Of a stretch of 64,000 nt of DNA, positions 1 to 64,000 are shown one piece after another. Made by a program: the position numbers and the translations under genes. Origin of the DNA: Shinella zoogloeoides. GTDB lineage: Bacteria; Pseudomonadota; Alphaproteobacteria; Rhizobiales; Rhizobiaceae. The stretch's first letter is position 1. Each line of letters starts with the position of its first letter. The notes beneath the pieces are model-generated. The model had not been told where the DNA came from. It saw nothing but the letters and a program-made list of their open reading frames with translations, and did not search any database. The DNA lies in NCBI RefSeq assembly GCF_003574625.1, contig NZ_QNUJ01000001.1:620001-684000 (forward strand), read 5' to 3'.

Positions 1-396
1 CCTGCGGGTGTGCAGGACCTTTGGTTCGCGCGGCTCTACCTGCTCAAGCCGCTGATCGTGGTGGTATTGTCGATCTTCTGGATGCTGTCCGGGCTGATCC
101 CGCTTTTCGACCCCGCAGGCGCGGCCTCTTTCTTGCGGCCGTTCATGCCCGTCGCTGCCGTCTGGTTCGTGACCTTCGCCACGTGCGCCGTCGATATCGC
201 GCTGGGGCTCGCCGTTCTCTATCGACCATGGACGCGCCGCGCCCTGCTCGGCATGCTCATCGTCTCTGCGGCCTATCTTGCCGGTGGAACGATCCTCACG
301 CCGGGCCTCTGGCTCGACCCGCTCGGCCCGTTCGTGAAGGTTCTTCCCTCCATGGTCCTGGCGGGTGTCGCCATCGCGATATTGGAGGAGCGCTGA
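1..396 (+). CDS. C-terminal part of an SDR-type protein with DoxX-like membrane domain (5' end outside window)
   Basis: The frame is open to the first base, so the gene probably starts upstream; the first internal start is a GTG at 10. The visible 131 residues hold about four hydrophobic helices. The opening (VQDLWFARLYLLKPL) and the close (FVKVLPSMVLAGVAIAILEE) match, from memory, the DoxX-like C-terminal domain fused behind a short-chain dehydrogenase/epimerase domain in many proteobacteria. That fused form often precedes a DUF2269 gene, as it does here: the stop overlaps the next ATG (TGATG). The protein should sit in the inner membrane. Its function is unknown, and the dehydrogenase half is not visible. 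Confidence 0.75.
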   Translation, partial: PAGVQDLWFARLYLLKPLIVVVLSIFWMLSGLIPLFDPAGAASFLRPFMPVAAVWFVTFATCAVDIALGLAVLYRPWTRRALLGMLIVSAAYLAGGTILTPGLWLDPLGPFVKVLPSMVLAGVAIAILEER

Positions 397-878
397 TGCC
401 GGAATGGGTGGATATCCTGCGGCTGCTGCATGTCGTCGGCGCGACCGTTCTGTTCGGCACGGGCGCGGGCATCGCCTTCTTCATGGTCATGGCTCATCGG
501 ACCCGTAATTCCTCCCTCATCGCCCATGTCGCGGGAACGGTCGTCGTCGCCGATACGCTTTTCACCGCCACAGCCGTCGTCCTCCAGCCGGTCACGGGAT
601 ACCTGCTCGCCCGAGAGATCGGATGGTCGCTCACCGAAGGCTGGATCGTCCTGTCGCTTCTTCTCTATGTTCTGACCGGCCTGTTCTGGCTGCCGGTTGT
701 GGCCATTCAAATCAGGCTGAGAAACCTCGCCCACGTTGCCGCGATCAACAACGAGGTACTTCCGCCAGCCTACTTTCGTCTCTATCGCATCTGGTTTCTG
801 TGCGGTTTTCCGGCGTTCTTCGCGGTTATCGGCATTCTCTGGCTCATGCTTGTGAAACCGTCTTTTGCGTTCTTCTGA
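396..878 (+). CDS. DUF2269 family integral membrane protein
   Basis: A 160-residue protein of four to five hydrophobic helices. The start (MPEWVDILRLLHVVGATVLF) and the conserved pattern around GTGAGIAFFM and VVLQPVTGYLLA are typical of DUF2269, a family of unknown function. The ATG is chosen because it overlaps the stop of the upstream DoxX-like gene, which implies translational coupling. Longer in-frame alternatives would run through that gene. The family commonly sits beside SDR/DoxX proteins, but I infer no activity. Confidence 0.85.
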   Translation: MPEWVDILRLLHVVGATVLFGTGAGIAFFMVMAHRTRNSSLIAHVAGTVVVADTLFTATAVVLQPVTGYLLAREIGWSLTEGWIVLSLLLYVLTGLFWLPVVAIQIRLRNLAHVAAINNEVLPPAYFRLYRIWFLCGFPAFFAVIGILWLMLVKPSFAFF

Positions 879-892
879 CGTGTCTCGAGCGT

Positions 893-915
893 CCGTTGTT
901 GAAACCGAACGACGG
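893..915. terminator. Possible bidirectional hairpin between convergent genes
   Basis: Arms CCGTTGTT (893-900) and AACGACGG (908-915) pair with one G-U and a 7-nt loop, between the stops of the DUF2269 gene and the minus-strand ROK regulator. There is no clear T-run, so this is weak. Confidence 0.3.
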
Positions 916-941
916 AATGGCCTGACGGGAGCGACGGATGA

Positions 942-2141
942 TCAGCCGGCCATATCCTTGTCGACGCGGGAGCTGTCAAAGCAGCGCTGATGGGCGATGG
1001 CAGCAACGCCGATGGCGCATTCGTAGGGTTCGAGACTGAACAGGCGAACCTCCGGCGCCGGCAGACCGGGAACGATGCCGGCGGCGACATCCCGGCGGAG
1101 GCCCTCGATGATGAGGGAGAGTACCGGGCCCAGCGCGCCGCCGAGGAAGACCGTCGAAGGATTGAAGATATTGGCAAGGCTGACGATAGCCAGCGAAAGC
1201 CATCCTGCAAGATCGGCCACGGACGCCATCGCCGTGGGATCGCCGGAATTGAAACGGTCGGCCACTTCCGCCGAAAGCGCCTCGAATTGCGCCTCTTCGA
1301 GACTGTCTGTCCCCAGATAGGACCGCGCCAGCGCGTCGAGCCCGACATGGCTTTCAAGGCAACCGCGGTGTCCGCAGCTGCAAACGGCGCCATCGCGGGC
1401 GATGCGCATGTGGCCGAGCTCGCCGGTGGCGCCGCTCGCGCCGCGCAGGAGCCGGCCGTTCATCACCGCCGCCCCGCCGCATCCCCGGCCGATCACGAGA
1501 AAGACGGAGCAGCCGGTCTGGAGTTCCGGCATGGTGTAGACGGATCCAAACGCCGCGGCGCCGGCGTCGTTTTCCACGAAACAGGGCCGGCCGACGGCGG
1601 CTTGCAGGGGGGTCAGGAGATCGACTTCCTTCCAGCCAAGGATCGGCAGATTGATGACAAAACCTTCCAGATTGACCACGCCGGGTACCGTGACGCCGAC
1701 GCTCTGAACGCGGCCGGCATAACGAAGATCGCGCTCCAGCATCGCTACATGCGCGGCGATCGCGTCGACGACCTCTTCCGGCGTGATCGTGCGGCTGACA
1801 TGCACATCGGACGTGGCGACGCTGTTTGCCGTCAGGTCGATAAGGGCATAGCGCAGAATGCCGACGCCGATCTCGACGCCGAGGAAATAGATCGCACTCG
1901 GGTTGAGCGCGAGTGCCACGCCCGGCCGCCCGGCATCGCGTGCTGCCCCCGGCGTCTTTTCTTCAGGCTGCACCTCGCGCACCAGTCCGCGCAGAGCGAG
2001 ACCGTTGACGAGGCGCGTCACCGAGGCCGGTGTCACCTCGAGATGACGGGCGATATCGGCCCGGCTCGCCGACCCGCCCAGCCGCAGGAAACGAAGGATC
2101 TGCCGCTCGTTGATTTCCTTGGCAAGGGTCTGGTCTGCCAT
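942..2141 (-). CDS. ROK family transcriptional regulator
   Basis: A 399-residue ROK repressor of the NagC/Mlc/XylR type. The N-terminus (about 10-55) is a winged helix-turn-helix (NERQILRFLRLGGSASRADI, then ASVTRLVNGLALRGLV). The rest is the ROK sugar-binding domain with the zinc motif CSCGHRGCLE (Cys254, Cys256, Cys261) preceded by GELGH (His244). The length is typical of ROK regulators; ROK kinases lack the HTH. It is divergent from the sugar ABC operon at 2415, and matching 17-bp dyads lie in front of both genes (2188-2204 and 2367-2383). It is therefore inferred to repress itself and that operon, with a sugar or sugar derivative as inducer. Confidence 0.93.
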   Translation of the reverse strand: MADQTLAKEINERQILRFLRLGGSASRADIARHLEVTPASVTRLVNGLALRGLVREVQPEEKTPGAARDAGRPGVALALNPSAIYFLGVEIGVGILRYALIDLTANSVATSDVHVSRTITPEEVVDAIAAHVAMLERDLRYAGRVQSVGVTVPGVVNLEGFVINLPILGWKEVDLLTPLQAAVGRPCFVENDAGAAAFGSVYTMPELQTGCSVFLVIGRGCGGAAVMNGRLLRGASGATGELGHMRIARDGAVCSCGHRGCLESHVGLDALARSYLGTDSLEEAQFEALSAEVADRFNSGDPTAMASVADLAGWLSLAIVSLANIFNPSTVFLGGALGPVLSLIIEGLRRDVAAGIVPGLPAPEVRLFSLEPYECAIGVAAIAHQRCFDSSRVDKDMAG

Positions 2142-2187
2142 GTCGGAATCCCCCGCCTTTCAGCATGCGATGTCTGGAGTCATTGCG

Positions 2188-2204
2188 TTTATTACTTTTA
2201 TAAA
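2188..2204. promoter_or_regulatory. Putative ROK operator 1 (regulator side)
   Basis: The dyad TTTATTACTTTTATAAA starts 47 bp upstream of the ROK regulator ATG. It shares the layout TTTnTTACTTTnAnAAA with the copy at 2367-2383, which suggests autoregulation. Confidence 0.6.
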
Positions 2205-2343
2205 AAAATGTCATTTTGTTTCGGGCAAATTCACGGCTCATGATTTGCCGTCCACGAGAAAAATTCACGAAAATCGGGCCTTGAGTCCATTATGTCAGCC
2301 TTATTGACGCAATTTGCCCGCGGGAGCGCAAAAACATTCCTCG

Positions 2344-2383
2344 TTGACAAAGGTAAATGCGTTCTATTTCTTACTTTAAGAAA
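2344..2383 (+). promoter_or_regulatory. Putative promoter with ROK operator 2 (operon side)
   Basis: A consensus -35 TTGACA (2344-2349) is followed by a weak -10 near 2365-2370 (TATTTC, spacer 15). The dyad TTTCTTACTTTAAGAAA (2367-2383; arms TTTCTTA and TAAGAAA) covers the -10/start region. It resembles the dyad at 2188-2204 and is well placed for repression. Confidence 0.6.
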
Positions 2384-2414
2384 GATATTTATCCAGGCTC
2401 AGGGAGGAGGTTGG

Positions 2415-3158
2415 ATGAGCAAGCTTGCCAGTCTCGAAAACATTGTCATGGAATTTGGCGCCATCCGCGCACTCGACGGCGTGTCGATCGATATCAACCG
2501 TGGCGAAGTGCTCGGCTTGATGGGCGACAACGGCGCGGGCAAGTCGACGCTGGTGAAAACCATCGCCGGAAACTTCCAGCCGACCGCCGGCCGCTACGTC
2601 TTCGAGGACCAGGATGTCAGTTTCTCCGGCCCGGCCGATGCCCGCCGGCACGGCATCGAGGTCGTCTACCAGGACCTGGCGCTCTGCAACAACCTTACGG
2701 CCGCAGCCAATGTCTTCCTCGGCCGCGAGCCGATGCGGCAGGTCGGACCGTTCCGGGTGCTCGACAAGAAGCTGATGAACACGCGTTCTGCCGAAATCTT
2801 CCGCGAGCTGAAATCCGAGACGCGGCCGGCTGATCTCGTCGATCGCATGTCAGGCGGCCAGCGGCAGGCCGTGGCGATAGCCCGCACGCGCCTTTCCAAC
2901 TCCAAGCTGGTGCTGATGGACGAGCCGACCGCAGCCATCAGCGTGCGGCAGGTGGCCGAGGTGCTGGCGCTGATCCGGCGGATGAAGGAACAGGGCCTCT
3001 CGGTCATCCTCATCAGCCACCGCATGCCCGATGTCTTCGACGTCTGCGATCGTGTCGTGGTCATGCGGCGCGGCCGCAAGGTCGCCGACAAGCCGATAAA
3101 CCAATCCAGCCCGGAGGAGGTCACCGGCCTCATCACCGGTGCCATCCACGCCGCCTGA
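2415..3158 (+). CDS. Sugar ABC transporter ATP-binding protein (single-domain, FrcA type)
   Basis: A 247-residue single nucleotide-binding domain that powers carbohydrate uptake at the inner membrane. Walker A is GDNGAGKST (37-45), the signature is MSGGQ (145-149, Met in place of the usual Leu), Walker B ends LMDEPTAA with Glu170, and the switch His is in ISH (202). The chosen ATG has a strong ribosome site (AGGGAGGAGG, 2401-2410); the frame extends upstream only through the promoter region. One domain rather than the fused two-domain RbsA form is usual in FrcA-like systems. First gene of the ROK-controlled operon, 14 bases before the permease. Confidence 0.92.
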   Translation: MSKLASLENIVMEFGAIRALDGVSIDINRGEVLGLMGDNGAGKSTLVKTIAGNFQPTAGRYVFEDQDVSFSGPADARRHGIEVVYQDLALCNNLTAAANVFLGREPMRQVGPFRVLDKKLMNTRSAEIFRELKSETRPADLVDRMSGGQRQAVAIARTRLSNSKLVLMDEPTAAISVRQVAEVLALIRRMKEQGLSVILISHRMPDVFDVCDRVVVMRRGRKVADKPINQSSPEEVTGLITGAIHAA

Positions 3159-3172
3159 GAAGGGAGGAAACC

Positions 3173-4177
3173 ATGTCCCAGCAAGACGTCCCCGACATGA
3201 ACATCGACCTCCTGAAGCGCCATGACCGATCGCTTCTGCGCCGGCTGATGCTCACGCAGGAAATGTGGATCGCGATTGCCATCGTCGTGCTTGGCCTTGC
3301 CGTCTCGATGATCTCCGGCAAGTTCGCCACGTCCGGCAACCTCTTGAACGTGCTGCAGAATGCCTGCTTCATCGGCCTGATGGCGCTCGGCATGACACCG
3401 GTGCTGATCAGCGGCGGGATCGACATTTCCGTCGGTTCGATCCTCGGGCTCAGCGGCGTGACCCTCGGCGTCCTGCTGAATGCCGGCGCGCCCTTGCCGG
3501 TCGGCATCGCCGGGACGCTTGCCGTCGGCCTCGTTTTCGGCGGACTCAACGGCGCCGTCATCACGTTCGCCAAGTTGCCACCGTTTATCGTGACACTGGC
3601 GACCCTGTCGATCGGGCGCAGCCTTGCGCTCGTCATCAGCGACAATCAGGTGTTTTACGAGTTTGGCACGGCGACGGAATCGATCCTGGCGCTCGGCGGC
3701 GGCTACACGCTCGGCGTTCCCAATGTCGTCTATGCGCTCGTGGTCTTCGTCATCGTGCTGCATTGCCTCCTGACCATGACGCGCTGGGGCCGCTACATCT
3801 TCGCCATCGGCGGCAACGAGAGCGCTGCGCGTCTTGCGGGCATCTCGGTCGATGCCATCAAGGTCTCGGCCTATGCCTTCAGTGGCCTGATGGCCGCGGT
3901 CAGCGCGATCTTCCTCGTCGGCTGGCTCGGCGCCGTCACGAACGCCATCGGCACGGGCTACGAATTGCAGACCATCGCCTCGACGGTCATCGGCGGCGCG
4001 TCCCTGACCGGTGGTTTCGGCACGGCGCTCGGTGCCGCGATCGGCTCGATCCTGATCGAGGTGATCCGCAACGCGCTGCTGATCGCCGGCGTCAATCCGT
4101 TCTGGCAGGGCACGTTCGTCGGCGGCTTCATCCTCGCCGCGGTGCTCCTCGAACGCATCCGGTCGCTGCGCCGCTGA
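3173..4177 (+). CDS. Sugar ABC transporter permease (RbsC/FrcC family)
   Basis: A 334-residue permease of the branched-chain/ribose class with about eight to ten membrane helices. Typical landmarks are GGIDISVGSILGL near residue 80, PPFIVTLATLSIGR near 135 and the glycine-rich TVIGGASLTGGFGT near 280. It should form a homodimeric channel with the ATPase at 2415 and take substrate from the binding protein at 4271. The start has GGGAGG a few bases upstream. The substrate is unknown, probably a monosaccharide, cyclitol or sugar acid judging from the enzymes that follow. Confidence 0.92.
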   Translation: MSQQDVPDMNIDLLKRHDRSLLRRLMLTQEMWIAIAIVVLGLAVSMISGKFATSGNLLNVLQNACFIGLMALGMTPVLISGGIDISVGSILGLSGVTLGVLLNAGAPLPVGIAGTLAVGLVFGGLNGAVITFAKLPPFIVTLATLSIGRSLALVISDNQVFYEFGTATESILALGGGYTLGVPNVVYALVVFVIVLHCLLTMTRWGRYIFAIGGNESAARLAGISVDAIKVSAYAFSGLMAAVSAIFLVGWLGAVTNAIGTGYELQTIASTVIGGASLTGGFGTALGAAIGSILIEVIRNALLIAGVNPFWQGTFVGGFILAAVLLERIRSLRR

Positions 4178-4270
4178 CGGCCGCGCCCGCATAAGGTCAG
4201 GGCGCGGGGGAGGAGTGCCGCTGCGCCGTGAAACGAAACGTCTTTAACAGCGAACCAAGGAGGAGATACC

Positions 4271-5287
4271 ATGTCGCTGTCAGGAAGCCTGAAATTTACC
4301 CTGTCGTCCGCGGCGATCGCGCTTTGCGCCTTTGCCTCGACGGCCAATGCCGCAGACCGGGAATTCGCACTGGTCTTCAAGGTGCTCAACAACGCCTTCA
4401 GCCCGCCGATCGACGCCGGCTGCAAGGACGCTGCCAAAAAGCTCGGCGACGTCACCTGCACCTATATCGGCCCGACGGAATATGACGAAGCCAAGCAGGT
4501 GCAGCTTGCGCAGGACATGATCACCCGCGGCGTCGACGGGCTCGGCATTTCCGCCGGCAACCCGAAGGCGATGGCGCGCATCCTCAAGATGGCGAACGAC
4601 AAGGGCATCCCGGTCGTCACCTTCGACACCGACGTGCTGCCCGAAGATGCCGGGCTGCGCGCCACCTATATCGGCACGGACAACTACTCCTTCGGCGTGG
4701 AGCTCGCCAAGAAGGTGCTGGAGAACAAGAAGGAGGGCGGCACGGTCTGCATCCAGTCCGGTGCGCCGGCTTCTGAAAACCTGAAAGCCCGCGTCCAGGG
4801 CATTCGCGACACGCTCGCCGGCGCCTCGAAGGACCAGCCGGTCGACACGCTCACCGGCCAGAACGGCTGGACCGAGCCGGCCGGTTGCCCGGTCTACAAC
4901 AACGACGACATCGCGCTCGCCGCCCAGCAGGTTCGCGACGTCATGACCAACCATCCGGACCTCTCCGCCTTCGTCGCCGTCGGCGGCTGGGCGCAGTATG
5001 CGCCGCAGGCCTATAAGCAGGCGATGGAGCCGCTGAAGGAACGCCTCGACAAGAAGGATCTCGTCGTGGTCTTCGGCGACAATTTCGGCCCGCAGCTTCC
5101 GCTGCTCGCCGAGGGCCTCAGCCACTACAATATCGGCCAGCGTCCCTATGACATGGGCTACGAGACGATCATGGCCCTCGACAAGCTGACCAAGGGCGAA
5201 AAGCTCGAGCCGTTCATCCAGACCGGCACCGAGACCTGCACCCCGGCCGATGCGCTGACCACCTGCGGCAAGGTGGCCGCCAAGTAA
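4271..5287 (+). CDS. Periplasmic sugar-binding protein of ABC transporter (RbsB type)
   Basis: A 338-residue type I periplasmic binding protein. A signal peptide (hydrophobic core near 11-23, cleavage after ANA, residue 27) leads to the RbsB-like fold. The regions ALVFKVLNNAFSPPIDAGCK, PVVTFDTD and DMGYETIMALDKLTKGE are as expected for a sugar-binding protein that captures two lobes' worth of contacts. An AGGAGGAGA ribosome site precedes the ATG. A strong hairpin directly downstream (5300-5332) probably separates binding-protein expression from that of the enzyme genes. Confidence 0.92.
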   Translation: MSLSGSLKFTLSSAAIALCAFASTANAADREFALVFKVLNNAFSPPIDAGCKDAAKKLGDVTCTYIGPTEYDEAKQVQLAQDMITRGVDGLGISAGNPKAMARILKMANDKGIPVVTFDTDVLPEDAGLRATYIGTDNYSFGVELAKKVLENKKEGGTVCIQSGAPASENLKARVQGIRDTLAGASKDQPVDTLTGQNGWTEPAGCPVYNNDDIALAAQQVRDVMTNHPDLSAFVAVGGWAQYAPQAYKQAMEPLKERLDKKDLVVVFGDNFGPQLPLLAEGLSHYNIGQRPYDMGYETIMALDKLTKGEKLEPFIQTGTETCTPADALTTCGKVAAK

Positions 5288-5299
5288 CACGTCGCCAGA

Positions 5300-5332
5300 G
5301 GGGTGGGCCGGCGGAAAACGTCGGCCCACCCC
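5300..5332 (+). terminator. Strong intra-operon stem-loop after the binding-protein gene
   Basis: GGGGTGGGCCG (5300-5310) pairs perfectly with CGGCCCACCCC (5322-5332), and GCG/CGT extends the stem to about 14 pairs around a GAAAA loop. No T-run follows. It looks like a 3' stabiliser or partial terminator that raises binding-protein mRNA over the downstream genes. Confidence 0.7.
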
Positions 5333-5352
5333 ATTCCAGACAGGATAGGGAT

Positions 5353-6477
5353 ATGAGAACGCTGAAACTGGGTATGGTCGGCGGTGGGAACGGTGCGTTC
5401 TTCGGCGCCGCACACCGTGCCGCCGCCGCGATGACGGGACGCTTTTCGATGGTCGCGGGCGCCCTTTCGAGCGATCCGGTTCGCGCGCGGGAAAGCGGGC
5501 ACGATCTCGGTCTCGCCCCCGAGCGCTGCTATGACGATTTCGAGACGATGGCGAAGCGCGAGGCAAACCATGGCGGCATCGACCTCGTCGCCGTGGTGAC
5601 GCCGAACCACCTGCATGCGCCCGCCTGCCGCGCCTTCCTCGGCGCCGGCATCAACATTCTCTGCGACAAGCCGCTGACCGCCACGCTGGATGAGGCGCTC
5701 GCACTTCAAGCGGCAGCGGAGGGCAACCCCTCTCTTTTCGGTGTCGCCTACACCAATGCCGGCTTCGACATGGTGCGCGAAGCGCGTGCCATGGTGGCGG
5801 CCGGGGAAATCGGCACGGTGCGCCTGGTGCGCGTCGTCTTTCCGCAGGAATGGCTGGCCACTGCCACCGAGGCGACCGGCAACAAGCAGGCCGAATGGCG
5901 CACCGATCCGGCAAGAAGCGGCGCCGGCAGTCTCGGCGATATCGGCACCCACGCCTTCCATCTTGCAGAATTCATCACGGGCCTCACGGCGACTGCCCTT
6001 TCGGCCGAAGTCGATACCTTCGTTGCCGGCCGCCGCGTCGATGACAACGTCACGGCAAAGCTGCGCTTTGACGGCGGCGCCAAGGGGCTGCTCTGGGCAA
6101 GCCAGGTGGCGATCGGCGAGACCAACGGGCTCAGGATCGATGTGCATGGCGACAAGGGCTCGCTCGGCTGGACGGTCGAGGCGGCGAACCAACTGGCCTT
6201 CGCGCCGCTCGGCGGCCGGCGCATGGTGATCGACCGGGCCTCGCACGGAACGGCCTTCAAGGGAACGATGCCGCCCGGACATCCCCAGGGGTTCATCGAG
6301 GCGCTGGCGCGGCTCTATCTCGACATGGCCGACCAGATCGACGCGCGTCGCGACGGCCGCGCTCCGGCGGCGGACGCCCTGCTGCTGCCCGGTATTCGCG
6401 ATGGCGTGCGCGGCCTGCGTTTCGTCGATGCCGCCCTTCGCTCGGGCGCTGAAGACGGCCGCTGGACAGACATCTGA
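5353..6477 (+). CDS. Gfo/Idh/MocA family oxidoreductase (first of two)
   Basis: A 374-residue NAD(P)-dependent dehydrogenase of the glucose-fructose oxidoreductase / inositol dehydrogenase / rhizopine MocA family. The N-terminal Rossmann motif is GMVGGGNGAFFGAAHR, and the conserved active-site stretch CDKPLT (Asp in place of the common Glu of EKP) follows near residue 107. The C-terminal half is the usual alpha/beta dimerisation and substrate domain (GDIGTHAFHLAEF with His). These enzymes oxidise or reduce hydroxyls of sugars, cyclitols and derivatives. The operon encodes a second, different family member at 7570, so two oxidation steps or a C3-oxidation/reduction pair is plausible. Confidence 0.9.
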   Translation: MRTLKLGMVGGGNGAFFGAAHRAAAAMTGRFSMVAGALSSDPVRARESGHDLGLAPERCYDDFETMAKREANHGGIDLVAVVTPNHLHAPACRAFLGAGINILCDKPLTATLDEALALQAAAEGNPSLFGVAYTNAGFDMVREARAMVAAGEIGTVRLVRVVFPQEWLATATEATGNKQAEWRTDPARSGAGSLGDIGTHAFHLAEFITGLTATALSAEVDTFVAGRRVDDNVTAKLRFDGGAKGLLWASQVAIGETNGLRIDVHGDKGSLGWTVEAANQLAFAPLGGRRMVIDRASHGTAFKGTMPPGHPQGFIEALARLYLDMADQIDARRDGRAPAADALLLPGIRDGVRGLRFVDAALRSGAEDGRWTDI

Positions 6478-6489
6478 AGGGAACCGTTC

Positions 6490-7518
6490 ATGACCACACC
6501 TTTCCGTATCTTCATCATGGCACATCCGCGCCTCGTGGAAGATGTCTTCACGGACGACCATCTTGCGCGGCTCCGTGCGCTTGGCGACGTCGTCATCCAT
6601 GAGGGCGATGTGCTGACGGATGAGGATTTCGAACGCCACGTTGCGCCGGCCGATATCGCGATGGGCATTTTCGACATGCCGGCCGAGCGGCTGGCGCGGT
6701 GCCGAAGCCTCAAGGCCTTCGTCAACAGCGAGGGAAATTTCCTGCCCAATATCGACTACCGCCATTGCTTCGAGCATGGCATCCGCGTGCTGTCGGCGAG
6801 CCATGTCTTTGCCGAGCCGGTCGCCGAAATCGGGCTGGCCATGGCGATCGACCTCGGCCGCGGCATTACCGAGGCCGACCGGCTGATGCGAGAGGGCAGG
6901 GAAGAATACGGATTTGCGGCCAACCGCACGGCGCTGCCTTTGATGCGTGCCCGGGTCGGGCTGATCGGCTTCGGCGATCTTGCCCGCGCGCTGCTGCCCT
7001 TGCTGAAACCGTTCACCTCGACCATCGACGTCTACGATCCGTGGGTGCCGGCCCTCCTGGTCGAGCAGGCCGGCTGCCGGCCGGTGGCGCTGGAGACCGT
7101 GCTTGCCGAGAGCGATTTCGTCTTCGTGCTCGCCGGGGTGACCTCCGACAATGCCGGTTTCCTCGACAAGCATGCGTTCGAAACGATGAAACAGGGGGCG
7201 TGCCTGCTGCTTTTGAGCCGCGCTGCGGTCGTCAATTTTCCGGACATGCTGGAGGCGGCCGCTTCCGGCCGGATCCGGGTTGCGACCGATGTCTTTCCCG
7301 TCGAGCCGGTCGCGGCCGACGATCCGGTGCGCGGGACGCCGAACATCATCCTTTCGCCCCATCAGGCCGGCGCCATGGAATCGACGCTGAACGCCATGGG
7401 CGCGTCGATCACCGCCGATATCGAACTGATCGCCCGCGGTCTTCCGCCCGCCGTCTGCAAGGTGGCGCAGCCGGAGACCGCCATGCGCTTCCGCAGCATG
7501 CCTGTGTCGAAGAGCTGA
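6490..7518 (+). CDS. D-2-hydroxyacid dehydrogenase family protein
   Basis: A 342-residue NAD-dependent dehydrogenase of the phosphoglycerate/glyoxylate reductase family. The nucleotide motif is GLIGFGDLARALLPLL (about 157-172). The catalytic Arg lies in LLLLSRAAVV, the Glu region in ATDVFPVEP and the His in SPHQAGAM, so all three expected residues are present. The start lies 12 bases after the previous gene with AAGGGAAC upstream. In this operon it may act on a hydroxy- or keto-acid made from the imported sugar; that is inference. Many family members act on bulky 2-keto acids. Confidence 0.88.
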   Translation: MTTPFRIFIMAHPRLVEDVFTDDHLARLRALGDVVIHEGDVLTDEDFERHVAPADIAMGIFDMPAERLARCRSLKAFVNSEGNFLPNIDYRHCFEHGIRVLSASHVFAEPVAEIGLAMAIDLGRGITEADRLMREGREEYGFAANRTALPLMRARVGLIGFGDLARALLPLLKPFTSTIDVYDPWVPALLVEQAGCRPVALETVLAESDFVFVLAGVTSDNAGFLDKHAFETMKQGACLLLLSRAAVVNFPDMLEAAASGRIRVATDVFPVEPVAADDPVRGTPNIILSPHQAGAMESTLNAMGASITADIELIARGLPPAVCKVAQPETAMRFRSMPVSKS

Positions 7519-7569
7519 AGAATAAGGACCGGTCCTGAAAGCGCCGTCCACCATGGAAAGGACAATGAG

Positions 7570-8643
7570 ATGAATGAGGGCAAGCCGCTGCTGAAGGTCG
7601 GAATTCTCGGTTGCGGGCCGATCTCGCAGGCCGGCCATTTCGAAAGCGCCGTGAAAGCGCGCAATGCCGAGCTTTACGCCATCTGCGACGTCGCGGACGA
7701 CCTGCGCGCCCGCATGGCCGCGACCCATGCGCCGAAAAAGGCTTTCTCCGACTACGATGCGATGCTGGCCGACCCGGATGTCGATGCGGTCATCATCGCG
7801 ACGGCGGATGCCTTCCACGTCGCCGCCGCAGCCCGCGCGCTCGAGGCCGGCAAGCATGTGCTCTGTGAAAAGCCGCTCGGAATGACCGTCGAGGAGGTCG
7901 AGGGCCTGCGGCCCGTCGTCGAGAAGAGCGGCAAGGTCTTCCAGGTCGGCCATATGAAGCGCTACGACGCCGGCCTCCAGAGCGCCAGGAGCTTCATCGA
8001 TACGGAAATGGGCGAGATGCTCGCGCTGAAGGCCTGGTATTGCGATTCCACCCATCGCTATGCCGTCACCGACGCGGTGCAGCCCTACATGATCCGCAGC
8101 GCCAACGCGAAGAAGCCGTCGCGAAATCCGAAGGCCGATCTCGAGCAGTATTTCATGCTCGCCCATGGCAGCCACCTGCTGGATACCGCCCGCTATTTTG
8201 CCGGTCCCATCCTCGCGGTCGATGCGCGGCTGCGCCAGCGGTTCGGCGCATATTCCTGGTTCATCGACGTCGAGTTCGAAAATGGCGCCATGGGCCATCT
8301 GGATCTGACGGTTGCCGTGCGCATGGACTGGCACGAAGGCTTCCAGATCTACGGCGAGTACGGCAGCATTCTCGGCAAGACCTACAATCCCTGGCTGTTC
8401 AAGAGCAGCGAGGTGGACATCTTCAGCGAAAAGACCGGGGCGACCAGCCGCGTGCTGGGTGCGGACGGCCACTTCTACCGGCGCCAGCTGGAGGGGTTTG
8501 CGGATACGATTCTCGATGGCGGGCCGCTGACCGGCGCGGGCATCGATGACGGCATCGCCTCGGTGCGCGGCATGGCGGCGGTGATGCAGTCGGTTCGCGC
8601 AAAGGCGCCGGTCAAGCTCGCCGACGCGCATGGGAGCGTGTGA
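7570..8643 (+). CDS. Gfo/Idh/MocA family oxidoreductase (second)
   Basis: A 357-residue NAD(P)-dependent dehydrogenase. The Rossmann motif is GILGCGPISQAGHF (9-22), and the canonical CEKPLGMTVEEVE follows near residue 98, with Lys of EKP thought catalytic. The later KRYDAGLQSARSF and MLAHGSHLLDTARYF regions resemble inositol and 3-keto-sugar dehydrogenases. An AAGGACAATGAG ribosome site precedes the ATG. It is distinct from the paralogue at 5353, which has CDKP. The stop overlaps the next ATG (TGATG), so it is coupled to the isomerase. Confidence 0.9.
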   Translation: MNEGKPLLKVGILGCGPISQAGHFESAVKARNAELYAICDVADDLRARMAATHAPKKAFSDYDAMLADPDVDAVIIATADAFHVAAAARALEAGKHVLCEKPLGMTVEEVEGLRPVVEKSGKVFQVGHMKRYDAGLQSARSFIDTEMGEMLALKAWYCDSTHRYAVTDAVQPYMIRSANAKKPSRNPKADLEQYFMLAHGSHLLDTARYFAGPILAVDARLRQRFGAYSWFIDVEFENGAMGHLDLTVAVRMDWHEGFQIYGEYGSILGKTYNPWLFKSSEVDIFSEKTGATSRVLGADGHFYRRQLEGFADTILDGGPLTGAGIDDGIASVRGMAAVMQSVRAKAPVKLADAHGSV

Positions 8644-9482
8644 TGCGCGCCGGTATCTTCGCCAAGACCTTCGCAGGCACGACGCCGGATGTCGTGCTCG
8701 CCGCCGCGCGCGATGCCGGCTACGCGTCGGTGCAGTACAATTTCGCCTGCTCTGGCCTTGGGGCCTTGCCGGAGGCGATCCCGGACGCTGCCGTCGCGGC
8801 GATCCGTGAGGCATCGGAACGAACCGGTGTCGCCATCGCGGCGATCTCCGCAACCTACAACATGATCCACCCGGATATCGCCGTGCGGGAAGCCGGCCGG
8901 CGCAGCTTTGCGGCGATTGCCGCAGCGGCGCATGCGGCCGGTTCGACCCTTCTGACCGTCTGCACGGGAAGCCGGGATGCCGCCGACCAGTGGCGCGACC
9001 ATCCAGACAACCAGGGGGCCGAGGCCTGGCAGGACATGATCGCCGAGTTCGGCCATCTGCTCGCCATCGCGGAACGGCACGATATCTTCATCGGCGTCGA
9101 GCCGGAGCTCGCCAATGTCATCAACTCCGCCGCGAAGGCGCGGCGGCTGATCGAAACGATGGCGAGCGAGCGCATCCGCATCGTGCTGGATCCGGCCAAT
9201 CTCTTCGAGAACGAGGACGCTGAAACGCGCGGCCGCATCATCGACGCGGCTATCGACCTGCTGAAAGACCGGATCGCCATCGCGCACGCCAAGGATCGCA
9301 ACGCCGACAGCTCCTTCGCTACCGCGGGCAGGGGCGTCATCGACTATCCGCGCTACGTGGCCTCGCTGAAGCGGGCAGGCTTCGACGGCGATATGATCAC
9401 CCACGGGCTTTCGGCGGCAGAAGCGCCGGGCGTCGCCGCCTTCCTCGCGCCCCTCATCGCCCCGGAGGGTCGCAACGCATGA
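8643..9482 (+). CDS. Sugar phosphate isomerase/epimerase family (xylose-isomerase-like TIM barrel)
   Basis: A 279-residue AP-endonuclease-2-type TIM barrel, a family of metal-dependent isomerases, epimerases and dehydratases for sugars and cyclitols (IolE/IolI-like). Candidate metal ligands are Glu in GVEPEL, Asp in VLDPANLFE, His in AHAKDRN and a C-terminal acidic/His region. The ATG at 8643 overlaps the stop of the previous gene. A GTG three bases earlier is possible but adds only one residue. Together with two Gfo/Idh enzymes it suggests rearrangement of a keto-sugar or keto-inositol. Confidence 0.88.
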   Translation: MRAGIFAKTFAGTTPDVVLAAARDAGYASVQYNFACSGLGALPEAIPDAAVAAIREASERTGVAIAAISATYNMIHPDIAVREAGRRSFAAIAAAAHAAGSTLLTVCTGSRDAADQWRDHPDNQGAEAWQDMIAEFGHLLAIAERHDIFIGVEPELANVINSAAKARRLIETMASERIRIVLDPANLFENEDAETRGRIIDAAIDLLKDRIAIAHAKDRNADSSFATAGRGVIDYPRYVASLKRAGFDGDMITHGLSAAEAPGVAAFLAPLIAPEGRNA

Positions 9483-10282
9483 ATCCGATCCGCCATCCCG
9501 TCGAAGGCGCGAACCTCGCGGTCTACGAGGAGGGCGAGGGCATGCCCTTCGTCTTCCAGCATGGCCTTTGCGGGGATCAGGCCCAGCCGGGCCAGGTCTT
9601 TCCGGCCGCTGCCGGCTTCAGGCGCATCACCGTCGAATGCCGCGGCCACGGTGCCTCGGATGCGGGTTCCAAGGCGGCCTTTTCGATCGCCACCTTCGCC
9701 GACGACATTGCCGGCTATCTTGCGGCGCAAGGTGCCGGACGAGCCGTGGTGGGTGGAATCTCGATGGGGGCGGCGATCGCGCTGCGGCTTGCCGTCCGCC
9801 GGCCTGAACGGGTTCGGGCGCTCGTGATCGCGCGGCCCGCCTGGATTTGTGCCGCCAATCCGGCAAACATGGCGCCGAACCGCATTGCCGGTGAACTTCT
9901 CGACCGCTATCCGCCGCAGGAGGCGCGCCGGCAGTACGAGGCCTTGCCCCTGGCGGCAGAGCTGGAACGGGAAGCACCGGACAATCTTGCTTCGATCCGC
10001 GGCTTCTTCACGCGCGAGCCGATCGACGTTACCGCAGCGCTGCTCCGGGCAATCTCGATGGACGGCCCCGACGTCACCGAGGCGGAGGTCTCCGCCATTG
10101 CCGTGCCGACGCTCGTGATCGGCCATGGGCGCGACCTCGTTCATCCGCTTGGTCATGCCCGGTCGCTTGCCGGGATGATCCCGGGCGCGCGGCTGGTGGA
10201 GATCACGCCGAAGGCGGACGATGCCGACGCCTATCGTGCCGATTTCCGCGCCGCCCTGTCGGCCTTCCTCAAGGAGCTCTGA
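9479..10282 (+). CDS. Alpha/beta hydrolase
   Basis: A 267-residue alpha/beta-hydrolase-fold protein. The oxyanion region is FQHGLCGD near residue 27, the nucleophile elbow GGISMGAA supplies Ser near 97, and an acidic candidate is in GHGRDLVHP. At the usual place of the catalytic His near the C-terminus I read ITPKADDADAYRADF with no His, so either the His of LVHP substitutes or the triad is incomplete. It overlaps the isomerase by 4 bases (ATGA). It may cleave an ester or lactone formed in the pathway, or a C-C bond. Substrate unknown. Confidence 0.85.
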   Translation: MNPIRHPVEGANLAVYEEGEGMPFVFQHGLCGDQAQPGQVFPAAAGFRRITVECRGHGASDAGSKAAFSIATFADDIAGYLAAQGAGRAVVGGISMGAAIALRLAVRRPERVRALVIARPAWICAANPANMAPNRIAGELLDRYPPQEARRQYEALPLAAELEREAPDNLASIRGFFTREPIDVTAALLRAISMDGPDVTEAEVSAIAVPTLVIGHGRDLVHPLGHARSLAGMIPGARLVEITPKADDADAYRADFRAALSAFLKEL

Positions 10283-10283
10283 G

Positions 10284-10424
10284 ATGCGGCCGCCTTCCGA
10301 TTGGATTGAAACCTTGCCCGAGGACCGGCTGATGGCCGAGACCGTCGTCACGAGGTCGCCCGCCTTCGAGGCGGAGGGGCTGGCCTCGTCCGCAACCGGT
10401 GGAACGACAAGAGGCCTTGTATGA
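10284..10424 (+). pseudogene. Truncated start of a ribulose-phosphate 3-epimerase-like gene (46 codons)
   Basis: An ATG directly after the hydrolase stop opens 46 codons reading MRPPSDWIETLPEDRLMAET. This resembles the N-terminus of rhizobial ribulose-phosphate 3-epimerase-like proteins (pattern W-x3-LP-x-DRL-x-AE). After MAET the homology ends and the frame runs to TGA at 10422-10424, overlapping the next ATG at 10421. The rest of the barrel is missing, so an internal deletion is likely. It may still serve as a coupled leader for the ROK gene. The assignment rests on a short match from memory. Confidence 0.45.
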
Positions 10425-11419
10425 ACGACGATTTCACCATCGGCCTCGATCTCGGCGGCACACAGGTTCGCGCCGCGCTGGTGCGCGCCGGAAAGGTTTT
10501 TGCGCGCACGGCGGCGCGCACGGATATCAGTGGTCCGGAAGAGGTGATGCGCCAGTTCGGTGCGCTTGTCGCGGAGGTGTCGCGGGCGGCAGGCAGCGCC
10601 CCGGTCCGCGCGATCGGCATGTGCGCCCCGGGGCCGCTCGATACCGTGAGCGGCGTTATCGACCATATTCCGACCCTTCCCGGCTGGGAGCAATTCCCCC
10701 TGCGCGACCGCCTGTCGGAGCTTTTCGGCCTTCCGGCCATCGTCGAGAACGATGGCATCGCGGCCGCCTTCGGCGAATGGCAATACGGGGCTGCGCGCGG
10801 GCTGGACCACATGGTCTATGTCACGGTCAGCACGGGCATCGGCGGCGGTGTCGTTGTCGACGGCCGGCTGATGCACGGGGCGCGGGGCATGGGCGGCCAT
10901 GTCGGGCATTTCACGCTGGTTGCGGAAGGGCCTGTCTGCTCGTGCGGGCGCGTCGGTTGCTTCGAAGCGGTTGCCGCCGGTACGGCCTTCGGCAAGCGGG
11001 TCCGCGCGTCGGCAAGCGGAAACCCCGCCTCCTACCTTGGCAGGATGGCCGAGCACGAGACGCTCGAAGGCCGCCACGCTGTGGAGGGGGCGCGAGCAGG
11101 CGATGCCGCCTGCCTCGCCCTCGTCGCTGAAGAGGCTGATTGGCTCGGCTCCGGTTTTGCCAGCCTGCTGCATCTCTACAGCCCGCAGATGATCGTCATG
11201 GGCGGCGGCGTGTCGGCCGCTTTCGATTTGCTCGAACCAGGCATTCGTGCGCGCATCCGCCGCGATGCCATGGCCCCCTTTCGGGAGGTGCCGGTCGTAC
11301 CTGCAAGCCTTGGCGACGATGCCGGTCTCGTCGGGGTGGCCGATCTCGCGATTATCCGGCAGCGGGCATCGAATACATTACGTCGGCCGGCATGTTCGGA
11401 ATTCAGCGGCATGCCTTGA
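10421..11419 (+). CDS. ROK family sugar kinase (glucokinase-like)
   Basis: A 332-residue ROK protein without a DNA-binding domain, hence a probable sugar kinase. The ATP motif is IGLDLGGTQVRAALV (7-21), the catalytic region VENDGIAAAFGE carries the expected Asp, and the zinc motif is CSCGRVGCFEAVAAG. It presumably phosphorylates the imported or processed sugar in the cytoplasm. The ATG overlaps the stop of the 46-codon fragment upstream. The tail beyond VADLAIIRQ is longer than usual and ends where the sequence becomes degenerate, so the last ~20 residues may have been altered by a rearrangement. Confidence 0.88.
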   Translation: MNDDFTIGLDLGGTQVRAALVRAGKVFARTAARTDISGPEEVMRQFGALVAEVSRAAGSAPVRAIGMCAPGPLDTVSGVIDHIPTLPGWEQFPLRDRLSELFGLPAIVENDGIAAAFGEWQYGAARGLDHMVYVTVSTGIGGGVVVDGRLMHGARGMGGHVGHFTLVAEGPVCSCGRVGCFEAVAAGTAFGKRVRASASGNPASYLGRMAEHETLEGRHAVEGARAGDAACLALVAEEADWLGSGFASLLHLYSPQMIVMGGGVSAAFDLLEPGIRARIRRDAMAPFREVPVVPASLGDDAGLVGVADLAIIRQRASNTLRRPACSEFSGMP

Positions 11420-11525
11420 AGGTTATACCTTTCAAGCACTTGCCGCTCGAGCGCGCGCCGGCTCATATCCATTCAAGAACACGGACCTTTTGATCTCTCG
11501 ACCGAAGAGCCTTTCCTGCCAGTAG

Positions 11526-11888
11526 GCGCGACTCGGTCGAGAGGCGGTCCGGGCCTCGGCTGACGAACTATCGCCTACTAACCAGGTGATTGGTGCGAAT
11601 GCCGCGTTTCACGAAAAGATCGCGGCTGTTGGCCGAAATCCTCACTTTTCATGGCTTCTCTCTCGCCTTCTCACCAAGCAGCAACGGTTATGGCACTGGC
11701 ACCGCCCCAATTCGAGGACTGCTGAGCTGCCCATCGTCCTTGATGACCACTCCGCTATCATTACGGCAATCGTCGAGAAGAATGTCGAAGAAGCCGATCG
11801 CTTGAGCAGGGCTCGCGCGGAGCAAATTGCCGCGCGTATGTCGAGGGTGTTTGAGCAATTGTCGAATTCTGAAATCGAACTCCCTTGA
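11526..11888 (+). pseudogene. Remnant of a GntR/FCD regulator (C-terminal domain only)
   Basis: The frame is open from after TAG (11523-11525) to TGA (11886-11888). It reads ANAAFHEKIAAVGRNPHF, then DDHSAIITAIVEKNVEEADR, which is the FCD ligand-binding domain of FadR-type GntR regulators (FHxxIAxxxxNPxF and HxxIxxAIxxxxxxxA). The winged-helix half is absent and no ribosome site precedes it. It is therefore a decayed 3' fragment. A short GTG-started 100-residue product from 11586 is possible but unlikely to act as a regulator. Confidence 0.65.
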
Positions 11889-11945
11889 TTGAATATTTGC
11901 CCCCCGCAAGGATGGCCGCACGCAAGGGCAAGGAGATCATCGCCG

Positions 11946-12230
11946 TCCGCGGCGGCGGCGCTGAACGGCCCGCCGGACTTCGTGACGTCGGCCGTCGTCG
12001 AATATCGGGCACGCGGTGAACGCGTCAAAGGGGTTTGGCGCGATCCCCGGCCTTGAGGTTCGTGCGCCGGAGGGGGCTTCTACCTCTCCCCGAAATGCGC
12101 GCCTTTGGACTATCGCGGTCCTTCGTTCCCGGCGCAGGCCCGGCATAGCCTTTTCTATGCCGGGCCTGCGAGCGTGGTGCAGGATTTATCGAGGTTCGTC
12201 GCTGTGTCTCGAAGGTGATTTGAGGATCTG
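11946..12230 (+). pseudogene. Frameshifted remnant of a class I aminotransferase
   Basis: Three consecutive pieces in changing frames rebuild the C-terminal part of an aspartate-aminotransferase-like protein: AALNGPPDFVTSAVVEYRAR (from 11952), KGFGAIPGLEVRAPEGA (about 12028-12077), then FYLSPKCAPLDYRG (from 12078). These match the family pattern AALNGPQDFxxxxxxxYRRRR ... IPGLxxxxPEGAFYLxPxCA. At least two frameshifts and missing ends make it non-functional. It lies behind the GntR remnant, so both may be left from one lost regulator-aminotransferase locus. Confidence 0.6.
12133..12170. repeat. Perfect 16-bp inverted repeat (hairpin) with 6-nt loop
   Basis: CGCAGGCCCGGCATAG (12133-12148) and CTATGCCGGGCCTGCG (12155-12170) are exact reverse complements around CCTTTT. 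It lies inside the degenerate region, with no T-run on either side. It could be an old terminator or a dispersed palindromic element. Confidence 0.7.
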
Positions 12231-12252
12231 ACCTTTAGAGCGACGGATTCCT

Positions 12253-12636
12253 CTATTCGCTTGCGTAGCTTCCATCCGCCTTGTGCGTTTCGTTGCCGGA
12301 AAGAGGCGGCGTGAAGACGCAGACGAGCAGCAGGTCGCCTTTCGTGGCGCGCAGGATGTGCGGATCGTTTTCGTTGAGCGAATAGATCGTGCCCGGCTTG
12401 ATCGGGAACACTTCCCCGGTCACCTTATGCTCGACTTCGCCCTCACCCGAAATGCAGTAGTTGCTTTCGAAGTGGTTCTTGTAGTGAAGATGCAGTTCGG
12501 CGCCTTCGAGGACACGGGTTTCATGCACCGAGTGGCCCATGCCGTGCTCGCGTACGATCATGCGCTTGCTCTGCCAGCCCGGCCCGGAGACATCCCGTGC
12601 GGATCCTGCCATTTCCTGTGAGGTGACGACGATCAT
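12253..12636 (-). CDS. ectC: Ectoine synthase family protein (EctC-like), orphan
   Basis: A 127-residue cupin of the same length as EctC, which closes N-gamma-acetyl-diaminobutyrate to ectoine. The residues known to bind iron in EctC (Glu57, Tyr85, His93) all occur at the same numbers (HFE, GTIY, DPH), with typical blocks MIVR-x-HGMG-x-S-x-HET, HYKNHFESNYCISGEGE and CVFTPPLSGNE. No ectA or ectB lies nearby. Instead it is the last gene of a minus-strand operon with amidase, GntR regulator and ABC importer. Solitary EctC homologues are known in non-producers. It may cyclise an imported precursor, open a ring in reverse, or act on a related N-acyl diamine. AGGAG precedes the start. Confidence 0.88.
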   Translation of the reverse strand: MIVVTSQEMAGSARDVSGPGWQSKRMIVREHGMGHSVHETRVLEGAELHLHYKNHFESNYCISGEGEVEHKVTGEVFPIKPGTIYSLNENDPHILRATKGDLLLVCVFTPPLSGNETHKADGSYASE

Positions 12637-12654
12637 TTCAAACTCCTGGTTTTT

Positions 12655-13992
12655 TCAAAGGGGGTTTCGGATGGCTTTCGCAAGGACCGGTTCAAGCATC
12701 CCGGCGATGGCCAGGAGCTTGTCGTCGGCGCCGCGGGTGCCCGTCAGCATCATGCCGATGGGCAGGCCGCCGGCGGGCAGCGTGACGCTCGGCAGGTCGA
12801 GCCGGTTTGCGAATTCGGTGAGGGAAAAGGAACGGCTGTTCATCGCGAGATAGCGAGACTGCTCGTCAAGGTCGCCGGCGCGTGGCGGCATCATCGGCAC
12901 CGTCGGCAGCACGAACGCGCCGAAGCCCTCGATTTCCCGGTCGAACTGTTTCCGGCATGTGTCCAGCTCGACGAGCGCCCGGCGATATTCACCTTCGGGC
13001 GCCTCCGCCCCCTGCCTGAGGCGTGTCGCGATCAACGGGTCGTAGAGATGTTCCGCAGCCTTCAGGAGCGCCTCGTGGTACCTGTAGGCCTCATAGCCGA
13101 TGATCCGCCCCTCGACGGTGATCCGCGTCGCCGACTGCAGGCTCGGGAGTGGGATTTCCGTGATCTCCACGCCTTCATCCGCCAGGGCGTTCATGCAGCG
13201 CGTGAAGGTGTCGCGGACGTCCGCGTCGATGGTGGCTTCCTTGTAGAAGGCCGGGATGGCCAGACGAAACGGCGTGGGCTCCGGCTCGGAGATTTCCCCA
13301 TGCGCGAGGAGCGCATCGACGATCCGGCACAGGTCCGCCGAGCGGGTTATGAGGCCGGGCACATCGAAGGACGTCGACAGCCATTTCATGCCGTCGCTCG
13401 AATAGCGGCCACGGCTGGGCTTGAAGCCCACGACGCCGCAGAACGCCGCGGGGATACGGGCAGAGCCGCTGGTGTCCGAGCATACCGCGATATCGCAATA
13501 TCCCCGCGCAACGGCGACCGCCCCTCCGGAACTGGACCCTCCCGCCACCCGCTCTCCCGTCGCATCGAGCGGCGTGCGGGGCGTGCCGAAGGCCAAGTTC
13601 AGGCCAAGGGCGCCATAGGCGAATTCCGTCATGTTGGTCTGCGCGACAAGGGTCGCGCCGCAAGTGCGCAGTCGGGCGACCATGGGCGCCGTTTGCGTTG
13701 CCGCCGGTGAGCCCGCCAATGCTCTCGACGCGCAGCTGGTGGGCCACCCCTCGACGTCGAAACAGGCCTTCGCCGTCATCGTCAGGCCCGCGAGCGGCGG
13801 CAGCGAGGCCCCTTCCTGCCGAAGGCGTTCCCAATCGGCCAGCTCTTGGCCCGCGTCGGCGAAGCGTTCCGCAAGAAAAATCGCCTGGCCTTGCCAGGAG
13901 CGGGCCTGATAGTCCGCGATGGCAGCCGCAAATTTGGCGTGCGGGGAACGAGGGTCGGTCGGCGCGTTCGGCATGTCGGTCACGTTTCTCAT
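12655..13992 (-). CDS. Amidase (amidase signature family)
   Basis: A 445-residue amidase with the Ser-cisSer-Lys triad: Lys75 in TMTAKACFDV, the cis-Ser in GGSSSGGAVA (151-160) and nucleophile Ser177 in SDTSGSARIPAAFCG. It should hydrolyse a carboxamide or N-acyl bond in the cytoplasm. The start ATG (13992) lies next to the GntR stop; an internal ATG at 13974 is also possible. It sits between the regulator and the EctC-like gene, 18 bases before the latter. The pair may process an N-acylated or amide compound brought in by the operon's importer. This link to EctC chemistry is inference. Confidence 0.88.
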   Translation of the reverse strand: MRNVTDMPNAPTDPRSPHAKFAAAIADYQARSWQGQAIFLAERFADAGQELADWERLRQEGASLPPLAGLTMTAKACFDVEGWPTSCASRALAGSPAATQTAPMVARLRTCGATLVAQTNMTEFAYGALGLNLAFGTPRTPLDATGERVAGGSSSGGAVAVARGYCDIAVCSDTSGSARIPAAFCGVVGFKPSRGRYSSDGMKWLSTSFDVPGLITRSADLCRIVDALLAHGEISEPEPTPFRLAIPAFYKEATIDADVRDTFTRCMNALADEGVEITEIPLPSLQSATRITVEGRIIGYEAYRYHEALLKAAEHLYDPLIATRLRQGAEAPEGEYRRALVELDTCRKQFDREIEGFGAFVLPTVPMMPPRAGDLDEQSRYLAMNSRSFSLTEFANRLDLPSVTLPAGGLPIGMMLTGTRGADDKLLAIAGMLEPVLAKAIRNPL

Positions 13993-13993
13993 T

Positions 13994-14638
13994 CTACATC
14001 AGCGTCATCAGCATCGCCTCGGCATCGGCGAGATAGATCTCGAGGCGGTCGGCGGCGGTCTCGTATCGGCCCTCGGCCAGAAGTCCGTGGATTTCGGTTT
14101 CCCTCATCAGCCACGGTTCCTGGAATGCGCGCTCCTGCGCCCCGGTCACGAAGACGAGGCGCAACTGGGTGACGAGGAGCGAAAACATCTGGTCGAAGAT
14201 CGGGCTGCCATGAAGGGCGACGATCTCCTGATGGAAGCGCAGGCTCGTCGTTGCCCCGACCTGCCAGTCGGCCCGCTCGATGGCCCCCGTGCCTTCACGC
14301 GTGAGGTCCCCGAGCCGTTGCAGCCAGTCGGCCGGCACGGACTGTCGGCCGCGCAGCGCGCTCAGTTCGACGACGCGGCGCACGATGAAGATGTCCTTCA
14401 GCTCGGCCGCGGAAAGGCGCTTGACCCGAACGCTCTTGTTGCGCTCCTGCGACAGCAGCCCCTGCTGGCGAAGCAATTGCAGGGATTCCCGCAGCGTGTT
14501 GCGGGATACGTTATAGACGTCGATCAGCTCGGCCTCGATCAGGGCGGCGCCGCTCAGGATCCGTCCGCAAAGAATGCTGTTGCGGATTTCATTCGCAACC
14601 CGGATGAAAGCTGGTTCGTTTGGAGCGGTTTCGGTCAT
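13994..14638 (-). CDS. GntR family regulator with FCD domain
   Basis: A 214-residue FadR-type GntR regulator. The winged helix spans about 10-75 (VANEIRNSILCGRILSGAAL, then ISRNTLRESLQLLRQQGLL as VSRNTLRESL), followed by the all-helical FCD domain from about 85 (VRRVVELSALR ... RFHQEIVALHGSPIFDQMF). FCD domains bind small carboxylates, often through a metal. It lies inside the operon between the fused transporter and the amidase. The overlapping dyads at 17123-17150 before the first operon gene are likely operators, giving autoregulation by the transported substrate. Confidence 0.9.
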   Translation of the reverse strand: MTETAPNEPAFIRVANEIRNSILCGRILSGAALIEAELIDVYNVSRNTLRESLQLLRQQGLLSQERNKSVRVKRLSAAELKDIFIVRRVVELSALRGRQSVPADWLQRLGDLTREGTGAIERADWQVGATTSLRFHQEIVALHGSPIFDQMFSLLVTQLRLVFVTGAQERAFQEPWLMRETEIHGLLAEGRYETAADRLEIYLADAEAMLMTLM

Positions 14639-14646
14639 GTCGGATC

Positions 14647-16170
14647 TCAGTTTGTCAGGTTCTTCAAGAAGGTCCTGAGCTGAGGATACAGGCCCGCCTT
14701 GATGTTCGCGGGCGTATCGTCGCAGATCACCTTGCCCTGCTCCATAAACAAAATGCGATCGGACACATCGAAGGCGAAATTCATCTCGTGCGTGACGATC
14801 ACCATCGTGACGCCGTCGCCTGCCAGGGAACGGATGACGCCCAGGACCTCGTCCACGGTCTCCGGGTCGAGCGCGGAGGTGGGCTCGTCGAACAGGATGA
14901 TGCTCGGCGACATCATCAGGGCGCGCGCGATGGCAACGCGCTGCTGCTGGCCGCCCGAAAGCTGGTGAGGATATTTGCGGGCATGCGCGGCCATGCCGAC
15001 TTTCGCCAGATAGTGGAAGGCTTCGGCCTCAAGGTCGGCGCGCGTGCCGAGACCATGGTAGAGCGGGGCGAGCAGGACATTGTCGAGGATGGTGCGGTGG
15101 TTGAACAGGTTGAAGCTCTGGAAGACCATGCCGACATCGCGGATCAGCCGGAAATCCTCCTTGAACAGGTGGGCACCCGACGCGGACGCCCCGGCGGAGA
15201 TGAAGGGTTCGCCATGCAGGCGCACCGAGCCGCTATCCATGTGCTCCAGTCCGTTCAAGGTCCGGATGAAGGTGGTCTTGCCGGAACCGGAGCGCCCGAT
15301 GATAGAGATCACCTCGCCCGGCTGGACCGTCAGATCGACGCCCTTGAGAACCTGCAGGTCGCCGAAGGCCTTGTGGACGCCCTTCGCCTCCAGCGCCGGA
15401 ACGTCCGCCGGCTGGCGCCTGGAGGCCGGCCGGGCGGTGAAGCGCGCGATCTTCGCCGCGACTTCCCCTTCCGAGAGCGGCTGGGCCTTCTGTCCCAGCC
15501 GGTTCACGTCAGCCGATCGCTCGAGAAAGGTGATGCTGCGATCGAAGATCGTGACGATAAGGATGTAATAGAAGGCGACGGCCGTGAGCGTCTCGAGGAT
15601 CAGGAAGTTCTGGGTGTAGAGCCGCTGGCCGACAAGCAGGATTTCCGCAAGCGAGATGACGGAAACGAGCGAGGTCAGCTTCACGATCGTCACGAGCTCG
15701 TTCGCAAGGGCGGGAAGAGCGACGCGGATCGCCTGCGGAATGACGATCAGGCGCTGTATCCCGAAAAAGGAGAGCCCGAGCGCGCGGCCGGCCTCGACCT
15801 GGCCTTTCGGTATGGCGATGAGCCCGCCTCGATGGATCTCGGCCATATAGGCCGCCTCGCTGACGACGAGGGCGATGAAACCGGCCGTGAAGGCATTCGA
15901 CAGGACCGACCGGAGCGCGGGGAAGACCTGCGGCATGCTGTAGATGAAGATGAGCAGGACCAGCAGAGGCAGGCTTCTGAAGAACCAGATATAGGTTTGC
16001 GTCGCGCGGGCCAGCACCTTCCACCGGGATCTCTTGGCAAGAGCGAGAGCGAAGCCGACGACGGCGGCGACGAGCCAGCTCGCCAGACTCAGTTGCACGA
16101 CCGTCCAGGACGCCAGCCAGAAATCGGTATCGGCCAGAAGGCCAACGGTATAGTGCCAGTCGAAACCCAT
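14647..16170 (-). CDS. Fused polar amino-acid ABC transporter permease and ATPase
   Basis: A 507-residue fusion. Residues about 1-225 are a HisM/GlnP-type permease with five or so helices and the EAA loop [22 protein letters not shown] linker of about 35 residues leads to a GlnQ-type ATPase (about 260-505) with Walker [10 protein letters not shown], signature LSGGQQQR and Walker [14 protein letters not shown]. Most family 3 systems encode these as separate genes; fused versions are known but uncommon. It works with the binding protein at 16244. Substrate class: amino acids, opines or small zwitterions, compatible with an ectoine-like osmolyte. Confidence 0.92.
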
Positions 16171-16243
16171 GGGAAACTGCTCGAAAATAAGAGGGGGACG
16201 CCGGCCTCGCGGGCCGGCGTTTCGATACGCCTGGAAGACGGAT

Positions 16244-17104
16244 TTACTGCGCGGTGGACGTGACGCTCTCGATGTCCGCGTCGCTTACCGTCGGCATGCC
16301 ATATGCGTCGGCGAGAGCGGCATAGCTGCCGTCCTGGCGCATCTTCGAGAAGGCTTCGCTGACGGCGCCGTAGAGGTCCTTGTTCTGCGGGCTGACGGCG
16401 ACGCCGATCAGCACCGGATAGATGAGGTCCTTCGACGTCACCTCATAGTCACTCGGGAACTTCTTCAGGAGTTCGGCCGCCACGACATTGTCCATGAACT
16501 CGACATCGATGGAGCGGGAACGGAGCGCCTGCGTGACCTGGGCGTCCGTATCGAATTCGCGGGTCTCGATGGCGCCGAGGCCGTTCGCCGCGCAGTGCTC
16601 GTCCGAGAATTTCTTGAGTTTGGGCAGCCAGGATGCGCCCTGCATCGAGCCGACGACCTTGCCGCACAATTCGGCTTCCCCGGTAGGACGGAACGTCGCG
16701 TCCTTCAGCACCAGCAGCGAAGAGCCGGCCTTGAGATAGGGAATGAAGTTCAGGATCTTCTGCCGCTCCGGCGTGACGTAGAGGGCGGAGGCCACGACGT
16801 CGAAATGGTTGGCCCGGATACCCGTGATCAGGCTTGCGAAGCGGGTGTCGATGAACTCGGAGCCCAGCTCCAGGCGCTTGGAAAGGGCCTGCATGAATTC
16901 GACGTCGAAGCCCGCCGGCACGCCGTCCTTCAGATAGGCGAAGGGCGGATAGGTCAGGTCCGAACCGACGGAAAGCGTTCCCTCCTTGATCGTCGGAAGC
17001 GGCGCGGCCTGCGCGGGCTGCATCGTGGCGGACGCCAGCAGCAGGGACGCGGCCACGGTGCCGGCAGCGCATAGTCCGGAGAGAATTCGCGATGGATCGA
17101 GCAT
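16244..17104 (-). CDS. Family 3 periplasmic solute-binding protein
   Basis: A 286-residue amino-acid-type binding protein with an N-terminal export signal ending near QAQA (residue 34; MQPAQAAP). The mature part has the family landmarks [34 protein letters not shown] and the second-lobe pattern [15 protein letters not shown]. First gene of the minus-strand operon and therefore nearest the GntR-type operators at 17123-17150. The upstream ribosome site GGGAGG lies 7-8 bases before the ATG. The ligand cannot be read from sequence. Confidence 0.9.
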
Positions 17105-17122
17105 ATCAACCTCCCATATTGC

Positions 17123-17150
17123 TCAACAAGATTGTTGAACAGTTTTGTTC
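17123..17150 (-). promoter_or_regulatory. Overlapping GntR-type dyads upstream of the EctC operon
   Basis: TCAACAA-GA-TTGTTGA (17123-17138) overlaps GAACA-GTTT-TGTTC (17137-17150). Both begin within 50 bp of the binding-protein start. They are suitable sites for the operon's own FadR-type regulator. Confidence 0.55.
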
Positions 17151-17278
17151 ATCAATTTGCGAGAGTCAAGAGGGGATTTACCGAGCCAGGCTGTCCCCGA
17201 TCCTCCTTCCTTTCGTGAGGTATGGAGTCCGGGGGGCTACAGTGGATGTGCGTGCACGCGCTGGCGCAGTCTCTGCGA

Positions 17279-17314
17279 GGACCGCACTGCAGCGGCCCGC
17301 AATGAGTGCGGTCC
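17279..17314. terminator. Hairpin in the divergent region
   Basis: GGACCGCACT (17279-17288) pairs exactly with AGTGCGGTCC (17305-17314) around a 16-nt loop. No coding gene ends here, so it may insulate the two divergent transcription units or be a regulatory RNA structure. Confidence 0.5.
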
Positions 17315-17325
17315 GCCTATAGTTT

Positions 17326-17341
17326 CTGAAATATATTTCAG
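17326..17341. promoter_or_regulatory. Perfect 16-bp palindrome, putative SorC operator
   Basis: CTGAAATATATTTCAG is fully symmetric and lies 13 bp upstream of TTGACA (17355-17360) of the polyol operon. The operon encodes a SorC-family regulator at 21122, the natural candidate to bind here. Confidence 0.6.
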
Positions 17342-17488
17342 ATGATGAATTATATTGACATGCGTTTCATCTTCGCCTCTATTGCCCTTCATCGGACTTC
17401 GAGGAGGAAGTTCGGTTTCAACGCGATCTGCGGCGTCTTCGGGACGCCCTCGGGCTTTTGGGAGGGGCTTCGGCCTCGAGGAGGAAAC

Positions 17489-18517
17489 TTGCGCAAATTT
17501 ATCGGCTCGACCGCCATGGCGGTCCTTGCGGCAACGCTTTTTGCCGGCACGGCATCTGCGGAGACGGACAACCCGTTCCGCTGCAAGCCGGGCGAGAAAT
17601 ACGTCATGAACGTCATGGTTTCGGGCGTCGAATACTGGTTCCCGGTCTATGAAATGTTCAAGCAGGCGGGCCAGCAGCTCGGCTGCGAGACGGAATATAC
17701 CGGCACGCCGGAATATGACGTCAACAAGCAGATCGCCACCTTCGACCAGGCGCTGGCGCAGAACCCGGCCGGCATTCTCGTGCACCCGATGAACTCCGAT
17801 CCGTTCATCGAGCCGATCAATCGCGCCATCGATCAGGGCACGGCCGTCGTGACCTTCGCCGCAGACTCGCCGCTCTCCAAGCGCGTCTCGTTCATCACCT
17901 CGGACAATACTCGCGAAGGCACCTACGCGGCCGATGCGATCGCCGAAAAGATGGGCGGCAAGGGCGAATATGCGGTGCTCGAGAACCCGGGCCAGGACAA
18001 CCACGACAAGCGCATCGCCGCCTTCATCGCCCGCATGGAGGAGAAGTGGCCCGACATGAAGCTGGTCGGCCGCGCGGCCTCCAACCAGGATCCGACCAAG
18101 GCCTATCAGGGCCTGTCGAGCCTCATCCAGGCCAACCCGAACCTCGGCGCGGTCTTCATGCCGGAAGCCAACTCGGCGATCGGTGCGGCGCAGGCCAACA
18201 AGGAAGCCGGCGGCAAGGTCCTCGTCATGTGCGCCGACGTCAACGCCAATATTCTCGACATGATCAAGGCCGGCGAAGTCTTTGGCTCGATCAATCCGAA
18301 CCAGGGCATGCAGGGTTACATGGGCTTCATGCTGCTGTGGCTTGCCAAGCACCCGGAATTGATCGACCCGATGAACGATGCCAAGCGCTCGGGCTTCAAC
18401 CCGATGAGCATCCCGGTCGTCGACAACGGCCTGTCGATCGTCACGGCCGAAAATGCCGACGATTTCTACTGGGACAAGTACCTGAAGCGCCGTGGCACCA
18501 AGGGTATCGAGGAGTAA
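17489..18517 (+). CDS. Periplasmic sugar/polyol-binding protein of ABC transporter (RbsB type), TTG start
   Basis: A 342-residue type I binding protein. I choose the TTG at 17489 because GAGGAGG lies 4 bases upstream (17478-17484) and translation gives a clean signal peptide ([20 protein letters not shown], cleavage after ASA). The frame runs open upstream to an ATG at 17342, but that stretch is unlike protein. The mature region has [29 protein letters not shown] and [10 protein letters not shown] as in sugar-binding proteins. First gene of the polyol/ketose operon, followed by a strong stem-loop (18532-18557). Confidence 0.9.
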
Positions 18518-18531
18518 TCTCCCAAGAGACG

Positions 18532-18557
18532 CCATCCGCGCCGTGCGGCGCGGATGG
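18532..18557 (+). terminator. Intra-operon stem-loop after the binding-protein gene
   Basis: CCATCCGCGCCG (18532-18543) and CGGCGCGGATGG (18546-18557) are exact complements with a 2-nt apex. No T-run follows, so it is more likely an mRNA stabiliser or attenuator than a full stop. Confidence 0.65.
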
Positions 18558-18581
18558 GCTTCGGGGAGAGGGAGGAAGACG

Positions 18582-20108
18582 ATGGCGGAGCCGGTGCTCA
18601 CCATTCATGGCGTGACCAAGCATTTCGGGGCGGTGAAGGCTTTGACGGATGTCGGCTTCACGCTCGAACGCGGCGAGGTCCATGCGCTCTGCGGCGAGAA
18701 CGGTGCCGGCAAGTCGACGCTGATGAACATCATCGCCGGCGTCTTGCAGCCGACCGCGGGCGAAATCCGCGTCGACGGCCAGCCGGTGCGTATCGCGTCC
18801 CCCGCCGCCGCGCAGTCGCTCGGCATCGGCCTGGTGCATCAGGAAATCGCGCTCTGCCCGGATGCGACGGTTGCCGAAAACATGTTCATGGCGGCCACCA
18901 ACCGCCGCCGCTCGCCCCTCATGAATTACCGCGCGCTGGAGCGCGATGCGCAGGCCGTGATGAACCGTCTCGCCGCCATCGACGTTCGCCGCAAGGTCGC
19001 CGATCTGCCGATTTCCAGCCAGCAGCTCGTCGAGATCGCCAAGGCGCTGACGCTCGACTGCCGCGTGCTGATCCTCGACGAGCCGACCGCGGCGCTGACC
19101 GAAACCGAGGCGCAGCAGCTCTTCTCGATCATCCGCGATCTCAAGGCGAATGGCATATCGATCATCTATATCAGCCACCGCATGGCCGAGATTTTCAGCC
19201 TTTGCGACCGTGTGACCGTCTTCCGCGACGGCCGCTATGTCTGCACGGACCGTATTTCGGACGTGACGCCCGACGACGTGGTGCGCCGCATGGTGGGCCG
19301 CGAGATCACCCAGCTTTATCCCGACAAGCTGCGGCCGGACGAGAAGACGGCCGAAACGATTCTCGAGGTCGACGGCATCGGCGACGGCTCCCGCTTCCAG
19401 AATGTCAGCTTCAATTTACGCAAGGGCGAGATCCTCGGCATTGGCGGCCTGATCGGCTCCGGTCGAACGGAGATCGCCGAGAGTATCTGCGGTCTGCGGC
19501 CTTGTACCGAAGGCATGGTGCGGCTGCATGGCGCCGTACAGAAGATCGCCACCTATTCCGATGCGGTGAAGGCGGGCATCGTCTACCTGTCCGAAGACCG
19601 GAAGGGTTCCGGCGTCTTCCTCGATATGTCCATCGCGCAGAACATTTCCGTACTGGACCTGAAATCGCTGACCAATGCCGCCGGCCTGCTCGATGGCCGT
19701 GCCGAAGCGGCTCTGGCCGAGGATTTCGCAAGGCGGCTCGCCGTTCGCATGGGCGGTATCGAGGCGCCGGTCAAATCGCTGTCCGGCGGCAACCAGCAGA
19801 AGGTGGCGATCGCCAAGCAACTGGCCGTGAAGCCGAAGGTCATCCTGATGGACGAGCCGACGCGCGGCATCGATGTCGGCGCCAAGACCGAAATCCATCG
19901 CCTGCTGCGCGAGCTTGCGGGCTCGGGCATCGGCATCGTCGTCATCTCCTCGGAAATGCCGGAACTGCTCGGTCTTTGCGATCGCGTGCTGGTCGTCCGG
20001 GAGGGGCGCATCGCAGGCGAACTGGGAGCTGACGAGATGTCGGAGGAGGCCGTGATCCGTCTTGCCTCGGGGCTCGGCGCGGCGCGGGTGGCAGATCATG
20101 CGGCGTGA
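18582..20108 (+). CDS. Sugar ABC transporter ATP-binding protein (two-domain, RbsA/XylG type)
   Basis: A 508-residue protein with two nucleotide-binding domains. The first has Walker [10 protein letters not shown] (38-46), a divergent signature (LPISSQQ) and [12 protein letters not shown]. The second has the degenerate Walker [10 protein letters not shown] typical of RbsA, a full LSGGNQQK signature and [14 protein letters not shown]. The ATG at 18582 has GGGAGGAAG upstream, whereas longer frames start inside the preceding hairpin. It energises uptake with the binding protein at 17489 and the permease at 20131. Confidence 0.93.
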
Positions 20109-20130
20109 GAAGAAACTGGGAGAGCGGGAA

Positions 20131-21120
20131 ATGGCAATCGACACGATGGCGGGTGCAGCGCCGAAAACATCGTCCTTCAGGCGCATCGGTTCGATGCGCG
20201 AGGCCGGGCTGATCGCGATCATCCTGACGCTCGGCGTGATCATGAGCTTCGCCTCGCCGCACTTCCTGACGCTCGGCAATTTTCGCGCCATGCTGATGAG
20301 CTTCTCGGTCGAAGGCATCGTCGTCGTCGGCATGACGATCCTGCTCATCGTCGGCGGCATCGACCTGGCCGTCGGATCCGTCGTCTGCTTTGCGATGGTA
20401 CTGTCGGGTTCGCTCTTCCTTGCCGGACTCGACCCGTGGACCGCCTCGCTGATCGGCATTGCCGCCTCGAGCGCCATCGGCGGCGCGATGGGTTTCTTCG
20501 TCACTGTCGTCGGGCTCAACCACTTCATCACGTCGCTCGCGGCCATGGTGATCGTGCGCGGTCTCTGCCTCATCATCACCAAAGGCACGCCGCTGTCGCT
20601 CTTCACGCTGCCGGCGGCCTTCAAGGAGGTCGGGCAGGGTACCTTCTACGGCGTGCCCTATGTCATCCTGATCTTCGTGGCTATCGTCATCCTGTTCGAT
20701 TTCCTGCTGCGCCGGGCGACCGCGTTCCGCAAGGTGTTCTACACCGGCAGCAACGAGAAGGCCGCGCTCTATTCCGGCATCAAGACCAATCAGGTGAAGT
20801 TCTGGGTGACGGTGCTGTGCTCGACCCTCGCAGGCGTGGCCGGCGTGATCTACATGTCCCGCTTCGGCGCCGCCACACCCACCTTCGGCGCGGGCATGGA
20901 GCTGAACATCATCGCAGCCGCCGTCATCGGCGGGGCCTCGCTCAGCGGCGGCTCGGGCACGGTCCTCGGGGCCATCCTCGGCATGGCCTTGCTCTCGCTC
21001 GTCACCTCGTCGCTCATCCTGCTCAACGTATCGGTCTATTGGCAGGACATGATCAAGGGCTGCATTCTGCTCGCCGCCGTCTCCATCGATCATTTCATGC
21101 ACAAGCGGAAGGCCAGCTGA
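20131..21120 (+). CDS. Sugar ABC transporter permease (RbsC type)
   Basis: A 329-residue membrane protein from the ATG at 20131 (MAIDTMAGAAPKTS), preceded by GGGAGAG. An in-frame ATG at 20098 would add 11 polar residues and overlap the ATPase gene. About ten helices, with GGIDLAVGSVVCFAM near 75, GLNHFITSLAAMVIVRG near 130 and VIGGASLSGGSGT near 270, mark the RbsC/XylH class. It forms the channel of the polyol/ketose importer. The regulator ATG follows its stop by a single base. Confidence 0.92.
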   Translation: MAIDTMAGAAPKTSSFRRIGSMREAGLIAIILTLGVIMSFASPHFLTLGNFRAMLMSFSVEGIVVVGMTILLIVGGIDLAVGSVVCFAMVLSGSLFLAGLDPWTASLIGIAASSAIGGAMGFFVTVVGLNHFITSLAAMVIVRGLCLIITKGTPLSLFTLPAAFKEVGQGTFYGVPYVILIFVAIVILFDFLLRRATAFRKVFYTGSNEKAALYSGIKTNQVKFWVTVLCSTLAGVAGVIYMSRFGAATPTFGAGMELNIIAAAVIGGASLSGGSGTVLGAILGMALLSLVTSSLILLNVSVYWQDMIKGCILLAAVSIDHFMHKRKAS

Positions 21121-21121
21121 T

Positions 21122-22129
21122 ATGCCGATCGCCAAACTGAAACCCAAGACGACCGCCCCGCGCGAGGAAATCGTCATCGCCCGCCAGATGCATCAGGCGC
21201 TCGTCCTGCACTTCCTGGAAGGCCTGACTCAGGCGCAGATCGCCGATCAGCTCGGCATCTCGCATGCCACCGTCAACCGCCTTATCAAGCGCGGCCGCCA
21301 GCTCGGCCTCGTCGAGATCAAGATCAAGTCGCCGGTCGAGCCGCTGGTGGACATGGAGGAGCGGCTTCTGGCGCTCGGCGGCATCAGCCGCGCCGTGGTG
21401 GTGCCGACCGTCTCGGACAATCCGCAGACCGCGCTGCTCGCGGTGGGAGAGGCGGCGGCGCGGCTGCTTCTGGAGGAGATCGCCGATGGCGATACGATCT
21501 GCATCACCGGCGGCAAGGGTGTCGGCGCCGTCGTCGCCGGACTGCAGGCCGCGCGCCGTTACGATGTCGAGGTCATCCCGGCGACCGGCTGCGTGCAGGG
21601 AAAACACTATACCGACGTCAACCACGTCTCGACGCTGATGGCCGACCGGTTGGGTGGCCGCTCCTGGCAGATCCACGCGCCGCTCTTTGCCGACGACGCC
21701 GCGCAGCGCGCGATGCTGATCAACATGCGCTCCGTCGCCGATGTCTTTCAGCGGGCGCGCGAGGCCAAGGTGGCATTGGTCGGCATCGGCTCGATCCTCA
21801 GCCAGGATTCGACCTATTACGACCTGCATCCCTCCTCCAGCGAGGACCGCAATGCCATCGAACAGTCCGGTGCGAGCGCAGAACTGCTCGCCCATCTGCT
21901 CGACGGCGAGGGGCGGGTTTGCGACTACGCCCTCAACCGCGCGCTCGTTTCACTGACGCTGACGGAATTCGCCTCGATCCCGACGAAGATCGGGGTGGCG
22001 AGCGGCCTCAACAAGGCCGGCTCGATCCTCTCCGTGCTGCGCGGCGGCCATCTCGACACGCTCGTCACGGACGAAGCGACCGGCGCGCGCATTCTCGACC
22101 TTGCATCCGAAGAAGGACTTTCCGCATGA
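21122..22129 (+). CDS. SorC/DeoR-type sugar-binding transcriptional regulator
   Basis: A 335-residue SorC-family regulator. An N-terminal helix-turn-helix (about 33-58: LTQAQIADQLGISHATVNRL) is followed by the ribose-phosphate-isomerase-like ligand domain (GDTICITGGKGVGAVVAGL, PATGCVQGKHYTDVNHVS, VGIGSILSQDSTYY). EryD of the rhizobial and Brucella erythritol loci belongs to this family. It should sense a phosphorylated pathway intermediate and act at the palindrome 17326-17341. It is embedded in the operon, overlapping the next gene by 4 bases (ATGA). Confidence 0.9.
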   Translation: MPIAKLKPKTTAPREEIVIARQMHQALVLHFLEGLTQAQIADQLGISHATVNRLIKRGRQLGLVEIKIKSPVEPLVDMEERLLALGGISRAVVVPTVSDNPQTALLAVGEAAARLLLEEIADGDTICITGGKGVGAVVAGLQAARRYDVEVIPATGCVQGKHYTDVNHVSTLMADRLGGRSWQIHAPLFADDAAQRAMLINMRSVADVFQRAREAKVALVGIGSILSQDSTYYDLHPSSSEDRNAIEQSGASAELLAHLLDGEGRVCDYALNRALVSLTLTEFASIPTKIGVASGLNKAGSILSVLRGGHLDTLVTDEATGARILDLASEEGLSA

Positions 22130-23121
22130 GCGGCGAACAGTTGAACCGTGAAATCGGACGCTCCGGCGTCAGGGCCTCGGCCGTCGGCCTCGGCACCTGG
22201 GCCATCGGCGGATGGATGTGGGGCGGCACGGACGAGGCCGAATCCATCGCCGCGATCCAGGCCTCGCTCGATGCCGGCGTGACGCTGATCGATACAGCCC
22301 CGGCCTACGGTCTCGGCCGCTCGGAAGAGATCGTCGGCAAGGCCATCGCCGGCCGCCGCGACAAGGCCGTCATCGCCACGAAATGCGGCCTCGTCTGGCA
22401 TACGGGGAAGGGCAGGCATTTCTTCGATCAGGACGGCAGGCCGGTTCATCGTTATCTCGGCCGCGACGGGATAATCCACGAGGTCGAGGAAAGCCTGCGC
22501 CGGCTCGGCACCGACTATATCGACCTTTACATCACCCATTGGCAGGATCCGACGACGCCCGTCGAGGAGACCGTCGCGGCGCTGGAAGATTTGAAGAAAG
22601 CCGGAAAGATCCGGGCAATCGGCGCCAGCAACGTCAACCGGCCGGAACTGGAAAAATACATCGAGACCGGGTCGCTCGATGCGATCCAGGAGCGGTTCAG
22701 CATGATCGATCGCGAGATCGAGGCGGACCTGCTGCCGCTCACCCTTCAAAACGACGTGGCGACGCTCAGCTATTCCTCGCTGGCGCTCGGCCTGCTCTCG
22801 GGCACGATCGGGCCGGACCGGGTCTTTGCCGGCGACGACCAGCGCAAGGACAATCCGCGTTTCTCCGTTGCGAACAGGCAGAAGGCCAGGGATTTCTCCG
22901 ATGCTATCCGCCCGGTCGCGGAACGGCACGGCGCCAGCATCGCGCAGGTGGTGATCGCCTGGACGCTGGCGCAGCCCGGCGTGACCTTTGCGCTCTGCGG
23001 CGCCCGAAACCCGACGCAGGCGCTCGACAATGCACGGGCCGGAACGCTCCGGCTCGATCACGACGATCTTGCGGCCATCGACGCCGGTATTGCGGCAAAA
23101 CTGGCCGATATGGACGGATAA
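22126..23121 (+). CDS. Aldo/keto reductase
   Basis: A 331-residue NADPH-dependent oxidoreductase of the AKR superfamily. The family tetrad is visible: Asp in LIDTAPAYG, Tyr in the same motif, Lys in VIATKCGL and His in YITHWQDP. GASNVNRPELEKY is the usual post-barrel segment. The ATG overlaps the SorC stop; the open frame further upstream is a shadow of that gene. In this operon it likely interconverts a polyol and an aldose or ketose, or reduces an aldehyde from aldol cleavage. Direction and substrate are inference. Confidence 0.9.
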   Translation: MSGEQLNREIGRSGVRASAVGLGTWAIGGWMWGGTDEAESIAAIQASLDAGVTLIDTAPAYGLGRSEEIVGKAIAGRRDKAVIATKCGLVWHTGKGRHFFDQDGRPVHRYLGRDGIIHEVEESLRRLGTDYIDLYITHWQDPTTPVEETVAALEDLKKAGKIRAIGASNVNRPELEKYIETGSLDAIQERFSMIDREIEADLLPLTLQNDVATLSYSSLALGLLSGTIGPDRVFAGDDQRKDNPRFSVANRQKARDFSDAIRPVAERHGASIAQVVIAWTLAQPGVTFALCGARNPTQALDNARAGTLRLDHDDLAAIDAGIAAKLADMDG

Positions 23122-23133
23122 CGGACTGCCATC

Positions 23134-24882
23134 ATGAACCGGACAGAGACATTGAACGGGCTCCGTCAGAGCCCGAAGGTGGACGTGTGCGTCCTCGGCG
23201 GCGGCATCAACGGGCTCAGCGTCTTCCGCGAGCTGGCGCTGCAGGGCGTCAACGTGCTGCTCGTCGAAAAGGCGGACTATTGCTCCGGCGCGAGTGCGGC
23301 GCTCTCGCGCATGGTTCATGGCGGCCTGCGTTATCTCGAGAACGGCGAGTTCAGCCTGGTCAAGGAATCGCTCGTGGAGCGCGATCGACTGCTGCGCAAC
23401 GCCCCGCATTATGTCGCGCCCTTGCCGACCACGGTGCCGATCTTCGACACCTTTTCCGGTCTCGCCAATGGCGTGGTGCGCTTCCTCGGCCTTACCCGCC
23501 GCCCCAGTCGCCGCGGCGCCATCGCCATCAAGGCGGGGCTCGGCATCTACGACTTTCTGACGCGCAGGCGCGCCCTGATGCCGAAACACGAATTCCGCAG
23601 CCGCAGGGCGACGCTCTCGAAATGGCCGGCGCTCAATTCGTCGATCCGCAATTCCGCGACCTATTACGACGCCTGGGTCAGCCATCCCGAGCGCATCGGC
23701 ATCGAGCTTCTGCGCGACGGCCTGTCCGCCGGCGCGAATGCCGGAGCGCTGAACTATGCGACGATCGAGGAAGCCGGCGCCGGTCGCTTCGTCCTGCGCG
23801 ACGGTCTGTCCGGCGAGGCGCTGCCCCTCGAGCCGCGGCTGATCGTCAATGCGACGGGCGGCTGGATCGACATTGCGAATGCCACGCTGTTTTCAGGCGA
23901 GGCACGGCCGGCGCCGCTGATGGGCGGCACCAAGGGCTCGCATCTCATCATCGACAACCCGTCACTCCGCGACATGCTCGACGGCCACATGATCTATTAC
24001 GAGAACGAGGATGGGCGCATCTGCATCCTGTTTCCCTATCTCGGCAAGGTGCTGGTCGGTTCAACGGATATCCGCGTCGACGATCCCGGCACGGTGCGCT
24101 GCGAGGCGGACGAGCGTGATTACATCCTGCAATCGCTCGCCTTCGTGCTGCCGGGCGTCACGATCCGGCCGGAGGAGATCGTCTTCCAGTTTGCCGGCGT
24201 GCGCCCGCTGCCGGCGAGCAAGGACAGTTTTACCGGCCGCATCCCGCGCGACCATTTCTGCACCGTGCTGGATGGCCGGAATGGCGGGCCGCCGGTGCTC
24301 TGCATGATCGGCGGCAAGTGGACGACCTTCCGCTCCTTCGGGGCGCTCGCCGCCGACATGGCGCTCAAACATCTGGGCGTGACGCGCCGTATCGATACCG
24401 CTGAACGGGCGATCGGCGGTGGCCGCGTCTTCCCCAAAGATCCCGGGACCTGGATCCGCGACCTTGCCGCATCGACCGGTCTTTCCGTCGCGCGCGTCAC
24501 GGTTCTCTTCGGTCGCTACGGTACGGAGGCCGAGAACGTCGCCCGTTTCATCGCGGCAAAACCGGATCACGCGCTGCCGCATGCTCTCTACAGCGCACGG
24601 GAGCTGCAATATCTCATCCGTGCCGAGGCGGCCGAGCATCTGGACGACCTGCTGCTGCGCCGCACGACGCTGGCGGTCTCGGGCGATCTTTCGCTCGCCA
24701 TGGCGGAGGCCGTGCTTGAGTTGCTCGCCGCCGAAAAGGGCTGGTCCGCGCAACGGGCGGTCGAAGAGCGCGGCCGTTTTCTGGATCTCATGCGTGAACG
24801 CCACGGCGTTACCGAACAAACCCTTTCCGTACGGAATGAACACAGGAGTGAATTATGCGAGACAACCGCAAAGTCCGGATGA
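23134..24882 (+). CDS. GlpD-like FAD-dependent polyol-phosphate dehydrogenase
   Basis: A 582-residue protein of the aerobic glycerol-3-phosphate dehydrogenase family. The FAD motif VCVLGGGINGLSVFRELALQG (near 17) and the conserved SRMVHGGLRYLENGEFSLVKE, GTKGSHLIIDNP and GGKWTTFRSFG blocks are intact, with the C-terminal helical domain from about 420. It is membrane-associated and passes electrons to quinone. In rhizobial erythritol catabolism EryB belongs to this family, so the substrate here could be glycerol-3-phosphate or another polyol phosphate. The stop lies 28 bases inside the aldolase gene. Confidence 0.9.
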   Translation: MNRTETLNGLRQSPKVDVCVLGGGINGLSVFRELALQGVNVLLVEKADYCSGASAALSRMVHGGLRYLENGEFSLVKESLVERDRLLRNAPHYVAPLPTTVPIFDTFSGLANGVVRFLGLTRRPSRRGAIAIKAGLGIYDFLTRRRALMPKHEFRSRRATLSKWPALNSSIRNSATYYDAWVSHPERIGIELLRDGLSAGANAGALNYATIEEAGAGRFVLRDGLSGEALPLEPRLIVNATGGWIDIANATLFSGEARPAPLMGGTKGSHLIIDNPSLRDMLDGHMIYYENEDGRICILFPYLGKVLVGSTDIRVDDPGTVRCEADERDYILQSLAFVLPGVTIRPEEIVFQFAGVRPLPASKDSFTGRIPRDHFCTVLDGRNGGPPVLCMIGGKWTTFRSFGALAADMALKHLGVTRRIDTAERAIGGGRVFPKDPGTWIRDLAASTGLSVARVTVLFGRYGTEAENVARFIAAKPDHALPHALYSARELQYLIRAEAAEHLDDLLLRRTTLAVSGDLSLAMAEAVLELLAAEKGWSAQRAVEERGRFLDLMRERHGVTEQTLSVRNEHRSELCETTAKSG

Positions 24883-25697
24883 ACCGGCTGTTCGGCAAAG
24901 GCCGTTGCCTGGACGTGGCGATCGACCATGGCGTGTGCAACGAGCCGTCCTTCCTCGATGGGCTGGAGGATGTTCCGGCCGTGGTGAAGGCGCTGGTCGA
25001 TGCCGGGCCGGATGCGATCCAGATGAATTACGGCCAGGCCGACCTGCTGCAGGACATTCCCGGCAGGGACAAGCCGGCGCTGGTCATGCGCATCGACATG
25101 GGCAACCCCTATAACCGCATCCGCCATCGTGACATGTGGGCGGTGCTGCAGAATGAGGCCGAGCCGCTGATCGGTGCGTTGCAGATGGATGCGGCCTGCG
25201 TGGTCGTCAACCTCTTCATGCTGCCGGATGAACCGGATCTTTTCCGCCAATGCGTGCAGAACATCGCGCGCGTCCGGGCCGATTGCGAGAAATATGGCAT
25301 GCCGCTGATGATCGAGCCGCTCGTCATGCAGCCCGTCACCGAGCGCGGCGGCTATATGGTCGACGGCGACGCCGACAAGATCGTCACGCTGACGCGGCTT
25401 GCCCGCGAGATGGGCGCCGATATCGTCAAGGCCGATCCGACGACCAACGCGGAGGATTTCCATCGCGTCGTCGAGGCGGCGCGCTGCCCGGTTCTGGTGC
25501 GCGGTGGCGGCAAGGAAGATCTTTCCGCGGTCTTTGCGAAATCTGCCGCCTTGATGCGGCAGGGCGCAATGGGCATGGTCTATGGCCGCAACATCTACCA
25601 GCACGCCAATCCGAGCGCCGTGGTGCGCGGGCTGATGGCGATCATCCATGCGGATGCGAGCGGCGAGGAGGCCTTCGCACTTTACCAGCAGGGATGA
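24855..25697 (+). CDS. Class I aldolase (DhnA/FbaB/LsrF-type)
   Basis: A 280-residue TIM-barrel aldolase. The start motif CLDVAIDHGVCNEPS (about 18-32) and the Schiff-base candidate Lys192 in GADIVKADPTT, with CPVLVRGGGKEDLS for phosphate binding, mark the DhnA family of metal-independent aldolases. The ATG is preceded by AGGAG (24845-24849) and overlaps the GlpD-like gene by 28 bases. With a LyxK-like kinase downstream it could cleave a ketose phosphate to dihydroxyacetone phosphate plus a short aldehyde. That is inference from gene order. A hairpin follows. Confidence 0.88.
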   Translation: MRDNRKVRMNRLFGKGRCLDVAIDHGVCNEPSFLDGLEDVPAVVKALVDAGPDAIQMNYGQADLLQDIPGRDKPALVMRIDMGNPYNRIRHRDMWAVLQNEAEPLIGALQMDAACVVVNLFMLPDEPDLFRQCVQNIARVRADCEKYGMPLMIEPLVMQPVTERGGYMVDGDADKIVTLTRLAREMGADIVKADPTTNAEDFHRVVEAARCPVLVRGGGKEDLSAVFAKSAALMRQGAMGMVYGRNIYQHANPSAVVRGLMAIIHADASGEEAFALYQQG

Positions 25698-25709
25698 GAC
25701 GCCGGGTGG

Positions 25710-25741
25710 TCGCGGGAAATACGCGAGGCGATTTCCCGCGA
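25710..25741 (+). terminator. Stem-loop between aldolase and kinase genes
   Basis: TCGCGGGAAAT (25710-25720) and ATTTCCCGCGA (25731-25741) pair exactly around a 10-nt loop. There is no T-run. It is probably a processing or attenuation hairpin inside the operon. Confidence 0.6.
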
Positions 25742-25776
25742 TCGCGCGAGTAAAGTGAACCTGGGAGGGGTTCTGC

Positions 25777-27306
25777 ATGCAAAAATATCTTCTGGGGCTC
25801 GATGCGGGCAACACGGTCATCAAGGCCGTCATCTTCGACCTCGAAGGGCGCGAACTCGCCCATGCCGGGGAGGAGGGGCATAGCCGCATGCCGTGCCCCG
25901 GCCATGTCGAACGCGATCTCGACGAACTCTGGGCCAACGCCAGACGCGTCATCCGTACCTGCCTCGACAAGGCGGGAATAGCGGCCGTCGACATCGCCGC
26001 GATCGGCTGCGCCGGCCATGGCAACGGGCTCTATGCGCTCGACCGCGACGGCGCGCCGCTGATCGGCATCCAGTCGATCGATACGCGCGCGACCGGTCTG
26101 GTTGAGGAATGGCTGACCGAAGGCGTGGGCGACCGCACCTATCCGATCGCCCGGCAGCGCCCCTGGCCGGCCCAGACGCCGACGCTGCTCGCCTGGCTGA
26201 AGCGTTTCAGGCCCGATGTGTTCAAGCACATCGGCACGGTGTTCTACTCCAAGGATTTCGTGGTGAACCGCCTGACGGGCCAGCGTGTCAGCGAGGTCTC
26301 GGACATGTCCGGCGCCGGGCTGCTCGATCTGGCGGCGCGCCGTTATGACAGGACGCTGATGGAGGCCTATGGCCTCGGCGATTGCATGGACCTTCTGCCG
26401 CCGCTTATCGAGAGCGCCGACATTGCGGGGCGCGTGACGGGGGCCGTTGCGGCCGAAACCGGGCTTGCCGCGGGCACGCCCGTCATCGGCGGGCTGTTCG
26501 ATGTCGTCGCCTCGGCGCTCGGCTCCGGCGTTTCGCGCACGGGCAGCGCCTCGATCATCGCCGGCACCTGGAGCATCAACCAGGTGATCGTCGATGGCCC
26601 GGATTTGAAGGGGCCGGTGTTCATGTCTTCCACCTTCGACCGCACGCGCTACATGGCGATGGAAAACAGCGCGACCTCGGCGGCCAATCTCGAATGGCTG
26701 GTGCGGGAATTCTTCGACGGCGATCACCATGCCGCCGTCTCGCCCTTCGATGCCTGCTGCGCGCTTGCGGCGGCCGTGGAGCCTGCGGCGGACGATCCGC
26801 TCTACCACCCTTATCTCTACGGCGCCCAGCAGGATGGGCACGCGCGGGCAGGCTTTTACGGCGTAGCCGGCTGGCACACCAGGGGCCATCTGATCCGCGC
26901 CCTGCTGGAGGGCGTCGCCTTCGGCCACCGCCAGCATGTCGAGACGATCCGAAAGGCGGGCGCGACGTTCGAAGAGGCGGTGTTGTCGGGCGGTGGTTCG
27001 CGCAGCAAGCTTTGGCCGCAGATTTTTGCGGATGTGCTCGGCGTGCCGGTCTCGGTTGCCGCCTCGCGGGAGACGGGCGCCCTCGGCGCGGCGATCGCGG
27101 CCGGCACGGGCGTCGGCCTCTTTGACGATTTCGCGGCGGGGGCCGAGGCCATGGTGCGGACAGAGCGGCACTACAGGCCGAATGTCGGCCTTGCCGCGCA
27201 CTATGCGAGGCGCTACGCGCTTTACACGGATATCGCCGAGGCGATGACGCCGCTCTGGCGGCGGCTGGCGGCTTCGGAAAAAATGGCAACGGGAGTTGCG
27301 GCGTGA
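25777..27306 (+). CDS. FGGY-family carbohydrate kinase (LyxK-like)
   Basis: A 509-residue ATP-dependent sugar kinase. The N-terminal phosphate motif is LLGLDAGNTVIKAVIFDLEG, and the stretches [49 protein letters not shown] and LSGGGSRSKLWPQI follow, as remembered, the L-xylulose kinase LyxK of enteric bacteria more closely than XylB or GlpK. EryA of erythritol pathways is in the same superfamily. It likely phosphorylates the ketose or polyol before the aldolase or GlpD-like step. GGGAGGGG lies upstream of the ATG, and its stop overlaps the GTG start of the next gene. Confidence 0.88.
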   Translation: MQKYLLGLDAGNTVIKAVIFDLEGRELAHAGEEGHSRMPCPGHVERDLDELWANARRVIRTCLDKAGIAAVDIAAIGCAGHGNGLYALDRDGAPLIGIQSIDTRATGLVEEWLTEGVGDRTYPIARQRPWPAQTPTLLAWLKRFRPDVFKHIGTVFYSKDFVVNRLTGQRVSEVSDMSGAGLLDLAARRYDRTLMEAYGLGDCMDLLPPLIESADIAGRVTGAVAAETGLAAGTPVIGGLFDVVASALGSGVSRTGSASIIAGTWSINQVIVDGPDLKGPVFMSSTFDRTRYMAMENSATSAANLEWLVREFFDGDHHAAVSPFDACCALAAAVEPAADDPLYHPYLYGAQQDGHARAGFYGVAGWHTRGHLIRALLEGVAFGHRQHVETIRKAGATFEEAVLSGGGSRSKLWPQIFADVLGVPVSVAASRETGALGAAIAAGTGVGLFDDFAAGAEAMVRTERHYRPNVGLAAHYARRYALYTDIAEAMTPLWRRLAASEKMATGVAA

Positions 27307-28928
27307 ACCATCCTGTCAATGAAACGCCGGTCGATGAGGGCAGCTACGATTTCATCGTGGTCGGTGCCGGTTCGGCCGGCTGCGTTCTGGCGAACCGGCT
27401 CTCCGCGGACCCCGGAAACCGCGTCCTGCTGCTCGAGGCGGGCGGGTCGGACCGCTACCACTGGGTCCATGTGCCGATCGGCTATCTCTACTGCATGGGC
27501 AATCCGCGCACGGACTGGATGATGAAGACGGCGGCGGAGGCCGGGCTCAACGGCCGCGCGCTCAACTATCCGCGCGGCAAGGTGCTGGGCGGCTGCTCGT
27601 CGATCAACGGCATGATCTACATGCGCGGGCAGGCGGCCGATTACGATGGCTGGCGGCAGGCGGGCAATGCCGGCTGGGGCTGGGATGATGTGCTGCCCTA
27701 TTTCCTGAAGTCGGAGGATAATTATCGCGGCTCGTCCGCCGTCCACGGGGCGGGCGGCGAGTGGCGCGTCGAGCGTCAGCGCCTTTCCTGGCCCATCCTC
27801 GACGCCTTCCGCGACGCTGCCGAGGAACTCGGCATCCCGAAGACCGACGATTTCAACGGCGGGGACAACGAGGGCTCGGGCTATTTCGAGGTCAACCAGC
27901 GCTGCGGCCTGCGGTGGAACACGACCAAGGCGTTCCTGCGCCCGGCGATGAAGCGCCCGAACCTGCGCGTGCTCACCGGCGCGGAGACGCACCGCCTGGA
28001 ATTCGACGGCAAACGGGCGACTGGCGTGCGCTTCCGGCTGAACGGCCGGCCCGCCGTCGCGCGCGCCTCCCGCGAGGTCATACTGTCGGCGGGCGCGATC
28101 AATTCGCCAAAACTCCTCGAACTGTCGGGCATCGGCCGGCCGGACCTGCTCTCCGCGCTCGGCATTCCGCTGCGCCATGCGCTTGCCGGCGTCGGCGAGA
28201 ACCTGCAGGACCATCTCCAGATCCGCACGGTGTTCCGCATCGAAGGCGCAAGGACGCTGAACCAGCTCTATCACAACCTCCTGAGCCGCGCGGGCATGGG
28301 TCTGGAATATGCGTTCCGCCGCTCCGGCCCGCTCTCCATGGCGCCGAGCCAGCTCGGCATCTTCGCGCGGAGCGACCCGGCGGTCGCCACGGCCGACCTG
28401 GAATATCACTTACAGCCGCTCAGCACCGACCGGCTCGGCGAGCCGCTGCACCGCTATCCGGCCGTGACGGTCTCCGTCTGCAATCTCCGGCCGGAAAGCC
28501 GCGGCACGGTGCATGTGACGGCGGACGATGCGGCGCTCGCCCCGGAAATCCGGCCGAATTACCTGTCGACGCCGGGCGACCGTCTGCTGGCGGCCAGATC
28601 CATCCGCCATGCGCGAAGTCTGATGGAGACCCGGGCGATCACCCGCTTCCGGCCGCAGGAAATGCTGCCGGGTAAGGAATATCAGAGCGACGACGAGCTC
28701 ATCCGGCGCGCCGGCGACATCGCGACGACCATCTTCCATCCCGTCGGCACCTGCCGGATGGGCGACGATCCGATGGCGGTGGTGGATGCCAGGCTGCGGG
28801 TGCGCGGTCTCGACGGGCTGCGCGTCGTCGACGCCTCCATCATGCCGACCATCGTTTCGGGCAACACCAACTCGCCGGTGATCATGATCGCGGAAAAGGC
28901 GGCGGAGATGGTACTGAGCACGCAATAG
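27303..28928 (+). CDS. GMC family oxidoreductase (choline-dehydrogenase-like), GTG start
   Basis: A 541-residue FAD flavoprotein. The dinucleotide motif is [21 protein letters not shown] near 17, then GKVLGGCSSINGMIYMRGQ, and the C-terminal HPVGTCRMGDDPMAVVD plus NTNSPVIMIAEK supply the usual catalytic His and Asn region. The GTG at 27303 overlaps the kinase stop, so it is translationally coupled. As the last enzyme of the operon it may oxidise the free alcohol substrate to a carbonyl before phosphorylation. GMC enzymes use quinones or oxygen rather than NAD. Substrate unknown. Confidence 0.9.
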   Translation: MNHPVNETPVDEGSYDFIVVGAGSAGCVLANRLSADPGNRVLLLEAGGSDRYHWVHVPIGYLYCMGNPRTDWMMKTAAEAGLNGRALNYPRGKVLGGCSSINGMIYMRGQAADYDGWRQAGNAGWGWDDVLPYFLKSEDNYRGSSAVHGAGGEWRVERQRLSWPILDAFRDAAEELGIPKTDDFNGGDNEGSGYFEVNQRCGLRWNTTKAFLRPAMKRPNLRVLTGAETHRLEFDGKRATGVRFRLNGRPAVARASREVILSAGAINSPKLLELSGIGRPDLLSALGIPLRHALAGVGENLQDHLQIRTVFRIEGARTLNQLYHNLLSRAGMGLEYAFRRSGPLSMAPSQLGIFARSDPAVATADLEYHLQPLSTDRLGEPLHRYPAVTVSVCNLRPESRGTVHVTADDAALAPEIRPNYLSTPGDRLLAARSIRHARSLMETRAITRFRPQEMLPGKEYQSDDELIRRAGDIATTIFHPVGTCRMGDDPMAVVDARLRVRGLDGLRVVDASIMPTIVSGNTNSPVIMIAEKAAEMVLSTQ

Positions 28929-29059
28929 ATGGAAGATGTTTCTTCCGCCGGGTTGTTCAAGCTTCGCGCTGTGCCAATGTCAACGTGCCATCGCAGAGTG
29001 CTGCCAGGGATCAACTCGGCATGGGGGTGAGAGACACCATGCGTTTTAATCCTTGTGCC

Positions 29060-29995
29060 TTAGCGATCGTGTTCTTCCTTGCGCCAGGCAAGCACCTCGC
29101 CGGAAGTGGCTTTGCCGCCGCGCGGGCCGTGGATCGTGACGGAGCGGGAAGCGGCCGCGATGGAAAAGTCCAGCGCTTCGGCGAAGGACCGGCCCTCTCC
29201 CAAGCACCAGGTCAATGCACCGCCGAAGGTGTCCCCGGCGCCGGTCACGTCGACCACGTTCACGGGATAGCCGGCGGCCTGCAGTCGCGTCTCGCCGTCG
29301 AATGCCTCGGCGCCGTCCGCGGCCATCGTGCGTACCACCCAGCCGATTTCGTGGTCGCGGATCCATCCGCCGATGCGAGCCATGTCGTTATGGCCGAAGG
29401 CGGTGCGGAAGCCGACCTGGTTGAAGATGACGACGGCGGCGCCGGTGAGGTAGGGCATGTCTTCCGGCGTGCAGCCGCCGACATCGAGGTCGAAGATGGC
29501 GCGGCGGCCGTGGCGCCTCAGGTCGGACAGAAGGTCTGCCTGTTTGAGCACGTCACTCCCCGTCCGGCTGTGCAGCCGGCGCACGCGGTAGAGCGTCGTA
29601 TAGAGAAGGCCCGGCCGGCGCAGCGCCGCCAGGGTCGCCGGCGCCAGCCACATCGGCTGCTCGCCCATCTCGACCGTCAGCACGACATGCTCGCCGTCGA
29701 TCAGGAAGATCAGGTTGCGTGATTCCGCGATGGCGGGATCGACCAGCATGTGCTCGATACCGACGCCGTTCTGCCGGAGGTCGTCCGTGAGCCGCCCCGA
29801 CAGCGGGCTGTCGTTCAGCAGGGAAATGAACTGTGTCTCACCGCCGAGTGCGGCATGCACGACGGCGGCATTGGCGATGGAGCCCCCGATCTCGGCCGGC
29901 AGTTCCTGTACCATGCCCTTGTCGGCGCGGCCGGGCCAGCGGTCGGCGGTGTAATATTCGTCGAGCGCCACGTCTCCGATGAAGAAGGCGGTCAT
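29060..29995 (-). CDS. PfkB family carbohydrate kinase
   Basis: A 311-residue ribokinase-fold kinase. The N-terminal substrate motif is GGSIANAAVVHAALGG (about 38-53), and the C-terminal PfkB signature with the catalytic Asp is DVTGAGDTFGGAL (about 255-267). It is the last gene of the minus-strand operon that begins with an amino-acid-type ABC importer, and overlaps the AllA-like gene by 4 bases (ATGA). The combination suggests a nucleoside or glycosyl compound whose sugar part is phosphorylated. That is inference. Confidence 0.9.
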   Translation of the reverse strand: MTAFFIGDVALDEYYTADRWPGRADKGMVQELPAEIGGSIANAAVVHAALGGETQFISLLNDSPLSGRLTDDLRQNGVGIEHMLVDPAIAESRNLIFLIDGEHVVLTVEMGEQPMWLAPATLAALRRPGLLYTTLYRVRRLHSRTGSDVLKQADLLSDLRRHGRRAIFDLDVGGCTPEDMPYLTGAAVVIFNQVGFRTAFGHNDMARIGGWIRDHEIGWVVRTMAADGAEAFDGETRLQAAGYPVNVVDVTGAGDTFGGALTWCLGEGRSFAEALDFSIAAASRSVTIHGPRGGKATSGEVLAWRKEEHDR

Positions 29996-30495
29996 GCTGA
30001 GGGCTCGTCATTCATCTGGATTCGACGCGGTCCGCCCTTGACCGGAACCCACGGGCTTTCCCCGAGGCCGCAGATTGCCATCCAGTAATAGGGCGTGGCG
30101 CGCGTAGCGCCCCGGCAGGCATCGTGCCAGACGTTCCGGTGCATCACCACCACCTGTCCGGGCGCGATGACGAAGGCCTCGATTTCGTCGCGATGCGGTG
30201 CATCGGCCTCGGAGGCGGGAGCCACGGCGAGCACGATCGGCTCGGCCGCGCAGAAAAGCGCCTCCTCGGTCTGCGGGTGCCGTTCCATGGCGGTGCACGG
30301 CCATGGCGCGCTGCCGCCGCGCGTCATGCCGAGATGGCCCGAACCGTCGATCAGCGGGGTGCGGGTAAAGCCGTCGTTCCAGCCGTCGCCCTTCGTCCAG
30401 ATCACGTTGGGATCGGTATCGCCCGCAAGATCGTAGACCCTGCCGTAGCGGGCGAAATTTTCGGCCGTCACGGGCCGTGCGATAACGGGGGTCAT
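29992..30495 (-). CDS. AllA-like (ureidoglycolate lyase family) cupin protein
   Basis: A 167-residue beta-barrel protein resembling ureidoglycolate lyase AllA: IARPVTAENFARYGRVYDL at the N-terminus, TAMERHPQTEEALFC in the middle and GQVVVMHRNVWHDACRG near residue 130. AllA releases urea from ureidoglycolate in allantoin breakdown, but no other purine-ureide gene is nearby, so a different substrate is likely. It overlaps both neighbours by 4 bases, so BtpA-like, AllA-like and PfkB proteins are made as a coupled unit. The family call is moderately sure; the reaction is not. Confidence 0.65.
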   Translation of the reverse strand: MTPVIARPVTAENFARYGRVYDLAGDTDPNVIWTKGDGWNDGFTRTPLIDGSGHLGMTRGGSAPWPCTAMERHPQTEEALFCAAEPIVLAVAPASEADAPHRDEIEAFVIAPGQVVVMHRNVWHDACRGATRATPYYWMAICGLGESPWVPVKGGPRRIQMNDEPSA

Positions 30496-31232
30496 GCAGC
30501 GCTCCTTGCGAGGCGGACGGAGCGCATCAGGCGGGCGACGTGGGACGCCTCGACGCGGCCGGTATCCTTGTGGTCGTGCTTGAACCAGCTTCCGACGATC
30601 GCGCCATCGGCATGGGCAAGCTGTTCGACCGCGTTCGTTTCGGTAAGACCGGCGCCGATGAGAAGCGGGACGGTCCCACCGGCCGCGGCGCGGAAACGGG
30701 CGACCTTGTCCATGTCGGTTGGCTGGCCGGTGGCATCCGACGTCACCACCAGGCCGTCGCAGCGCTGAGCGCCGAGGCGCACGTCCTCTTCCTCCGGCCG
30801 GCCGGAAAGAACCGGCTGGTACTTGAACCGCACCCCGCCGAGCAAAAGCGCGGAAACGCTCGCCCGCCGGGCGGTGAAATCGGCGGCGAAGGCGGCATCG
30901 TCTTCCGGCGACAGGTGACCGGCGACGGAATCGACCTGAATGAAGGAAACGGGATATTGCCGGGCCAGCGCAAACGCGCGTGTGTCATCACGCAGGACGT
31001 TGACGCCGATCTTCGCGCCGAGGCCGAGGCCGCTCAGCCGGTCGAGCACACGCTCGACATCGTCGGCATCGCCGAAATAGTTTTCCACCACCAGCCCGTC
31101 GACACCTTCGCCGGCCATGATGCGGGCCTCTTCCTCGGCCTGGGCGAGTTTTGCGGCGGGGTCTTCACCGGCAAGATGCAGCATGCCGAGAATGGGCTTC
31201 ACGGTGGCGAAGGTCTCGCTGAGACGGCTCAT
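30492..31232 (-). CDS. BtpA/SgcQ family TIM-barrel protein
   Basis: A 246-residue protein of the BtpA family. The conserved start VKPILGMLHLAGEDP, VDGLVVENYFGDAD, KIGVNVLRDD and the C-terminal ADGAIVGSWFKHD are typical. I place the start at the ATG 31232, which has AGGAGAA upstream; the frame is open a further 50 codons without a good site. Despite its naming after a photosystem I factor, the family in proteobacteria travels with sugar and nucleoside operons (E. coli SgcQ) and looks like a phosphate-binding barrel. It likely acts on a phosphorylated pathway intermediate. Confidence 0.85.
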   Translation of the reverse strand: MSRLSETFATVKPILGMLHLAGEDPAAKLAQAEEEARIMAGEGVDGLVVENYFGDADDVERVLDRLSGLGLGAKIGVNVLRDDTRAFALARQYPVSFIQVDSVAGHLSPEDDAAFAADFTARRASVSALLLGGVRFKYQPVLSGRPEEEDVRLGAQRCDGLVVTSDATGQPTDMDKVARFRAAAGGTVPLLIGAGLTETNAVEQLAHADGAIVGSWFKHDHKDTGRVEASHVARLMRSVRLARSAA

Positions 31233-31258
31233 GTCATTTCTCCTGCGTCGCGCCGCCC

Positions 31259-32044
31259 TCAGGCCGGCGCGGTATCGCGCCCCCAGCGCGTTGCGAATTT
31301 CATCTGGACGGCCGGCGAGTAGACGATCGACGTGCGCTCGACCAAACGGTCGTCGGCGTCCAGTACATCTCCGCTGGCGCAAAGGTAGCCCGGCACCTGG
31401 GGCGCTGCCGGGCCGAAGACCTCCCGCAGGCGATCGGACGGCGGCACGACGGTGAGCAGCAGTTCCGAGCGCAGGGGATGGCGGTCATAGTCGCGGCGCA
31501 ACACCTCGTAGAGCGATTGCGCGGCGAAATCATAGGTCTCGATGCCCGGATAGAGGGCGAGATCGAGCCGGGACGTATCGACGTTCAGCCAGCTGACCGT
31601 TTCGTCATTGGCGAGCCCGCGGGCGCGCACGAGGATGAGCTCGCCGTCTTCCACCCGATGGTCGAGCACGCGGGTCACCGGGCGCTGGCCCTGCCGGCGG
31701 GCAAGCTCGGTAAAGCTGCCGAAATTCCAGATATTGTGGCTGATCGGCCTGTGCGAGACGATCGTGCCCCGCCCGCGCACCTGCTGGACCAGGCCTTCCG
31801 ACACCAGAAGCGCCATGGCGTTTCGAACCGTCGTGCGGGCGATGCCGAACTGATCGCGCATCTGGTTTTCCGAGGGAATGGCTTCGCCTTCGGAAAAGTC
31901 TCCGCTGAGGATCGCGGCGCGCAGCGCCCGGTAGAGCTGGCGGTAAAGCTGTTCGCTCGAATAGGGATCGAGGCGAAAGCGCGACAGCCGGTCATCCGGA
32001 TTTTCGCCCGCAACGCTGGCATCTGGTGTGGAAGGGTGGGTCAA
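31259..32044 (-). CDS. GntR family regulator with UTRA domain
   Basis: A 261-residue HutC-type GntR regulator. The winged helix (about 25-95) contains YRALRAAILSGDFSEGEAIP and IARTTVRNAMALLVSEGLV; the UTRA ligand domain follows from about 105 (VTRVLDHRVEDGELILVRARG ... YEVLRRDYDRHPLRSE). UTRA domains bind small metabolites such as sugar phosphates or histidine derivatives. It lies between the transport genes and the enzyme genes of the same operon, and TTGTAGG-N6-CCTACAA at 34683-34702 is its probable operator. Confidence 0.9.
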   Translation of the reverse strand: MTHPSTPDASVAGENPDDRLSRFRLDPYSSEQLYRQLYRALRAAILSGDFSEGEAIPSENQMRDQFGIARTTVRNAMALLVSEGLVQQVRGRGTIVSHRPISHNIWNFGSFTELARRQGQRPVTRVLDHRVEDGELILVRARGLANDETVSWLNVDTSRLDLALYPGIETYDFAAQSLYEVLRRDYDRHPLRSELLLTVVPPSDRLREVFGPAAPQVPGYLCASGDVLDADDRLVERTSIVYSPAVQMKFATRWGRDTAPA

Positions 32045-32066
32045 GGCAGGCTCCGGTGCGGTTCCG

Positions 32067-32924
32067 TTACTTCGTGGCTCCGTTTATCTTGAACTCTTCG
32101 ACGCCCGCCTCTTTCAAGCCGTAGCGGTCGAGGATCTGTGCATAAGTGCCGTCTGCCTTGAGCGCATCGAGCGTGGCGTGCACGGCGTCGCGCAGCTCGC
32201 CATTGGCCTTGGCGAAGGCGATGCCGTAGTGGTTGACGTCGCCGACCTCGCCGATCTGGTAGAACTTGCCCGGCTCCTGCTTCATCAGGTCGAGCAGGCC
32301 TTCGAGGCCGATGACGGACGCCTGGGCGCGGCCCTGGCGGATCTGCATGATGTGCTCGGCCTGGGTCGGAATCTGGATGACGGTGATCAGCTTGTCGGCC
32401 GGGCAGATCGACTTGCCGAGCTCTTCGGCCCAGGTGACCCAGCTCGTTCCGGTCGCGACGGCGACCGTCTTGCCGCAGAGGTCGGCCTCGGTCTTGATCT
32501 TGTCCTGATGGTCGATGCTCGAATAGAAGACGTTGCCGGTCTTGAAGTAATCGATGAAGTCAAGCTGCGTCTGGCGCTCCACCTTGTCGGAGAAAGCCGT
32601 GATGATCATGTCGGAGCGACCGGTGACGACCTGCGGGATGAGCTGCGGAAATTCGACGTTCTGGAATTCCGCCGTCAGGCCGAGGCGCTCGGCGATCGCC
32701 TTGGCAAGGTCGATGTCGAAGCCCTTCAGCTCCGTCGAGCCGGCGTCGTTGTATTCCATCGGCGGGTAGGCAAGGCTGATCGTGAAGTTCAGCTTGCCGG
32801 CGGTACGCACGGCCTCCGGCAGGGCGGCGGCAAGCTTTTCGTCGCCGGCCGCCTGTGCGGCGCCGGCAAGGCTGATGAAGGTGGCGGAAGCGAGCCCCAG
32901 AACCATCGGCAGTATCGTCTTCAT
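32067..32924 (-). CDS. Family 3 periplasmic solute-binding protein
   Basis: A 285-residue binding protein with a signal peptide (hydrophobic core about 5-22, cleavage after AQA near residue 26). Family 3 landmarks are NFTISLAYPPMEYNDAGS, GFDIDLAKAIAERLGL and DLCGKTVAVATGTSWVTW. A ribosome site with GGGAGAA precedes the ATG. The family usually binds amino acids or opines, yet the operon carries a sugar kinase, so the ligand may be a glycosyl amino acid, nucleoside or similar compound. A short hairpin lies between it and the upstream ATPase gene. Confidence 0.9.
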   Translation of the reverse strand: MKTILPMVLGLASATFISLAGAAQAAGDEKLAAALPEAVRTAGKLNFTISLAYPPMEYNDAGSTELKGFDIDLAKAIAERLGLTAEFQNVEFPQLIPQVVTGRSDMIITAFSDKVERQTQLDFIDYFKTGNVFYSSIDHQDKIKTEADLCGKTVAVATGTSWVTWAEELGKSICPADKLITVIQIPTQAEHIMQIRQGRAQASVIGLEGLLDLMKQEPGKFYQIGEVGDVNHYGIAFAKANGELRDAVHATLDALKADGTYAQILDRYGLKEAGVEEFKINGATK

Positions 32925-32960
32925 GTCCGTTCTCCCATTGTTGGACTGATTTCTTTTCGA

Positions 32961-32980
32961 GCATTCCCGGGCGGGAACGC
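32961..32980. terminator. Short hairpin between ATPase and binding-protein genes
   Basis: GCATTCCCG (32961-32969) faces CGGGAACGC (32972-32980), with one mismatch-like A/C. On the plus strand T7 follows, but the genes here run on the minus strand, so this probably acts as an mRNA-processing or stabilising structure rather than a terminator. Confidence 0.45.
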
Positions 32981-32985
32981 TTTTT

Positions 32986-33750
32986 TTAGGCGAGCACGCG
33001 GCTCAGGAACGAGCGCACGCGCGGATCTGCGGGGTTGCTGAGGACATCGCCGGGCGCGCCCGTCTCGCGGATCTCGCCGTCGATCATGACCACGACGCGG
33101 TCGGCCACTTCGCGGGCGAAGCCGATCTCGTGGGTGACGACGATCATGGTGGTTCCGCCGCGGGCGAGCGTGCGCATCACCTCCAGCACCTCGCCGACGA
33201 GTTCCGGATCGAGCGCGCTGGTCGGCTCGTCGAACAGCATGACGCGCGGCTCCATGGCCAGCGCCCGGGCGATCGCCACGCGCTGCTTCTGGCCGCCGGA
33301 AAGCTGCGAGGGGTAGCTTGCGGCCTTGCCGGCCATGCCGACCTGCTCCAGCAGTCCCATGGCGCGCGCCTCCGCCTCGGCGCGCTTGAGGCCGCGCACC
33401 ACCATCGGACCCTCGATGACATTGCCGAGCACGGTGCGGTGGGCAAAGAGGTTGAAGTGCTGGAACACCATGCCGAGCTGGCTTTGCTGGGCGCGCAGGC
33501 GCTTGACCGGCAGCTCCTGCAGGGCGCCGCGGGAAAGCGCGTAGCCCATGATGGCGCCATCGACCCAGACATAGCCTCCGTTCGGCGTCTCCAGGTGATT
33601 GATGCAGCGCAGGAAAGTGCTCTTGCCGCTGCCGGAGGGGCCGAGGATGCAGAGCACCTCGCCATGGGCGACATCCAGGTCGAGCCCCTTCAGGACCTCG
33701 TGGCTGCCGAAACTCTTGCGGATACCGACCGCCTTGACTGCGAGGCTCAT
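32986..33750 (-). CDS. Polar amino-acid ABC transporter ATP-binding protein (GlnQ/HisP type)
   Basis: A 254-residue ATPase. Walker A is GPSGSGKST (about 36-44), the signature LSGGQKQR, and Walker [15 protein letters not shown] with the catalytic Glu; [14 protein letters not shown] carries the switch His. The start ATG (33750) has GAGGAAG upstream and overlaps the permease stop by 4 bases. The longer open frame upstream is a shadow of the permease gene. Part of the importer with 33747-34673 and 32067-32924. Confidence 0.93.
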
Positions 33751-34673
33751 GCTTCCTCCGGGGCGGCCGGGCGGCGCGCCCAGCCCTTGAACCACGCCCG
33801 CTCGTCGCTCGTGGCGGAGGCGTCGCGGCCGAAATGGCGTTCGAGGTAATACTGGCCGATGGAAAGCACCGTCGTGCCGGCGAGATACCAGGCGGCGCAG
33901 ACGAACAGCAGTTCGATGACGGCGCCGTTGATGAAGTAGATGCGCTGCGCCGCGTTCAGCATTTCGCCCATGGCGATCGTGGCGGCGAGCGAGGAGAATT
34001 TCAGCATGCCGATGGCGCTGTTGCCGAGCACCGGCAGGATCAGCCGCAGCGTCTGCGGCAGGACGATGCGGCGCATGGTCTGGCCGGGCGTCATGCCGAG
34101 CGTATGCGCTGCCTCCTTCTGGCCCTTGTCGACGGCGCCGATGCCGCCGCGCACGACTTCGGTGAGATAGGAGCCCTCGTTGACGCCAAGCCCGAGCACG
34201 GCGGCGACGAAGGGCGTCACGACATCGACCATGCGTGCATCGACGAGGCCGGGAATATAGAGCCGCGGAAAGACCAGCGCGATGTTGAACCAGATCAGCA
34301 GCTGGAGAAGCACCGGCGTGCCGCGGAAGATCCAGACATAGAGCCAGGCAGCGAAGCGCAGGATCGGGTTTTCGGAAAGCCGCATGATGCCGAAGGCAAA
34401 ACCGAGCGCGACGCCGAGCGCCAGCGCGCAGGCCGAGATCAGCAGCGTCCAGCCGAAACCGGTGACGATGACCCCCGCCGTCAGGAATTGCCCGACGACG
34501 GTCCACTGGATTTGCCCGACGGCGAAGGCCCGGCCGATCACGGCGAGAAGAAGAAGGACGATGCCGCCGCTGATCCAGCGGCCGGGATGTCGCAGGCGGC
34601 GCACGGCCACGTCCGGACCGGGAAGGTCGGCGGGCGCGAGCGTTGCGGTTGATTTCGGGGCGGGCTGTTGCAT
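33747..34673 (-). CDS. Polar amino-acid ABC transporter permease (HisM/GlnP type)
   Basis: A 308-residue permease (from ATG 34673) with an unusually long polar N-terminus, about five to six helices and the EAA loop [25 protein letters not shown] three codons upstream (34682) is an alternative start; neither has a good ribosome site, and the start lies only about 10 bp from the dyad at 34683-34702, so the leader may be very short. It is the first gene of the minus-strand operon and pairs with the ATPase it overlaps. Confidence 0.9.
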
Positions 34674-34682
34674 GGCATCCAA

Positions 34683-34702
34683 TTGTAGGGTTAGGCCTAC
34701 AA
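34683..34702 (-). promoter_or_regulatory. Putative GntR/UTRA operator at the head of the importer operon
   Basis: TTGTAGG (34683-34689) and CCTACAA (34696-34702) form an exact dyad with 6-bp spacing, and TAGGCCTA is nested within it. It lies directly upstream of the permease start, where repressor binding would block transcription. Confidence 0.6.
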
Positions 34703-34782
34703 CTTACTAGGCAGCATTCATCCGGGAGTCAATACGCGTTCTGCGACACCTGAAGACCCACCAAGATTGCCGCGAAGGAATG

Positions 34783-35715
34783 TCAGTGCGGTTTGCGCAC
34801 GCTCCTGGCGATGGCTGCCGCCAAGGTCTCGGCGGCCCGCGAGGGCTTGTTGCGTGGATACGCGATGTGGAACATGTCCTCGAAGGTCATGCGCTCGGGT
34901 GCGAGGATCCGCAAACGGCCGTTGCGCACCCATTCCTCGGCGTAATGATCGGGCAGGAAGCCGATATAGGCGCCGGAAAGCAGCAGAAGCAGCGTGCCTT
35001 CCATATGCGGCGTCGCCGCCGCCCAGTTGAAATTGACGCCGCAGATCGTCTCGTTCAGCATATAGGTGCGGCCGGCGAAGGACTGGGCTTCCAGAAGCGC
35101 GTCGGTGAGGTCGGCATCGGGGCGGTCGAAGAGAGGGTGGCCGTCGGCGCAGTAGAGTTTCTGCATTTCCGAAAAGACCGGCTGGCTGCGGACGTTCGGC
35201 ATGACGCTGCCGACCGATGGCATGAGGACGATCTGGTAGGAACCGTTCAGCAGCCCCTGATGCAGGACCTGCGGCGCCGCAACGTCGATCTCCAGATGCA
35301 CGCGCGGCGCTTCCGCGTGAAAGGCGGCGAGGGCACCGGGAAGATTGAGGTCGCGGTTGCTGATCATCGCATCGACCGTGCCGAAGCTGAGATTGCCGGA
35401 AAGCTCGCCCTGCGCCTCGCCGATACGGCTCTGGAATTTCTCCAGCGAGCCGAAAAGCTCGAGTGCCGCGTCATAGACGAGCCGCCCTTCCTCCGTCAGC
35501 TGGAAACCGCCGCGTCCGCGGGTGCACAGGCGCAGGCCGATGCGCTCCTCCAGGTGCCGCATGTGGGTGGAGATGGTCGCTTGCGTCATGCCGAGCGCCG
35601 ATTGCGCGGCGGAAAAGCCGCCATGCTGCACCACCGAGGCGAAGACGCGCAGCAGCCGAAGCTCGGCATCGCCAAGCGACAGATTGAGGACACGGTGCCG
35701 GACCTTGTTGATCAT
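34783..35715 (-). CDS. LysR family transcriptional regulator
   Basis: A 310-residue LysR-type regulator. The N-terminal winged helix (about 17-80) holds LRLLRVFASVVQHGGFSAAQ and MTQATISTHMRHLEERIGL. The rest is the periplasmic-binding-protein-like effector domain (GNLSFGTVDAMISN, then LLNGSYQIVLMPS). It is divergent from the ureohydrolase gene at 35809 across 93 bp, the standard arrangement for a LysR activator of its neighbour. The effector is presumably the substrate or product of that pathway. Confidence 0.92.
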   Translation of the reverse strand: MINKVRHRVLNLSLGDAELRLLRVFASVVQHGGFSAAQSALGMTQATISTHMRHLEERIGLRLCTRGRGGFQLTEEGRLVYDAALELFGSLEKFQSRIGEAQGELSGNLSFGTVDAMISNRDLNLPGALAAFHAEAPRVHLEIDVAAPQVLHQGLLNGSYQIVLMPSVGSVMPNVRSQPVFSEMQKLYCADGHPLFDRPDADLTDALLEAQSFAGRTYMLNETICGVNFNWAAATPHMEGTLLLLLSGAYIGFLPDHYAEEWVRNGRLRILAPERMTFEDMFHIAYPRNKPSRAAETLAAAIARSVRKPH

Positions 35716-35716
35716 T

Positions 35717-35728
35717 CATTGATTAATG
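35717..35728. promoter_or_regulatory. Small dyad in the LysR/ureohydrolase divergent region
   Basis: CATT-GATT-AATG lies within the 93-bp divergent spacer, immediately upstream of the LysR ATG. The AT-rich interrupted dyad fits a LysR contact site, but it is short. Confidence 0.35.
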
Positions 35729-35808
35729 CACAAGTGAACATCCAATCATAGATACTTTTAAACGTTTCGGCCTTTGGCACACTCCTTCGCACCTTTGGAG
35801 GAGGGCAC

Positions 35809-36780
35809 ATGACCAGCAATTCGTATGAGACCGGGCGCCTGAACCTGCCGTTCGTCGGCATCTGCACCTTCGGCAAGTATCCCTACCAGCCGGATTGGGA
35901 CGCTATCGACGCGGATGTCGCGATCCTCGGCGCGCCCTTCGACTGCGGCACGCAGTGGCGCGCCGGCACCCGCTTCGGGCCCCGTTCCATCCGTGAGGCC
36001 TCGACCCTGTTCTCCTTCGGCCATGGCGGCGCCTACGACCACGAGGACGACGTCACCTACCTGCCGAGCGGCGAAGTCTCCATCGTCGATATCGGCGACG
36101 CCGACATCGTGCATACCGACACGATGAAGAGCCATGCCAACATCGAATTCGGCGTGCGCAAGATACTCGAAGCCGGCGCGCTGCCGGTGGTGCTGGGCGG
36201 CGACCACTCGATCAACATTCCCTGCATCAACGCCTTTGCCGAGGACTGCGAGAAGAACGGCCCGATCCACATCGTGCAGATCGACGCCCATCTCGATTTC
36301 GTCGACGAGCGCCACGGCGTCCGCTACGGCCACGGCAACCCGATGCGCCGCGCGGCGGAAAAGCCCTATGTCAGCGGCCTGTCGCAACTCGGCATCCGCA
36401 ACGTCTCCTCCACGGCCAAGGAAGGCTATGAGGATGCGCGCAAAATGGGCTCCGATATCCTGTCCGTGCGCCAGATCCGGGCGCTGGGCACGGAAGGCGT
36501 GGTCGAGCGCATTCCGGCGGGCGCGCGCTACTATGTGACGATCGATATCGACGGCTTCGATCCGTCGATCGCGCCGGGCACGGGCACGCCGTCGCATGGC
36601 GGCTTCATCTATTACGAGGTGCTGGAGATCCTGGCGGCACTGGCCAAGCGCGGCGATATCGTCGGCGTCGACCTGGTCGAGGTCGCGCCCGACTACGACC
36701 ACACCGGAGGCACCGCCATTCTGGCCGCACAGGTTCTCATGAACCTCATCGGCCGCATCATGCACGCCAAAAAACGCTGA
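35809..36780 (+). CDS. Agmatinase/arginase family ureohydrolase
   Basis: A 323-residue dinuclear manganese ureohydrolase that removes urea from a guanidino compound. Metal ligands are all visible: His133 in LGGDHS, Asp159-His161-Asp163 in IDAHLDF, and the aspartates of TIDIDGFDPSIAPGTGTPS near 245. It belongs to the agmatinase/guanidinobutyrase side of the family rather than arginase. GGAGGAGGG precedes the ATG. It is followed by an aldehyde dehydrogenase, NCS1 transporter and alcohol dehydrogenase, so the substrate may be a guanidino acid such as 4-guanidinobutyrate formed from an imported guanidino alcohol. That is inference. Confidence 0.9.
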   Translation: MTSNSYETGRLNLPFVGICTFGKYPYQPDWDAIDADVAILGAPFDCGTQWRAGTRFGPRSIREASTLFSFGHGGAYDHEDDVTYLPSGEVSIVDIGDADIVHTDTMKSHANIEFGVRKILEAGALPVVLGGDHSINIPCINAFAEDCEKNGPIHIVQIDAHLDFVDERHGVRYGHGNPMRRAAEKPYVSGLSQLGIRNVSSTAKEGYEDARKMGSDILSVRQIRALGTEGVVERIPAGARYYVTIDIDGFDPSIAPGTGTPSHGGFIYYEVLEILAALAKRGDIVGVDLVEVAPDYDHTGGTAILAAQVLMNLIGRIMHAKKR

Positions 36781-36838
36781 TCGAACAGGCCCGGGAGAAC
36801 CGGCGCGCCCATGGCGGCCGGCCGGGGAGGAGGAAAGC

Positions 36839-38347
36839 ATGGACTCGGTCGTCCGCAATTATCTGGATCAATACGGCGTCAGCGACGCGACGCGCCGGTT
36901 TCTCGCCAAGCCGCAGAAGATGTTCATCGACGGCGCCTGGGTCGATAGCGCAAACGGCGCGACCTTCGACATCTTCGAGCCGTCGACGGGCGGTCTCGTC
37001 ACCCACGCGCCTTCGGGCACGGCGGATGATCTGGACAGGGCCGTCCGGGCCGCGCGCCGCCAGTTCGACGGCGGTGAATGGCGCCGCCTGAAGCCGCTGG
37101 AGCGGGAGCGGCTGCTGCACCGCCTTGCCGACCTCATCGAGACCCATGGCGACGAACTTGCCGAAATCGAAGCCATCGACATGGGCAAGTCCGTGACCTT
37201 CGCCCGGGAGATCGATATCCAGGGGACGGTCGATACGTTCCGCTATTTCGCCGGCTGGCCCTCCAAGCTGCATGGGCGCACGGTCGAGCCGTCCATTCCC
37301 GGCAACTACCTTGCCTATACCCGCAAGGAACCGCTGGGCGTGGTCGCGGCCATCGTGCCGTGGAACTTTCCGCTGCAGACCATGGCGTGGAAGGTCGCGG
37401 CGGCGCTGGCCGCCGGCTGCACGGTCATCGTCAAGCCGGCGGAGCTGACCTCGCTGTCCACCCTGCGCTTTGCGGAACTGGTCGAGGAGGCCGGCTTCCC
37501 CGATGGCGTCGTCAATATCGTCACGGGCAAGGGCAGCGTCATCGGCGCGGCCATGTCGGCCCATCCCGGCATCAACAAGGTGACCTTCACCGGCTCGACG
37601 CCCGTCGGGCAGGAAGTCGGCCGCACGGCGGTCGGCAATCTCAAGCATGTCACGCTGGAGCTTGGCGGCAAGTCGCCGGTGCTGGTGCTCGACGACGCGG
37701 ATCTGGCGAGCGCCGCCCGCGCGGTGGCAAACGGCGTGTTCTTCAACTCCGGCCAGGTCTGCGATGCCGGCACCCGCGTCTATGTCCAGCGCTCGGTGCA
37801 CGACGCCTTCCTCGACGAGCTGATCGCGGTCACGCGCACGCTGAAACTCGCGCCGGGCCTCGACCGGGATTGCTATATCGGCCCGATGGTCTCGGCCCAG
37901 CAGAAGAAGGTCGTCGCAGGCTATATCGAGGCCGGCCGGCGCGAGGGCGCGAAGCTCGTCCATGGCGGCGCAACTCCGGAAGGTCCGGGTCATTTCATCG
38001 AGCCTGCGATCTTCGCCCATTGCACGCCGGACATGAGCATCGTGCGTGAGGAGATCTTCGGGCCGGTGCTGGTGACAAGCCCGTTCGATACGCTGGAGGA
38101 AGCGGTTTCGCTGGCGAACGACACGCCCTTCGGGCTCGCCGCCGCGATCTATTCGAACGATCTCGCCCGCGTGCACACGCTCATCCCGCAACTGCATGCC
38201 GGTTCGGTCTATGTCAACGCGCATAGCACGATCGATCCTTCCATGCCGTTCGGCGGCTTCAAGGATTCCGGCTTCGGCAAGGATCTCGGGCCGGAACAGC
38301 TCGACTATCTCATGGAGACCAAGGCGGTGTGGATTACGCTGCCATAG
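36839..38347 (+). CDS. NAD-dependent aldehyde dehydrogenase
   Basis: A 502-residue aldehyde dehydrogenase, full length. The catalytic Asn176 (VPWNFPLQ), Glu274 (TLELGGKSP) and nucleophile Cys308 (FFNSGQVCDAG) are all present, and FTGSTPVGQEV near 250 is the coenzyme loop. It is close to the betaine-aldehyde/phenylacetaldehyde dehydrogenase group. GGGGAGGAGG precedes the ATG. Next to a BetA-like alcohol dehydrogenase (40099) it most likely oxidises the aldehyde that enzyme makes. The product could then be hydrolysed by the ureohydrolase. Confidence 0.92.
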   Translation: MDSVVRNYLDQYGVSDATRRFLAKPQKMFIDGAWVDSANGATFDIFEPSTGGLVTHAPSGTADDLDRAVRAARRQFDGGEWRRLKPLERERLLHRLADLIETHGDELAEIEAIDMGKSVTFAREIDIQGTVDTFRYFAGWPSKLHGRTVEPSIPGNYLAYTRKEPLGVVAAIVPWNFPLQTMAWKVAAALAAGCTVIVKPAELTSLSTLRFAELVEEAGFPDGVVNIVTGKGSVIGAAMSAHPGINKVTFTGSTPVGQEVGRTAVGNLKHVTLELGGKSPVLVLDDADLASAARAVANGVFFNSGQVCDAGTRVYVQRSVHDAFLDELIAVTRTLKLAPGLDRDCYIGPMVSAQQKKVVAGYIEAGRREGAKLVHGGATPEGPGHFIEPAIFAHCTPDMSIVREEIFGPVLVTSPFDTLEEAVSLANDTPFGLAAAIYSNDLARVHTLIPQLHAGSVYVNAHSTIDPSMPFGGFKDSGFGKDLGPEQLDYLMETKAVWITLP

Positions 38348-38458
38348 ATCCAGCCGGCCGCCGCCCATGGGCGGCCGCCTCACGACCATCGGCGGCCGAT
38401 GGAGCCGCCTTTCATCGCGGAAAGACGCCCAAGGCGCGACGCGAAAGGGGAACCGAAC

Positions 38459-38626
38459 ATGGAAAACGATATCGCCTGGCAGAACGAACTGGCGCGCCGC
38501 GCCCGCATCTACGAGGACATCGAGGCGGGGCATCGCTTCGAGGGCACGATGACCGTCATCGACTATGCCTGCATGATGGCGCTGACGCTCGTGCTGGTCG
38601 TCGCCTTCTGGGTCTGGGGAGGCTGA
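38459..38626 (+). CDS. Small single-helix membrane protein beside NCS1 transporter
   Basis: A 55-residue protein: a charged N-terminal half (NDIAWQNELARRARIYEDIE) and one transmembrane helix at about 34-53 (YACMMALTLVLVVAFWVWGG). An AAAGGGGAA ribosome site lies upstream, and its stop is one base before the NCS1 start, so the two are co-translated. It looks like an accessory subunit of the transporter or a small regulator of it. I do not recognise a named family. In-frame upstream codons exist to 38399 but have no ribosome site. Confidence 0.7.
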   Translation: MENDIAWQNELARRARIYEDIEAGHRFEGTMTVIDYACMMALTLVLVVAFWVWGG

Positions 38627-38627
38627 C

Positions 38628-40091
38628 ATGACCGATCACGTCAGCCAGGGCGGCTTTGCCATCGCCGAAACCGAACGGGCGGAAGCCGAGCGCAACCGTG
38701 CCGCCGCCGAGCGGGGCGATGCGCCGCTGCTTCCCTCCGAGCGTCTATGGGGCTTCTGGGAGTTCACCTACGCCAATTCGGCGCTTGCCATCGCCACCTG
38801 GGCCTTCCTGATCGGCGGGTCGGTCGGTCTCTTCGTCGGGCCCAAGGAGGGCATCGCCGCCATCATCATGGGCAATATCGTCGGCGTCATGCTGACGGCC
38901 CTTTCCACCACGCCGCTTTCCGGCCGCTACGGCATCGAGCAGTTCATCGCCCTGCGAAGCCAGTTCGGCTATAATGGCAGCCGCATCGTCTACGTGCTCG
39001 CCGTGGTCATTCTCACCATGGGCTGGCTTGCCGTGCTTGCGATGATGTTCGGCCGGTCGATCGACGGGCTGACGGCGCTGAGCGCCGGCGAGGCGGCCAA
39101 TCCCACCGGCATCAAGATGATCGTCGCCGCCGTCGGCGCCATTCTCGTCACCTGGTTCATCGTCGCGAAGGGGCCGACCTCGATCAAGTTCTTCAACATG
39201 GTCGTCTCGCCCGCGCTGGTGATCCTGATGATCGTGATGCTGTACCTTATCCTCCAGCATCGTTCCTTCTCCGAATTGCTGGCGATGCCCGCGCTCGCCC
39301 CGCCCTTCGAGGACAACACGCTCAACTTCATCATCGCCGTGGAGGTCAACCTTGCCGCCGGCTTCTCCTGGTGGCCCTATATCGGCAACCTGGCTCGCCT
39401 GACGAAGAACGAACGCACGGCCTTCTGGCCCAACGTCGTCGGCATCTTCGGGGCGGCGGCTCTCGGTGAGATCGTCGGCCTGCTTGCCGCCGTCGCACTC
39501 GGCGACAGCGACCCGACGATCTGGATGACCAAGATCGCAGGTCCCGTCATCGGTATCATCGCGCTGCTCTTCGTCGCCTTCGCCAACATGACCTCGATGG
39601 CCAATATCCTCTACACCTCCATCGTCGGCCTGCGGCAGGTGGGCACGGCGTCGATCCGCGCCATCTCCTGGGGGGCGATCCTCTTCCTGTTCTGCATCAT
39701 CCCGCTCGGCCTCGTGGTCTTCTATCCGCAGATGTACGACGGCTTCTTCATCTTCCTCGTCTGGACCTCGGCGCTGAATTCCGCGCTCGCCGGCATCGGC
39801 ATCGCCGACTACTTCTTCCTGCGCCGCCAGAAGCTCGACATGCGTAGCCTGCATGGCCCGCAGGAAAACGGTCCCTACCGGTTCTGGGGTGGCTTCAACC
39901 CGATCGGCCTCTTCGCGCTTGCCATCGGCTTCGGCGTCTACGTGCTCGTCTTCAATCCGCAGACGCTCGCGAGCCTGCCGGTCTTCAAATACCTCACCGC
40001 CTCCGTGCCCTCCTGCCTTGCGGCCGGCACGGTTCACTATGTCCTGACCCGGCTCTTCGCCCGCGGGCGCGGCTGGGGCCTCTACCCGTAA
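38628..40091 (+). CDS. NCS1 family nucleobase/cation symporter
   Basis: A 487-residue transporter with about twelve helices, resembling cytosine/purine permeases and allantoin- or hydantoin-type NCS1 members ([85 protein letters not shown]). It should import a nitrogen-rich cation or heterocycle by cation symport. The presence of ureohydrolase and dehydrogenase genes on both sides points to a guanidino or amino-alcohol substrate rather than a nucleobase. It sits one base behind the small membrane protein. Confidence 0.88.
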
Positions 40092-40098
40092 CCTCTGG

Positions 40099-41796
40099 AT
40101 GACCGCCATGACCGAGACCTACGACTACATCATCATCGGCGCCGGATCGGCCGGCTGCGTGCTTGCCAACCGTCTTTCGGAGGACCCGGCCACCAGGGTT
40201 CTGGTTCTCGAATATGGCGGCAGCGACAAGTCGATCTTCATCCAGATGCCGACGGCGCTGTCCATTCCGATGAACGGTACCAAGTACAACTGGAAATACA
40301 TGACCCTGCCGGAGCCGGGCCTCGACGGCCGGCAGGTGCATTGCCCGCGTGGAAAAGTCATCGGCGGCTCTTCCTCGATCAACGGGCTCGTCTACATGCG
40401 CGGCAATGCGCGTGACTTCGACGAGTGGGAGGAACTGGGCGCGCGCGGCTGGCGCTATGCCAATTGCCTGCCCTATTTCCAGCGGGCCGAAAGCTGGCAG
40501 GACGGCAGCGATGCTTATCGCGGTGCCGACGGCCCGCTCGCCACCAATGCCGGCAACAAGATGAAGAACCCGCTCTACAAGGCCTTCGTCGATGCCGGGC
40601 ACGAGGCGGGATACATCACCACGAACGATCCGAACGGCCATATGCAGGAGGGCTTCGGCCCCATGCACATGACCGTCAAGGACGGCGTGCGCTGGTCGAC
40701 GGCCAACGCCTACCTGAAGCCGGCGATGAGCCGGCCGAACCTCAGGGTCGTCACCCACGCCATGACGCGGCGCGTGCTGCTGGAAGGCAAGCGCGCCGTC
40801 GGTGTCGAATACGAACTGGCCGGCGGCGAGCGCATCGTGGCGAAGGCCAGCCGCGAGGTTCTGATCTCCTCCGGCCCGATCGGCTCGCCGCATCTCCTGC
40901 AGCGCTCCGGCATCGGCCCGGCCGCCGTGCTGCGGAAGGCGGGCGTCGCGGTGCTGCATGATCTGCCGGGCGTCGGCGAGAACCTGCAGGATCATTCCGA
41001 GGTCTATATCCAGTATGCCTGCAAGGAGCCGATCACGCTGAACGGCAAGATGGGGCTGCTGAGCCGCGCCATGATCGGCGCGGAGTGGCTGCTGTTCAAG
41101 AAAGGCCTTTCGGTCTCCAACCATTTCGAGAGCGGCGGCTTCATCCGTTCCGATGCGTCGCTGCAATGGCCGGATATCCAGTTCCACTTCCTGCCAGCCG
41201 CCATGCGCTACGACGGCAAGAAACCGCTCGACGGGCACGGCTTCATGGTGCTGACCGGCCCGAACAAGCCGAAGAGTCGCGGCCATGTGCGCCTGCGCTC
41301 GCCGGAGGCGCACGAGCAGCCGGATATCCTCTTCAACTATCTCGACCGCGAGGAGGACCGCGAAGGCTTCCGCCGCTGCCTGCGGCTTACCCGCGAGATC
41401 ATCGCCCAGCCGGCCTTCGACCGGTTCCGCGGCGAGGAGATCGCGCCGGGCAAGGATGTGCGCAGCAATGACGAGATCGACGCCTGGGTGCGCGAGACCA
41501 TGGAGAGCACCTATCATCCCTGTGGCTCCTGCCGCATGGGCGAGGACGCCATGGCGGTCGTCGACAGCGACCTCAAGGTGCGCGGCCTCGAAGGGCTGCG
41601 GGTGATCGACAGCTCCGTCTTCCCGGCCGAGCCGAATGCGAACCTCAACGCGCCGACCATCATGCTGGCCGAACGTGCCTCGGATATCGTGCGCGGCAAG
41701 CCGCTGCTCGCCGCCTCGAATGCGGAGGTCGGTGTTGCGCCCGGTGTTGGCACGACCCAGCGCAGCGGCTCGCCGGTGCGTACCCTGCAGCATTGA
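40099..41796 (+). CDS. GMC alcohol dehydrogenase, BetA (choline dehydrogenase)-like
   Basis: A 565-residue FAD protein whose order and wording of motifs follow choline dehydrogenase Bet[85 protein letters not shown] and [17 protein letters not shown] with the catalytic His. It differs from the GMC enzyme at 27303. The ATG at 40099 or 40108 could be used; neither has a strong ribosome site. It likely oxidises a cationic or guanidino alcohol to the aldehyde taken up by the dehydrogenase at 36839. Confidence 0.9.
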
Positions 41797-41953
41797 GGGG
41801 ATCAACGATGCCGCGGGTGATAGGACATGTTGTTGCCCGGCGGGAACGGGAAGACCCGGAGGAACGGCACGATTGGGCGCTCTTCATAGAGGCCCTGTTT
41901 CGTGGCCTGCAGGCCCGCTTCGCCATCTGGTCCTCGCGGATTCACGGGGGGCA
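41797..41953. other. Gap between convergent GMC and MocR genes
   Basis: About 157 bases with no convincing gene. A 60-codon frame from ATG 41808 runs into the MocR 3' end on the opposite strand. It lacks a ribosome site and recognisable similarity, so I leave it uncalled. Confidence 0.4.
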
Positions 41954-43435
41954 TTATCGGGAAAGAGCCTCTGCGAGGCGCCCGAGATAGGGCTTCATCC
42001 GTTCGGCGGGCACGCCGGCATAGCCGAGGATGAGCGCACCAGGCTTTGGGATCGCGACGGTGTAATCGGAGAGCGGGTAGCATTGCAGGCCCGCTTCGAG
42101 AACATCGCGGCGAACGGCGCTGTCCTCCCGTTCGCTCGAAAGCCAGGCAAGCGCGTTGAGACCGCTTTCGGAACAGTCGATGCGGGCGAGCCCGGCGAGC
42201 GCGGCTTGACCCGCCTCCAGAAAGGCTTCGCGGCGCTCCGAATAAAGGCTGCGCATGCGGCGTAGATGGCTGGCGAAGTGGCCTCCGCCGATGAATTCTG
42301 CGAGCACGAGCTGGGTTTCCACGGGCACGCTTCGATTGATCAGGCCCGAAAGGTTGCGGAAGGTATCGACAAGCCGCGGCGGCAGCACGAGATAGCCTAC
42401 GCGCACCCCGGGATAAAGTGCCTTGCTGAAGCTTCCGGCGTAGATGACGCGGTCATGGCCGTCGATGGAACGCATCGAGGGCAGCGGGGCACCGTCGTAG
42501 CGGAACTCGCTGTCATAGTCGTCCTCGATAATCCAGGCATCGTTCATCCGTGCCCATTCGAGAAGCGCGAGCCGGCGCGGAAGCGAAAGCGTCACGCCGA
42601 GCGGATGGTGCCGTGAGGGCATGACGAAGGCGATCCGTGCATCCGGATAGCGCATCGCCGCACCGGCGACGTCCATGCCTTCGCTGTCGACATCGGCAAG
42701 GCACATCCGGAAGCCAAGCGTATGGAAGAGGTTGTAGGCGGTGACAGGGCCAGGATCCTCGAACCAGATGCCGTCACCCGGATCGGCCAGCGCGAGCACC
42801 GCGAGCGTGAAGGCCGCGTGCCCGCCGGGTGTGATGACAATCTGCTCGGGATCGCAAGGGTCGTGCCGATGCACGGCGAGATATTCGGCGATCCGCTGGC
42901 GCAGAATGAGTTCGCCGCCAAGATCGCCATAGCCAAGCGCGGCCACCCTGCCGCCGCGCGTCACCGAATTCCAGCATTTGCGCCACAGTGCAAAGGGAAA
43001 GCGGTCGATAGCCGGTCGGTTGGGAAGGAAGGGCATCGCCTCGAACTGGCCGATATCGGCCGACATCTGCCGGGAGAGAGTGCCGATCCGCGACAGCCGG
43101 AGCGGCAGCGTATCGGGTGCATTGGCCACGGGTTTGCGCCTGTACGGTCTTGCCGCCGGTGTCGGCAGGGCGGCAGAGACGAAGGTGCCGGCTCCCTGGC
43201 GCGCCTCGAGATATCCCTCGGCTTTCAGGTTCTCCAGCACGCGCACCAGCGTCTGGCGTGACAGGCCGAGCTCCTCGCAGAGAATGCGGCTTGCCGGCAG
43301 GCGCGTGCCTGCACGCAGATATCCCTTGAGGATCGCCTGGCGCAACTGGTCCTGCACCTGCCGGAATTTCGGGACGGCCGCCGCCGCATCCAGGCGAAGG
43401 AAAGGCAAGATCGGGCCTTCGAACTGCTTGGCCAT
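41954..43435 (-). CDS. MocR/PdxR-type regulator (GntR HTH fused to aminotransferase domain)
   Basis: A 493-residue MocR protein. The N-terminal GntR winged helix (about 15-85: VQDQLRQAILKGYLRAGTRL, SRQTLVRVLENLKAEGYL) is joined by a linker to a fold-type I aminotransferase domain with the PLP-binding Lys in AGSFSKALYPGVRVGY and DDYDSEFRYDG. The ATG at 43435 has ACGAGG upstream; 20 further codons upstream are AT-rich and lack a site. It may regulate the GMC/ureohydrolase cluster convergent to it or the transporter divergent at 43656. MocR itself is named after rhizopine genes of Sinorhizobium. Confidence 0.92.
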   Translation of the reverse strand: MAKQFEGPILPFLRLDAAAAVPKFRQVQDQLRQAILKGYLRAGTRLPASRILCEELGLSRQTLVRVLENLKAEGYLEARQGAGTFVSAALPTPAARPYRRKPVANAPDTLPLRLSRIGTLSRQMSADIGQFEAMPFLPNRPAIDRFPFALWRKCWNSVTRGGRVAALGYGDLGGELILRQRIAEYLAVHRHDPCDPEQIVITPGGHAAFTLAVLALADPGDGIWFEDPGPVTAYNLFHTLGFRMCLADVDSEGMDVAGAAMRYPDARIAFVMPSRHHPLGVTLSLPRRLALLEWARMNDAWIIEDDYDSEFRYDGAPLPSMRSIDGHDRVIYAGSFSKALYPGVRVGYLVLPPRLVDTFRNLSGLINRSVPVETQLVLAEFIGGGHFASHLRRMRSLYSERREAFLEAGQAALAGLARIDCSESGLNALAWLSSEREDSAVRRDVLEAGLQCYPLSDYTVAIPKPGALILGYAGVPAERMKPYLGRLAEALSR

Positions 43436-43655
43436 GGCGACCTCGTAAATTGGTACAATCAAAAGCACAATAATGGACATTTTATTGTTGTCCAATTGTT
43501 ACATGCTCCATCTACACGAAACGCACCGATGCAGCCCCCGGGACGCAGACAGAGTGCGGGGGAACCGGAATACGCGGCGGCACTGCGGCCCATTGCCAGG
43601 GCCGGCCAGTAGCCAGCGACCACCAATTGTCGAAGATGCCAAACAGGAGGAATTC
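43436..43655. promoter_or_regulatory. MocR/transporter divergent region with dyads
   Basis: 220 bases of lower GC. Visible elements are ATTG-GTA-CAAT (43449-43459) and TGGACA-N9-TGTCCA (43474-43494), the latter followed by CAATTG. These AT-rich repeats near the MocR start are candidate MocR sites. The AGGAGG of the binding-protein gene is at 43645-43650. Confidence 0.5.
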
Positions 43656-44774
43656 ATGAAGAAGCACCTATCCCACACCGTCCGCTCGACGTTCGTCTCC
43701 ACGCTCGCCATTGCTGCTGCGCTACCGGGCCTTGCCCGCGCCGAAGCGCCCCAGGAACTCATCGATGCAGCCAAGAAAGAGGGCATGCTGACGGTCATCG
43801 CGTTGCCGCACGACTGGTGCAACTACGGCGAAGTCATCGAAGGCTTCAAGGCGAAGTATGCAGGCATCACCGTCAATGAGCTGAATCCCGACGCCGGCAC
43901 GGCTGACGAGCTGGAAGCGATCCGTTCCAACAAGGGCAATACGGGCTCGCAGGCTCCTGACGTTGTGGACCTTGGCCTCGCCTTTGCGCCGGCTGCCACG
44001 AAGGAAGGTCTGCTGCAGCCCTACAAGGTGGCGACCTGGGACGAAATTCCCGACAACATCAAGGATGCGGACGGCAACTGGTACGGCGATTACTACGGCG
44101 TCATGGCCTTCGGCATCAACAAGGACCTGATCCAGACCTCGCCGGCCGACTGGTCCGATCTTACCAAGGCTGAATATTCCGGTTCGGTCGCACTAACCGG
44201 CGATCCGCGTTCCTCCGCACAGGCGATCCTCGCCCTGATGTCGGCCGGCATTTCGCGCGGCGCAGAACCAGGTGCGGAATCCGGCAGGAAGGGGCTGGAA
44301 CTCTTCGCCGAACTGAACAAGGCCGGCAATTTCGTGCCCGTCCTCGGCAAGGCCGGAACCATCGCGCAGGGCCAGACGCCGATCATCGCGGCCTGGGACT
44401 ACAACCTGCTCGCCTGGCGCGATGCGCTGAACGGCAACCCGCCGATGGATGTCATCGTGCCGAAGACGGGCGTGGTCGCCGGCGTCTATGTGCAGGCCAT
44501 CTCGGCCTATGCGCCGCACCCGAACGCGGCCAAGCTCTGGATGGAGTATCTTTACTCTGACGAGGGGCAGATCGGCTGGCTGAAGGGCTACTGCCATCCC
44601 GCCCGCTTCAACGCCATGCTGAAGGCGGGGAAGTTCCCCCAGGACCTGCTCGACAAGCTGCCGCCGGCCGAAGCCTACGAAAAGGCGGCCTTCCCGAGCG
44701 TCGAGGCGCTTGACGCCAACAAGGGCGCGATCATCGAAGGCTGGGACAAGGTCGTCGGCGCCAACGTGAAGTAA
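43656..44774 (+). CDS. Iron/AfuA-type periplasmic binding protein (system 1)
   Basis: A 372-residue family 1 binding protein. A signal peptide ends near GLARA (residue 31), then EAPQELIDAAKKEGMLTVIALP, GFKAKYAGITVNELNPDAG and PDVVDLGLAFAPAA follow. The fold belongs to the ferric-ion/putrescine/phosphonate group, in which AfuA of Pasteurellaceae and enterics binds hexose phosphates, not iron. I see no Tyr-Tyr iron-binding pair near the C-terminus. AGGAGG lies 6 bases before the ATG. The operon continues with two permeases, ATPase, isomerase and a phosphatase, which favours a phosphorylated organic ligand. Confidence 0.85.
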   Translation: MKKHLSHTVRSTFVSTLAIAAALPGLARAEAPQELIDAAKKEGMLTVIALPHDWCNYGEVIEGFKAKYAGITVNELNPDAGTADELEAIRSNKGNTGSQAPDVVDLGLAFAPAATKEGLLQPYKVATWDEIPDNIKDADGNWYGDYYGVMAFGINKDLIQTSPADWSDLTKAEYSGSVALTGDPRSSAQAILALMSAGISRGAEPGAESGRKGLELFAELNKAGNFVPVLGKAGTIAQGQTPIIAAWDYNLLAWRDALNGNPPMDVIVPKTGVVAGVYVQAISAYAPHPNAAKLWMEYLYSDEGQIGWLKGYCHPARFNAMLKAGKFPQDLLDKLPPAEAYEKAAFPSVEALDANKGAIIEGWDKVVGANVK

Positions 44775-44780
44775 CAGACC

Positions 44781-44817
44781 CGGCCGGAGGCCCAGCTTTC
44801 TACCCGGCGTCCGGCCG
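44781..44817 (+). terminator. Stem-loop between binding-protein and permease genes (system 1)
   Basis: CGGCCGGA (44781-44788) and TCCGGCCG (44810-44817) are exact complements with a 21-nt loop. No T-run is present. The location matches other binding-protein genes of this window, so it probably tunes relative expression. Confidence 0.5.
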
Positions 44818-44840
44818 AACTCCCCTCAGGAAACAATCCG

Positions 44841-45725
44841 ATGACGACAAGCGCCGCACTGCTGCCGGCGGCCTTGCGGCCGCGGCGGCTTCTCAACTGG
44901 GTCGGGGTCGCCCCCTTCTTTCTCTTTGCCACGTTGTTCCTGATCCTGCCGACGCTCAACATCGTCGTCGGCGCCTTCCGCAACGCACAGGGTGAGGTGA
45001 CCCTCGAAAATCTCGGCAAGCTGCTCTCGCCCTCGATCAGCGCGGCCTTTTGGATTTCCATCGAGCTCAGCCTGCTGACGGCGGTGCTTGGCTGCCTTTT
45101 CGGCTTCCTCATCGCAGCCGCCATCACGCTCGGCGGCCTGCCGCGCTGGCTGCGCAACGGTATCGTCACCTTCTCCGGTGTCGCTTCCAATTTCGCCGGC
45201 GTGCCGCTCGCCTTCGCGTTCATCGCCACGCTCGGCCGGCTCGGTTTCGTGACGATGCTGCTGCGTAACTGGTTCGGCATCAATCTCTATGGCTCCGGGT
45301 TCAACATCGTCTCGTTCCTCGGGCTGGCGCTCACCTATCTTTATTTCCAGATCCCGTTGATGGTCTTGATCATCGCTCCCGCGCTCGAAGGCTTGCGCCG
45401 CGAATGGCGCGAGGCGGCCGAAAGCCTCGGTGCCTCCGGTGCGCAATATTGGCGGATGGTGGCCCTGCCCGTCCTGTGGCCGTCGCTGCTGGGTACGCTG
45501 GCGCTGCTCTTCGCCAATGCCTTCGGCGCCGTCGCCACGGCCATCGCGCTCACCGGTTCCTCACTCTCCATCGCACCCATCGTGCTCTTTGCGCAGATCC
45601 GCGGCGACGTGCTGAACGATCCGCATCTCGGCTATGCCATCGCCTTCGGCATGATCCTGCTGACCGCGATTGCCAACGGCATCTACATCCTCCTGCGCAT
45701 GCGCGCCGAACGGTGGGTCAAATGA
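44841..45725 (+). CDS. ABC transporter permease 1 (system 1)
   Basis: A 294-residue inner-membrane permease with about six helices and the EAA motif EAAESLGASGAQYWRMVALPVLWPSL near residue 195. It resembles PotB/ThiP-half/AfuB-type permeases that accompany family 1 binding proteins. The stop overlaps the start of permease 2 by 4 bases (ATGA), so the two make a heterodimer. An AGGAAAC ribosome site precedes the ATG. Confidence 0.9.
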   Translation: MTTSAALLPAALRPRRLLNWVGVAPFFLFATLFLILPTLNIVVGAFRNAQGEVTLENLGKLLSPSISAAFWISIELSLLTAVLGCLFGFLIAAAITLGGLPRWLRNGIVTFSGVASNFAGVPLAFAFIATLGRLGFVTMLLRNWFGINLYGSGFNIVSFLGLALTYLYFQIPLMVLIIAPALEGLRREWREAAESLGASGAQYWRMVALPVLWPSLLGTLALLFANAFGAVATAIALTGSSLSIAPIVLFAQIRGDVLNDPHLGYAIAFGMILLTAIANGIYILLRMRAERWVK

Positions 45726-46510
45726 CGGGAAAACGCTTCTGGTCTCTTGTCGCCGTCGCGCTGGGCGGCCTCTATTTCCTGCTGCCGCTCGCCGGCATGG
45801 TCGATTTTTCGATGCGCATGAAACGCGGCGAATACAGCTTCGAAGCCTATCGCATCGTGCTGGCCGATCCGCAGTTCCAGCAGACTTTCCTCTATTCGGT
45901 CGGGCTGGCGTTGCTCACCATCGCCCTCGGTATTCTCCTTGTCGTACCGACCGCCTTCTTCGTACGGCTGAAACTTCCGGGCCTGCGGCCTGTCATCGAG
46001 TTCATCACGCTGCTGCCGCTGGTCATTCCGCCCATCGTCATCGTCTTCGGCTATATTCGTATCTACAACACGTCCTCCATCCTGCCGTTGACGGGAACCT
46101 GGTGGGGCACCAACCTCCTCCTGCTCTTCGGCTATGCGACGCTTGCGCTGCCCTACATGTACCGCTCGGTCGATACGGGCCTGCGCACCATCGATATCGC
46201 CAGCCTTACCGAGGCGGCGCAGTCGCTGGGGGCCGGCTGGGCGCGAATCCTTGCGGTCGTCATCCTGCCGAATGTCTTCGTCTCGGTCCTGTCGGGGGCG
46301 TTCCTGACCTTTGCGATCGTTATCGGCGAATATGTCTTCGCCGCCCTGCTGAACGTCAATTCCTTCGGGCCCTACATGGTCTGGATGGGCAGCAACCGCG
46401 CCTATGAGCCTTCTGCGCTCGCCGTTGTCGCCTTTGCCATCACCTGGGCCTGCATGGGGCTGATCCAGCTCTTCACCCGTTTTTCGAAATTCTCCACTGC
46501 GAGGCGCTGA
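45722..46510 (+). CDS. ABC transporter permease 2 (system 1)
   Basis: A 262-residue partner permease with about six helices and the EAA motif TEAAQSLGAGWARILAVVILPNV near residue 160. GEYVFAALLNVNSFGPYMVWMG near the C-terminus is typical of PotC-like subunits. The ATG overlaps the preceding stop; the open frame upstream of 45722 is a shadow of permease 1. It is 2 bases from the ATPase gene. Confidence 0.9.
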   Translation: MTGKRFWSLVAVALGGLYFLLPLAGMVDFSMRMKRGEYSFEAYRIVLADPQFQQTFLYSVGLALLTIALGILLVVPTAFFVRLKLPGLRPVIEFITLLPLVIPPIVIVFGYIRIYNTSSILPLTGTWWGTNLLLLFGYATLALPYMYRSVDTGLRTIDIASLTEAAQSLGAGWARILAVVILPNVFVSVLSGAFLTFAIVIGEYVFAALLNVNSFGPYMVWMGSNRAYEPSALAVVAFAITWACMGLIQLFTRFSKFSTARR

Positions 46511-46512
46511 CC

Positions 46513-47571
46513 ATGGCTTTTCTCGACATCCAGCATCTGGAAAAAACCTTCGGCTCGCTCCGCGTCGTCAAGGATTTCAATCTCGGCATCGAAAAGGGCG
46601 AGTTCGTTTCCTTCCTCGGCCCGTCCGGTTGCGGGAAGACCACGGTGCTGCGCATGGTCGCCGGTTTCGAGACGCAGACATCCGGCACGATCCGCATCGA
46701 CGGGCGGGATGTGACGGACCTTCCTGCCAACCGGCGCAAGATCGGCATGGTCTTCCAGGCCTATGCGCTTTTTCCCAACCTGACGGTGGCCGACAATATC
46801 GGCTTCGGCCTCAAGGTTGCCGGGGAGGGGAAGGCGCAGATTGCCCGCCGCGTTTCGGAAATGCTGGAACTGATCGGCCTGCCGCAACTGGGCGAGCGCT
46901 ATCCCTTCCAGCTTTCCGGCGGCCAGCAGCAGCGCGTGGCGCTTGCCCGCGCGCTTGCCCCGCGCCCGCAGGTTCTGCTGCTCGATGAACCGCTTTCGGC
47001 GCTCGATGCAAAAATCCGCATCAGCCTGCGCGAGGAAATTCGCCGCATCCAACAGGAGCTTGGCATTACCACCATCTTCGTCACGCACGATCAGGAGGAA
47101 GCCCTCTCCATCTCGGACCGCATTGTCGTCATGCATCAGGGTATCGCCGATCAGGTCGGCACGCCTTTCGAGATCTACAACCGCCCGGCGACGCGTTTCG
47201 TGGCGGAATTCGTCGGCACGCTCAATCTTGTCGATGCCGATGTGGTCGAGGCGGAGAGCGGCAGGGTGCGCTTCGGCGAAGTGCCCGTCGCGCTGAATCG
47301 TCCCCTGTCTGCGCGCGCCGGTGAGCGCATCAGTCTGGCGCTGCGGCCGGAAATCGTGGCGCTCGGGCGCGCCGAGGGGCATGACGTCGTGCTTTCCGGC
47401 CGCATCGCCGAAGTGCATTTCCTCGGGTCGGTGATCCGTATCCGCGTGGCGGTGGGCGGCCAGATTCTCTCCCTCGATACATTCAACCAGCCCGACCGGC
47501 CACCCCCGGCGGTGGGCGCGCCTGTCGAGGTCAGCGTATCCGGGCGCGATCTGCTGGTGCTCGCCGCCTGA
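46513..47571 (+). CDS. ABC transporter ATP-binding protein (PotA/FbpC type, system 1)
   Basis: A 352-residue ATPase with a C-terminal regulatory (TOBE) domain. Walker A is GPSGCGKTT (about 36-44), signature [15 protein letters not shown], Walker B VLLLDEPLSALDAKI and switch VTHDQEEAL. Residues about 240-350 form the OB-fold regulatory part (LRPEIVALGRAEG). It drives uptake with the two permeases before it. The isomerase follows after 38 bases. Confidence 0.93.
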   Translation: MAFLDIQHLEKTFGSLRVVKDFNLGIEKGEFVSFLGPSGCGKTTVLRMVAGFETQTSGTIRIDGRDVTDLPANRRKIGMVFQAYALFPNLTVADNIGFGLKVAGEGKAQIARRVSEMLELIGLPQLGERYPFQLSGGQQQRVALARALAPRPQVLLLDEPLSALDAKIRISLREEIRRIQQELGITTIFVTHDQEEALSISDRIVVMHQGIADQVGTPFEIYNRPATRFVAEFVGTLNLVDADVVEAESGRVRFGEVPVALNRPLSARAGERISLALRPEIVALGRAEGHDVVLSGRIAEVHFLGSVIRIRVAVGGQILSLDTFNQPDRPPPAVGAPVEVSVSGRDLLVLAA

Positions 47572-47609
47572 ACGCGGAGCACAGTCATTCTCAAGGAGGA
47601 GCCGACATC

Positions 47610-48641
47610 GTGACGGAAATGCCATGGGGCCGGGAAGCGTCTCGGGATTGGCGTGAAAGAGTGGCCGCGTTGCCTGCGGCAAGCCGCCTCCGGCTTGCCG
47701 CTCGGGCACGCAGCGCACCGCTCTTCGCCCACGCTTATGCCTTCCATCTCAACATGCGCTTCGGCGGCATGACGCCGCTGCAGCTCGTGGATTTTGCCGA
47801 AGCGCAATGCCTTGCCGGTCTCAAGCTGCATGTCGACGACGGAGAACAGGCCAGCCTCAGCCGGATGAGCGACGATGCGCTCACTGCCTTCGCCGCGCAA
47901 CTGAAGGCGCGGGGATTGGAACTTCATATCGAAACCAGCACGACGCATGCGAGCGGTCTTGCAGACGCCGTGCGTATCGGGCTGGCCACGGAGGCGACCT
48001 CCCTGCGGTGCTATCCGCGCTACGAGGGGCGGGTATCGCAAATCATCGCCTGGACGATCGCCGATCTGCGCCGCCTTGCCGATTTCGATCCCGAGGGCCG
48101 GTTGCGCTTGACGCTCGAACAGCATGAGGACCTGAAATCGGAAGAGCTCGTTCATATCGTGAATGCCGTCGCCAATCCGCGCCTCGGCCTGCTTTTCGAC
48201 TTCGGCAACATGATCAATGCCTATGAACTGCCGATGCCGGCGCTCGCGATCCAGGCGCCATATGTCACCGAAGTCCATGTCAAGGACTGCCTCGTGCAGC
48301 CTGATAATGGTGGCTGGGCGCACCTTGCCTGCCTGTCGGGCGAGGGCCATCTGCCGATGCAGGCGATGTTCGTGGACCTGCTTGTGCTGGGGCGAGACCG
48401 GCCCCAGGTCCTGGCCTTCGGCCTGGAGGAAGAGGAAGGTTATTTCGCACCGGCTTTACGCCGGCCCTCGGACGGACCGGATCCCTTCATTCCCGGCCGT
48501 ACGGCAAGCTTTACCGATATCGGTCCGGGCAATATCGAGGTGCGCCTGAGCCGGGAGGCGGCTGCCGCCCGACGGCAGGTGGAAACGATCCGCGCCATGC
48601 TCGAAGACATCGCCCATGAAGCTGAAAGGACCGAAGGATGA
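47610..48641 (+). CDS. Xylose-isomerase-like TIM-barrel protein in transporter operon, GTG start
   Basis: A 343-residue AP-endonuclease-2-type barrel related to sugar isomerases/epimerases (FHLNMRFGGMTPLQLVDFAE, LTLEQHEDLKSEELVHIVNA, LLFDFGNMINAYE, VTEVHVKDCLV). Glu in EQHE, Asp in FDFGN and His in VHVKD are candidate metal ligands. The GTG start is supported by AAGGAGG ten bases upstream. It overlaps the phosphatase by 4 bases. It may isomerise the sugar before or after dephosphorylation. Substrate unknown. Confidence 0.8.
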   Translation: MTEMPWGREASRDWRERVAALPAASRLRLAARARSAPLFAHAYAFHLNMRFGGMTPLQLVDFAEAQCLAGLKLHVDDGEQASLSRMSDDALTAFAAQLKARGLELHIETSTTHASGLADAVRIGLATEATSLRCYPRYEGRVSQIIAWTIADLRRLADFDPEGRLRLTLEQHEDLKSEELVHIVNAVANPRLGLLFDFGNMINAYELPMPALAIQAPYVTEVHVKDCLVQPDNGGWAHLACLSGEGHLPMQAMFVDLLVLGRDRPQVLAFGLEEEEGYFAPALRRPSDGPDPFIPGRTASFTDIGPGNIEVRLSREAAAARRQVETIRAMLEDIAHEAERTEG

Positions 48642-49423
48642 GCGCCCATATCACTTGCCCGCCGGAATTCCTGGCCTTGGCGCACGCCATGGCCGATGCC
48701 GCCGCCGAAGCGATCCGGCCGTGGTTTCGCAAACGGATCGCCATCGATGCCAAGGCCGACGCCAGTCCCGTCACGATCGCCGACCGCAACGCGGAAACGG
48801 TCATGCGCGGCATGATCGAAGCTGCATTCCCGGACCATGGCATCAGGGGTGAGGAATTCGGTGTCTGCCGTAGCGATGCGGACTGGGTCTGGGTTCTGGA
48901 TCCGATCGACGGCACGAAATCCTTCCTTTCGGGGTCATTCGCCTTTGGCACCCAGATCGCGCTTCTTCATCGTGGCGAGCCCGTTCTCGGCCTGATCAAC
49001 CAGCCGATCACCGGCGAGCGCTGGCTCGGCACAGACGCGGCGGCGACCCTTAACGGCGAGCCGATCCGCACCAGCGACAAAACCGGGCTCGCTGAGGCCA
49101 TTCTCTATACATCCGCCCCGGAGCAGTTCGACCGCGTGGGCCACGACCGTTTCGCGGCGCTTGCGGCGAAGGTCAGCTTCAGCCGGTTCTCGCACGATTG
49201 CTACGCCGCCGGCATGCTCGCGCTCGGCGGCATCGACCTGCTCGTTGAAAGCAACGTCTTCGACTACGACATCCTGCCCCAGATGCCCATCGTGGAGGCG
49301 GCTGGCGGCATCGTGACCGACTGGGAGGGGCGGCCGCTTGTCGATGCCCGTCGATACGAGGCTGTGCTGATGGCGGCCAATCAGGAGATTCACCGTAGGG
49401 CCTTGGACATATTGAACCAATAA
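48638..49423 (+). CDS. Inositol-monophosphatase family phosphatase (HisN-like)
   Basis: A 261-residue magnesium-dependent phosphatase. The first metal motif GIRGEEFG is followed by DPIDGTKSFLSGSFAFGT (about 88-105), diagnostic of IMPase/histidinol phosphatase HisN/CysQ. The C-terminal motif FDYDILPQMPIVEAAGG replaces the more common WDxAA but keeps the Asp. It is the last gene of the importer operon and overlaps the isomerase (ATGA), so it is likely the enzyme that removes phosphate from the imported compound. HisN activity cannot be excluded from sequence alone. Confidence 0.88.
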   Translation: MSAHITCPPEFLALAHAMADAAAEAIRPWFRKRIAIDAKADASPVTIADRNAETVMRGMIEAAFPDHGIRGEEFGVCRSDADWVWVLDPIDGTKSFLSGSFAFGTQIALLHRGEPVLGLINQPITGERWLGTDAAATLNGEPIRTSDKTGLAEAILYTSAPEQFDRVGHDRFAALAAKVSFSRFSHDCYAAGMLALGGIDLLVESNVFDYDILPQMPIVEAAGGIVTDWEGRPLVDARRYEAVLMAANQEIHRRALDILNQ

Positions 49424-49508
49424 TACGGCGGACGGTAAATCCATGGCCTGATCATGCATAAGCTCGGGAATGAAAGCCTGAATTGAATTTACTCCGGCAT
49501 CAGGCCGT

Positions 49509-49826
49509 TCACGCTTCAAGGATGAGGCCGGCGGCGATGATTGCCAGCACAAGCGCCGCGATAGCCGTGTAGGCGTAGTCTCTTTCTCGCAAAAAGATGG
49601 CCAGCAGCAACGCCACGCGCGCGACCGGCAGCGAGATGAACATCACGATGCCCGCTCTCATGGCGTCATGTCCGCTCAGCGGGAGGGCCGGCCAGCGTGG
49701 CACCGGTTCGAAAAGGGTCAGGAGAAGACCGAAGGCGACCAGCGCGGTGGCGAGCCAGGTTCCATATCGGAGAAGTCCGGCAATGATCTGGTCCCGCCGT
49801 TCGAAATCGTCTGTCCCGGGCTTCAT
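49509..49826 (-). CDS. DUF1634 family small membrane protein
   Basis: A 105-residue protein with three hydrophobic helices (RYGTWLATALVAFGLLLTL, AGIVMFISLPVARVALLLAI, YAYTAIAALVLAIIAAGLIL). DUF1634 proteins are nearly always encoded next to TSUP exporters, as here: its ATG overlaps the TSUP stop by 4 bases. It is presumably an accessory subunit of that exporter. Confidence 0.85.
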   Translation of the reverse strand: MKPGTDDFERRDQIIAGLLRYGTWLATALVAFGLLLTLFEPVPRWPALPLSGHDAMRAGIVMFISLPVARVALLLAIFLRERDYAYTAIAALVLAIIAAGLILEA

Positions 49827-50674
49827 GCAAATCCTCCGGCAAAGTTGAGATCGAAGGCGCTCAGCACCATCAAAACCGCCAGCAGCGAAAGCACGATCAC
49901 GAAGAAGACGCGCAGCCTGTCGGCCGGAAGCCATATCAGCAGGCGCGCGCCCAGAAGCGCGCCGCCGACCGAGCCGATCGCGATGGGGCCGGCAATGCCG
50001 ATGTTGATATCGCCTCTGACGAAATAAGCGCCGGCACTGGCGGCTGCGGTGACGCCGATCATGAAATTCGAGGTGGCGGACGAGACTTTGATGGGAAGCC
50101 GCAAGGCGGTGTCCATGGCCGGGATTTTCAGGACGCCGGAGCCGATCCCCAGCAGTGCGGAGATGAGGCCTGCGCCATACATCAGCGCCATGCCGAGCGG
50201 GACGCGGCCAACCTGGTACGATACGATCTGCCCCGACGCCGGATCGGGAAAGCTGGAATGCAAGCGCAGGACCGAACCCCAATCCTTCACGTTCGGTGCG
50301 GCCGTATCAATCGCCTCGTGCCGTCGCGCAAGCATCTGCTTGGCAGAAATCGCCAGAATGGCCGCAAAGAGACCGTAGAGGGCTCGCGTCGAGACGATCC
50401 CGACGAGGAGCACGCCGGTCAGGGCCCCGAGCGTGGTGGCCGTCTCCAGCACGATGGCAAGGCGGATATTGGTCAGGCGTCCTTCCAGAAACGGGGCCGC
50501 ACTGCCGCATGAGCATGCGATAACCGAAACGATGCTCGCGCCAATCGCGACATGAATGTCCACGCCGAACAGCAAGGTGAGGATCGGCACGATGAAAATG
50601 CCGCTGGCCATGCCCAGCACACCGCCGAGAGCACTGGCGCCGAACGCGGCCACGAATAGCCACAGGGTTTCCAT
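49823..50674 (-). CDS. TSUP (TauE/SafE) family anion exporter
   Basis: A 283-residue membrane protein with about eight helices and the two TSUP repeats (GGVLGMASGIFIVPILTLLFG and GAGLISALLGIGSGVLKIP). The family moves sulfite, sulfoacetate or other organic anions. I choose ATG 50674, which has GGGAGG 7 bases upstream; a GTG six codons earlier is possible. It lies 14 bases behind a GntR regulator and is coupled to a DUF1634 protein. The substrate anion is unknown. Confidence 0.88.
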   Translation of the reverse strand: METLWLFVAAFGASALGGVLGMASGIFIVPILTLLFGVDIHVAIGASIVSVIACSCGSAAPFLEGRLTNIRLAIVLETATTLGALTGVLLVGIVSTRALYGLFAAILAISAKQMLARRHEAIDTAAPNVKDWGSVLRLHSSFPDPASGQIVSYQVGRVPLGMALMYGAGLISALLGIGSGVLKIPAMDTALRLPIKVSSATSNFMIGVTAAASAGAYFVRGDINIGIAGPIAIGSVGGALLGARLLIWLPADRLRVFFVIVLSLLAVLMVLSAFDLNFAGGFA

Positions 50675-50688
50675 TGCCCCGCCTCCCG

Positions 50689-51432
50689 TCACGAACGGCT
50701 GCGCGGGCGCCGTTCCAGACGCGTGACAAAGCTGATCAGGTCGCCGCGATAGTAGAGCCTTTCATAATCGACGGGGCGATGCCCTTCGGTGTAGGACGTC
50801 CGCTCGATCAGGAAAATCGCGCTGCCGGGCTCGATGCAGAGGGCCTGTGCTACGTCAGGCGCGGCGGTCGTGGCTTCCAGCCGGTACTCCGCTTCGACAA
50901 GCGGCAGGTCATACCTGTCTTCGAGCAGCGAAAAGATAGGCTCGGCATCCAGATCATGGGTGACGATCTTCTTCCCGATCTCGTGCGGCAAGTAGGTTTC
51001 ATCAAATGACATGGCGACGCCATCGGCCATCCGGACGCGCTGAATCCGCATGACGAGGCTCCCGGGCGGCACGGCCAGTTGCCTGCCGGCGACCTCATCG
51101 GCAGGCACGCTTTGCTTGTCCAGCAGCTGGGTGGTCGCCGTGCGGCCAAGCGCCCGCATGTCCTCGACAAAGCCTGTCAACTGGGTCAGTTCCTGGGTCA
51201 CCTTCGGCGGCGCGATGAAGGTGCCTTTGCCGCGACGGATTTCGACCCGTCCACGCGACACAAGGTTTGCGATCGCTTTGCGAACCGTCGTGCGGCTGAC
51301 GCCGAAGCGTTCAATCAGACGATCTTCCGGTGGAAGTTGGTTGCCGGGATGAAGCACGCCGGCGGATATGTCGGATATCAGCGCCGCTTCAACTTTTGCG
51401 TAGAGGGGGCTGTGGTCATCGTCAATGTTCAT
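50689..51432 (-). CDS. GntR family regulator with UTRA domain (TSUP operon)
   Basis: A 247-residue HutC-type regulator. The winged helix (about 8-75: YAKVEAALISDISAGVLHPG, FGVSRTTVRKAIANLVSRG) is followed by a UTRA domain (RTATTQLLDKQSVPADEVA ... YYRGDLISFVTRLERR). It is the first gene of the minus-strand TSUP operon and has a 22-bp near-perfect palindrome starting 13 bp upstream of its ATG, the expected autoregulatory operator. Confidence 0.9.
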   Translation of the reverse strand: MNIDDDHSPLYAKVEAALISDISAGVLHPGNQLPPEDRLIERFGVSRTTVRKAIANLVSRGRVEIRRGKGTFIAPPKVTQELTQLTGFVEDMRALGRTATTQLLDKQSVPADEVAGRQLAVPPGSLVMRIQRVRMADGVAMSFDETYLPHEIGKKIVTHDLDAEPIFSLLEDRYDLPLVEAEYRLEATTAAPDVAQALCIEPGSAIFLIERTSYTEGHRPVDYERLYYRGDLISFVTRLERRPRSRS

Positions 51433-51444
51433 GACGGTCGTAAT

Positions 51445-51466
51445 GACATAATGACGTCACTATGTC
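51445..51466. promoter_or_regulatory. 22-bp near-perfect palindrome, putative GntR operator
   Basis: GACATA-A-TGACGTCA-C-TATGTC is symmetric apart from one A/C position, centred on TGACGTCA. It lies just upstream of the GntR/UTRA start and may serve both that gene and the divergent RpiR gene. Confidence 0.6.
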
Positions 51467-51590
51467 GATGCTTTCCCGTTACGCCACATTTGACATGAGA
51501 TGCCGATCGCGAGCGGTCCTGCGTAACGGAGCGAACGTGGTGAAGGCATCGTTTGTTGTCGGGAGCCGGGCGCTACGGGAAAGGGTTCCG

Positions 51591-51610
51591 CCTTGCAGGC
51601 CTTTGCAAGG
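51591..51610. repeat. Inverted repeat in the divergent region
   Basis: CCTTGCA (51591-51597) and TGCAAGG (51604-51610) are exact complements with 6-bp spacing. Purpose unknown; it may be a further binding site or the end of a transcript. Confidence 0.4.
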
Positions 51611-51628
51611 ATTCTTACCCGACGCAAC

Positions 51629-51677
51629 TTGACTGCAAACATCTTTGCCAACACAATCGGCGCTGCAAACAACTTTG
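51629..51677 (+). promoter_or_regulatory. RpiR promoter with two CAAA-N4-TTTG operators
   Basis: A -35 TTGACT (51629-51634) and -10 CACAAT (51652-51657) have 17-bp spacing. The repeats CTGCAAACATCTTTG (51633-51647) and CTGCAAACAACTTTG (51663-51677) are 30 bp apart, each containing CAAA-N4-TTTG. One covers the spacer and the other the start region, a typical repressor arrangement. Confidence 0.65.
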
Positions 51678-51686
51678 TCGGGCGCA

Positions 51687-52523
51687 ATGAACATTCTTGA
51701 TCGCATAAAGGCCAAGTCGAAGAAGCTGACAGACGCGGATCAGAAGCTGGTCGCGACCATGCTGACGAACCGCGCGGAGGCAGCCTTCCTGTCGGGGCCG
51801 CAGATCGCCCAGCGTGCAGGCGTTCATGAAGCGACCGCGACAAGGCTGGCGCAGAAGCTCGGCTACAAGGGCTTTCCGGACCTGCGCGCAGAGCTACAGC
51901 GCGAAGTGCTGCTGGACCAGGATGCGGCGAACCGCATGCGCCGCTCGGTCGCCAAGGTCGAGCACGGCGACTATCTGACGGACCTCATCGATGCCGAGAT
52001 CGCCGCGCTGGAAACGCTCGCCCGCGCCGTGCCGCAGGCCGATATCGACCGCGCCGCCGACATGATCTTCGAGGCACGCCGGGTCTTCGTCTTCGGGCAG
52101 GGCCATGCGCAGTCCGTCGCCGGCTTCCTGCAGCGCCGGCTCGACCGTTTCGGCATGACGACCATCGCGCTCACCGGCCGCGGCCGCGACATCGCCGAGC
52201 GTCTCGTCGGCATGGACGGCAACGACATCGTCATCTCGCTCGCCTTCCGCAAGCAGCCGCAAAGCTATGCGCCGCTGGTGCGCCATGCCGCCCGCGTCGG
52301 CGCGCGCACCATCCTGATCTCGGACCTCGCCGGTCCGCTGATGGAGCCGCCGGCCGATCTCATGCTGGCCGCCCCGCGCGGCCGCTCGGGAAGCGAATTC
52401 CAGACCCCGACCATCCCCTTCGCCATCGTCAACGGCATCGTGCTGACGATCGCGGGGCGGCATGAACGGGAGATCATTGGAAGACTGGAAAAACTGTCGG
52501 GGCTTTTCAACGACTTCAACTGA
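51687..52523 (+). CDS. RpiR/MurR family phosphosugar-responsive regulator
   Basis: A 278-residue regulator from ATG 51687. The earlier in-frame start at 51645 would lie inside the promoter and operators, so it is rejected. An N-terminal HTH_6 domain (about 1-75: LSGPQIAQRAGVHEATATRL) is joined to a SIS domain (about 115-250: RRVFVFGQGHAQSVAGFLQR, VISLAFRKQP) that in this family binds phosphorylated sugars. It leads an AfuABC-type import operon, so an imported or derived sugar phosphate is the likely signal, acting at 51633-51677. Confidence 0.92.
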   Translation: MNILDRIKAKSKKLTDADQKLVATMLTNRAEAAFLSGPQIAQRAGVHEATATRLAQKLGYKGFPDLRAELQREVLLDQDAANRMRRSVAKVEHGDYLTDLIDAEIAALETLARAVPQADIDRAADMIFEARRVFVFGQGHAQSVAGFLQRRLDRFGMTTIALTGRGRDIAERLVGMDGNDIVISLAFRKQPQSYAPLVRHAARVGARTILISDLAGPLMEPPADLMLAAPRGRSGSEFQTPTIPFAIVNGIVLTIAGRHEREIIGRLEKLSGLFNDFN

Positions 52524-52545
52524 ACGAAACCTGGAGGAGGAAACC

Positions 52546-53667
52546 ATGCTGAAACGACTGTGTTCGACCGCCCTTGCGGCCTTTCTCGTTCTGCCGGCCG
52601 CCGCGATGGCCGACGATCTCGACGGGCTGACGCCGGAGCAATTGCTGCCGCTCGCCCAGAAGGAGGGCAGCGTCACCGTGTTCTCGCTGTCGAGCCGCAT
52701 CGCCAAGATCGAAGCAGCTTTCGAGGCGGCCTATCCGGGCATCGACCTCATCGGCCTCGACATGAGCTCGACAAAGCAGATCGCCCGTGTGGAGGCTGAG
52801 CAGCAGGCCGGCGTGCATGCCGTCGACGTGCTCTACATCGCCGATTCCCCGGTCGTCTTCACGAAGCTCCTGGAGGAGAAGCGCATCGTGAACTACGTGC
52901 CGCCGCGCGTCGCGGGCGTGCTGGAGGATCGCTACAAGGCGCCGCTCCTCACGCAGCGTCTGTCGACCAAGGTGCTGATGTACAACGAGAAGGCCTTCCC
53001 GGATGGTTCGCCCGTCACCAATCTCTGGCAGCTCACCAAGCCGGAATGGCAGGGCCGGGTGCTGATGGTCGATCCGAGCCAGCGCGGCGAACTGCTTGAT
53101 CTGCTCACTGAAATCTCGCTCCATCCCGACGAGATGGCGGCCGCCTACAAGGCCGAGTTCGGCAAGGATATCGAAGTCGAGGACGGGCTTGAAGGCGCCG
53201 GGGAGCAGTTCATCAAGGCACTCATCGAAAACGACCTGATCATGCTGCCCAACAGCGACGTGCTCAACAAGTCGGTCGGCGACGTCAACGCCAAGAACCC
53301 GCCCGTCGGCTTCGGCACCTATTCCGACCGCCGCGACAACGAGAAGGAGGGCTGGGCCCTGCAGGTCGCCAACAATGTCGAGCCTGCCAACGGCATCCTC
53401 TTCCCGGCGATCCTGACCATCGCCGACAAGGCGCCGCATCCGGCGGCCGCGCGCCTGCTCATCGACTTCATGTTCGGTGACGACACGCCGACCGGCGGTC
53501 CGGGCTTCGAGCCCTTCAACGTGCCGGGCGACTATGCGGTGCGTCCGTCCATCGCCGATCATCCCGATTCCGTGAAGCTCGGCGAACTGAAGGCCTGGAC
53601 GATCGATCCGGCAAAGACGGCGGCTGCGCGCGGGCGCATTTCCGACCTCATCATCACGCTCCAGTAA
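52546..53667 (+). CDS. Iron/AfuA-type periplasmic binding protein (system 2)
   Basis: A 373-residue family 1 binding protein. A signal peptide (MLKRLCSTALAAFLVLPAAA, cleavage after AMA) precedes LLPLAQKEGSVTVFSLSSRI, YPGIDLIGLDMSS and NEKAFPDGSPVTNLWQLTKPEW, which match the ferric/AfuA-like group. GGAGGAGG lies upstream of ATG 52546. It stands directly behind a phosphosugar-sensing RpiR gene and before a permease, ATPase and phosphatase, so a phosphorylated sugar is a better guess than iron. Confidence 0.87.
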   Translation: MLKRLCSTALAAFLVLPAAAMADDLDGLTPEQLLPLAQKEGSVTVFSLSSRIAKIEAAFEAAYPGIDLIGLDMSSTKQIARVEAEQQAGVHAVDVLYIADSPVVFTKLLEEKRIVNYVPPRVAGVLEDRYKAPLLTQRLSTKVLMYNEKAFPDGSPVTNLWQLTKPEWQGRVLMVDPSQRGELLDLLTEISLHPDEMAAAYKAEFGKDIEVEDGLEGAGEQFIKALIENDLIMLPNSDVLNKSVGDVNAKNPPVGFGTYSDRRDNEKEGWALQVANNVEPANGILFPAILTIADKAPHPAAARLLIDFMFGDDTPTGGPGFEPFNVPGDYAVRPSIADHPDSVKLGELKAWTIDPAKTAAARGRISDLIITLQ

Positions 53668-53755
53668 CGAACCCGCAGGCCGGCGTGTCGCGCGGTTCCT
53701 TGTGGGAGCTGCAAAGGCATCAACACGGGCGCGCCGGTCCGCGCGGAGGGTTTTC

Positions 53756-55501
53756 ATGACATCGACTTCGCTTTCCGTGCCATCGGGCAGCCGGCTGTTC
53801 CGATCGGGCTTCCTGTTGCCGGCCGCGCTGGTGCTCATCGTCGCCGTGCTGGTGGTCGCGCCGCTCCTGCGCATTCTCCTGTCGACACTGACGCCGGAGG
53901 GGTTTGCCGCCTGGACGGCGGTGCTCGCCAGCCCGCTTTCGACCAATCTTTGGTGGCGGCCGCTGCTGAACACCATGCTGCTCGGCTTCAGCGTCGCCAG
54001 CGGCTGCCTGCTGATCGGCGGCTTCCTCGCCTGGCTCGTCGTGCTTACCGATGTGCCCGGTCGGCGCTTCCTCGGCATGATGGCCTCGCTGCCCTACATG
54101 ATCCCGAGCTTTGCCGCCGCGCTCGCCTGGGGCACGCTGTTCCGCAATTCACGCCTCGGCGGTTCGGCCGGCTTCTTCGAGACGAACGGCCTTGCCATTC
54201 CAGACTGGCTCGCCTGGGGCCTCATCCCCACGGCCATCGTGCTGATCGCCCACTATTATTCGCTCGCCTACACCATCATCGCCGCCGCGCTCGGCTCCGT
54301 CGGGGCCGATCTCGTCGAGGCCGGGCAGATGGCGGGCGCAAGGCGGCCGCGCATCTTCTTCGGCATCATCCTGCCCGTCGTCACGCCGGCGCTGATCGCC
54401 GCGGCCTCGCTCACCTTCGCCGGTGCCGTCGCCAATTTCGCGGCGCCCGCGCTGCTCGGCCTGCCGGTGCGCATGCAGACGCTCTCCACCCGCCTCTTCG
54501 GCATGATCGAGACGGGGCAGAACGAACGCGGCTTCGTGCTCGCGCTGCTGCTCATCGCCGTTTCCGCGCTGTTCCTCTTCCTGTCCGACCGTCTGGTGTC
54601 GGGTCGCAAGGCCTTCATCACGGTCACGGGCAAGGGCGGCCGCACGAAGCGCTTTCCACTCGGCGCCTGGCGCTGGCCGCTCTTTGCCGTCGCACTGCTG
54701 ATCGGCCTCCTGACCACCGTCACGCCGGTGCTGGTGCTGGCCGCATCCAGCCTCGCGCCGCAGAGCGGAGCGCTGTTCTCCAACTGGACGCTGCATTTCT
54801 GGATCGGCGAGGGGGGCGGCGAGATCGCGCAGGGCCAGGCAGGCATCTTCCGCAATCCGGTGCTGATCGACGCGCTCTGGAACACCATCCGCCTCGGCCT
54901 CGTCGTCGCCTTCACCACCATGCTGCTCGGGCTGGCGCTCGCCTATACGATCGTGCAGCGCAAGGGCACTCTCCTCGCGACGCTGCTCAGCCAGCTCGCC
55001 TTCCTGCCCCTGCTGGTGCCGAGCATCGCCTTCGCCGCGGCCTATATCGCGCTGTTCGGTGCGCCCATCGGCCCGTTCCCCTCGCTCTACGGCACCTTCG
55101 CGCTGCTCGTCGTCGCGGCTTCCGCGCATAACCTGCCTTTCGCGGTGCAGTCCGGCCGCTCGGTGCTCGGCCAGATCTCGGCGGATATCGAGGAGAGCGC
55201 GCGGCTGACCGGTGCGGGCCTCATCCGCCGGCTCGTCGCCATCATCTTCCCGCTGGCGATCCGCGGTCTCTTCGCCGGGGCGATCCTCGTCTTCGTGAAG
55301 ATGGTGCGTGACCTCTCGCTGGTCGTGCTTCTCTTCACCGCCACCTCGCCGGTGCTCAGCATGGTCGCCTACCGCTATGCGTCGGAAGGCTTCATGCAGT
55401 TCGCCAATGCCATCACCCTCGTCATCCTCGTCGTCTGCCTTGCGGCCTCGTTCCTGGCCCATGTTCTGCAGAACCGCGTCCAGAAATGGAAAGAGCAATG
55501 A
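53756..55501 (+). CDS. Two-domain ABC permease (FbpB/AfuB type, system 2)
   Basis: A 581-residue permease with two fused membrane halves of about six helices each and two EAA loops: EAGQMAGARRPRIFFGIILP near 185 and EESARLTGAGLIRRLVAIIFP near 480. This single-chain layout is normal for iron-type systems, unlike the two separate permeases of system 1. ATG 53756 has GGAGGG upstream; 18 upstream in-frame codons lack a site. It overlaps the ATPase by 4 bases. Confidence 0.92.
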   Translation: MTSTSLSVPSGSRLFRSGFLLPAALVLIVAVLVVAPLLRILLSTLTPEGFAAWTAVLASPLSTNLWWRPLLNTMLLGFSVASGCLLIGGFLAWLVVLTDVPGRRFLGMMASLPYMIPSFAAALAWGTLFRNSRLGGSAGFFETNGLAIPDWLAWGLIPTAIVLIAHYYSLAYTIIAAALGSVGADLVEAGQMAGARRPRIFFGIILPVVTPALIAAASLTFAGAVANFAAPALLGLPVRMQTLSTRLFGMIETGQNERGFVLALLLIAVSALFLFLSDRLVSGRKAFITVTGKGGRTKRFPLGAWRWPLFAVALLIGLLTTVTPVLVLAASSLAPQSGALFSNWTLHFWIGEGGGEIAQGQAGIFRNPVLIDALWNTIRLGLVVAFTTMLLGLALAYTIVQRKGTLLATLLSQLAFLPLLVPSIAFAAAYIALFGAPIGPFPSLYGTFALLVVAASAHNLPFAVQSGRSVLGQISADIEESARLTGAGLIRRLVAIIFPLAIRGLFAGAILVFVKMVRDLSLVVLLFTATSPVLSMVAYRYASEGFMQFANAITLVILVVCLAASFLAHVLQNRVQKWKEQ

Positions 55502-56598
55502 ACGCCATCGCCACCGGCGCTGCGGACGCCATACAAATCCGCAATCTCGTCAAACGCTTCGGCGCCTTCACCGCCGTCAAGGACGTCGATATCTCCGTGC
55601 CCGCCGGCTCCTTCCTGGTGCTGGTCGGTCCCTCCGGCTGCGGCAAGTCCACGCTGCTGCGTATGCTGGCCGGCCTCGAAAGCCCGAGCGAAGGGGAGAT
55701 AGCCTTCGTCGGCAAGACGGTTTCCAGCGGGGCGGGCGGCGTCATCGCCGATGCCGGCCGCCGCAATGCCGGCCTCGTCTTCCAGAGCTACGCGCTCTGG
55801 CCGCACATGACCGTCGCGGGCAATATCGCCTGGCCGCTGAAGGTTGCCGGCTGGCCGCGGGAAAAGCGCGAGAAGCGGGTGAAGGAAGTCCTCGCCCTTC
55901 TCGGCATCGATGCGCTCGGCGAGCGCTACCCGGCGGAAATCTCCGGCGGCCAGCAGCAGCGCGTGGCGATCGCCCGCACCATCGCGCCGGAACCGAGCAT
56001 CCTGCTCTTCGACGAGCCGCTTTCCAATCTCGATGCGAAACTGCGCATCGAAATGCGCAGCGAGCTGATGCGCATCCACCGGGCGACCGGCGCGACGTCG
56101 GTCTACGTTACCCACGACCAGGTCGAGGCCATGACAATGGCGACCCATGTCGCGGTGCTCAACAACGGCCGCGTCGAGCAGTTCGGCAAACCGATCGATC
56201 TCCTGCGCAATCCGCAGACGACCTTCGTCGCGACCTTCCTCGGCACGCCGCCGGCAAACCTCCTGCCGGTGCGCAGGTCGGGCGAAAGCCTCGTCTTCGG
56301 CGAGACGGCGCTGGCTCCGGCCGCGCTGGCCGGCGGCCGGGACGAGGTGCAGCTTCTCTACCGCGCCGAGGAGGTCGGCGTCGGCGCCGTGGCCGGCGCA
56401 CCGACGCTTACCGCGCGGTTTGCCGAGGCCGCGCCGATCGCCGGGCGGACCATGGTCACGGCGATGGTGGGGGATCTGCGCATCACCGGCATGGCCGACG
56501 GCTATTTCAGCGCGAGCCCGGGCGAGCCCGTTGCGCTTTCTTTCATTCGCACACCCGATGCGGTCTTCGCGACCACTGGAGAAAGGATACATCAATGA
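55498..56598 (+). CDS. ABC transporter ATP-binding protein (FbpC/AfuC type, system 2)
   Basis: A 366-residue ATPase. Walker A GPSGCGKST (about 43-51), signature [14 protein letters not shown], Walker B ILLFDEPLSNLDAKL and switch VTHDQVEAM are intact, and residues 250-366 form the regulatory domain. ATG 55498 overlaps the permease stop. The stop in turn overlaps the phosphatase start, so the whole set is translationally coupled. Confidence 0.92.
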   Translation: MNAIATGAADAIQIRNLVKRFGAFTAVKDVDISVPAGSFLVLVGPSGCGKSTLLRMLAGLESPSEGEIAFVGKTVSSGAGGVIADAGRRNAGLVFQSYALWPHMTVAGNIAWPLKVAGWPREKREKRVKEVLALLGIDALGERYPAEISGGQQQRVAIARTIAPEPSILLFDEPLSNLDAKLRIEMRSELMRIHRATGATSVYVTHDQVEAMTMATHVAVLNNGRVEQFGKPIDLLRNPQTTFVATFLGTPPANLLPVRRSGESLVFGETALAPAALAGGRDEVQLLYRAEEVGVGAVAGAPTLTARFAEAAPIAGRTMVTAMVGDLRITGMADGYFSASPGEPVALSFIRTPDAVFATTGERIHQ

Positions 56599-57200
56599 GG
56601 CTGATCCTCATGCGCCACGGCGAAACGGAGTGGAACGCCGAACAGAGGCTGCAGGGACAGGACAATTCGCTTCTCTCCGAGCGCGGCGTCGCCCAGGTCA
56701 AGCGCTTCCGCGCCTATGCGAAGGCTCTGCAGCCGGCGCGTATCATCGCCTCCGATCTCGGCCGCACCCGGCAGACGGTCGCGCTGATCGGCCATCCCGA
56801 CGCCCCCTCGGACGAGCGGTTCCGCGAGTTGGACATGGGCGAATGGACCGGCCGCTGCAAGCCCGACCTCATCGCCGAACGGCCCGACGACTACGCGGCC
56901 TGGCGGGCCGGGCGCTTCACGCCGGATAGGGGCGAGACCTGGGGCGTGTTTCGCAGCCGCGTTGCCGAAGGGGTGCGCGACTGGATGGCCCGCACGGAGG
57001 GCGATCTTCTCGTCGTTGCGCATGGCGGCGTGATCCGTGCGGCCTGCCATGAATTCCTCGACCTGCCGCCGTCCCGTGTCGTGCCGGTAACGCCTGGAAC
57101 GGCGACCATCCTCAACTTCCCGGGGCGGGACAGATCGGCTGCGCAGCTCGAAGGCTACAATATCGGGTCTGTTGCTCCCGATGTTTCGGTCGCCGATTGA
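56595..57200 (+). CDS. Histidine phosphatase family protein
   Basis: A 201-residue phosphoglycerate-mutase-like phosphatase. The RHG motif is at the very N-terminus (LILMRHGETEWN, catalytic His about residue 8), Arg in SDLGRTRQT, Glu in RELDMGEWTG and the second His in VVAHGGVIRA. The family includes GpmB, CobC and sugar phosphatases. It overlaps the ATPase gene by 4 bases and is the last gene before a terminator. Its likely job is to dephosphorylate the compound imported by system 2. That is inference from position. Confidence 0.9.
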   Translation: MRLILMRHGETEWNAEQRLQGQDNSLLSERGVAQVKRFRAYAKALQPARIIASDLGRTRQTVALIGHPDAPSDERFRELDMGEWTGRCKPDLIAERPDDYAAWRAGRFTPDRGETWGVFRSRVAEGVRDWMARTEGDLLVVAHGGVIRAACHEFLDLPPSRVVPVTPGTATILNFPGRDRSAAQLEGYNIGSVAPDVSVAD

Positions 57201-57205
57201 TCCCC

Positions 57206-57239
57206 GAGGCGGATCGTTGCCTTCGGCTTCGTCCGCCTC
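57206..57239 (+). terminator. Hairpin upstream of main terminator
   Basis: GAGGCGGA (57206-57213) and TCCGCCTC (57232-57239) are exact complements with an 18-nt loop, just behind the phosphatase stop. A stronger hairpin with T-run follows at 57290. Confidence 0.45.
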
Positions 57240-57289
57240 CACCTTTCCGCGCCTGCGGGACTTTGCGGTCCTGCCATTCGAAACTGCCG

Positions 57290-57324
57290 GGGAAGTCCGG
57301 ATCGGCAGGCCGGACTTCCCGTTT
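57290..57324 (+). terminator. Rho-independent terminator of the system 2 operon
   Basis: GGGAAGTCCGG (57290-57300) pairs exactly with CCGGACTTCCC (57310-57320) around a 9-nt loop, followed by GTTTT. It ends the plus-strand operon immediately before the convergent SulP gene. Confidence 0.8.
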
Positions 57325-57329
57325 TCATC

Positions 57330-58817
57330 TCAATGTCCGGTCGATGCTGAGAACGCGGCATGCTCCTTGTCGTGCAGGGCGAAGCGGTCGAGCATGTGCG
57401 CGCTCGCCTCGTTGACGCCGGACACGGAGACATCGATGCCCTGCCGGCGGTACCTGAGGACGATCTTGTCGAGGGCGCCGACGGCGGTAATGTCCCACAG
57501 ATGCGCTTGCGACACGTCGATCGTGACCTTGCTTACCGGCTCGGTGAAATCGAAGGCGGCGATGAACCCTTCCGCGGAAGCGAAGAAGATCTGACCGTCG
57601 ACATGATAGGTGCGCTCGCTCTTCTCCTCGTTCAGGGTGGAGCGAACGTGGAAGAGCCTCGCAACCTTGCCGGCGAAGAACACGCCCGAGAGCAACACGC
57701 CGACGAGGACGCCCTTTGCGAGATCGTGCGTGCCGACCACGGTCGCCACCGTCGCCAGCATCACGATGGAAGACGACGGCGGATTTCGGCGAAGGTCCAG
57801 GATCGACCGCCAGGAAAACGTGCCGATCGATACCATGATCATGACGGCGACCAGTGCCGCCATCGGGATGATGCGTACGAGATCGTCCAGCACGAGGATG
57901 AGGAACAGGAGAAACGAACCGGCCACGAAGGTGGAGAGCCGTCCGCGACCGCCGGAGGTGACGTTGATCATCGACTGGCCGATCATGGCGCAGCCGCCCA
58001 TGCCGCCGATGAGGCTGGAGGCGATGTTGCTTGCGCCCTGCCCGATGCACTCCTGGCTCTTCGAGCTTGGCGTGTCCGTCATGTCGTCGACGATCTGGGC
58101 TGTCAGCAGCGATTCCAGCAGGCCGACCGCGGCGAGCGCCACCGAGTACGGGAAGATGATCTGCAGCGTCTCGAAGGTCAGCGGGACCTTTGGCAGCGCG
58201 ACGATCGGCAGAGCGGACGGCAGTTCGCCGAGATCGCCGACGGTGCGCAGATCCAGGCCGCCCCACCAGGCGATGCCGGTCAGGACGAGAATGGCGACCA
58301 GCGGCGAGGGGATGGCCTTGGTGACATAGGGAAAGAGGTAGATAATCGCGAGGCCTGCGGCGATCATGGCATAGGTCAGCCCCGGCACGCCGATGAGTTC
58401 CGGCAACTGCGCCATGAAGATCAGGATCGCCAGCGCGTTGACGAAGCCGGTGATGACCGAGCGCGAGACGAAGCGCATCACGCGGCCGAGCTTCAGGAGG
58501 CCGGCGCCGATCTGGATGAGGCCCATCAGCAGCGTGGCGGCGAAGAGGTATTCCAGGCCGTGCTCCTTGACGAGCGTGACCATCAGAACGGCGGTTGCCG
58601 CCGTTGCGGCCGAGATCATGCCCGGCCGGCCGCCGGTGAAGGCGGAGACGCAGGCGATGGCGAAGGAGGCGAAAAGCCCGACCTTTGGATCGACGCCGGC
58701 AATGACCGAGAAGCCGATGGCCTCCGGAATGAGGGCAAGCGCGACGACGATGCCGGAGAGAATGTCGGCGCGAACGTTCGAGAACCACTCGCGCTTGTAG
58801 GCTGTCAGATTGAACAT
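57330..58817 (-). CDS. SulP family anion transporter with STAS domain
   Basis: A 495-residue inner-membrane transporter of the SLC26/SulP family. The N-terminal signature is [20 protein letters not shown] (about 21-40), then [17 protein letters not shown] and a membrane domain to about 385, followed by a cytoplasmic STAS domain (about 395-490: [20 protein letters not shown]). It probably imports sulfate, bicarbonate or another small anion. I prefer ATG 58817; a GTG at 58865 would add 16 residues but removes the leader. The leader contains two hairpins (58893-58938). Confidence 0.9.
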
Positions 58818-58892
58818 GGGAAAGTCCGCAAGAGTAGTGCATCCAGACCGGACGATGTCCGGCACGTGAACTGGTTTGATGCTTTTGCGTTG

Positions 58893-58938
58893 TCTGGCGG
58901 ATCGGCGGCCAGAAGAGCCACCCGGAATTTCACCGGGT
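58893..58938 (-). promoter_or_regulatory. Structured 5' leader of the SulP gene
   Basis: On the minus strand, hairpin ACCCGG-N7-CCGGGT (58920-58938) is followed by TCTGGC-N9-GCCAGA (58893-58913). Alphaproteobacterial SulP genes can carry the sul1 motif, a candidate cis-regulatory RNA. I cannot confirm the sul1 consensus here, so it is a possibility only. Confidence 0.4.
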
Positions 58939-59237
58939 CCGGGGTGAATGAAGCCGTTATAGAAAATGTTGCGCGCGGGTCAACGGCGATTTCGGACAAG
59001 ATGTGGCGGGATGGCCGGAGGAAAGACGATGAAACGAAAGGCAGCCTCTCCTGCGGCGCATTTTCGGGCATCGCGCAGCGCAATCCGGCAAGTCGGGTCC
59101 CCGCGGCCGTTGCATCCGTTCTGCCGGCATTCTCCTCTACCGTCGAACATCCCTTGAACCGCCCATGATGTCGGCCGTGGCCTGTCAGTGGTGGCCGGTT
59201 ACGGCTGCCTGAAGCAGGAAAGCATCTTACTGTCGAT

Positions 59238-59304
59238 GAGATCGATCTCTTTTCGGTTGACAGAGGAAAAGGGCATGCTATCCGTTAATGAGATCGATCT
59301 CATT
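59238..59304 (+). promoter_or_regulatory. Paired LacI-type operators flanking a promoter
   Basis: GAGATCGATCTC (59238-59249) and the 18-bp perfect palindrome AATGAGATCGATCTCATT (59287-59304) share the same core with a central CG. Their centres are 52 bp apart (about five helical turns). TTGACA (59257-59262) and a weak TATCCG (59279-59284) lie between them. This is a classical looping arrangement for a LacI-family repressor. Confidence 0.7.
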
Positions 59305-59322
59305 TTCACGGAGGAGAGAAAA

Positions 59323-60282
59323 ATGAGCCGCATCCGCCGCATGATGATTGCTGCAACCGTTTCCATGCTCGCCATCGGCGCGCATGCCGCAAATGCCGAG
59401 GACAAGCTGAAGGTCGCCTTCATTCCCGGTATCGCTTCCGACCCGTTCTTCCTGGCGATGGAGAAGGGCGCGCGGGCGGCGGCCGAGAAGCTCGGCGTCG
59501 AGCTCGTCTGGCAGGGCAGCGCCTCGGAATATTCGCCGCAATCGCAGATGCCGTTCGTCGATGCGGCGCTTGCCGACGATATCGATGCGCTCATTCTCGT
59601 GCCGACCGATCCGGACTCGCTCCAGCCGGCCGTCGTGCGGGCGGAGGCCGCGGGCATTCCGGTCATCACCGTCGACACGACCGTCACCGACCAGGCCTAC
59701 CTGACCTCTCACATCACCGGCGACAATGTCGACGGAGGACGGCAGGCGGCCAGGACGCTGGCCGGGCAGATCGGCGGCGAGGGCAAGGTCTTCATCATGT
59801 CCGGCTCGCCGGGCGCGACGACCAACACCTTGCGCGAACAGGGCTTCCGCGAGGAACTGGCGGCGAACTTCCCGAAGATCGAGATCGTCGGCCGCGAATA
59901 TGCCAACAGCCAGCCGGCCACCGCGACATCTGCGGTCAACACGGTGCTTCTGAACCATCCCGATCTTGCCGGCATCTTCGCGATCGACGGCACGAGCGGC
60001 ACGGGCACGATCGCCGCTTTGCGCAACAGCAATGCGGTCGGCAAGGTCAAGCTCGTCGGTTACGACGCCTACAAGGCGCAGGTCGATGCGTTGCAGGAAG
60101 GCGTCTTCACCGCGCTGGTCGCCCAGCAGCCGGCCAAGGAGGCGGAACTGGCCCTCGAATACGCCAAGGCGAAGGTCACGGGCGAGGGCGCCGACAAGAT
60201 CGAGAAATCCGTGGTCATTCCGAACGTGGTCATGACCAGGGAGAATTTCGCGGAGACGGGCTCCTCCATGTATTCGGAGTGA
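59323..60282 (+). CDS. Periplasmic sugar-binding protein of ABC transporter (RbsB type)
   Basis: A 319-residue type I binding protein. ATG 59323 has GGAGGAGAG upstream; the longer frame starting at 59188 runs through the operators. A signal peptide (RRMMIAATVSMLAIGAHA, cleavage after ANA) leads to KVAFIPGIASDPFFLAMEKG, LILVPTDPDSLQPAV, IPVITVDTTV and GIFAIDGTSGTGTI, as in ribose/allose/autoinducer-2-type proteins. First gene of the HPS/PHI operon. Confidence 0.92.
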   Translation: MSRIRRMMIAATVSMLAIGAHAANAEDKLKVAFIPGIASDPFFLAMEKGARAAAEKLGVELVWQGSASEYSPQSQMPFVDAALADDIDALILVPTDPDSLQPAVVRAEAAGIPVITVDTTVTDQAYLTSHITGDNVDGGRQAARTLAGQIGGEGKVFIMSGSPGATTNTLREQGFREELAANFPKIEIVGREYANSQPATATSAVNTVLLNHPDLAGIFAIDGTSGTGTIAALRNSNAVGKVKLVGYDAYKAQVDALQEGVFTALVAQQPAKEAELALEYAKAKVTGEGADKIEKSVVIPNVVMTRENFAETGSSMYSE

Positions 60283-60322
60283 GCCGGCGGCTCTCCTGTT
60301 TCCCGCGCGGAGATCTACGACA

Positions 60323-61312
60323 ATGGAAATGCAAGGCAAGTTGGCCCGCCTGAAGGCGTCCGGCCTCAGGCAGGATGTCGTCCTGTTGCTGCTGTTCTGC
60401 GTGATGGTGCTGGCGTTCTCGCTCGCCAATCCCCGGTTCTTCTCGGTTCGGGCCATGGCGAACATCCTTCAGGACTTCTCGCCCGTCGTCCTGATGGCGA
60501 TCGGCCAGACCTTCGTCATCGCCTCCAGGGGCATCGATCTCTCCGTGGGCTCCGTTCTCGGGCTGGCGGGCGTCTCCATGGCGCTCGTCATCCGCGCTGC
60601 GAACGAGGCGAGCATCGATCCGTGGCTGGCGATTGCGCTCGGCCTTCTGGCAGCGGTCGGCGTCGGCGTCGTGGTCGGCCTGATCAACGGGTTTCTGATC
60701 ACCTATTGCCGGCTGGTGCCCTTCGTCGCGACGCTGGCGACGATGGGCGCGGCCGCCGGCATGAGCCTCGTGCTGACCGGCGGCACGCAGATTGCCGGCG
60801 CGCCGAAGGAGGTCATCCTGCTCGGCAACGCCACCTATTTCGGCGCGCTGACCGTGCCCGTCATCGCCGTGTTCGTCATCATCGCCGTCTCCTGGGCCTT
60901 CATGTCCCGGGCCCGGTTCGGCCGCTGGACCTATGCGATCGGCTCCAATCCCTTCGCGGCGCGGGGCGCGGGCATCGATGTCGAGCGGCATCTCATCAAG
61001 CTCTACCTGCTGTCCGGCGTGCTGGCAGCCCTTGCCGGCGCGTTCGTCTATTTCCGGCTCGGCTCCGGCTCGCCGCTCTCCGGGCGCGGCGGCGAACTGA
61101 ACGCCATCGCCGCGACGGTCATCGGCGGCGTCAGCCTGCTCGGCGGCACGGGCAAGCTGTCGGGCGTCGTGGTCGGTGCGCTCATCACGACCGCGGTGCT
61201 GAGCGGCCTCATCCTGATCGGCGTCCAGCCCAACTGGCAGCAGATCGTCGTGGCGGCGCTCATCGCGCTGGCCGTTGGTATCCAGGGACTTGGCGCAAAG
61301 GGAGGCCGCTGA
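60323..61312 (+). CDS. Sugar ABC transporter permease (RbsC type)
   Basis: A 329-residue permease with about eight to ten helices. ASRGIDLSVGSVLGLAGVSM (near 70), PFVATLATMGAAAG (near 133) and ATVIGGVSLLGGTGK (near 267) are family landmarks. Its TGA overlaps the ATG of the ATPase. It forms the channel for the substrate bound by the protein at 59323. Confidence 0.92.
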   Translation: MEMQGKLARLKASGLRQDVVLLLLFCVMVLAFSLANPRFFSVRAMANILQDFSPVVLMAIGQTFVIASRGIDLSVGSVLGLAGVSMALVIRAANEASIDPWLAIALGLLAAVGVGVVVGLINGFLITYCRLVPFVATLATMGAAAGMSLVLTGGTQIAGAPKEVILLGNATYFGALTVPVIAVFVIIAVSWAFMSRARFGRWTYAIGSNPFAARGAGIDVERHLIKLYLLSGVLAALAGAFVYFRLGSGSPLSGRGGELNAIAATVIGGVSLLGGTGKLSGVVVGALITTAVLSGLILIGVQPNWQQIVVAALIALAVGIQGLGAKGGR

Positions 61313-62079
61313 TGGAAAACGCTTCCGTTCTTTACGAGGTCCGTGGCGTGGGCAAGCGCTATGGCGGTGTCGTGGCGCTCGACAATGTCGACTTCGCCCT
61401 GCGCGCCGGAGAGGTGGTCGGCCTCGTCGGCGACAACGGCGCGGGCAAGTCGACGCTGGTCAAGGTGCTGTCCGGCGCGCACGAGCCGGACAGCGGCGAG
61501 ATCTATCTCGACGGCGTGCGCCGGGTATGGAAATCGCCGCATGACGCGCTGGAGGCGGGCGTCGAGACACTCTATCAGGATTCGGGCGTCGCGCCGGACC
61601 TTACGGTGGCGGCCAATGTTTTCCTCGGCCGCGAGATCGTGCGCAAGGGCCTTCTCGGCAAGCTCGGCTTCCTCGACGAGAAGGCCATGCGGCGCCAGGC
61701 CCATGCCGGGCTCGAGCAGGTCGGCATCGCCGTGCCGGCCAGCGATCGCCCGGTGGCGCGCCTTTCGGGCGGCCAGCGCCAGGCCGTCGCCATCGGCCGG
61801 GCTGTCGCCTGGGCGAACAAGGTCATCCTTCTGGACGAGCCCACCAACCATCTCGGCGCGCGCCAGGCGGGGGAGGTGCTGGAGATCATCCGCAATGCCC
61901 GCGCCAAGGGCTTCGGCGTCATCTTCATCTCCCACACGCTGCCGCACGTGCTGGAGGTGACGGACCGCATCGTCGTCCTGCGCCTCGGCCGGGTGGTCGT
62001 GGACGCGCCGTCCTCGGCATTCACACCCGACAGCCTCTTGAAGGCGATCACCGGCCTCGGTCAACCTGAAGGAAAATAG
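61312..62079 (+). CDS. Sugar ABC transporter ATP-binding protein (single-domain)
   Basis: A 255-residue single-domain ATPase of the FrcA type, resembling the one at 2415. Walker A GDNGAGKST (about 40-48), signature LSGGQRQA, Walker B VILLDEPTNHLGARQ and switch ISHTLPHV are visible. The ATG overlaps the permease stop by one base pair set (TGATG). It is 4 bases from the hexulose-phosphate-synthase-like gene. Confidence 0.92.
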   Translation: MENASVLYEVRGVGKRYGGVVALDNVDFALRAGEVVGLVGDNGAGKSTLVKVLSGAHEPDSGEIYLDGVRRVWKSPHDALEAGVETLYQDSGVAPDLTVAANVFLGREIVRKGLLGKLGFLDEKAMRRQAHAGLEQVGIAVPASDRPVARLSGGQRQAVAIGRAVAWANKVILLDEPTNHLGARQAGEVLEIIRNARAKGFGVIFISHTLPHVLEVTDRIVVLRLGRVVVDAPSSAFTPDSLLKAITGLGQPEGK

Positions 62080-62083
62080 CCCC

Positions 62084-62743
62084 ATGCTGCTGCAAGTCGC
62101 GCTCGACAAGCCCGAGCATCTCGGAATCCTGCCCGCTCTTACGGGCCTTGCCGATATCATCGAAGTGGGAACCCCGCTTCTCAAGCGGTTCGGCGTCGCC
62201 GCCATCACGACGGTGCGCGAGATCTGCCCCGACGTGCCCGTCCTCGCCGATACGAAGACGGTCGATGGCGGCGCGCTCGAAGCCAACATGGTGTTCGGCG
62301 CGGGCGCCTCCTTCATGACCGTGCTGTCCTGCGCCCCCAGGGCGACGCACGAGACGGTCGGCAAATGCGCCGTCGCCTTCGGCGCTTCCGTCATCGTCGA
62401 CACGATCACGGAATCCGGCAAGCCGATCCTGCTCCCGCAGGACTTCGCCCTGCCGGAGGGCTTTGCCTATGTCGCGGTGCATTCGCCGACGGATGCGCGC
62501 CTCGCCGGCGACAATTCGACCGGCCACATCGACGCCGTCGCCGCCATGCATGCGCGCGGCTTCCGCGTGTCGCTCGCCGGCGGCATCGGCCCGGCGACGC
62601 TGGATTCGGTCATCGCCGTCAAACCCGAGATTCTCGTCGTCGGCAGCGCCATCACAGAATCGGAAACCCCAGGAAAGGTAGCATCATGGATCAAGGAACG
62701 GCTCCCGGAACAAGGCCTTGGCTGGCCGTGGGACAAGAAATAG
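62084..62743 (+). CDS. 3-hexulose-6-phosphate synthase-like protein (OMP decarboxylase superfamily)
   Basis: A 219-residue TIM barrel. LQVALDKPEHLGILPAL, IIEVGTPLLKRFG, VLADTKTVDGGALEANMVFGAGASFMTVL and SLAGGIGPATLD match HPS (HxlA) and the related 3-keto-L-gulonate-6-phosphate decarboxylase (UlaD/SgbH). HPS joins formaldehyde to ribulose 5-phosphate, or runs in reverse. The neighbouring PHI-like gene favours HPS chemistry or an analogue on another ketose phosphate. It overlaps the PHI-like gene by 58 bases in another frame, so co-evolved expression is likely. Confidence 0.82.
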   Translation: MLLQVALDKPEHLGILPALTGLADIIEVGTPLLKRFGVAAITTVREICPDVPVLADTKTVDGGALEANMVFGAGASFMTVLSCAPRATHETVGKCAVAFGASVIVDTITESGKPILLPQDFALPEGFAYVAVHSPTDARLAGDNSTGHIDAVAAMHARGFRVSLAGGIGPATLDSVIAVKPEILVVGSAITESETPGKVASWIKERLPEQGLGWPWDKK

Positions 62744-63234
62744 GCGAGCTGCTGGAGCGCATCGATCCGCAGGCCTTCGCCGCCGTCGTGGAGGCTTTCC
62801 GCGATGGCGACCGCCGGTGGTTCTTCTCCGGGCAGGGACGCTCGGGGCTTGCGGCCCAGATGTCGGCGATGCGCTTCATGCATCTCGGCAGGTCCGTGCA
62901 TTTCGTCGGCGAGGTGACGGCGCCGTCCGTCCGCAAGGGTGATGGCCTTTTGATCATCTCCGGTTCCGGCGAGACGCCCGTCAGCCTCAGCTACGCGAAG
63001 ATCGCCAGGGCCGAGGGCGCGACGGTGATCACGCTGACGCACAAGCCGAAGGGCACGCTTGCCGGCATCGCCGACATCGTTCTGCCGGTTCCGGTGGTCG
63101 AGACGAAGCAGTTCGGCGGCAGCCTCTTCGAGCAGACGTGCCTGCTTCTCCTCGATGCGGTCGTGCTGCAGCTTGCCTCCGGCATCGCCGATGCCCATGG
63201 CACAATGGCCTATCGGCACACCAACCTGCAGTGA
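62686..63234 (+). CDS. 6-phospho-3-hexuloisomerase-like SIS protein
   Basis: A 182-residue SIS-domain isomerase of PHI (HxlB) length. FFSGQGRSGLAAQMSAMRFMHLG (about 39-61), LLIISGSGETPVSLSYAKIA and VETKQFGGSLFEQTCLLLLD match PHI, which converts arabino-3-hexulose 6-phosphate to fructose 6-phosphate. The ATG at 62686 has AGGAAAGG upstream and lies inside the end of the HPS-like gene (58-base overlap). HPS and PHI usually act together in the ribulose monophosphate pathway. Confidence 0.85.
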   Translation: MDQGTAPGTRPWLAVGQEIGELLERIDPQAFAAVVEAFRDGDRRWFFSGQGRSGLAAQMSAMRFMHLGRSVHFVGEVTAPSVRKGDGLLIISGSGETPVSLSYAKIARAEGATVITLTHKPKGTLAGIADIVLPVPVVETKQFGGSLFEQTCLLLLDAVVLQLASGIADAHGTMAYRHTNLQ

Positions 63235-63241
63235 GCCGACG

Positions 63242-64000
63242 ATGCATGGTGTCGTAACCATCGGCGATTGCATCGTCGACGAAATCAGGGCCGAGGGGAA
63301 AGACCCCGAGCGGTTCGCCGGCGGGGCAGGGCTCAACCTTGCCGCCGGCATCGCCCGGCTCGGCCTGCCTTCGACACTCGTCACGCGCGTCGGCCAGGAC
63401 CGGGACGGATACTACCTCCTGCGCTATGCGCGCGAACGCGGCATCCGGATCGTCAACACGCCGACGGTGGACCCGACCGGCGTCGTCAGCTCGACGCGAC
63501 TGAACGGCGAGCCGAGCTATGCCTTTGCGCCGGCCATGTACCGCCGCCGGATCGCGTTCGGAGCGGAGGCACTGCATGTGCTGTCGAATGCCGCCGCCGC
63601 GGTCGTCAACTCGTATCCGCTGGACAATCCTTCGCATGCCGACGATCTGGTGCAGGCTTTTTCCGCCGCGCCCGGCTTGCGGATCGTCGATCCCAATCCC
63701 CGTCCGCGCCTGATCTCCTCCCTCCCGGCCTACCGGCAGGGATTCGAGAAGGTCCTTCCCGTCGCGAGCCTCGTGAAGCTCAGCGACGAGGATGTTCAGC
63801 TCCTCTATGGAACGGACTGGCGGTCGGTGGCGGAACATCTGTTCGGCATGGGGGTCGAAAGCGTCCTGTTTTCCCATGGTGCAGGCGGAGCGACCCTGGT
63901 CGATCGGTCCGGCCTTCAGGTCGCGGTTCCGATTGCGGGCAGACCGGAGCCGATCGTCGATACGATGGGGGCCGGCGACGCGACGCTGGCAAGCCTTGTC
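63242..64000 (+). CDS. PfkB family sugar kinase (3' end outside window)
   Basis: The visible 253 residues cover most of a ribokinase-type kinase. VVTIGDCIVDEIRAEGKDP and GGAGLNLAAGIARLGLPS at the N-terminus bind sugar, and VDTMGAGDATLASLV carries the catalytic Asp near the window edge. It begins 7 bases after the PHI-like gene. It would phosphorylate the imported hexulose, giving a substrate for the isomerase/synthase pair. The C-terminus is cut off by the window. Confidence 0.9.
   Translation, partial: MHGVVTIGDCIVDEIRAEGKDPERFAGGAGLNLAAGIARLGLPSTLVTRVGQDRDGYYLLRYARERGIRIVNTPTVDPTGVVSSTRLNGEPSYAFAPAMYRRRIAFGAEALHVLSNAAAAVVNSYPLDNPSHADDLVQAFSAAPGLRIVDPNPRPRLISSLPAYRQGFEKVLPVASLVKLSDEDVQLLYGTDWRSVAEHLFGMGVESVLFSHGAGGATLVDRSGLQVAVPIAGRPEPIVDTMGAGDATLASLV

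Follow-up and report, generated by a model that had tools for sequence, protein, structure and literature searches.

We identified in Shinella zoogloeoides a solitary homolog of ectoine synthase (EctC) that is encoded together with an amidase in a five-gene operon, and found that amidase and EctC constitute a conserved unit, to which different importers and regulators are joined in different lineages. Our reading of this operon, tentative and at best close to an even chance, is that it scavenges an ectoine-like cyclic amidine: EctC would open the ring, and the amidase would cleave the resulting amide, thereby pulling an unfavorable hydrolysis. We infer both the direction of the EctC reaction and its substrate.

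Solitary EctC proteins are already known: as excerpted, a published census counts them as 145 of 582 EctC genes and calls their function unresolved (PMC5924519), and further excerpts describe examples such as that of Pseudomonas syringae B728a and groups 2 and 3 of Czech et al. 2018, which are likewise without ectAB (PMC5924519, PMC6344544, PMC3979721). The pairing with an amidase distinguishes the Shinella protein from those solitary EctC proteins; a text search of PMC5924519 for amidase gave 0 occurrences. Among the titles and abstracts listed in our searches of the open-licence literature, none reports an EctC-amidase operon, and where the excerpted texts of PMC8719888 and PMC9281055 mention both EctC and an amidase, they do so for unrelated genes. 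With one branch of solitary EctC proteins tied to an amidase, their function can be put to the test using two small proteins and a few cyclic amidines. The linkage also cautions that EctC by itself does not indicate that a bacterium makes ectoine, and it hints that soil bacteria may feed on naturally occurring cyclic amidines.

Operon layout and host genome

The operon occupies positions 12253 to 17104 on the minus strand of the window (the whole stretch of DNA that we analyzed, 64,000 nucleotides) and encodes, in order of transcription, a solute-binding protein, a fused permease-ATPase, a GntR/FCD regulator, the amidase, and EctC, with intergenic gaps, computed from the coordinates, of 73, 8, 1, and 18 bp (Table 1). 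All five genes lie where an earlier note had placed them, Pfam matches confirm their families, and EctC additionally matches NF009806 (167.3 bits; cut-off, 128). An inverted repeat below EctC is a possible transcript end; it is absent from the output of the terminator scan, and the counts from the promoter and terminator scans lie inside the range of shuffled sequences.

Table 1. Features of the operon and its downstream flank (positions in the window)
Feature	Position	Strand	Evidence
Solute-binding protein, polar amino acid type (SBP_bac_3), HisJ/ArgBP-like, operon gene 1	16244..17104	-	PF00497, 107.5 bits
Fused ABC importer: permease N-terminal (~residues 38-219), ATPase C-terminal (~275-432)	14647..16170	-	PF00528, 75 bits, and PF00005, 113.7 bits, in one frame
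GntR/FCD-family regulator	13994..14638	-	PF00392 and PF07729
Amidase-signature hydrolase	12655..13992	-	PF01425, 245 bits (cut-off, 27)
Solitary EctC homolog (ectoine synthase family)	12253..12636	-	PF06339, 175.3 bits (cut-off, 27), residues 1-126
Perfect 15-bp inverted repeat, 6-base loop, no T-run	12134..12169		By eye; 83 bp below EctC stop

The earlier note had seen neither ectA nor ectB in the window and had held that ectAB elsewhere in the genome would count against its interpretation. A search of the whole Shinella assembly (5.38 Mb in 27 contigs, 99.97% complete) extended that observation: it recovered a single copy of EctC and no match over cut-off for either EctA (best match, 21 bits versus 120.6) or EctB (best match, 237.8 bits versus 552.2). 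The Shinella gene is thus a solitary EctC in the sense of one encoded away from ectAB, and as ectA and ectB give no match over cut-off, ectoine biosynthesis by this organism through ectABC is ruled out. The genome does encode ehuABCD, eutB, eutD, eutE, and the EhuR regulator on another contig (C21); its over-cut-off matches to EutD/DoeA and EutE/DoeB sit there and not in the EctC operon. With the ehu and eut genes elsewhere, we also rule out that the operon provides the main ectoine catabolism of this genome.

Conservation of the amidase-EctC pair

Locus counts were taken from tblastn searches because our in-house gene caller misses genes, including EctC in some loci. Among 61 EctC loci of named genomes, the amidase-EctC pair is present in 27, and in 25 of these the two genes are separated by -14 to 61 bp. 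The amidase is found in none of the six EctB-linked loci, and 28 of the 61, several on short contigs, have neither amidase nor EctB; in an order sample of further EctC places, 15 of 20 are without the amidase. Alpha- and Betaproteobacteria both carry the same gene set, a recurrence that exceeds chance.

The earlier note had made its case depend on conservation of the neighborhood, which is indeed conserved in relatives, with amidase and EctC as the core. Three importer sets accompany the pair, namely, a fused permease-ATPase with a HisJ-like binding protein, an EhuBCDA-like set, and a set with a branched-chain type binding protein, and the adjacent regulator belongs to either the GntR or the MocR family; EhuABCD-like importers and MocR regulators lie beside the pair in Rhizobium, Kaistia, Pseudomonas, and Neorhizobium. 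In two loci (L163 and L164) the amidase and EctC genes overlap by 4 bp and importer genes are absent beside them, and in the former the order of the pair is reversed. Within Shinella, EctC occurs in 4 of 21 genomes and the amidase in 3, only where EctC is present. Across the 27 amidase-linked genomes, the module tracks neither ectA nor eutE, each of which has a match over cut-off in 8 genomes and none over cut-off in 19.

Residues, phylogeny, and selection in EctC

Compared with ectoine synthase (PF06339; PDB codes 5onn and 5bxx), Shinella EctC shares family, length, the metal ligands E57, Y85, and H93, and residues W21, S23, R25, T40, Y52, and F108. The three metal ligands, which the earlier note had singled out in an intact protein, are invariant in every row compared (29/29 EctB-linked, 37/37 with neither neighbor, and 36/36 amidase-linked, the last including duplicate fetches of the window and two relatives). 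The published ligand-binding residues of the synthase are all retained save position 38, where Shinella EctC has His in place of the published Asn38. We considered this substitution as a specificity switch and dropped it, since the 29 EctB-linked rows and the solved synthase of S. alaskensis likewise have His. Because the ligand residues of the synthase are retained and His38 also occurs in the EctB-linked rows, Shinella EctC may still cyclise.

The differences from ectoine synthase lie in residue 59, in the tree, in the operon with its amidase and importer, and in a genome without ectA or ectB over cut-off. Residue 59 is Asn in 36/36 amidase-linked rows and in 36/37 rows with neither neighbor, a frequency enriched by selection in that one retrieval pattern for the EctC sequences contains E[TSA]NYC; it is Val in 29/29 EctB-linked rows, which come mostly from a separate family search, and in two solved synthases. 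Being shared with the rows that have neither neighbor, N59 therefore marks the solitary branch rather than linkage to the amidase. In the tree, the amidase-linked EctC proteins form a group separate from those of ectABC clusters. No amidase was found in the locus for 8 of the 40 rows in the group containing the window's protein; these include two other Shinella loci (L052 and L061) whose EctC is 82% identical to that of the window and, in L052, adjoins aconitase.

The possibility that solitary EctC genes are decaying leftovers of a lost ectoine pathway has been raised in print, according to excerpts of PMC5924519 and PMC3979721. We regard it as barely credible for the amidase-linked genes, whose pairing is conserved across families and whose position in the tree is apart from the ectABC enzymes. 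Between species, EctC evolves under purifying selection (dN/dS, 0.03 to 0.11 in eight pairs, synonymous sites being near saturation in several), which contradicts decay and leads us to rule out a remnant gene.

Importer, regulator, and amidase

The best match of the solute-binding protein among PDB sequences is a cationic amino acid binding protein (2m8c; E = 2e-24), and the first 50 entries of a fold search with its structural model (mean pLDDT, 76.6) include ArgBP, TTC0807, LAO, HisJ, and GlnBP; seven residues (D49, Y52, Y109, R114, S158, W159, and D205) are invariant in 10/10 aligned rows. The model and the PDB matches point only to an amino-acid-like ligand and to no narrower substrate. 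The importer does not reach the Ehu cut-offs (ATPase against EhuA, 246.5 versus 345.4; binding protein against EhuB, 50.4 versus 190.9). The fused permease-ATPase recurs in relatives of other species at 58 to 75% identity, and relatives of the GntR/FCD regulator that are 34 to 75% identical lie near the same operon.

In the amidase, K75, S153, and S177, which by family spacing we take to be the Lys-Ser-Ser catalytic triad, are invariant in five aligned members. Its best PDB sequence matches are a probable amidase (2dc0) and allophanate hydrolase (4gyr), and it matches the GatA and allophanate hydrolase profiles, both below cut-off (the latter at 189 versus 511.05 bits). These profile matches and the close pairing with EctC are also consistent with a relative of GatA-type amidases that feeds ammonia or an amine to EctC for amidine formation. 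We consider such coupling very improbable, however, in view of the catabolic look of the importer and regulator, and we know of no precedent for EctC using free ammonia.

Direction and substrate of the proposed pathway

In the ring-opening pathway that we favor, the fused ABC importer with its binding protein, going by their families, would take up a zwitterionic, carboxylate-bearing cyclic amidine; EctC, a metal cupin, would run the ectoine synthase reaction backward, hydrating the ring C=N to give an N-acylated amino acid amide; and the amidase, acting as its family suggests, would then hydrolyse this amide to an amine and an acid. Repression by the GntR/FCD protein probably keeps the operon silent until substrate or product is present. 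Excerpts of the enzymological literature list hydrolysis of ring-size variants of ectoine among the side activities of EctC and, for ectoine itself, place the equilibrium almost entirely on the ring side (PMC6344544, PMC4795551). Ring opening by EctC being unfavorable, the amidase would have to remove the product as it forms, a dependence that would account for the tight linkage of the two genes, with tiny gaps or overlaps between them. The earlier note had the amidase trimming the imported compound before EctC acts; a role in uptake and hydrolysis stands, but that order is unsupported, and we think the reverse one, in which EctC opens and the amidase cleaves, more likely.

The opposite direction would make the operon an anabolic salvage route after the Pseudomonas syringae model of solitary EctC, in which the cell imports a precursor of plant or neighbor origin, either an amide or an N-acylated compound, the amidase strips off a group, and ring closure by EctC yields an ectoine-like solute. 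EctC retains the metal ligands of true synthases and most of their ligand residues, and related solitary EctC genes elsewhere adjoin apparent biosynthetic genes, a setting in which EctC more likely closes the ring. A GntR/FCD or MocR regulator beside a nutrient-type importer is, however, typical of a catabolic operon, and salvage would be needless in the 8 of 27 amidase-linked genomes with ectA over cut-off. According to excerpts of PMC5924519 and PMC3979721, a solitary EctC gave ectoine in an ectC mutant (one paper found it only partially active) and ectoine was also obtained with plant leaves, but feeding of the direct precursor yielded none. On balance, we judge salvage unlikely.

Degradation of ectoine itself by a second route has a lower probability still and would be rather surprising. 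EctC in reverse would yield N-gamma-acetyl-diaminobutyrate, from which the amidase would release diaminobutyrate and acetate, replacing EutD and EutE. The EhuABCD-like importers and MocR regulators beside the pair in four genera speak for this route, as do the 19 of 27 amidase-linked genomes in which the eutE search, taken alone, gave nothing over cut-off. Yet the genome of the window already has ehuABCD, eutB, eutD, and eutE, and its operon importer falls short of the Ehu cut-offs; 8 of the 27 pair-bearing genomes have eutE over cut-off, and 8 others, with ectA, would run a futile cycle. Moreover, the conversion to ectoine by EctC is termed practically irreversible in the excerpted text of PMC6344544.

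The logic of the ehuABCD-eut system with EnuR/EhuR, that is, import, ring opening, deacylation, and a substrate-responsive regulator, is shared by the ring-opening pathway, and in some relatives of the Shinella operon the likeness extends to EhuBCDA-like and MocR genes. The difference is that EctC would take the place of the M24-type hydrolase EutD and the amidase that of the deacylase EutE, the true eut genes of Shinella lying elsewhere. Since this organism has ehuABCD, eutB, eutD, and eutE along with EhuR, ectoine is a poor candidate, and the substrate in Shinella is probably not ectoine itself. Of the earlier proposal, salvage or degradation of an ectoine-like solute in place of stress synthesis, the uptake-plus-hydrolysis part fits better than osmotic synthesis, while ectoine as the solute is disfavored by the ehu and eut genes elsewhere and by the failure of the module to track ectA or eutE.

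A DUF1989 gene near EctC in relatives

A DUF1989 gene lies near 19 of the 22 EctC loci in which the fused importer was seen (one further locus, L072, has it too, on a contig that stops short of the importer, and is outside the 22); it is absent from all nine loci of the EhuBCDA and branched-chain types and from L060. The DUF1989 protein may take part in the pathway in many relatives. The guanidine carboxylase pathway offers a comparison: there carboxyguanidine deiminase, counted as a DUF1989 family member in excerpts of PMC11271267, is joined by allophanate hydrolase, an enzyme of the amidase family, much as relatives have a DUF1989 gene and a same-superfamily amidase close to EctC. The DUF1989 members, however, fall well short of the UAAP2 cut-off of 284.7 bits (46.4 and 61.6), and the amidase is below the cut-off for allophanate hydrolase. 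EctC has, to our knowledge, no place in that pathway.

We further propose, speculatively and with somewhat more doubt than belief, that this EctC branch turned into dedicated cyclic-amidine hydrolases with a partner amidase, joined in many species by a DUF1989 protein, serving an undescribed catabolism of ectoine-like or cyclic guanidine amino acids, and that this is a common function of many solitary EctC proteins.

In Shinella the DUF1989 gene lies away from the EctC operon and hence was invisible to the earlier note. DUF1989 is present in 21/21 of the Shinella genomes searched, against 4/21 for EctC. Its occurrence in this genus therefore says nothing about a link to EctC, and the idea of a displaced sixth component is weakened.

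Gene organization of the operon

The five genes of the operon, whose coordinates, families, and metal-ligand residues were all correctly given in an earlier note, are separated in operon order by 73, 8, 1, and 18 bp (from the gene coordinates) and are therefore likely to be carried on a single transcript. The nearest named relative that we found, plasmid p1 of Shinella zoogloeoides Teo12, has the same gene order, with EctC and the amidase 99 and 98% identical, respectively. An adjoining FCD-domain fragment is probably a remnant of another regulator.

Features of the operon and its flank (window coordinates)
Feature	Position	Strand	Remark
FCD-domain fragment	11586-11888	+	100 codons, without the GntR DNA-binding part; adjoins operon
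Perfect 15-bp inverted repeat	12134-12169		6-base loop, without T-run; after EctC
EctC	12253-12636	-	fifth gene in operon order
Amidase	12655-13992	-	fourth gene
GntR/FCD regulator	13994-14638	-	third gene
Fused permease-ATPase	14647-16170	-	second gene
SBP (HisJ-like)	16244-17104	-	first gene

Conservation of the amidase-EctC pair

Scanning genomes with seven aligned EctC rows gave 61 loci, in which partners were located by tblastn. The amidase was found in 27 of them and in none of the six EctB-linked loci; 28 had neither gene, several of these on short contigs. From amidase stop to EctC start, the distance is -14 to 61 bp in 25 of the 27 amidase-linked loci. Two loci stand outside this count. 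L117 has two EctC copies, of which the measurement took the wrong one; its amidase and EctC are neighbors on one strand. In L108 of Brucella cytisi (5981-8374), the distance is 188 bp and the frames are interrupted, with regulator, amidase, and EctC each matched in two separate pieces, so that the module looks broken. The pair is present in five of six plasmid loci (L051 to L056; the exception is L052), and in Komagataeibacter (L060) it is placed after an aminotransferase gene.

The earlier note proposed checking conservation of the five-gene block; the amidase-EctC pair recurs, but importer and regulator vary between lineages. In Shinella, Brucella, Burkholderia, Achromobacter, Bordetella, and other Alcaligenaceae, the pair is accompanied by a fused permease-ATPase and a HisJ-like SBP; in Rhizobium, Kaistia, Pseudomonas, and Neorhizobium, by EhuBCDA-like genes and a MocR regulator; and in Caballeronia, by a branched-chain-type SBP, also with MocR. 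Of 397 genomes from the order searched with PF06339, 58 gave matches, and 20 of the matching places were taken as longer stretches (19 new, with L163 a longer stretch of L026). By tblastn, a close amidase lies beside EctC in three (L163, L164, and L166), distant amidases (27 to 29%) occur within the stretch in two more (L167 and L170), and none was found in the remaining 15. EctC precedes the amidase in L163, within a same-strand run of unrelated-family genes, and follows it in L164, each time with a 4-bp overlap. Since the importers change and such pairs as L163 and L164 occur, the pair itself is the minimal conserved unit; it is absent beside many solitary EctC genes. Alongside the L164 pair, on the other strand, are urease genes (UreC-like, UreF, and HupE/UreJ; 753-7381).

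Among 21 Shinella genomes, EctC is found in four and the amidase (E value of 1e-60 or better) in three, all within those four; the fourth (G445) is without this amidase. The chance of three falling inside a set of four among 21 is 4/1330, uncorrected for kinship, two of the three being one species. The partnership is real and conserved, inside a known but unexplained protein group, and we found no description of it in the open-licence literature.

Ectoine genes in the same genome

The assembly (5.38 Mb, 99.97% complete) holds one copy of EctC. The genome search for ectA and ectB suggested by the earlier note placed neither over its cutoff in the whole assembly (best matches, 21 bits versus 120.6 for EctA and 237.8 versus 552.2 for EctB). 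On another contig (C21), EhuR, EhuA, EhuB, EhuC, EhuD, EutB, EutD, and EutE each score above their own NCBIfam cutoff. The strain is therefore without the known ectoine-making route and with the main genes of the known ectoine-eating route, which makes ectoine, the simplest candidate, an unlikely substrate for the operon. A protein neighboring these ehu/eut genes (L057, 10125-11174) had no family match at the threshold used.

Across the 27 amidase-linked genomes, whose completeness is not given, EctA is over its cutoff in eight (L064, L066, L075 to L078, L080, and L081), EutE in eight others (L058, L059, L065, L069, L070, L096, L100, and L108), and neither in 11. The module is dependent on neither gene.

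EctC residues, phylogeny, and selection

The window EctC keeps the published metal-, substrate-, and product-binding residues W21, S23, R25, T40, Y52, E57, Y85, H93, and F108. Position 38 is His in place of the published Asn38, as it is in 29/29 EctB-linked rows and the solved S. alaskensis synthase; one paper nevertheless lists Asn38 as a residue conserved in true synthases (PMC6344544). Position 59 is Val in 29/29 EctB-linked rows and both solved synthases, and Asn in 36/36 amidase-linked rows (duplicates included) and 36/37 rows with neither neighbor. N59 is favored among rows retrieved by the genome scan, one of whose patterns contains E[TSA]NYC; most EctB-linked rows came instead from the PF06339 family search. 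Position 59 is two residues past Glu57 and, by strand alternation, would be expected to be turned toward the barrel like Glu57.

In a tree of 109 rows and 132 columns, with long branches flagged and weak deep forks, 32 amidase-linked rows fall inside a 40-row group (support, 93/80), with one, L026, outside. A separate 34-row group (96/83) holds the EctB-linked rows plus L151 and L161. Selection on the module, like its gene content and conservation, can be read directly: pairwise dN/dS is 0.03 to 0.11 for EctC in eight computable pairs (one of nine was saturated, and dS was above 1 in five) and 0.26 to 0.40 for the amidase, the value of 0.40 coming from a pair 98% identical.

Proposed function

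The window SBP is closest to arginine, histidine, lysine/ornithine, and glutamine binding proteins. Its R114 and D205, invariant in 10/10 aligned rows, align to the HisJ ligand contacts Arg77 and Asp161, making a zwitterionic, amino-acid-like ligand likely. Y109 aligns with a HisJ serine and is also Tyr, in the motif ASDLY, in the EhuB-like SBPs of the other importer type (Phe and Ala in two standard EhuB proteins), a weak hint that both importers carry a similar compound.

EctC catalyzes conversion between a cyclic amidine and an N-acylated diamino acid. Published work describes side reactions involving glutamine/ADPC and homoectoine, and an ectoine equilibrium that lies almost entirely toward the ring (PMC6344544, PMC4795551). 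An amidase acting on the same compound would be useful only on the open form, and the importer and regulators suggest a catabolic flow. We tentatively infer the substrate, step order, and reaction direction: an ectoine-like cyclic amidine would be imported, opened by EctC, and cleaved at its amide by the amidase, whose step would pull the ring opening. Such a scheme would explain why the two genes are so closely paired, why importer and regulator vary, and why ectAB is absent.

DUF1989 as a possible third partner

Of the 22 loci showing the fused importer (window included), 19 encode a DUF1989 protein close to EctC; the three without it are all Shinella (window, L051, and L059). L072 also has it, its contig ending before the importer. 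In two loci of Alcaligenaceae and two of Bordetella, the DUF1989 gene comes after EctC in the same orientation; in Burkholderia, Achromobacter, and Brucella, its orientation is opposite to that of EctC. This suggests an association maintained despite rearrangement. None of the nine loci of the EhuBCDA and branched-chain types has DUF1989, nor does L060. A single DUF1989 gene occurs elsewhere in the window's genome (contig C24; 81% identical to the Brucella tritici protein); being present in 21/21 Shinella genomes, it shows no sign of a special partnership with Shinella EctC. Carboxyguanidine deiminase is assigned to this family in one paper (PMC11271267); on UAAP2 (cutoff, 284.7 bits), two members scanned here scored 46.4 and 61.6 bits.

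Other EctC contexts

Two Shinella loci (L052, 6244-9381, and L061) have an EctC 82% identical and no amidase in the locus; in L052, it directly follows an aconitase gene. A Methylocapsa EctC (L062; 75%), with no amidase found in its locus, is followed by a PF04199 "cyclase" and preceded by a flavodoxin-like protein (8472-9461 and 7247-7879); PF04199 includes arylformamidases. EctC immediately follows a methyltetrahydrofolate:corrinoid methyltransferase-like gene in L094 (6843-7994; PRK07535, 394.8 bits) and a gene of the same cluster in L097 (6832-7983). An M24/creatinase-type protein follows EctC in Kaistia (L107, 8538-9692), and a solitary EctC in L168 (7009-7377) adjoins a 45% EutD-like protein (8273-9436).

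Six plasmid records (L153, L154, L157, L159, L160, and L162) have a solitary EctC at 6001 with biosynthetic-type neighbors: polyketide/nonribosomal synthetase, adenylate-forming enzyme, lysine 2,3-aminomutase, and ketosynthase/AMP-binding/ACP or halogenase genes. With L155, they form a separate seven-row tree group (100/99), and their EctC may be a ring-closing enzyme for natural products. Sinorhizobium meliloti plasmid pCpl (L187; 2612-2998, 10001-17557) carries two EctC genes, both solitary. Downstream of the second, in the same orientation, lie an ABC importer of five genes and an annotated amidase only 27% identical to that of the window, possibly an independent EctC-importer-amidase set. 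Back-to-back EctC-like stretches, mostly within one open frame of ~260 to 400 codons, are apparent tandem fusions (G247, G038, G079, G325, G037, G146, G173, G195, G314, L180, and L182).
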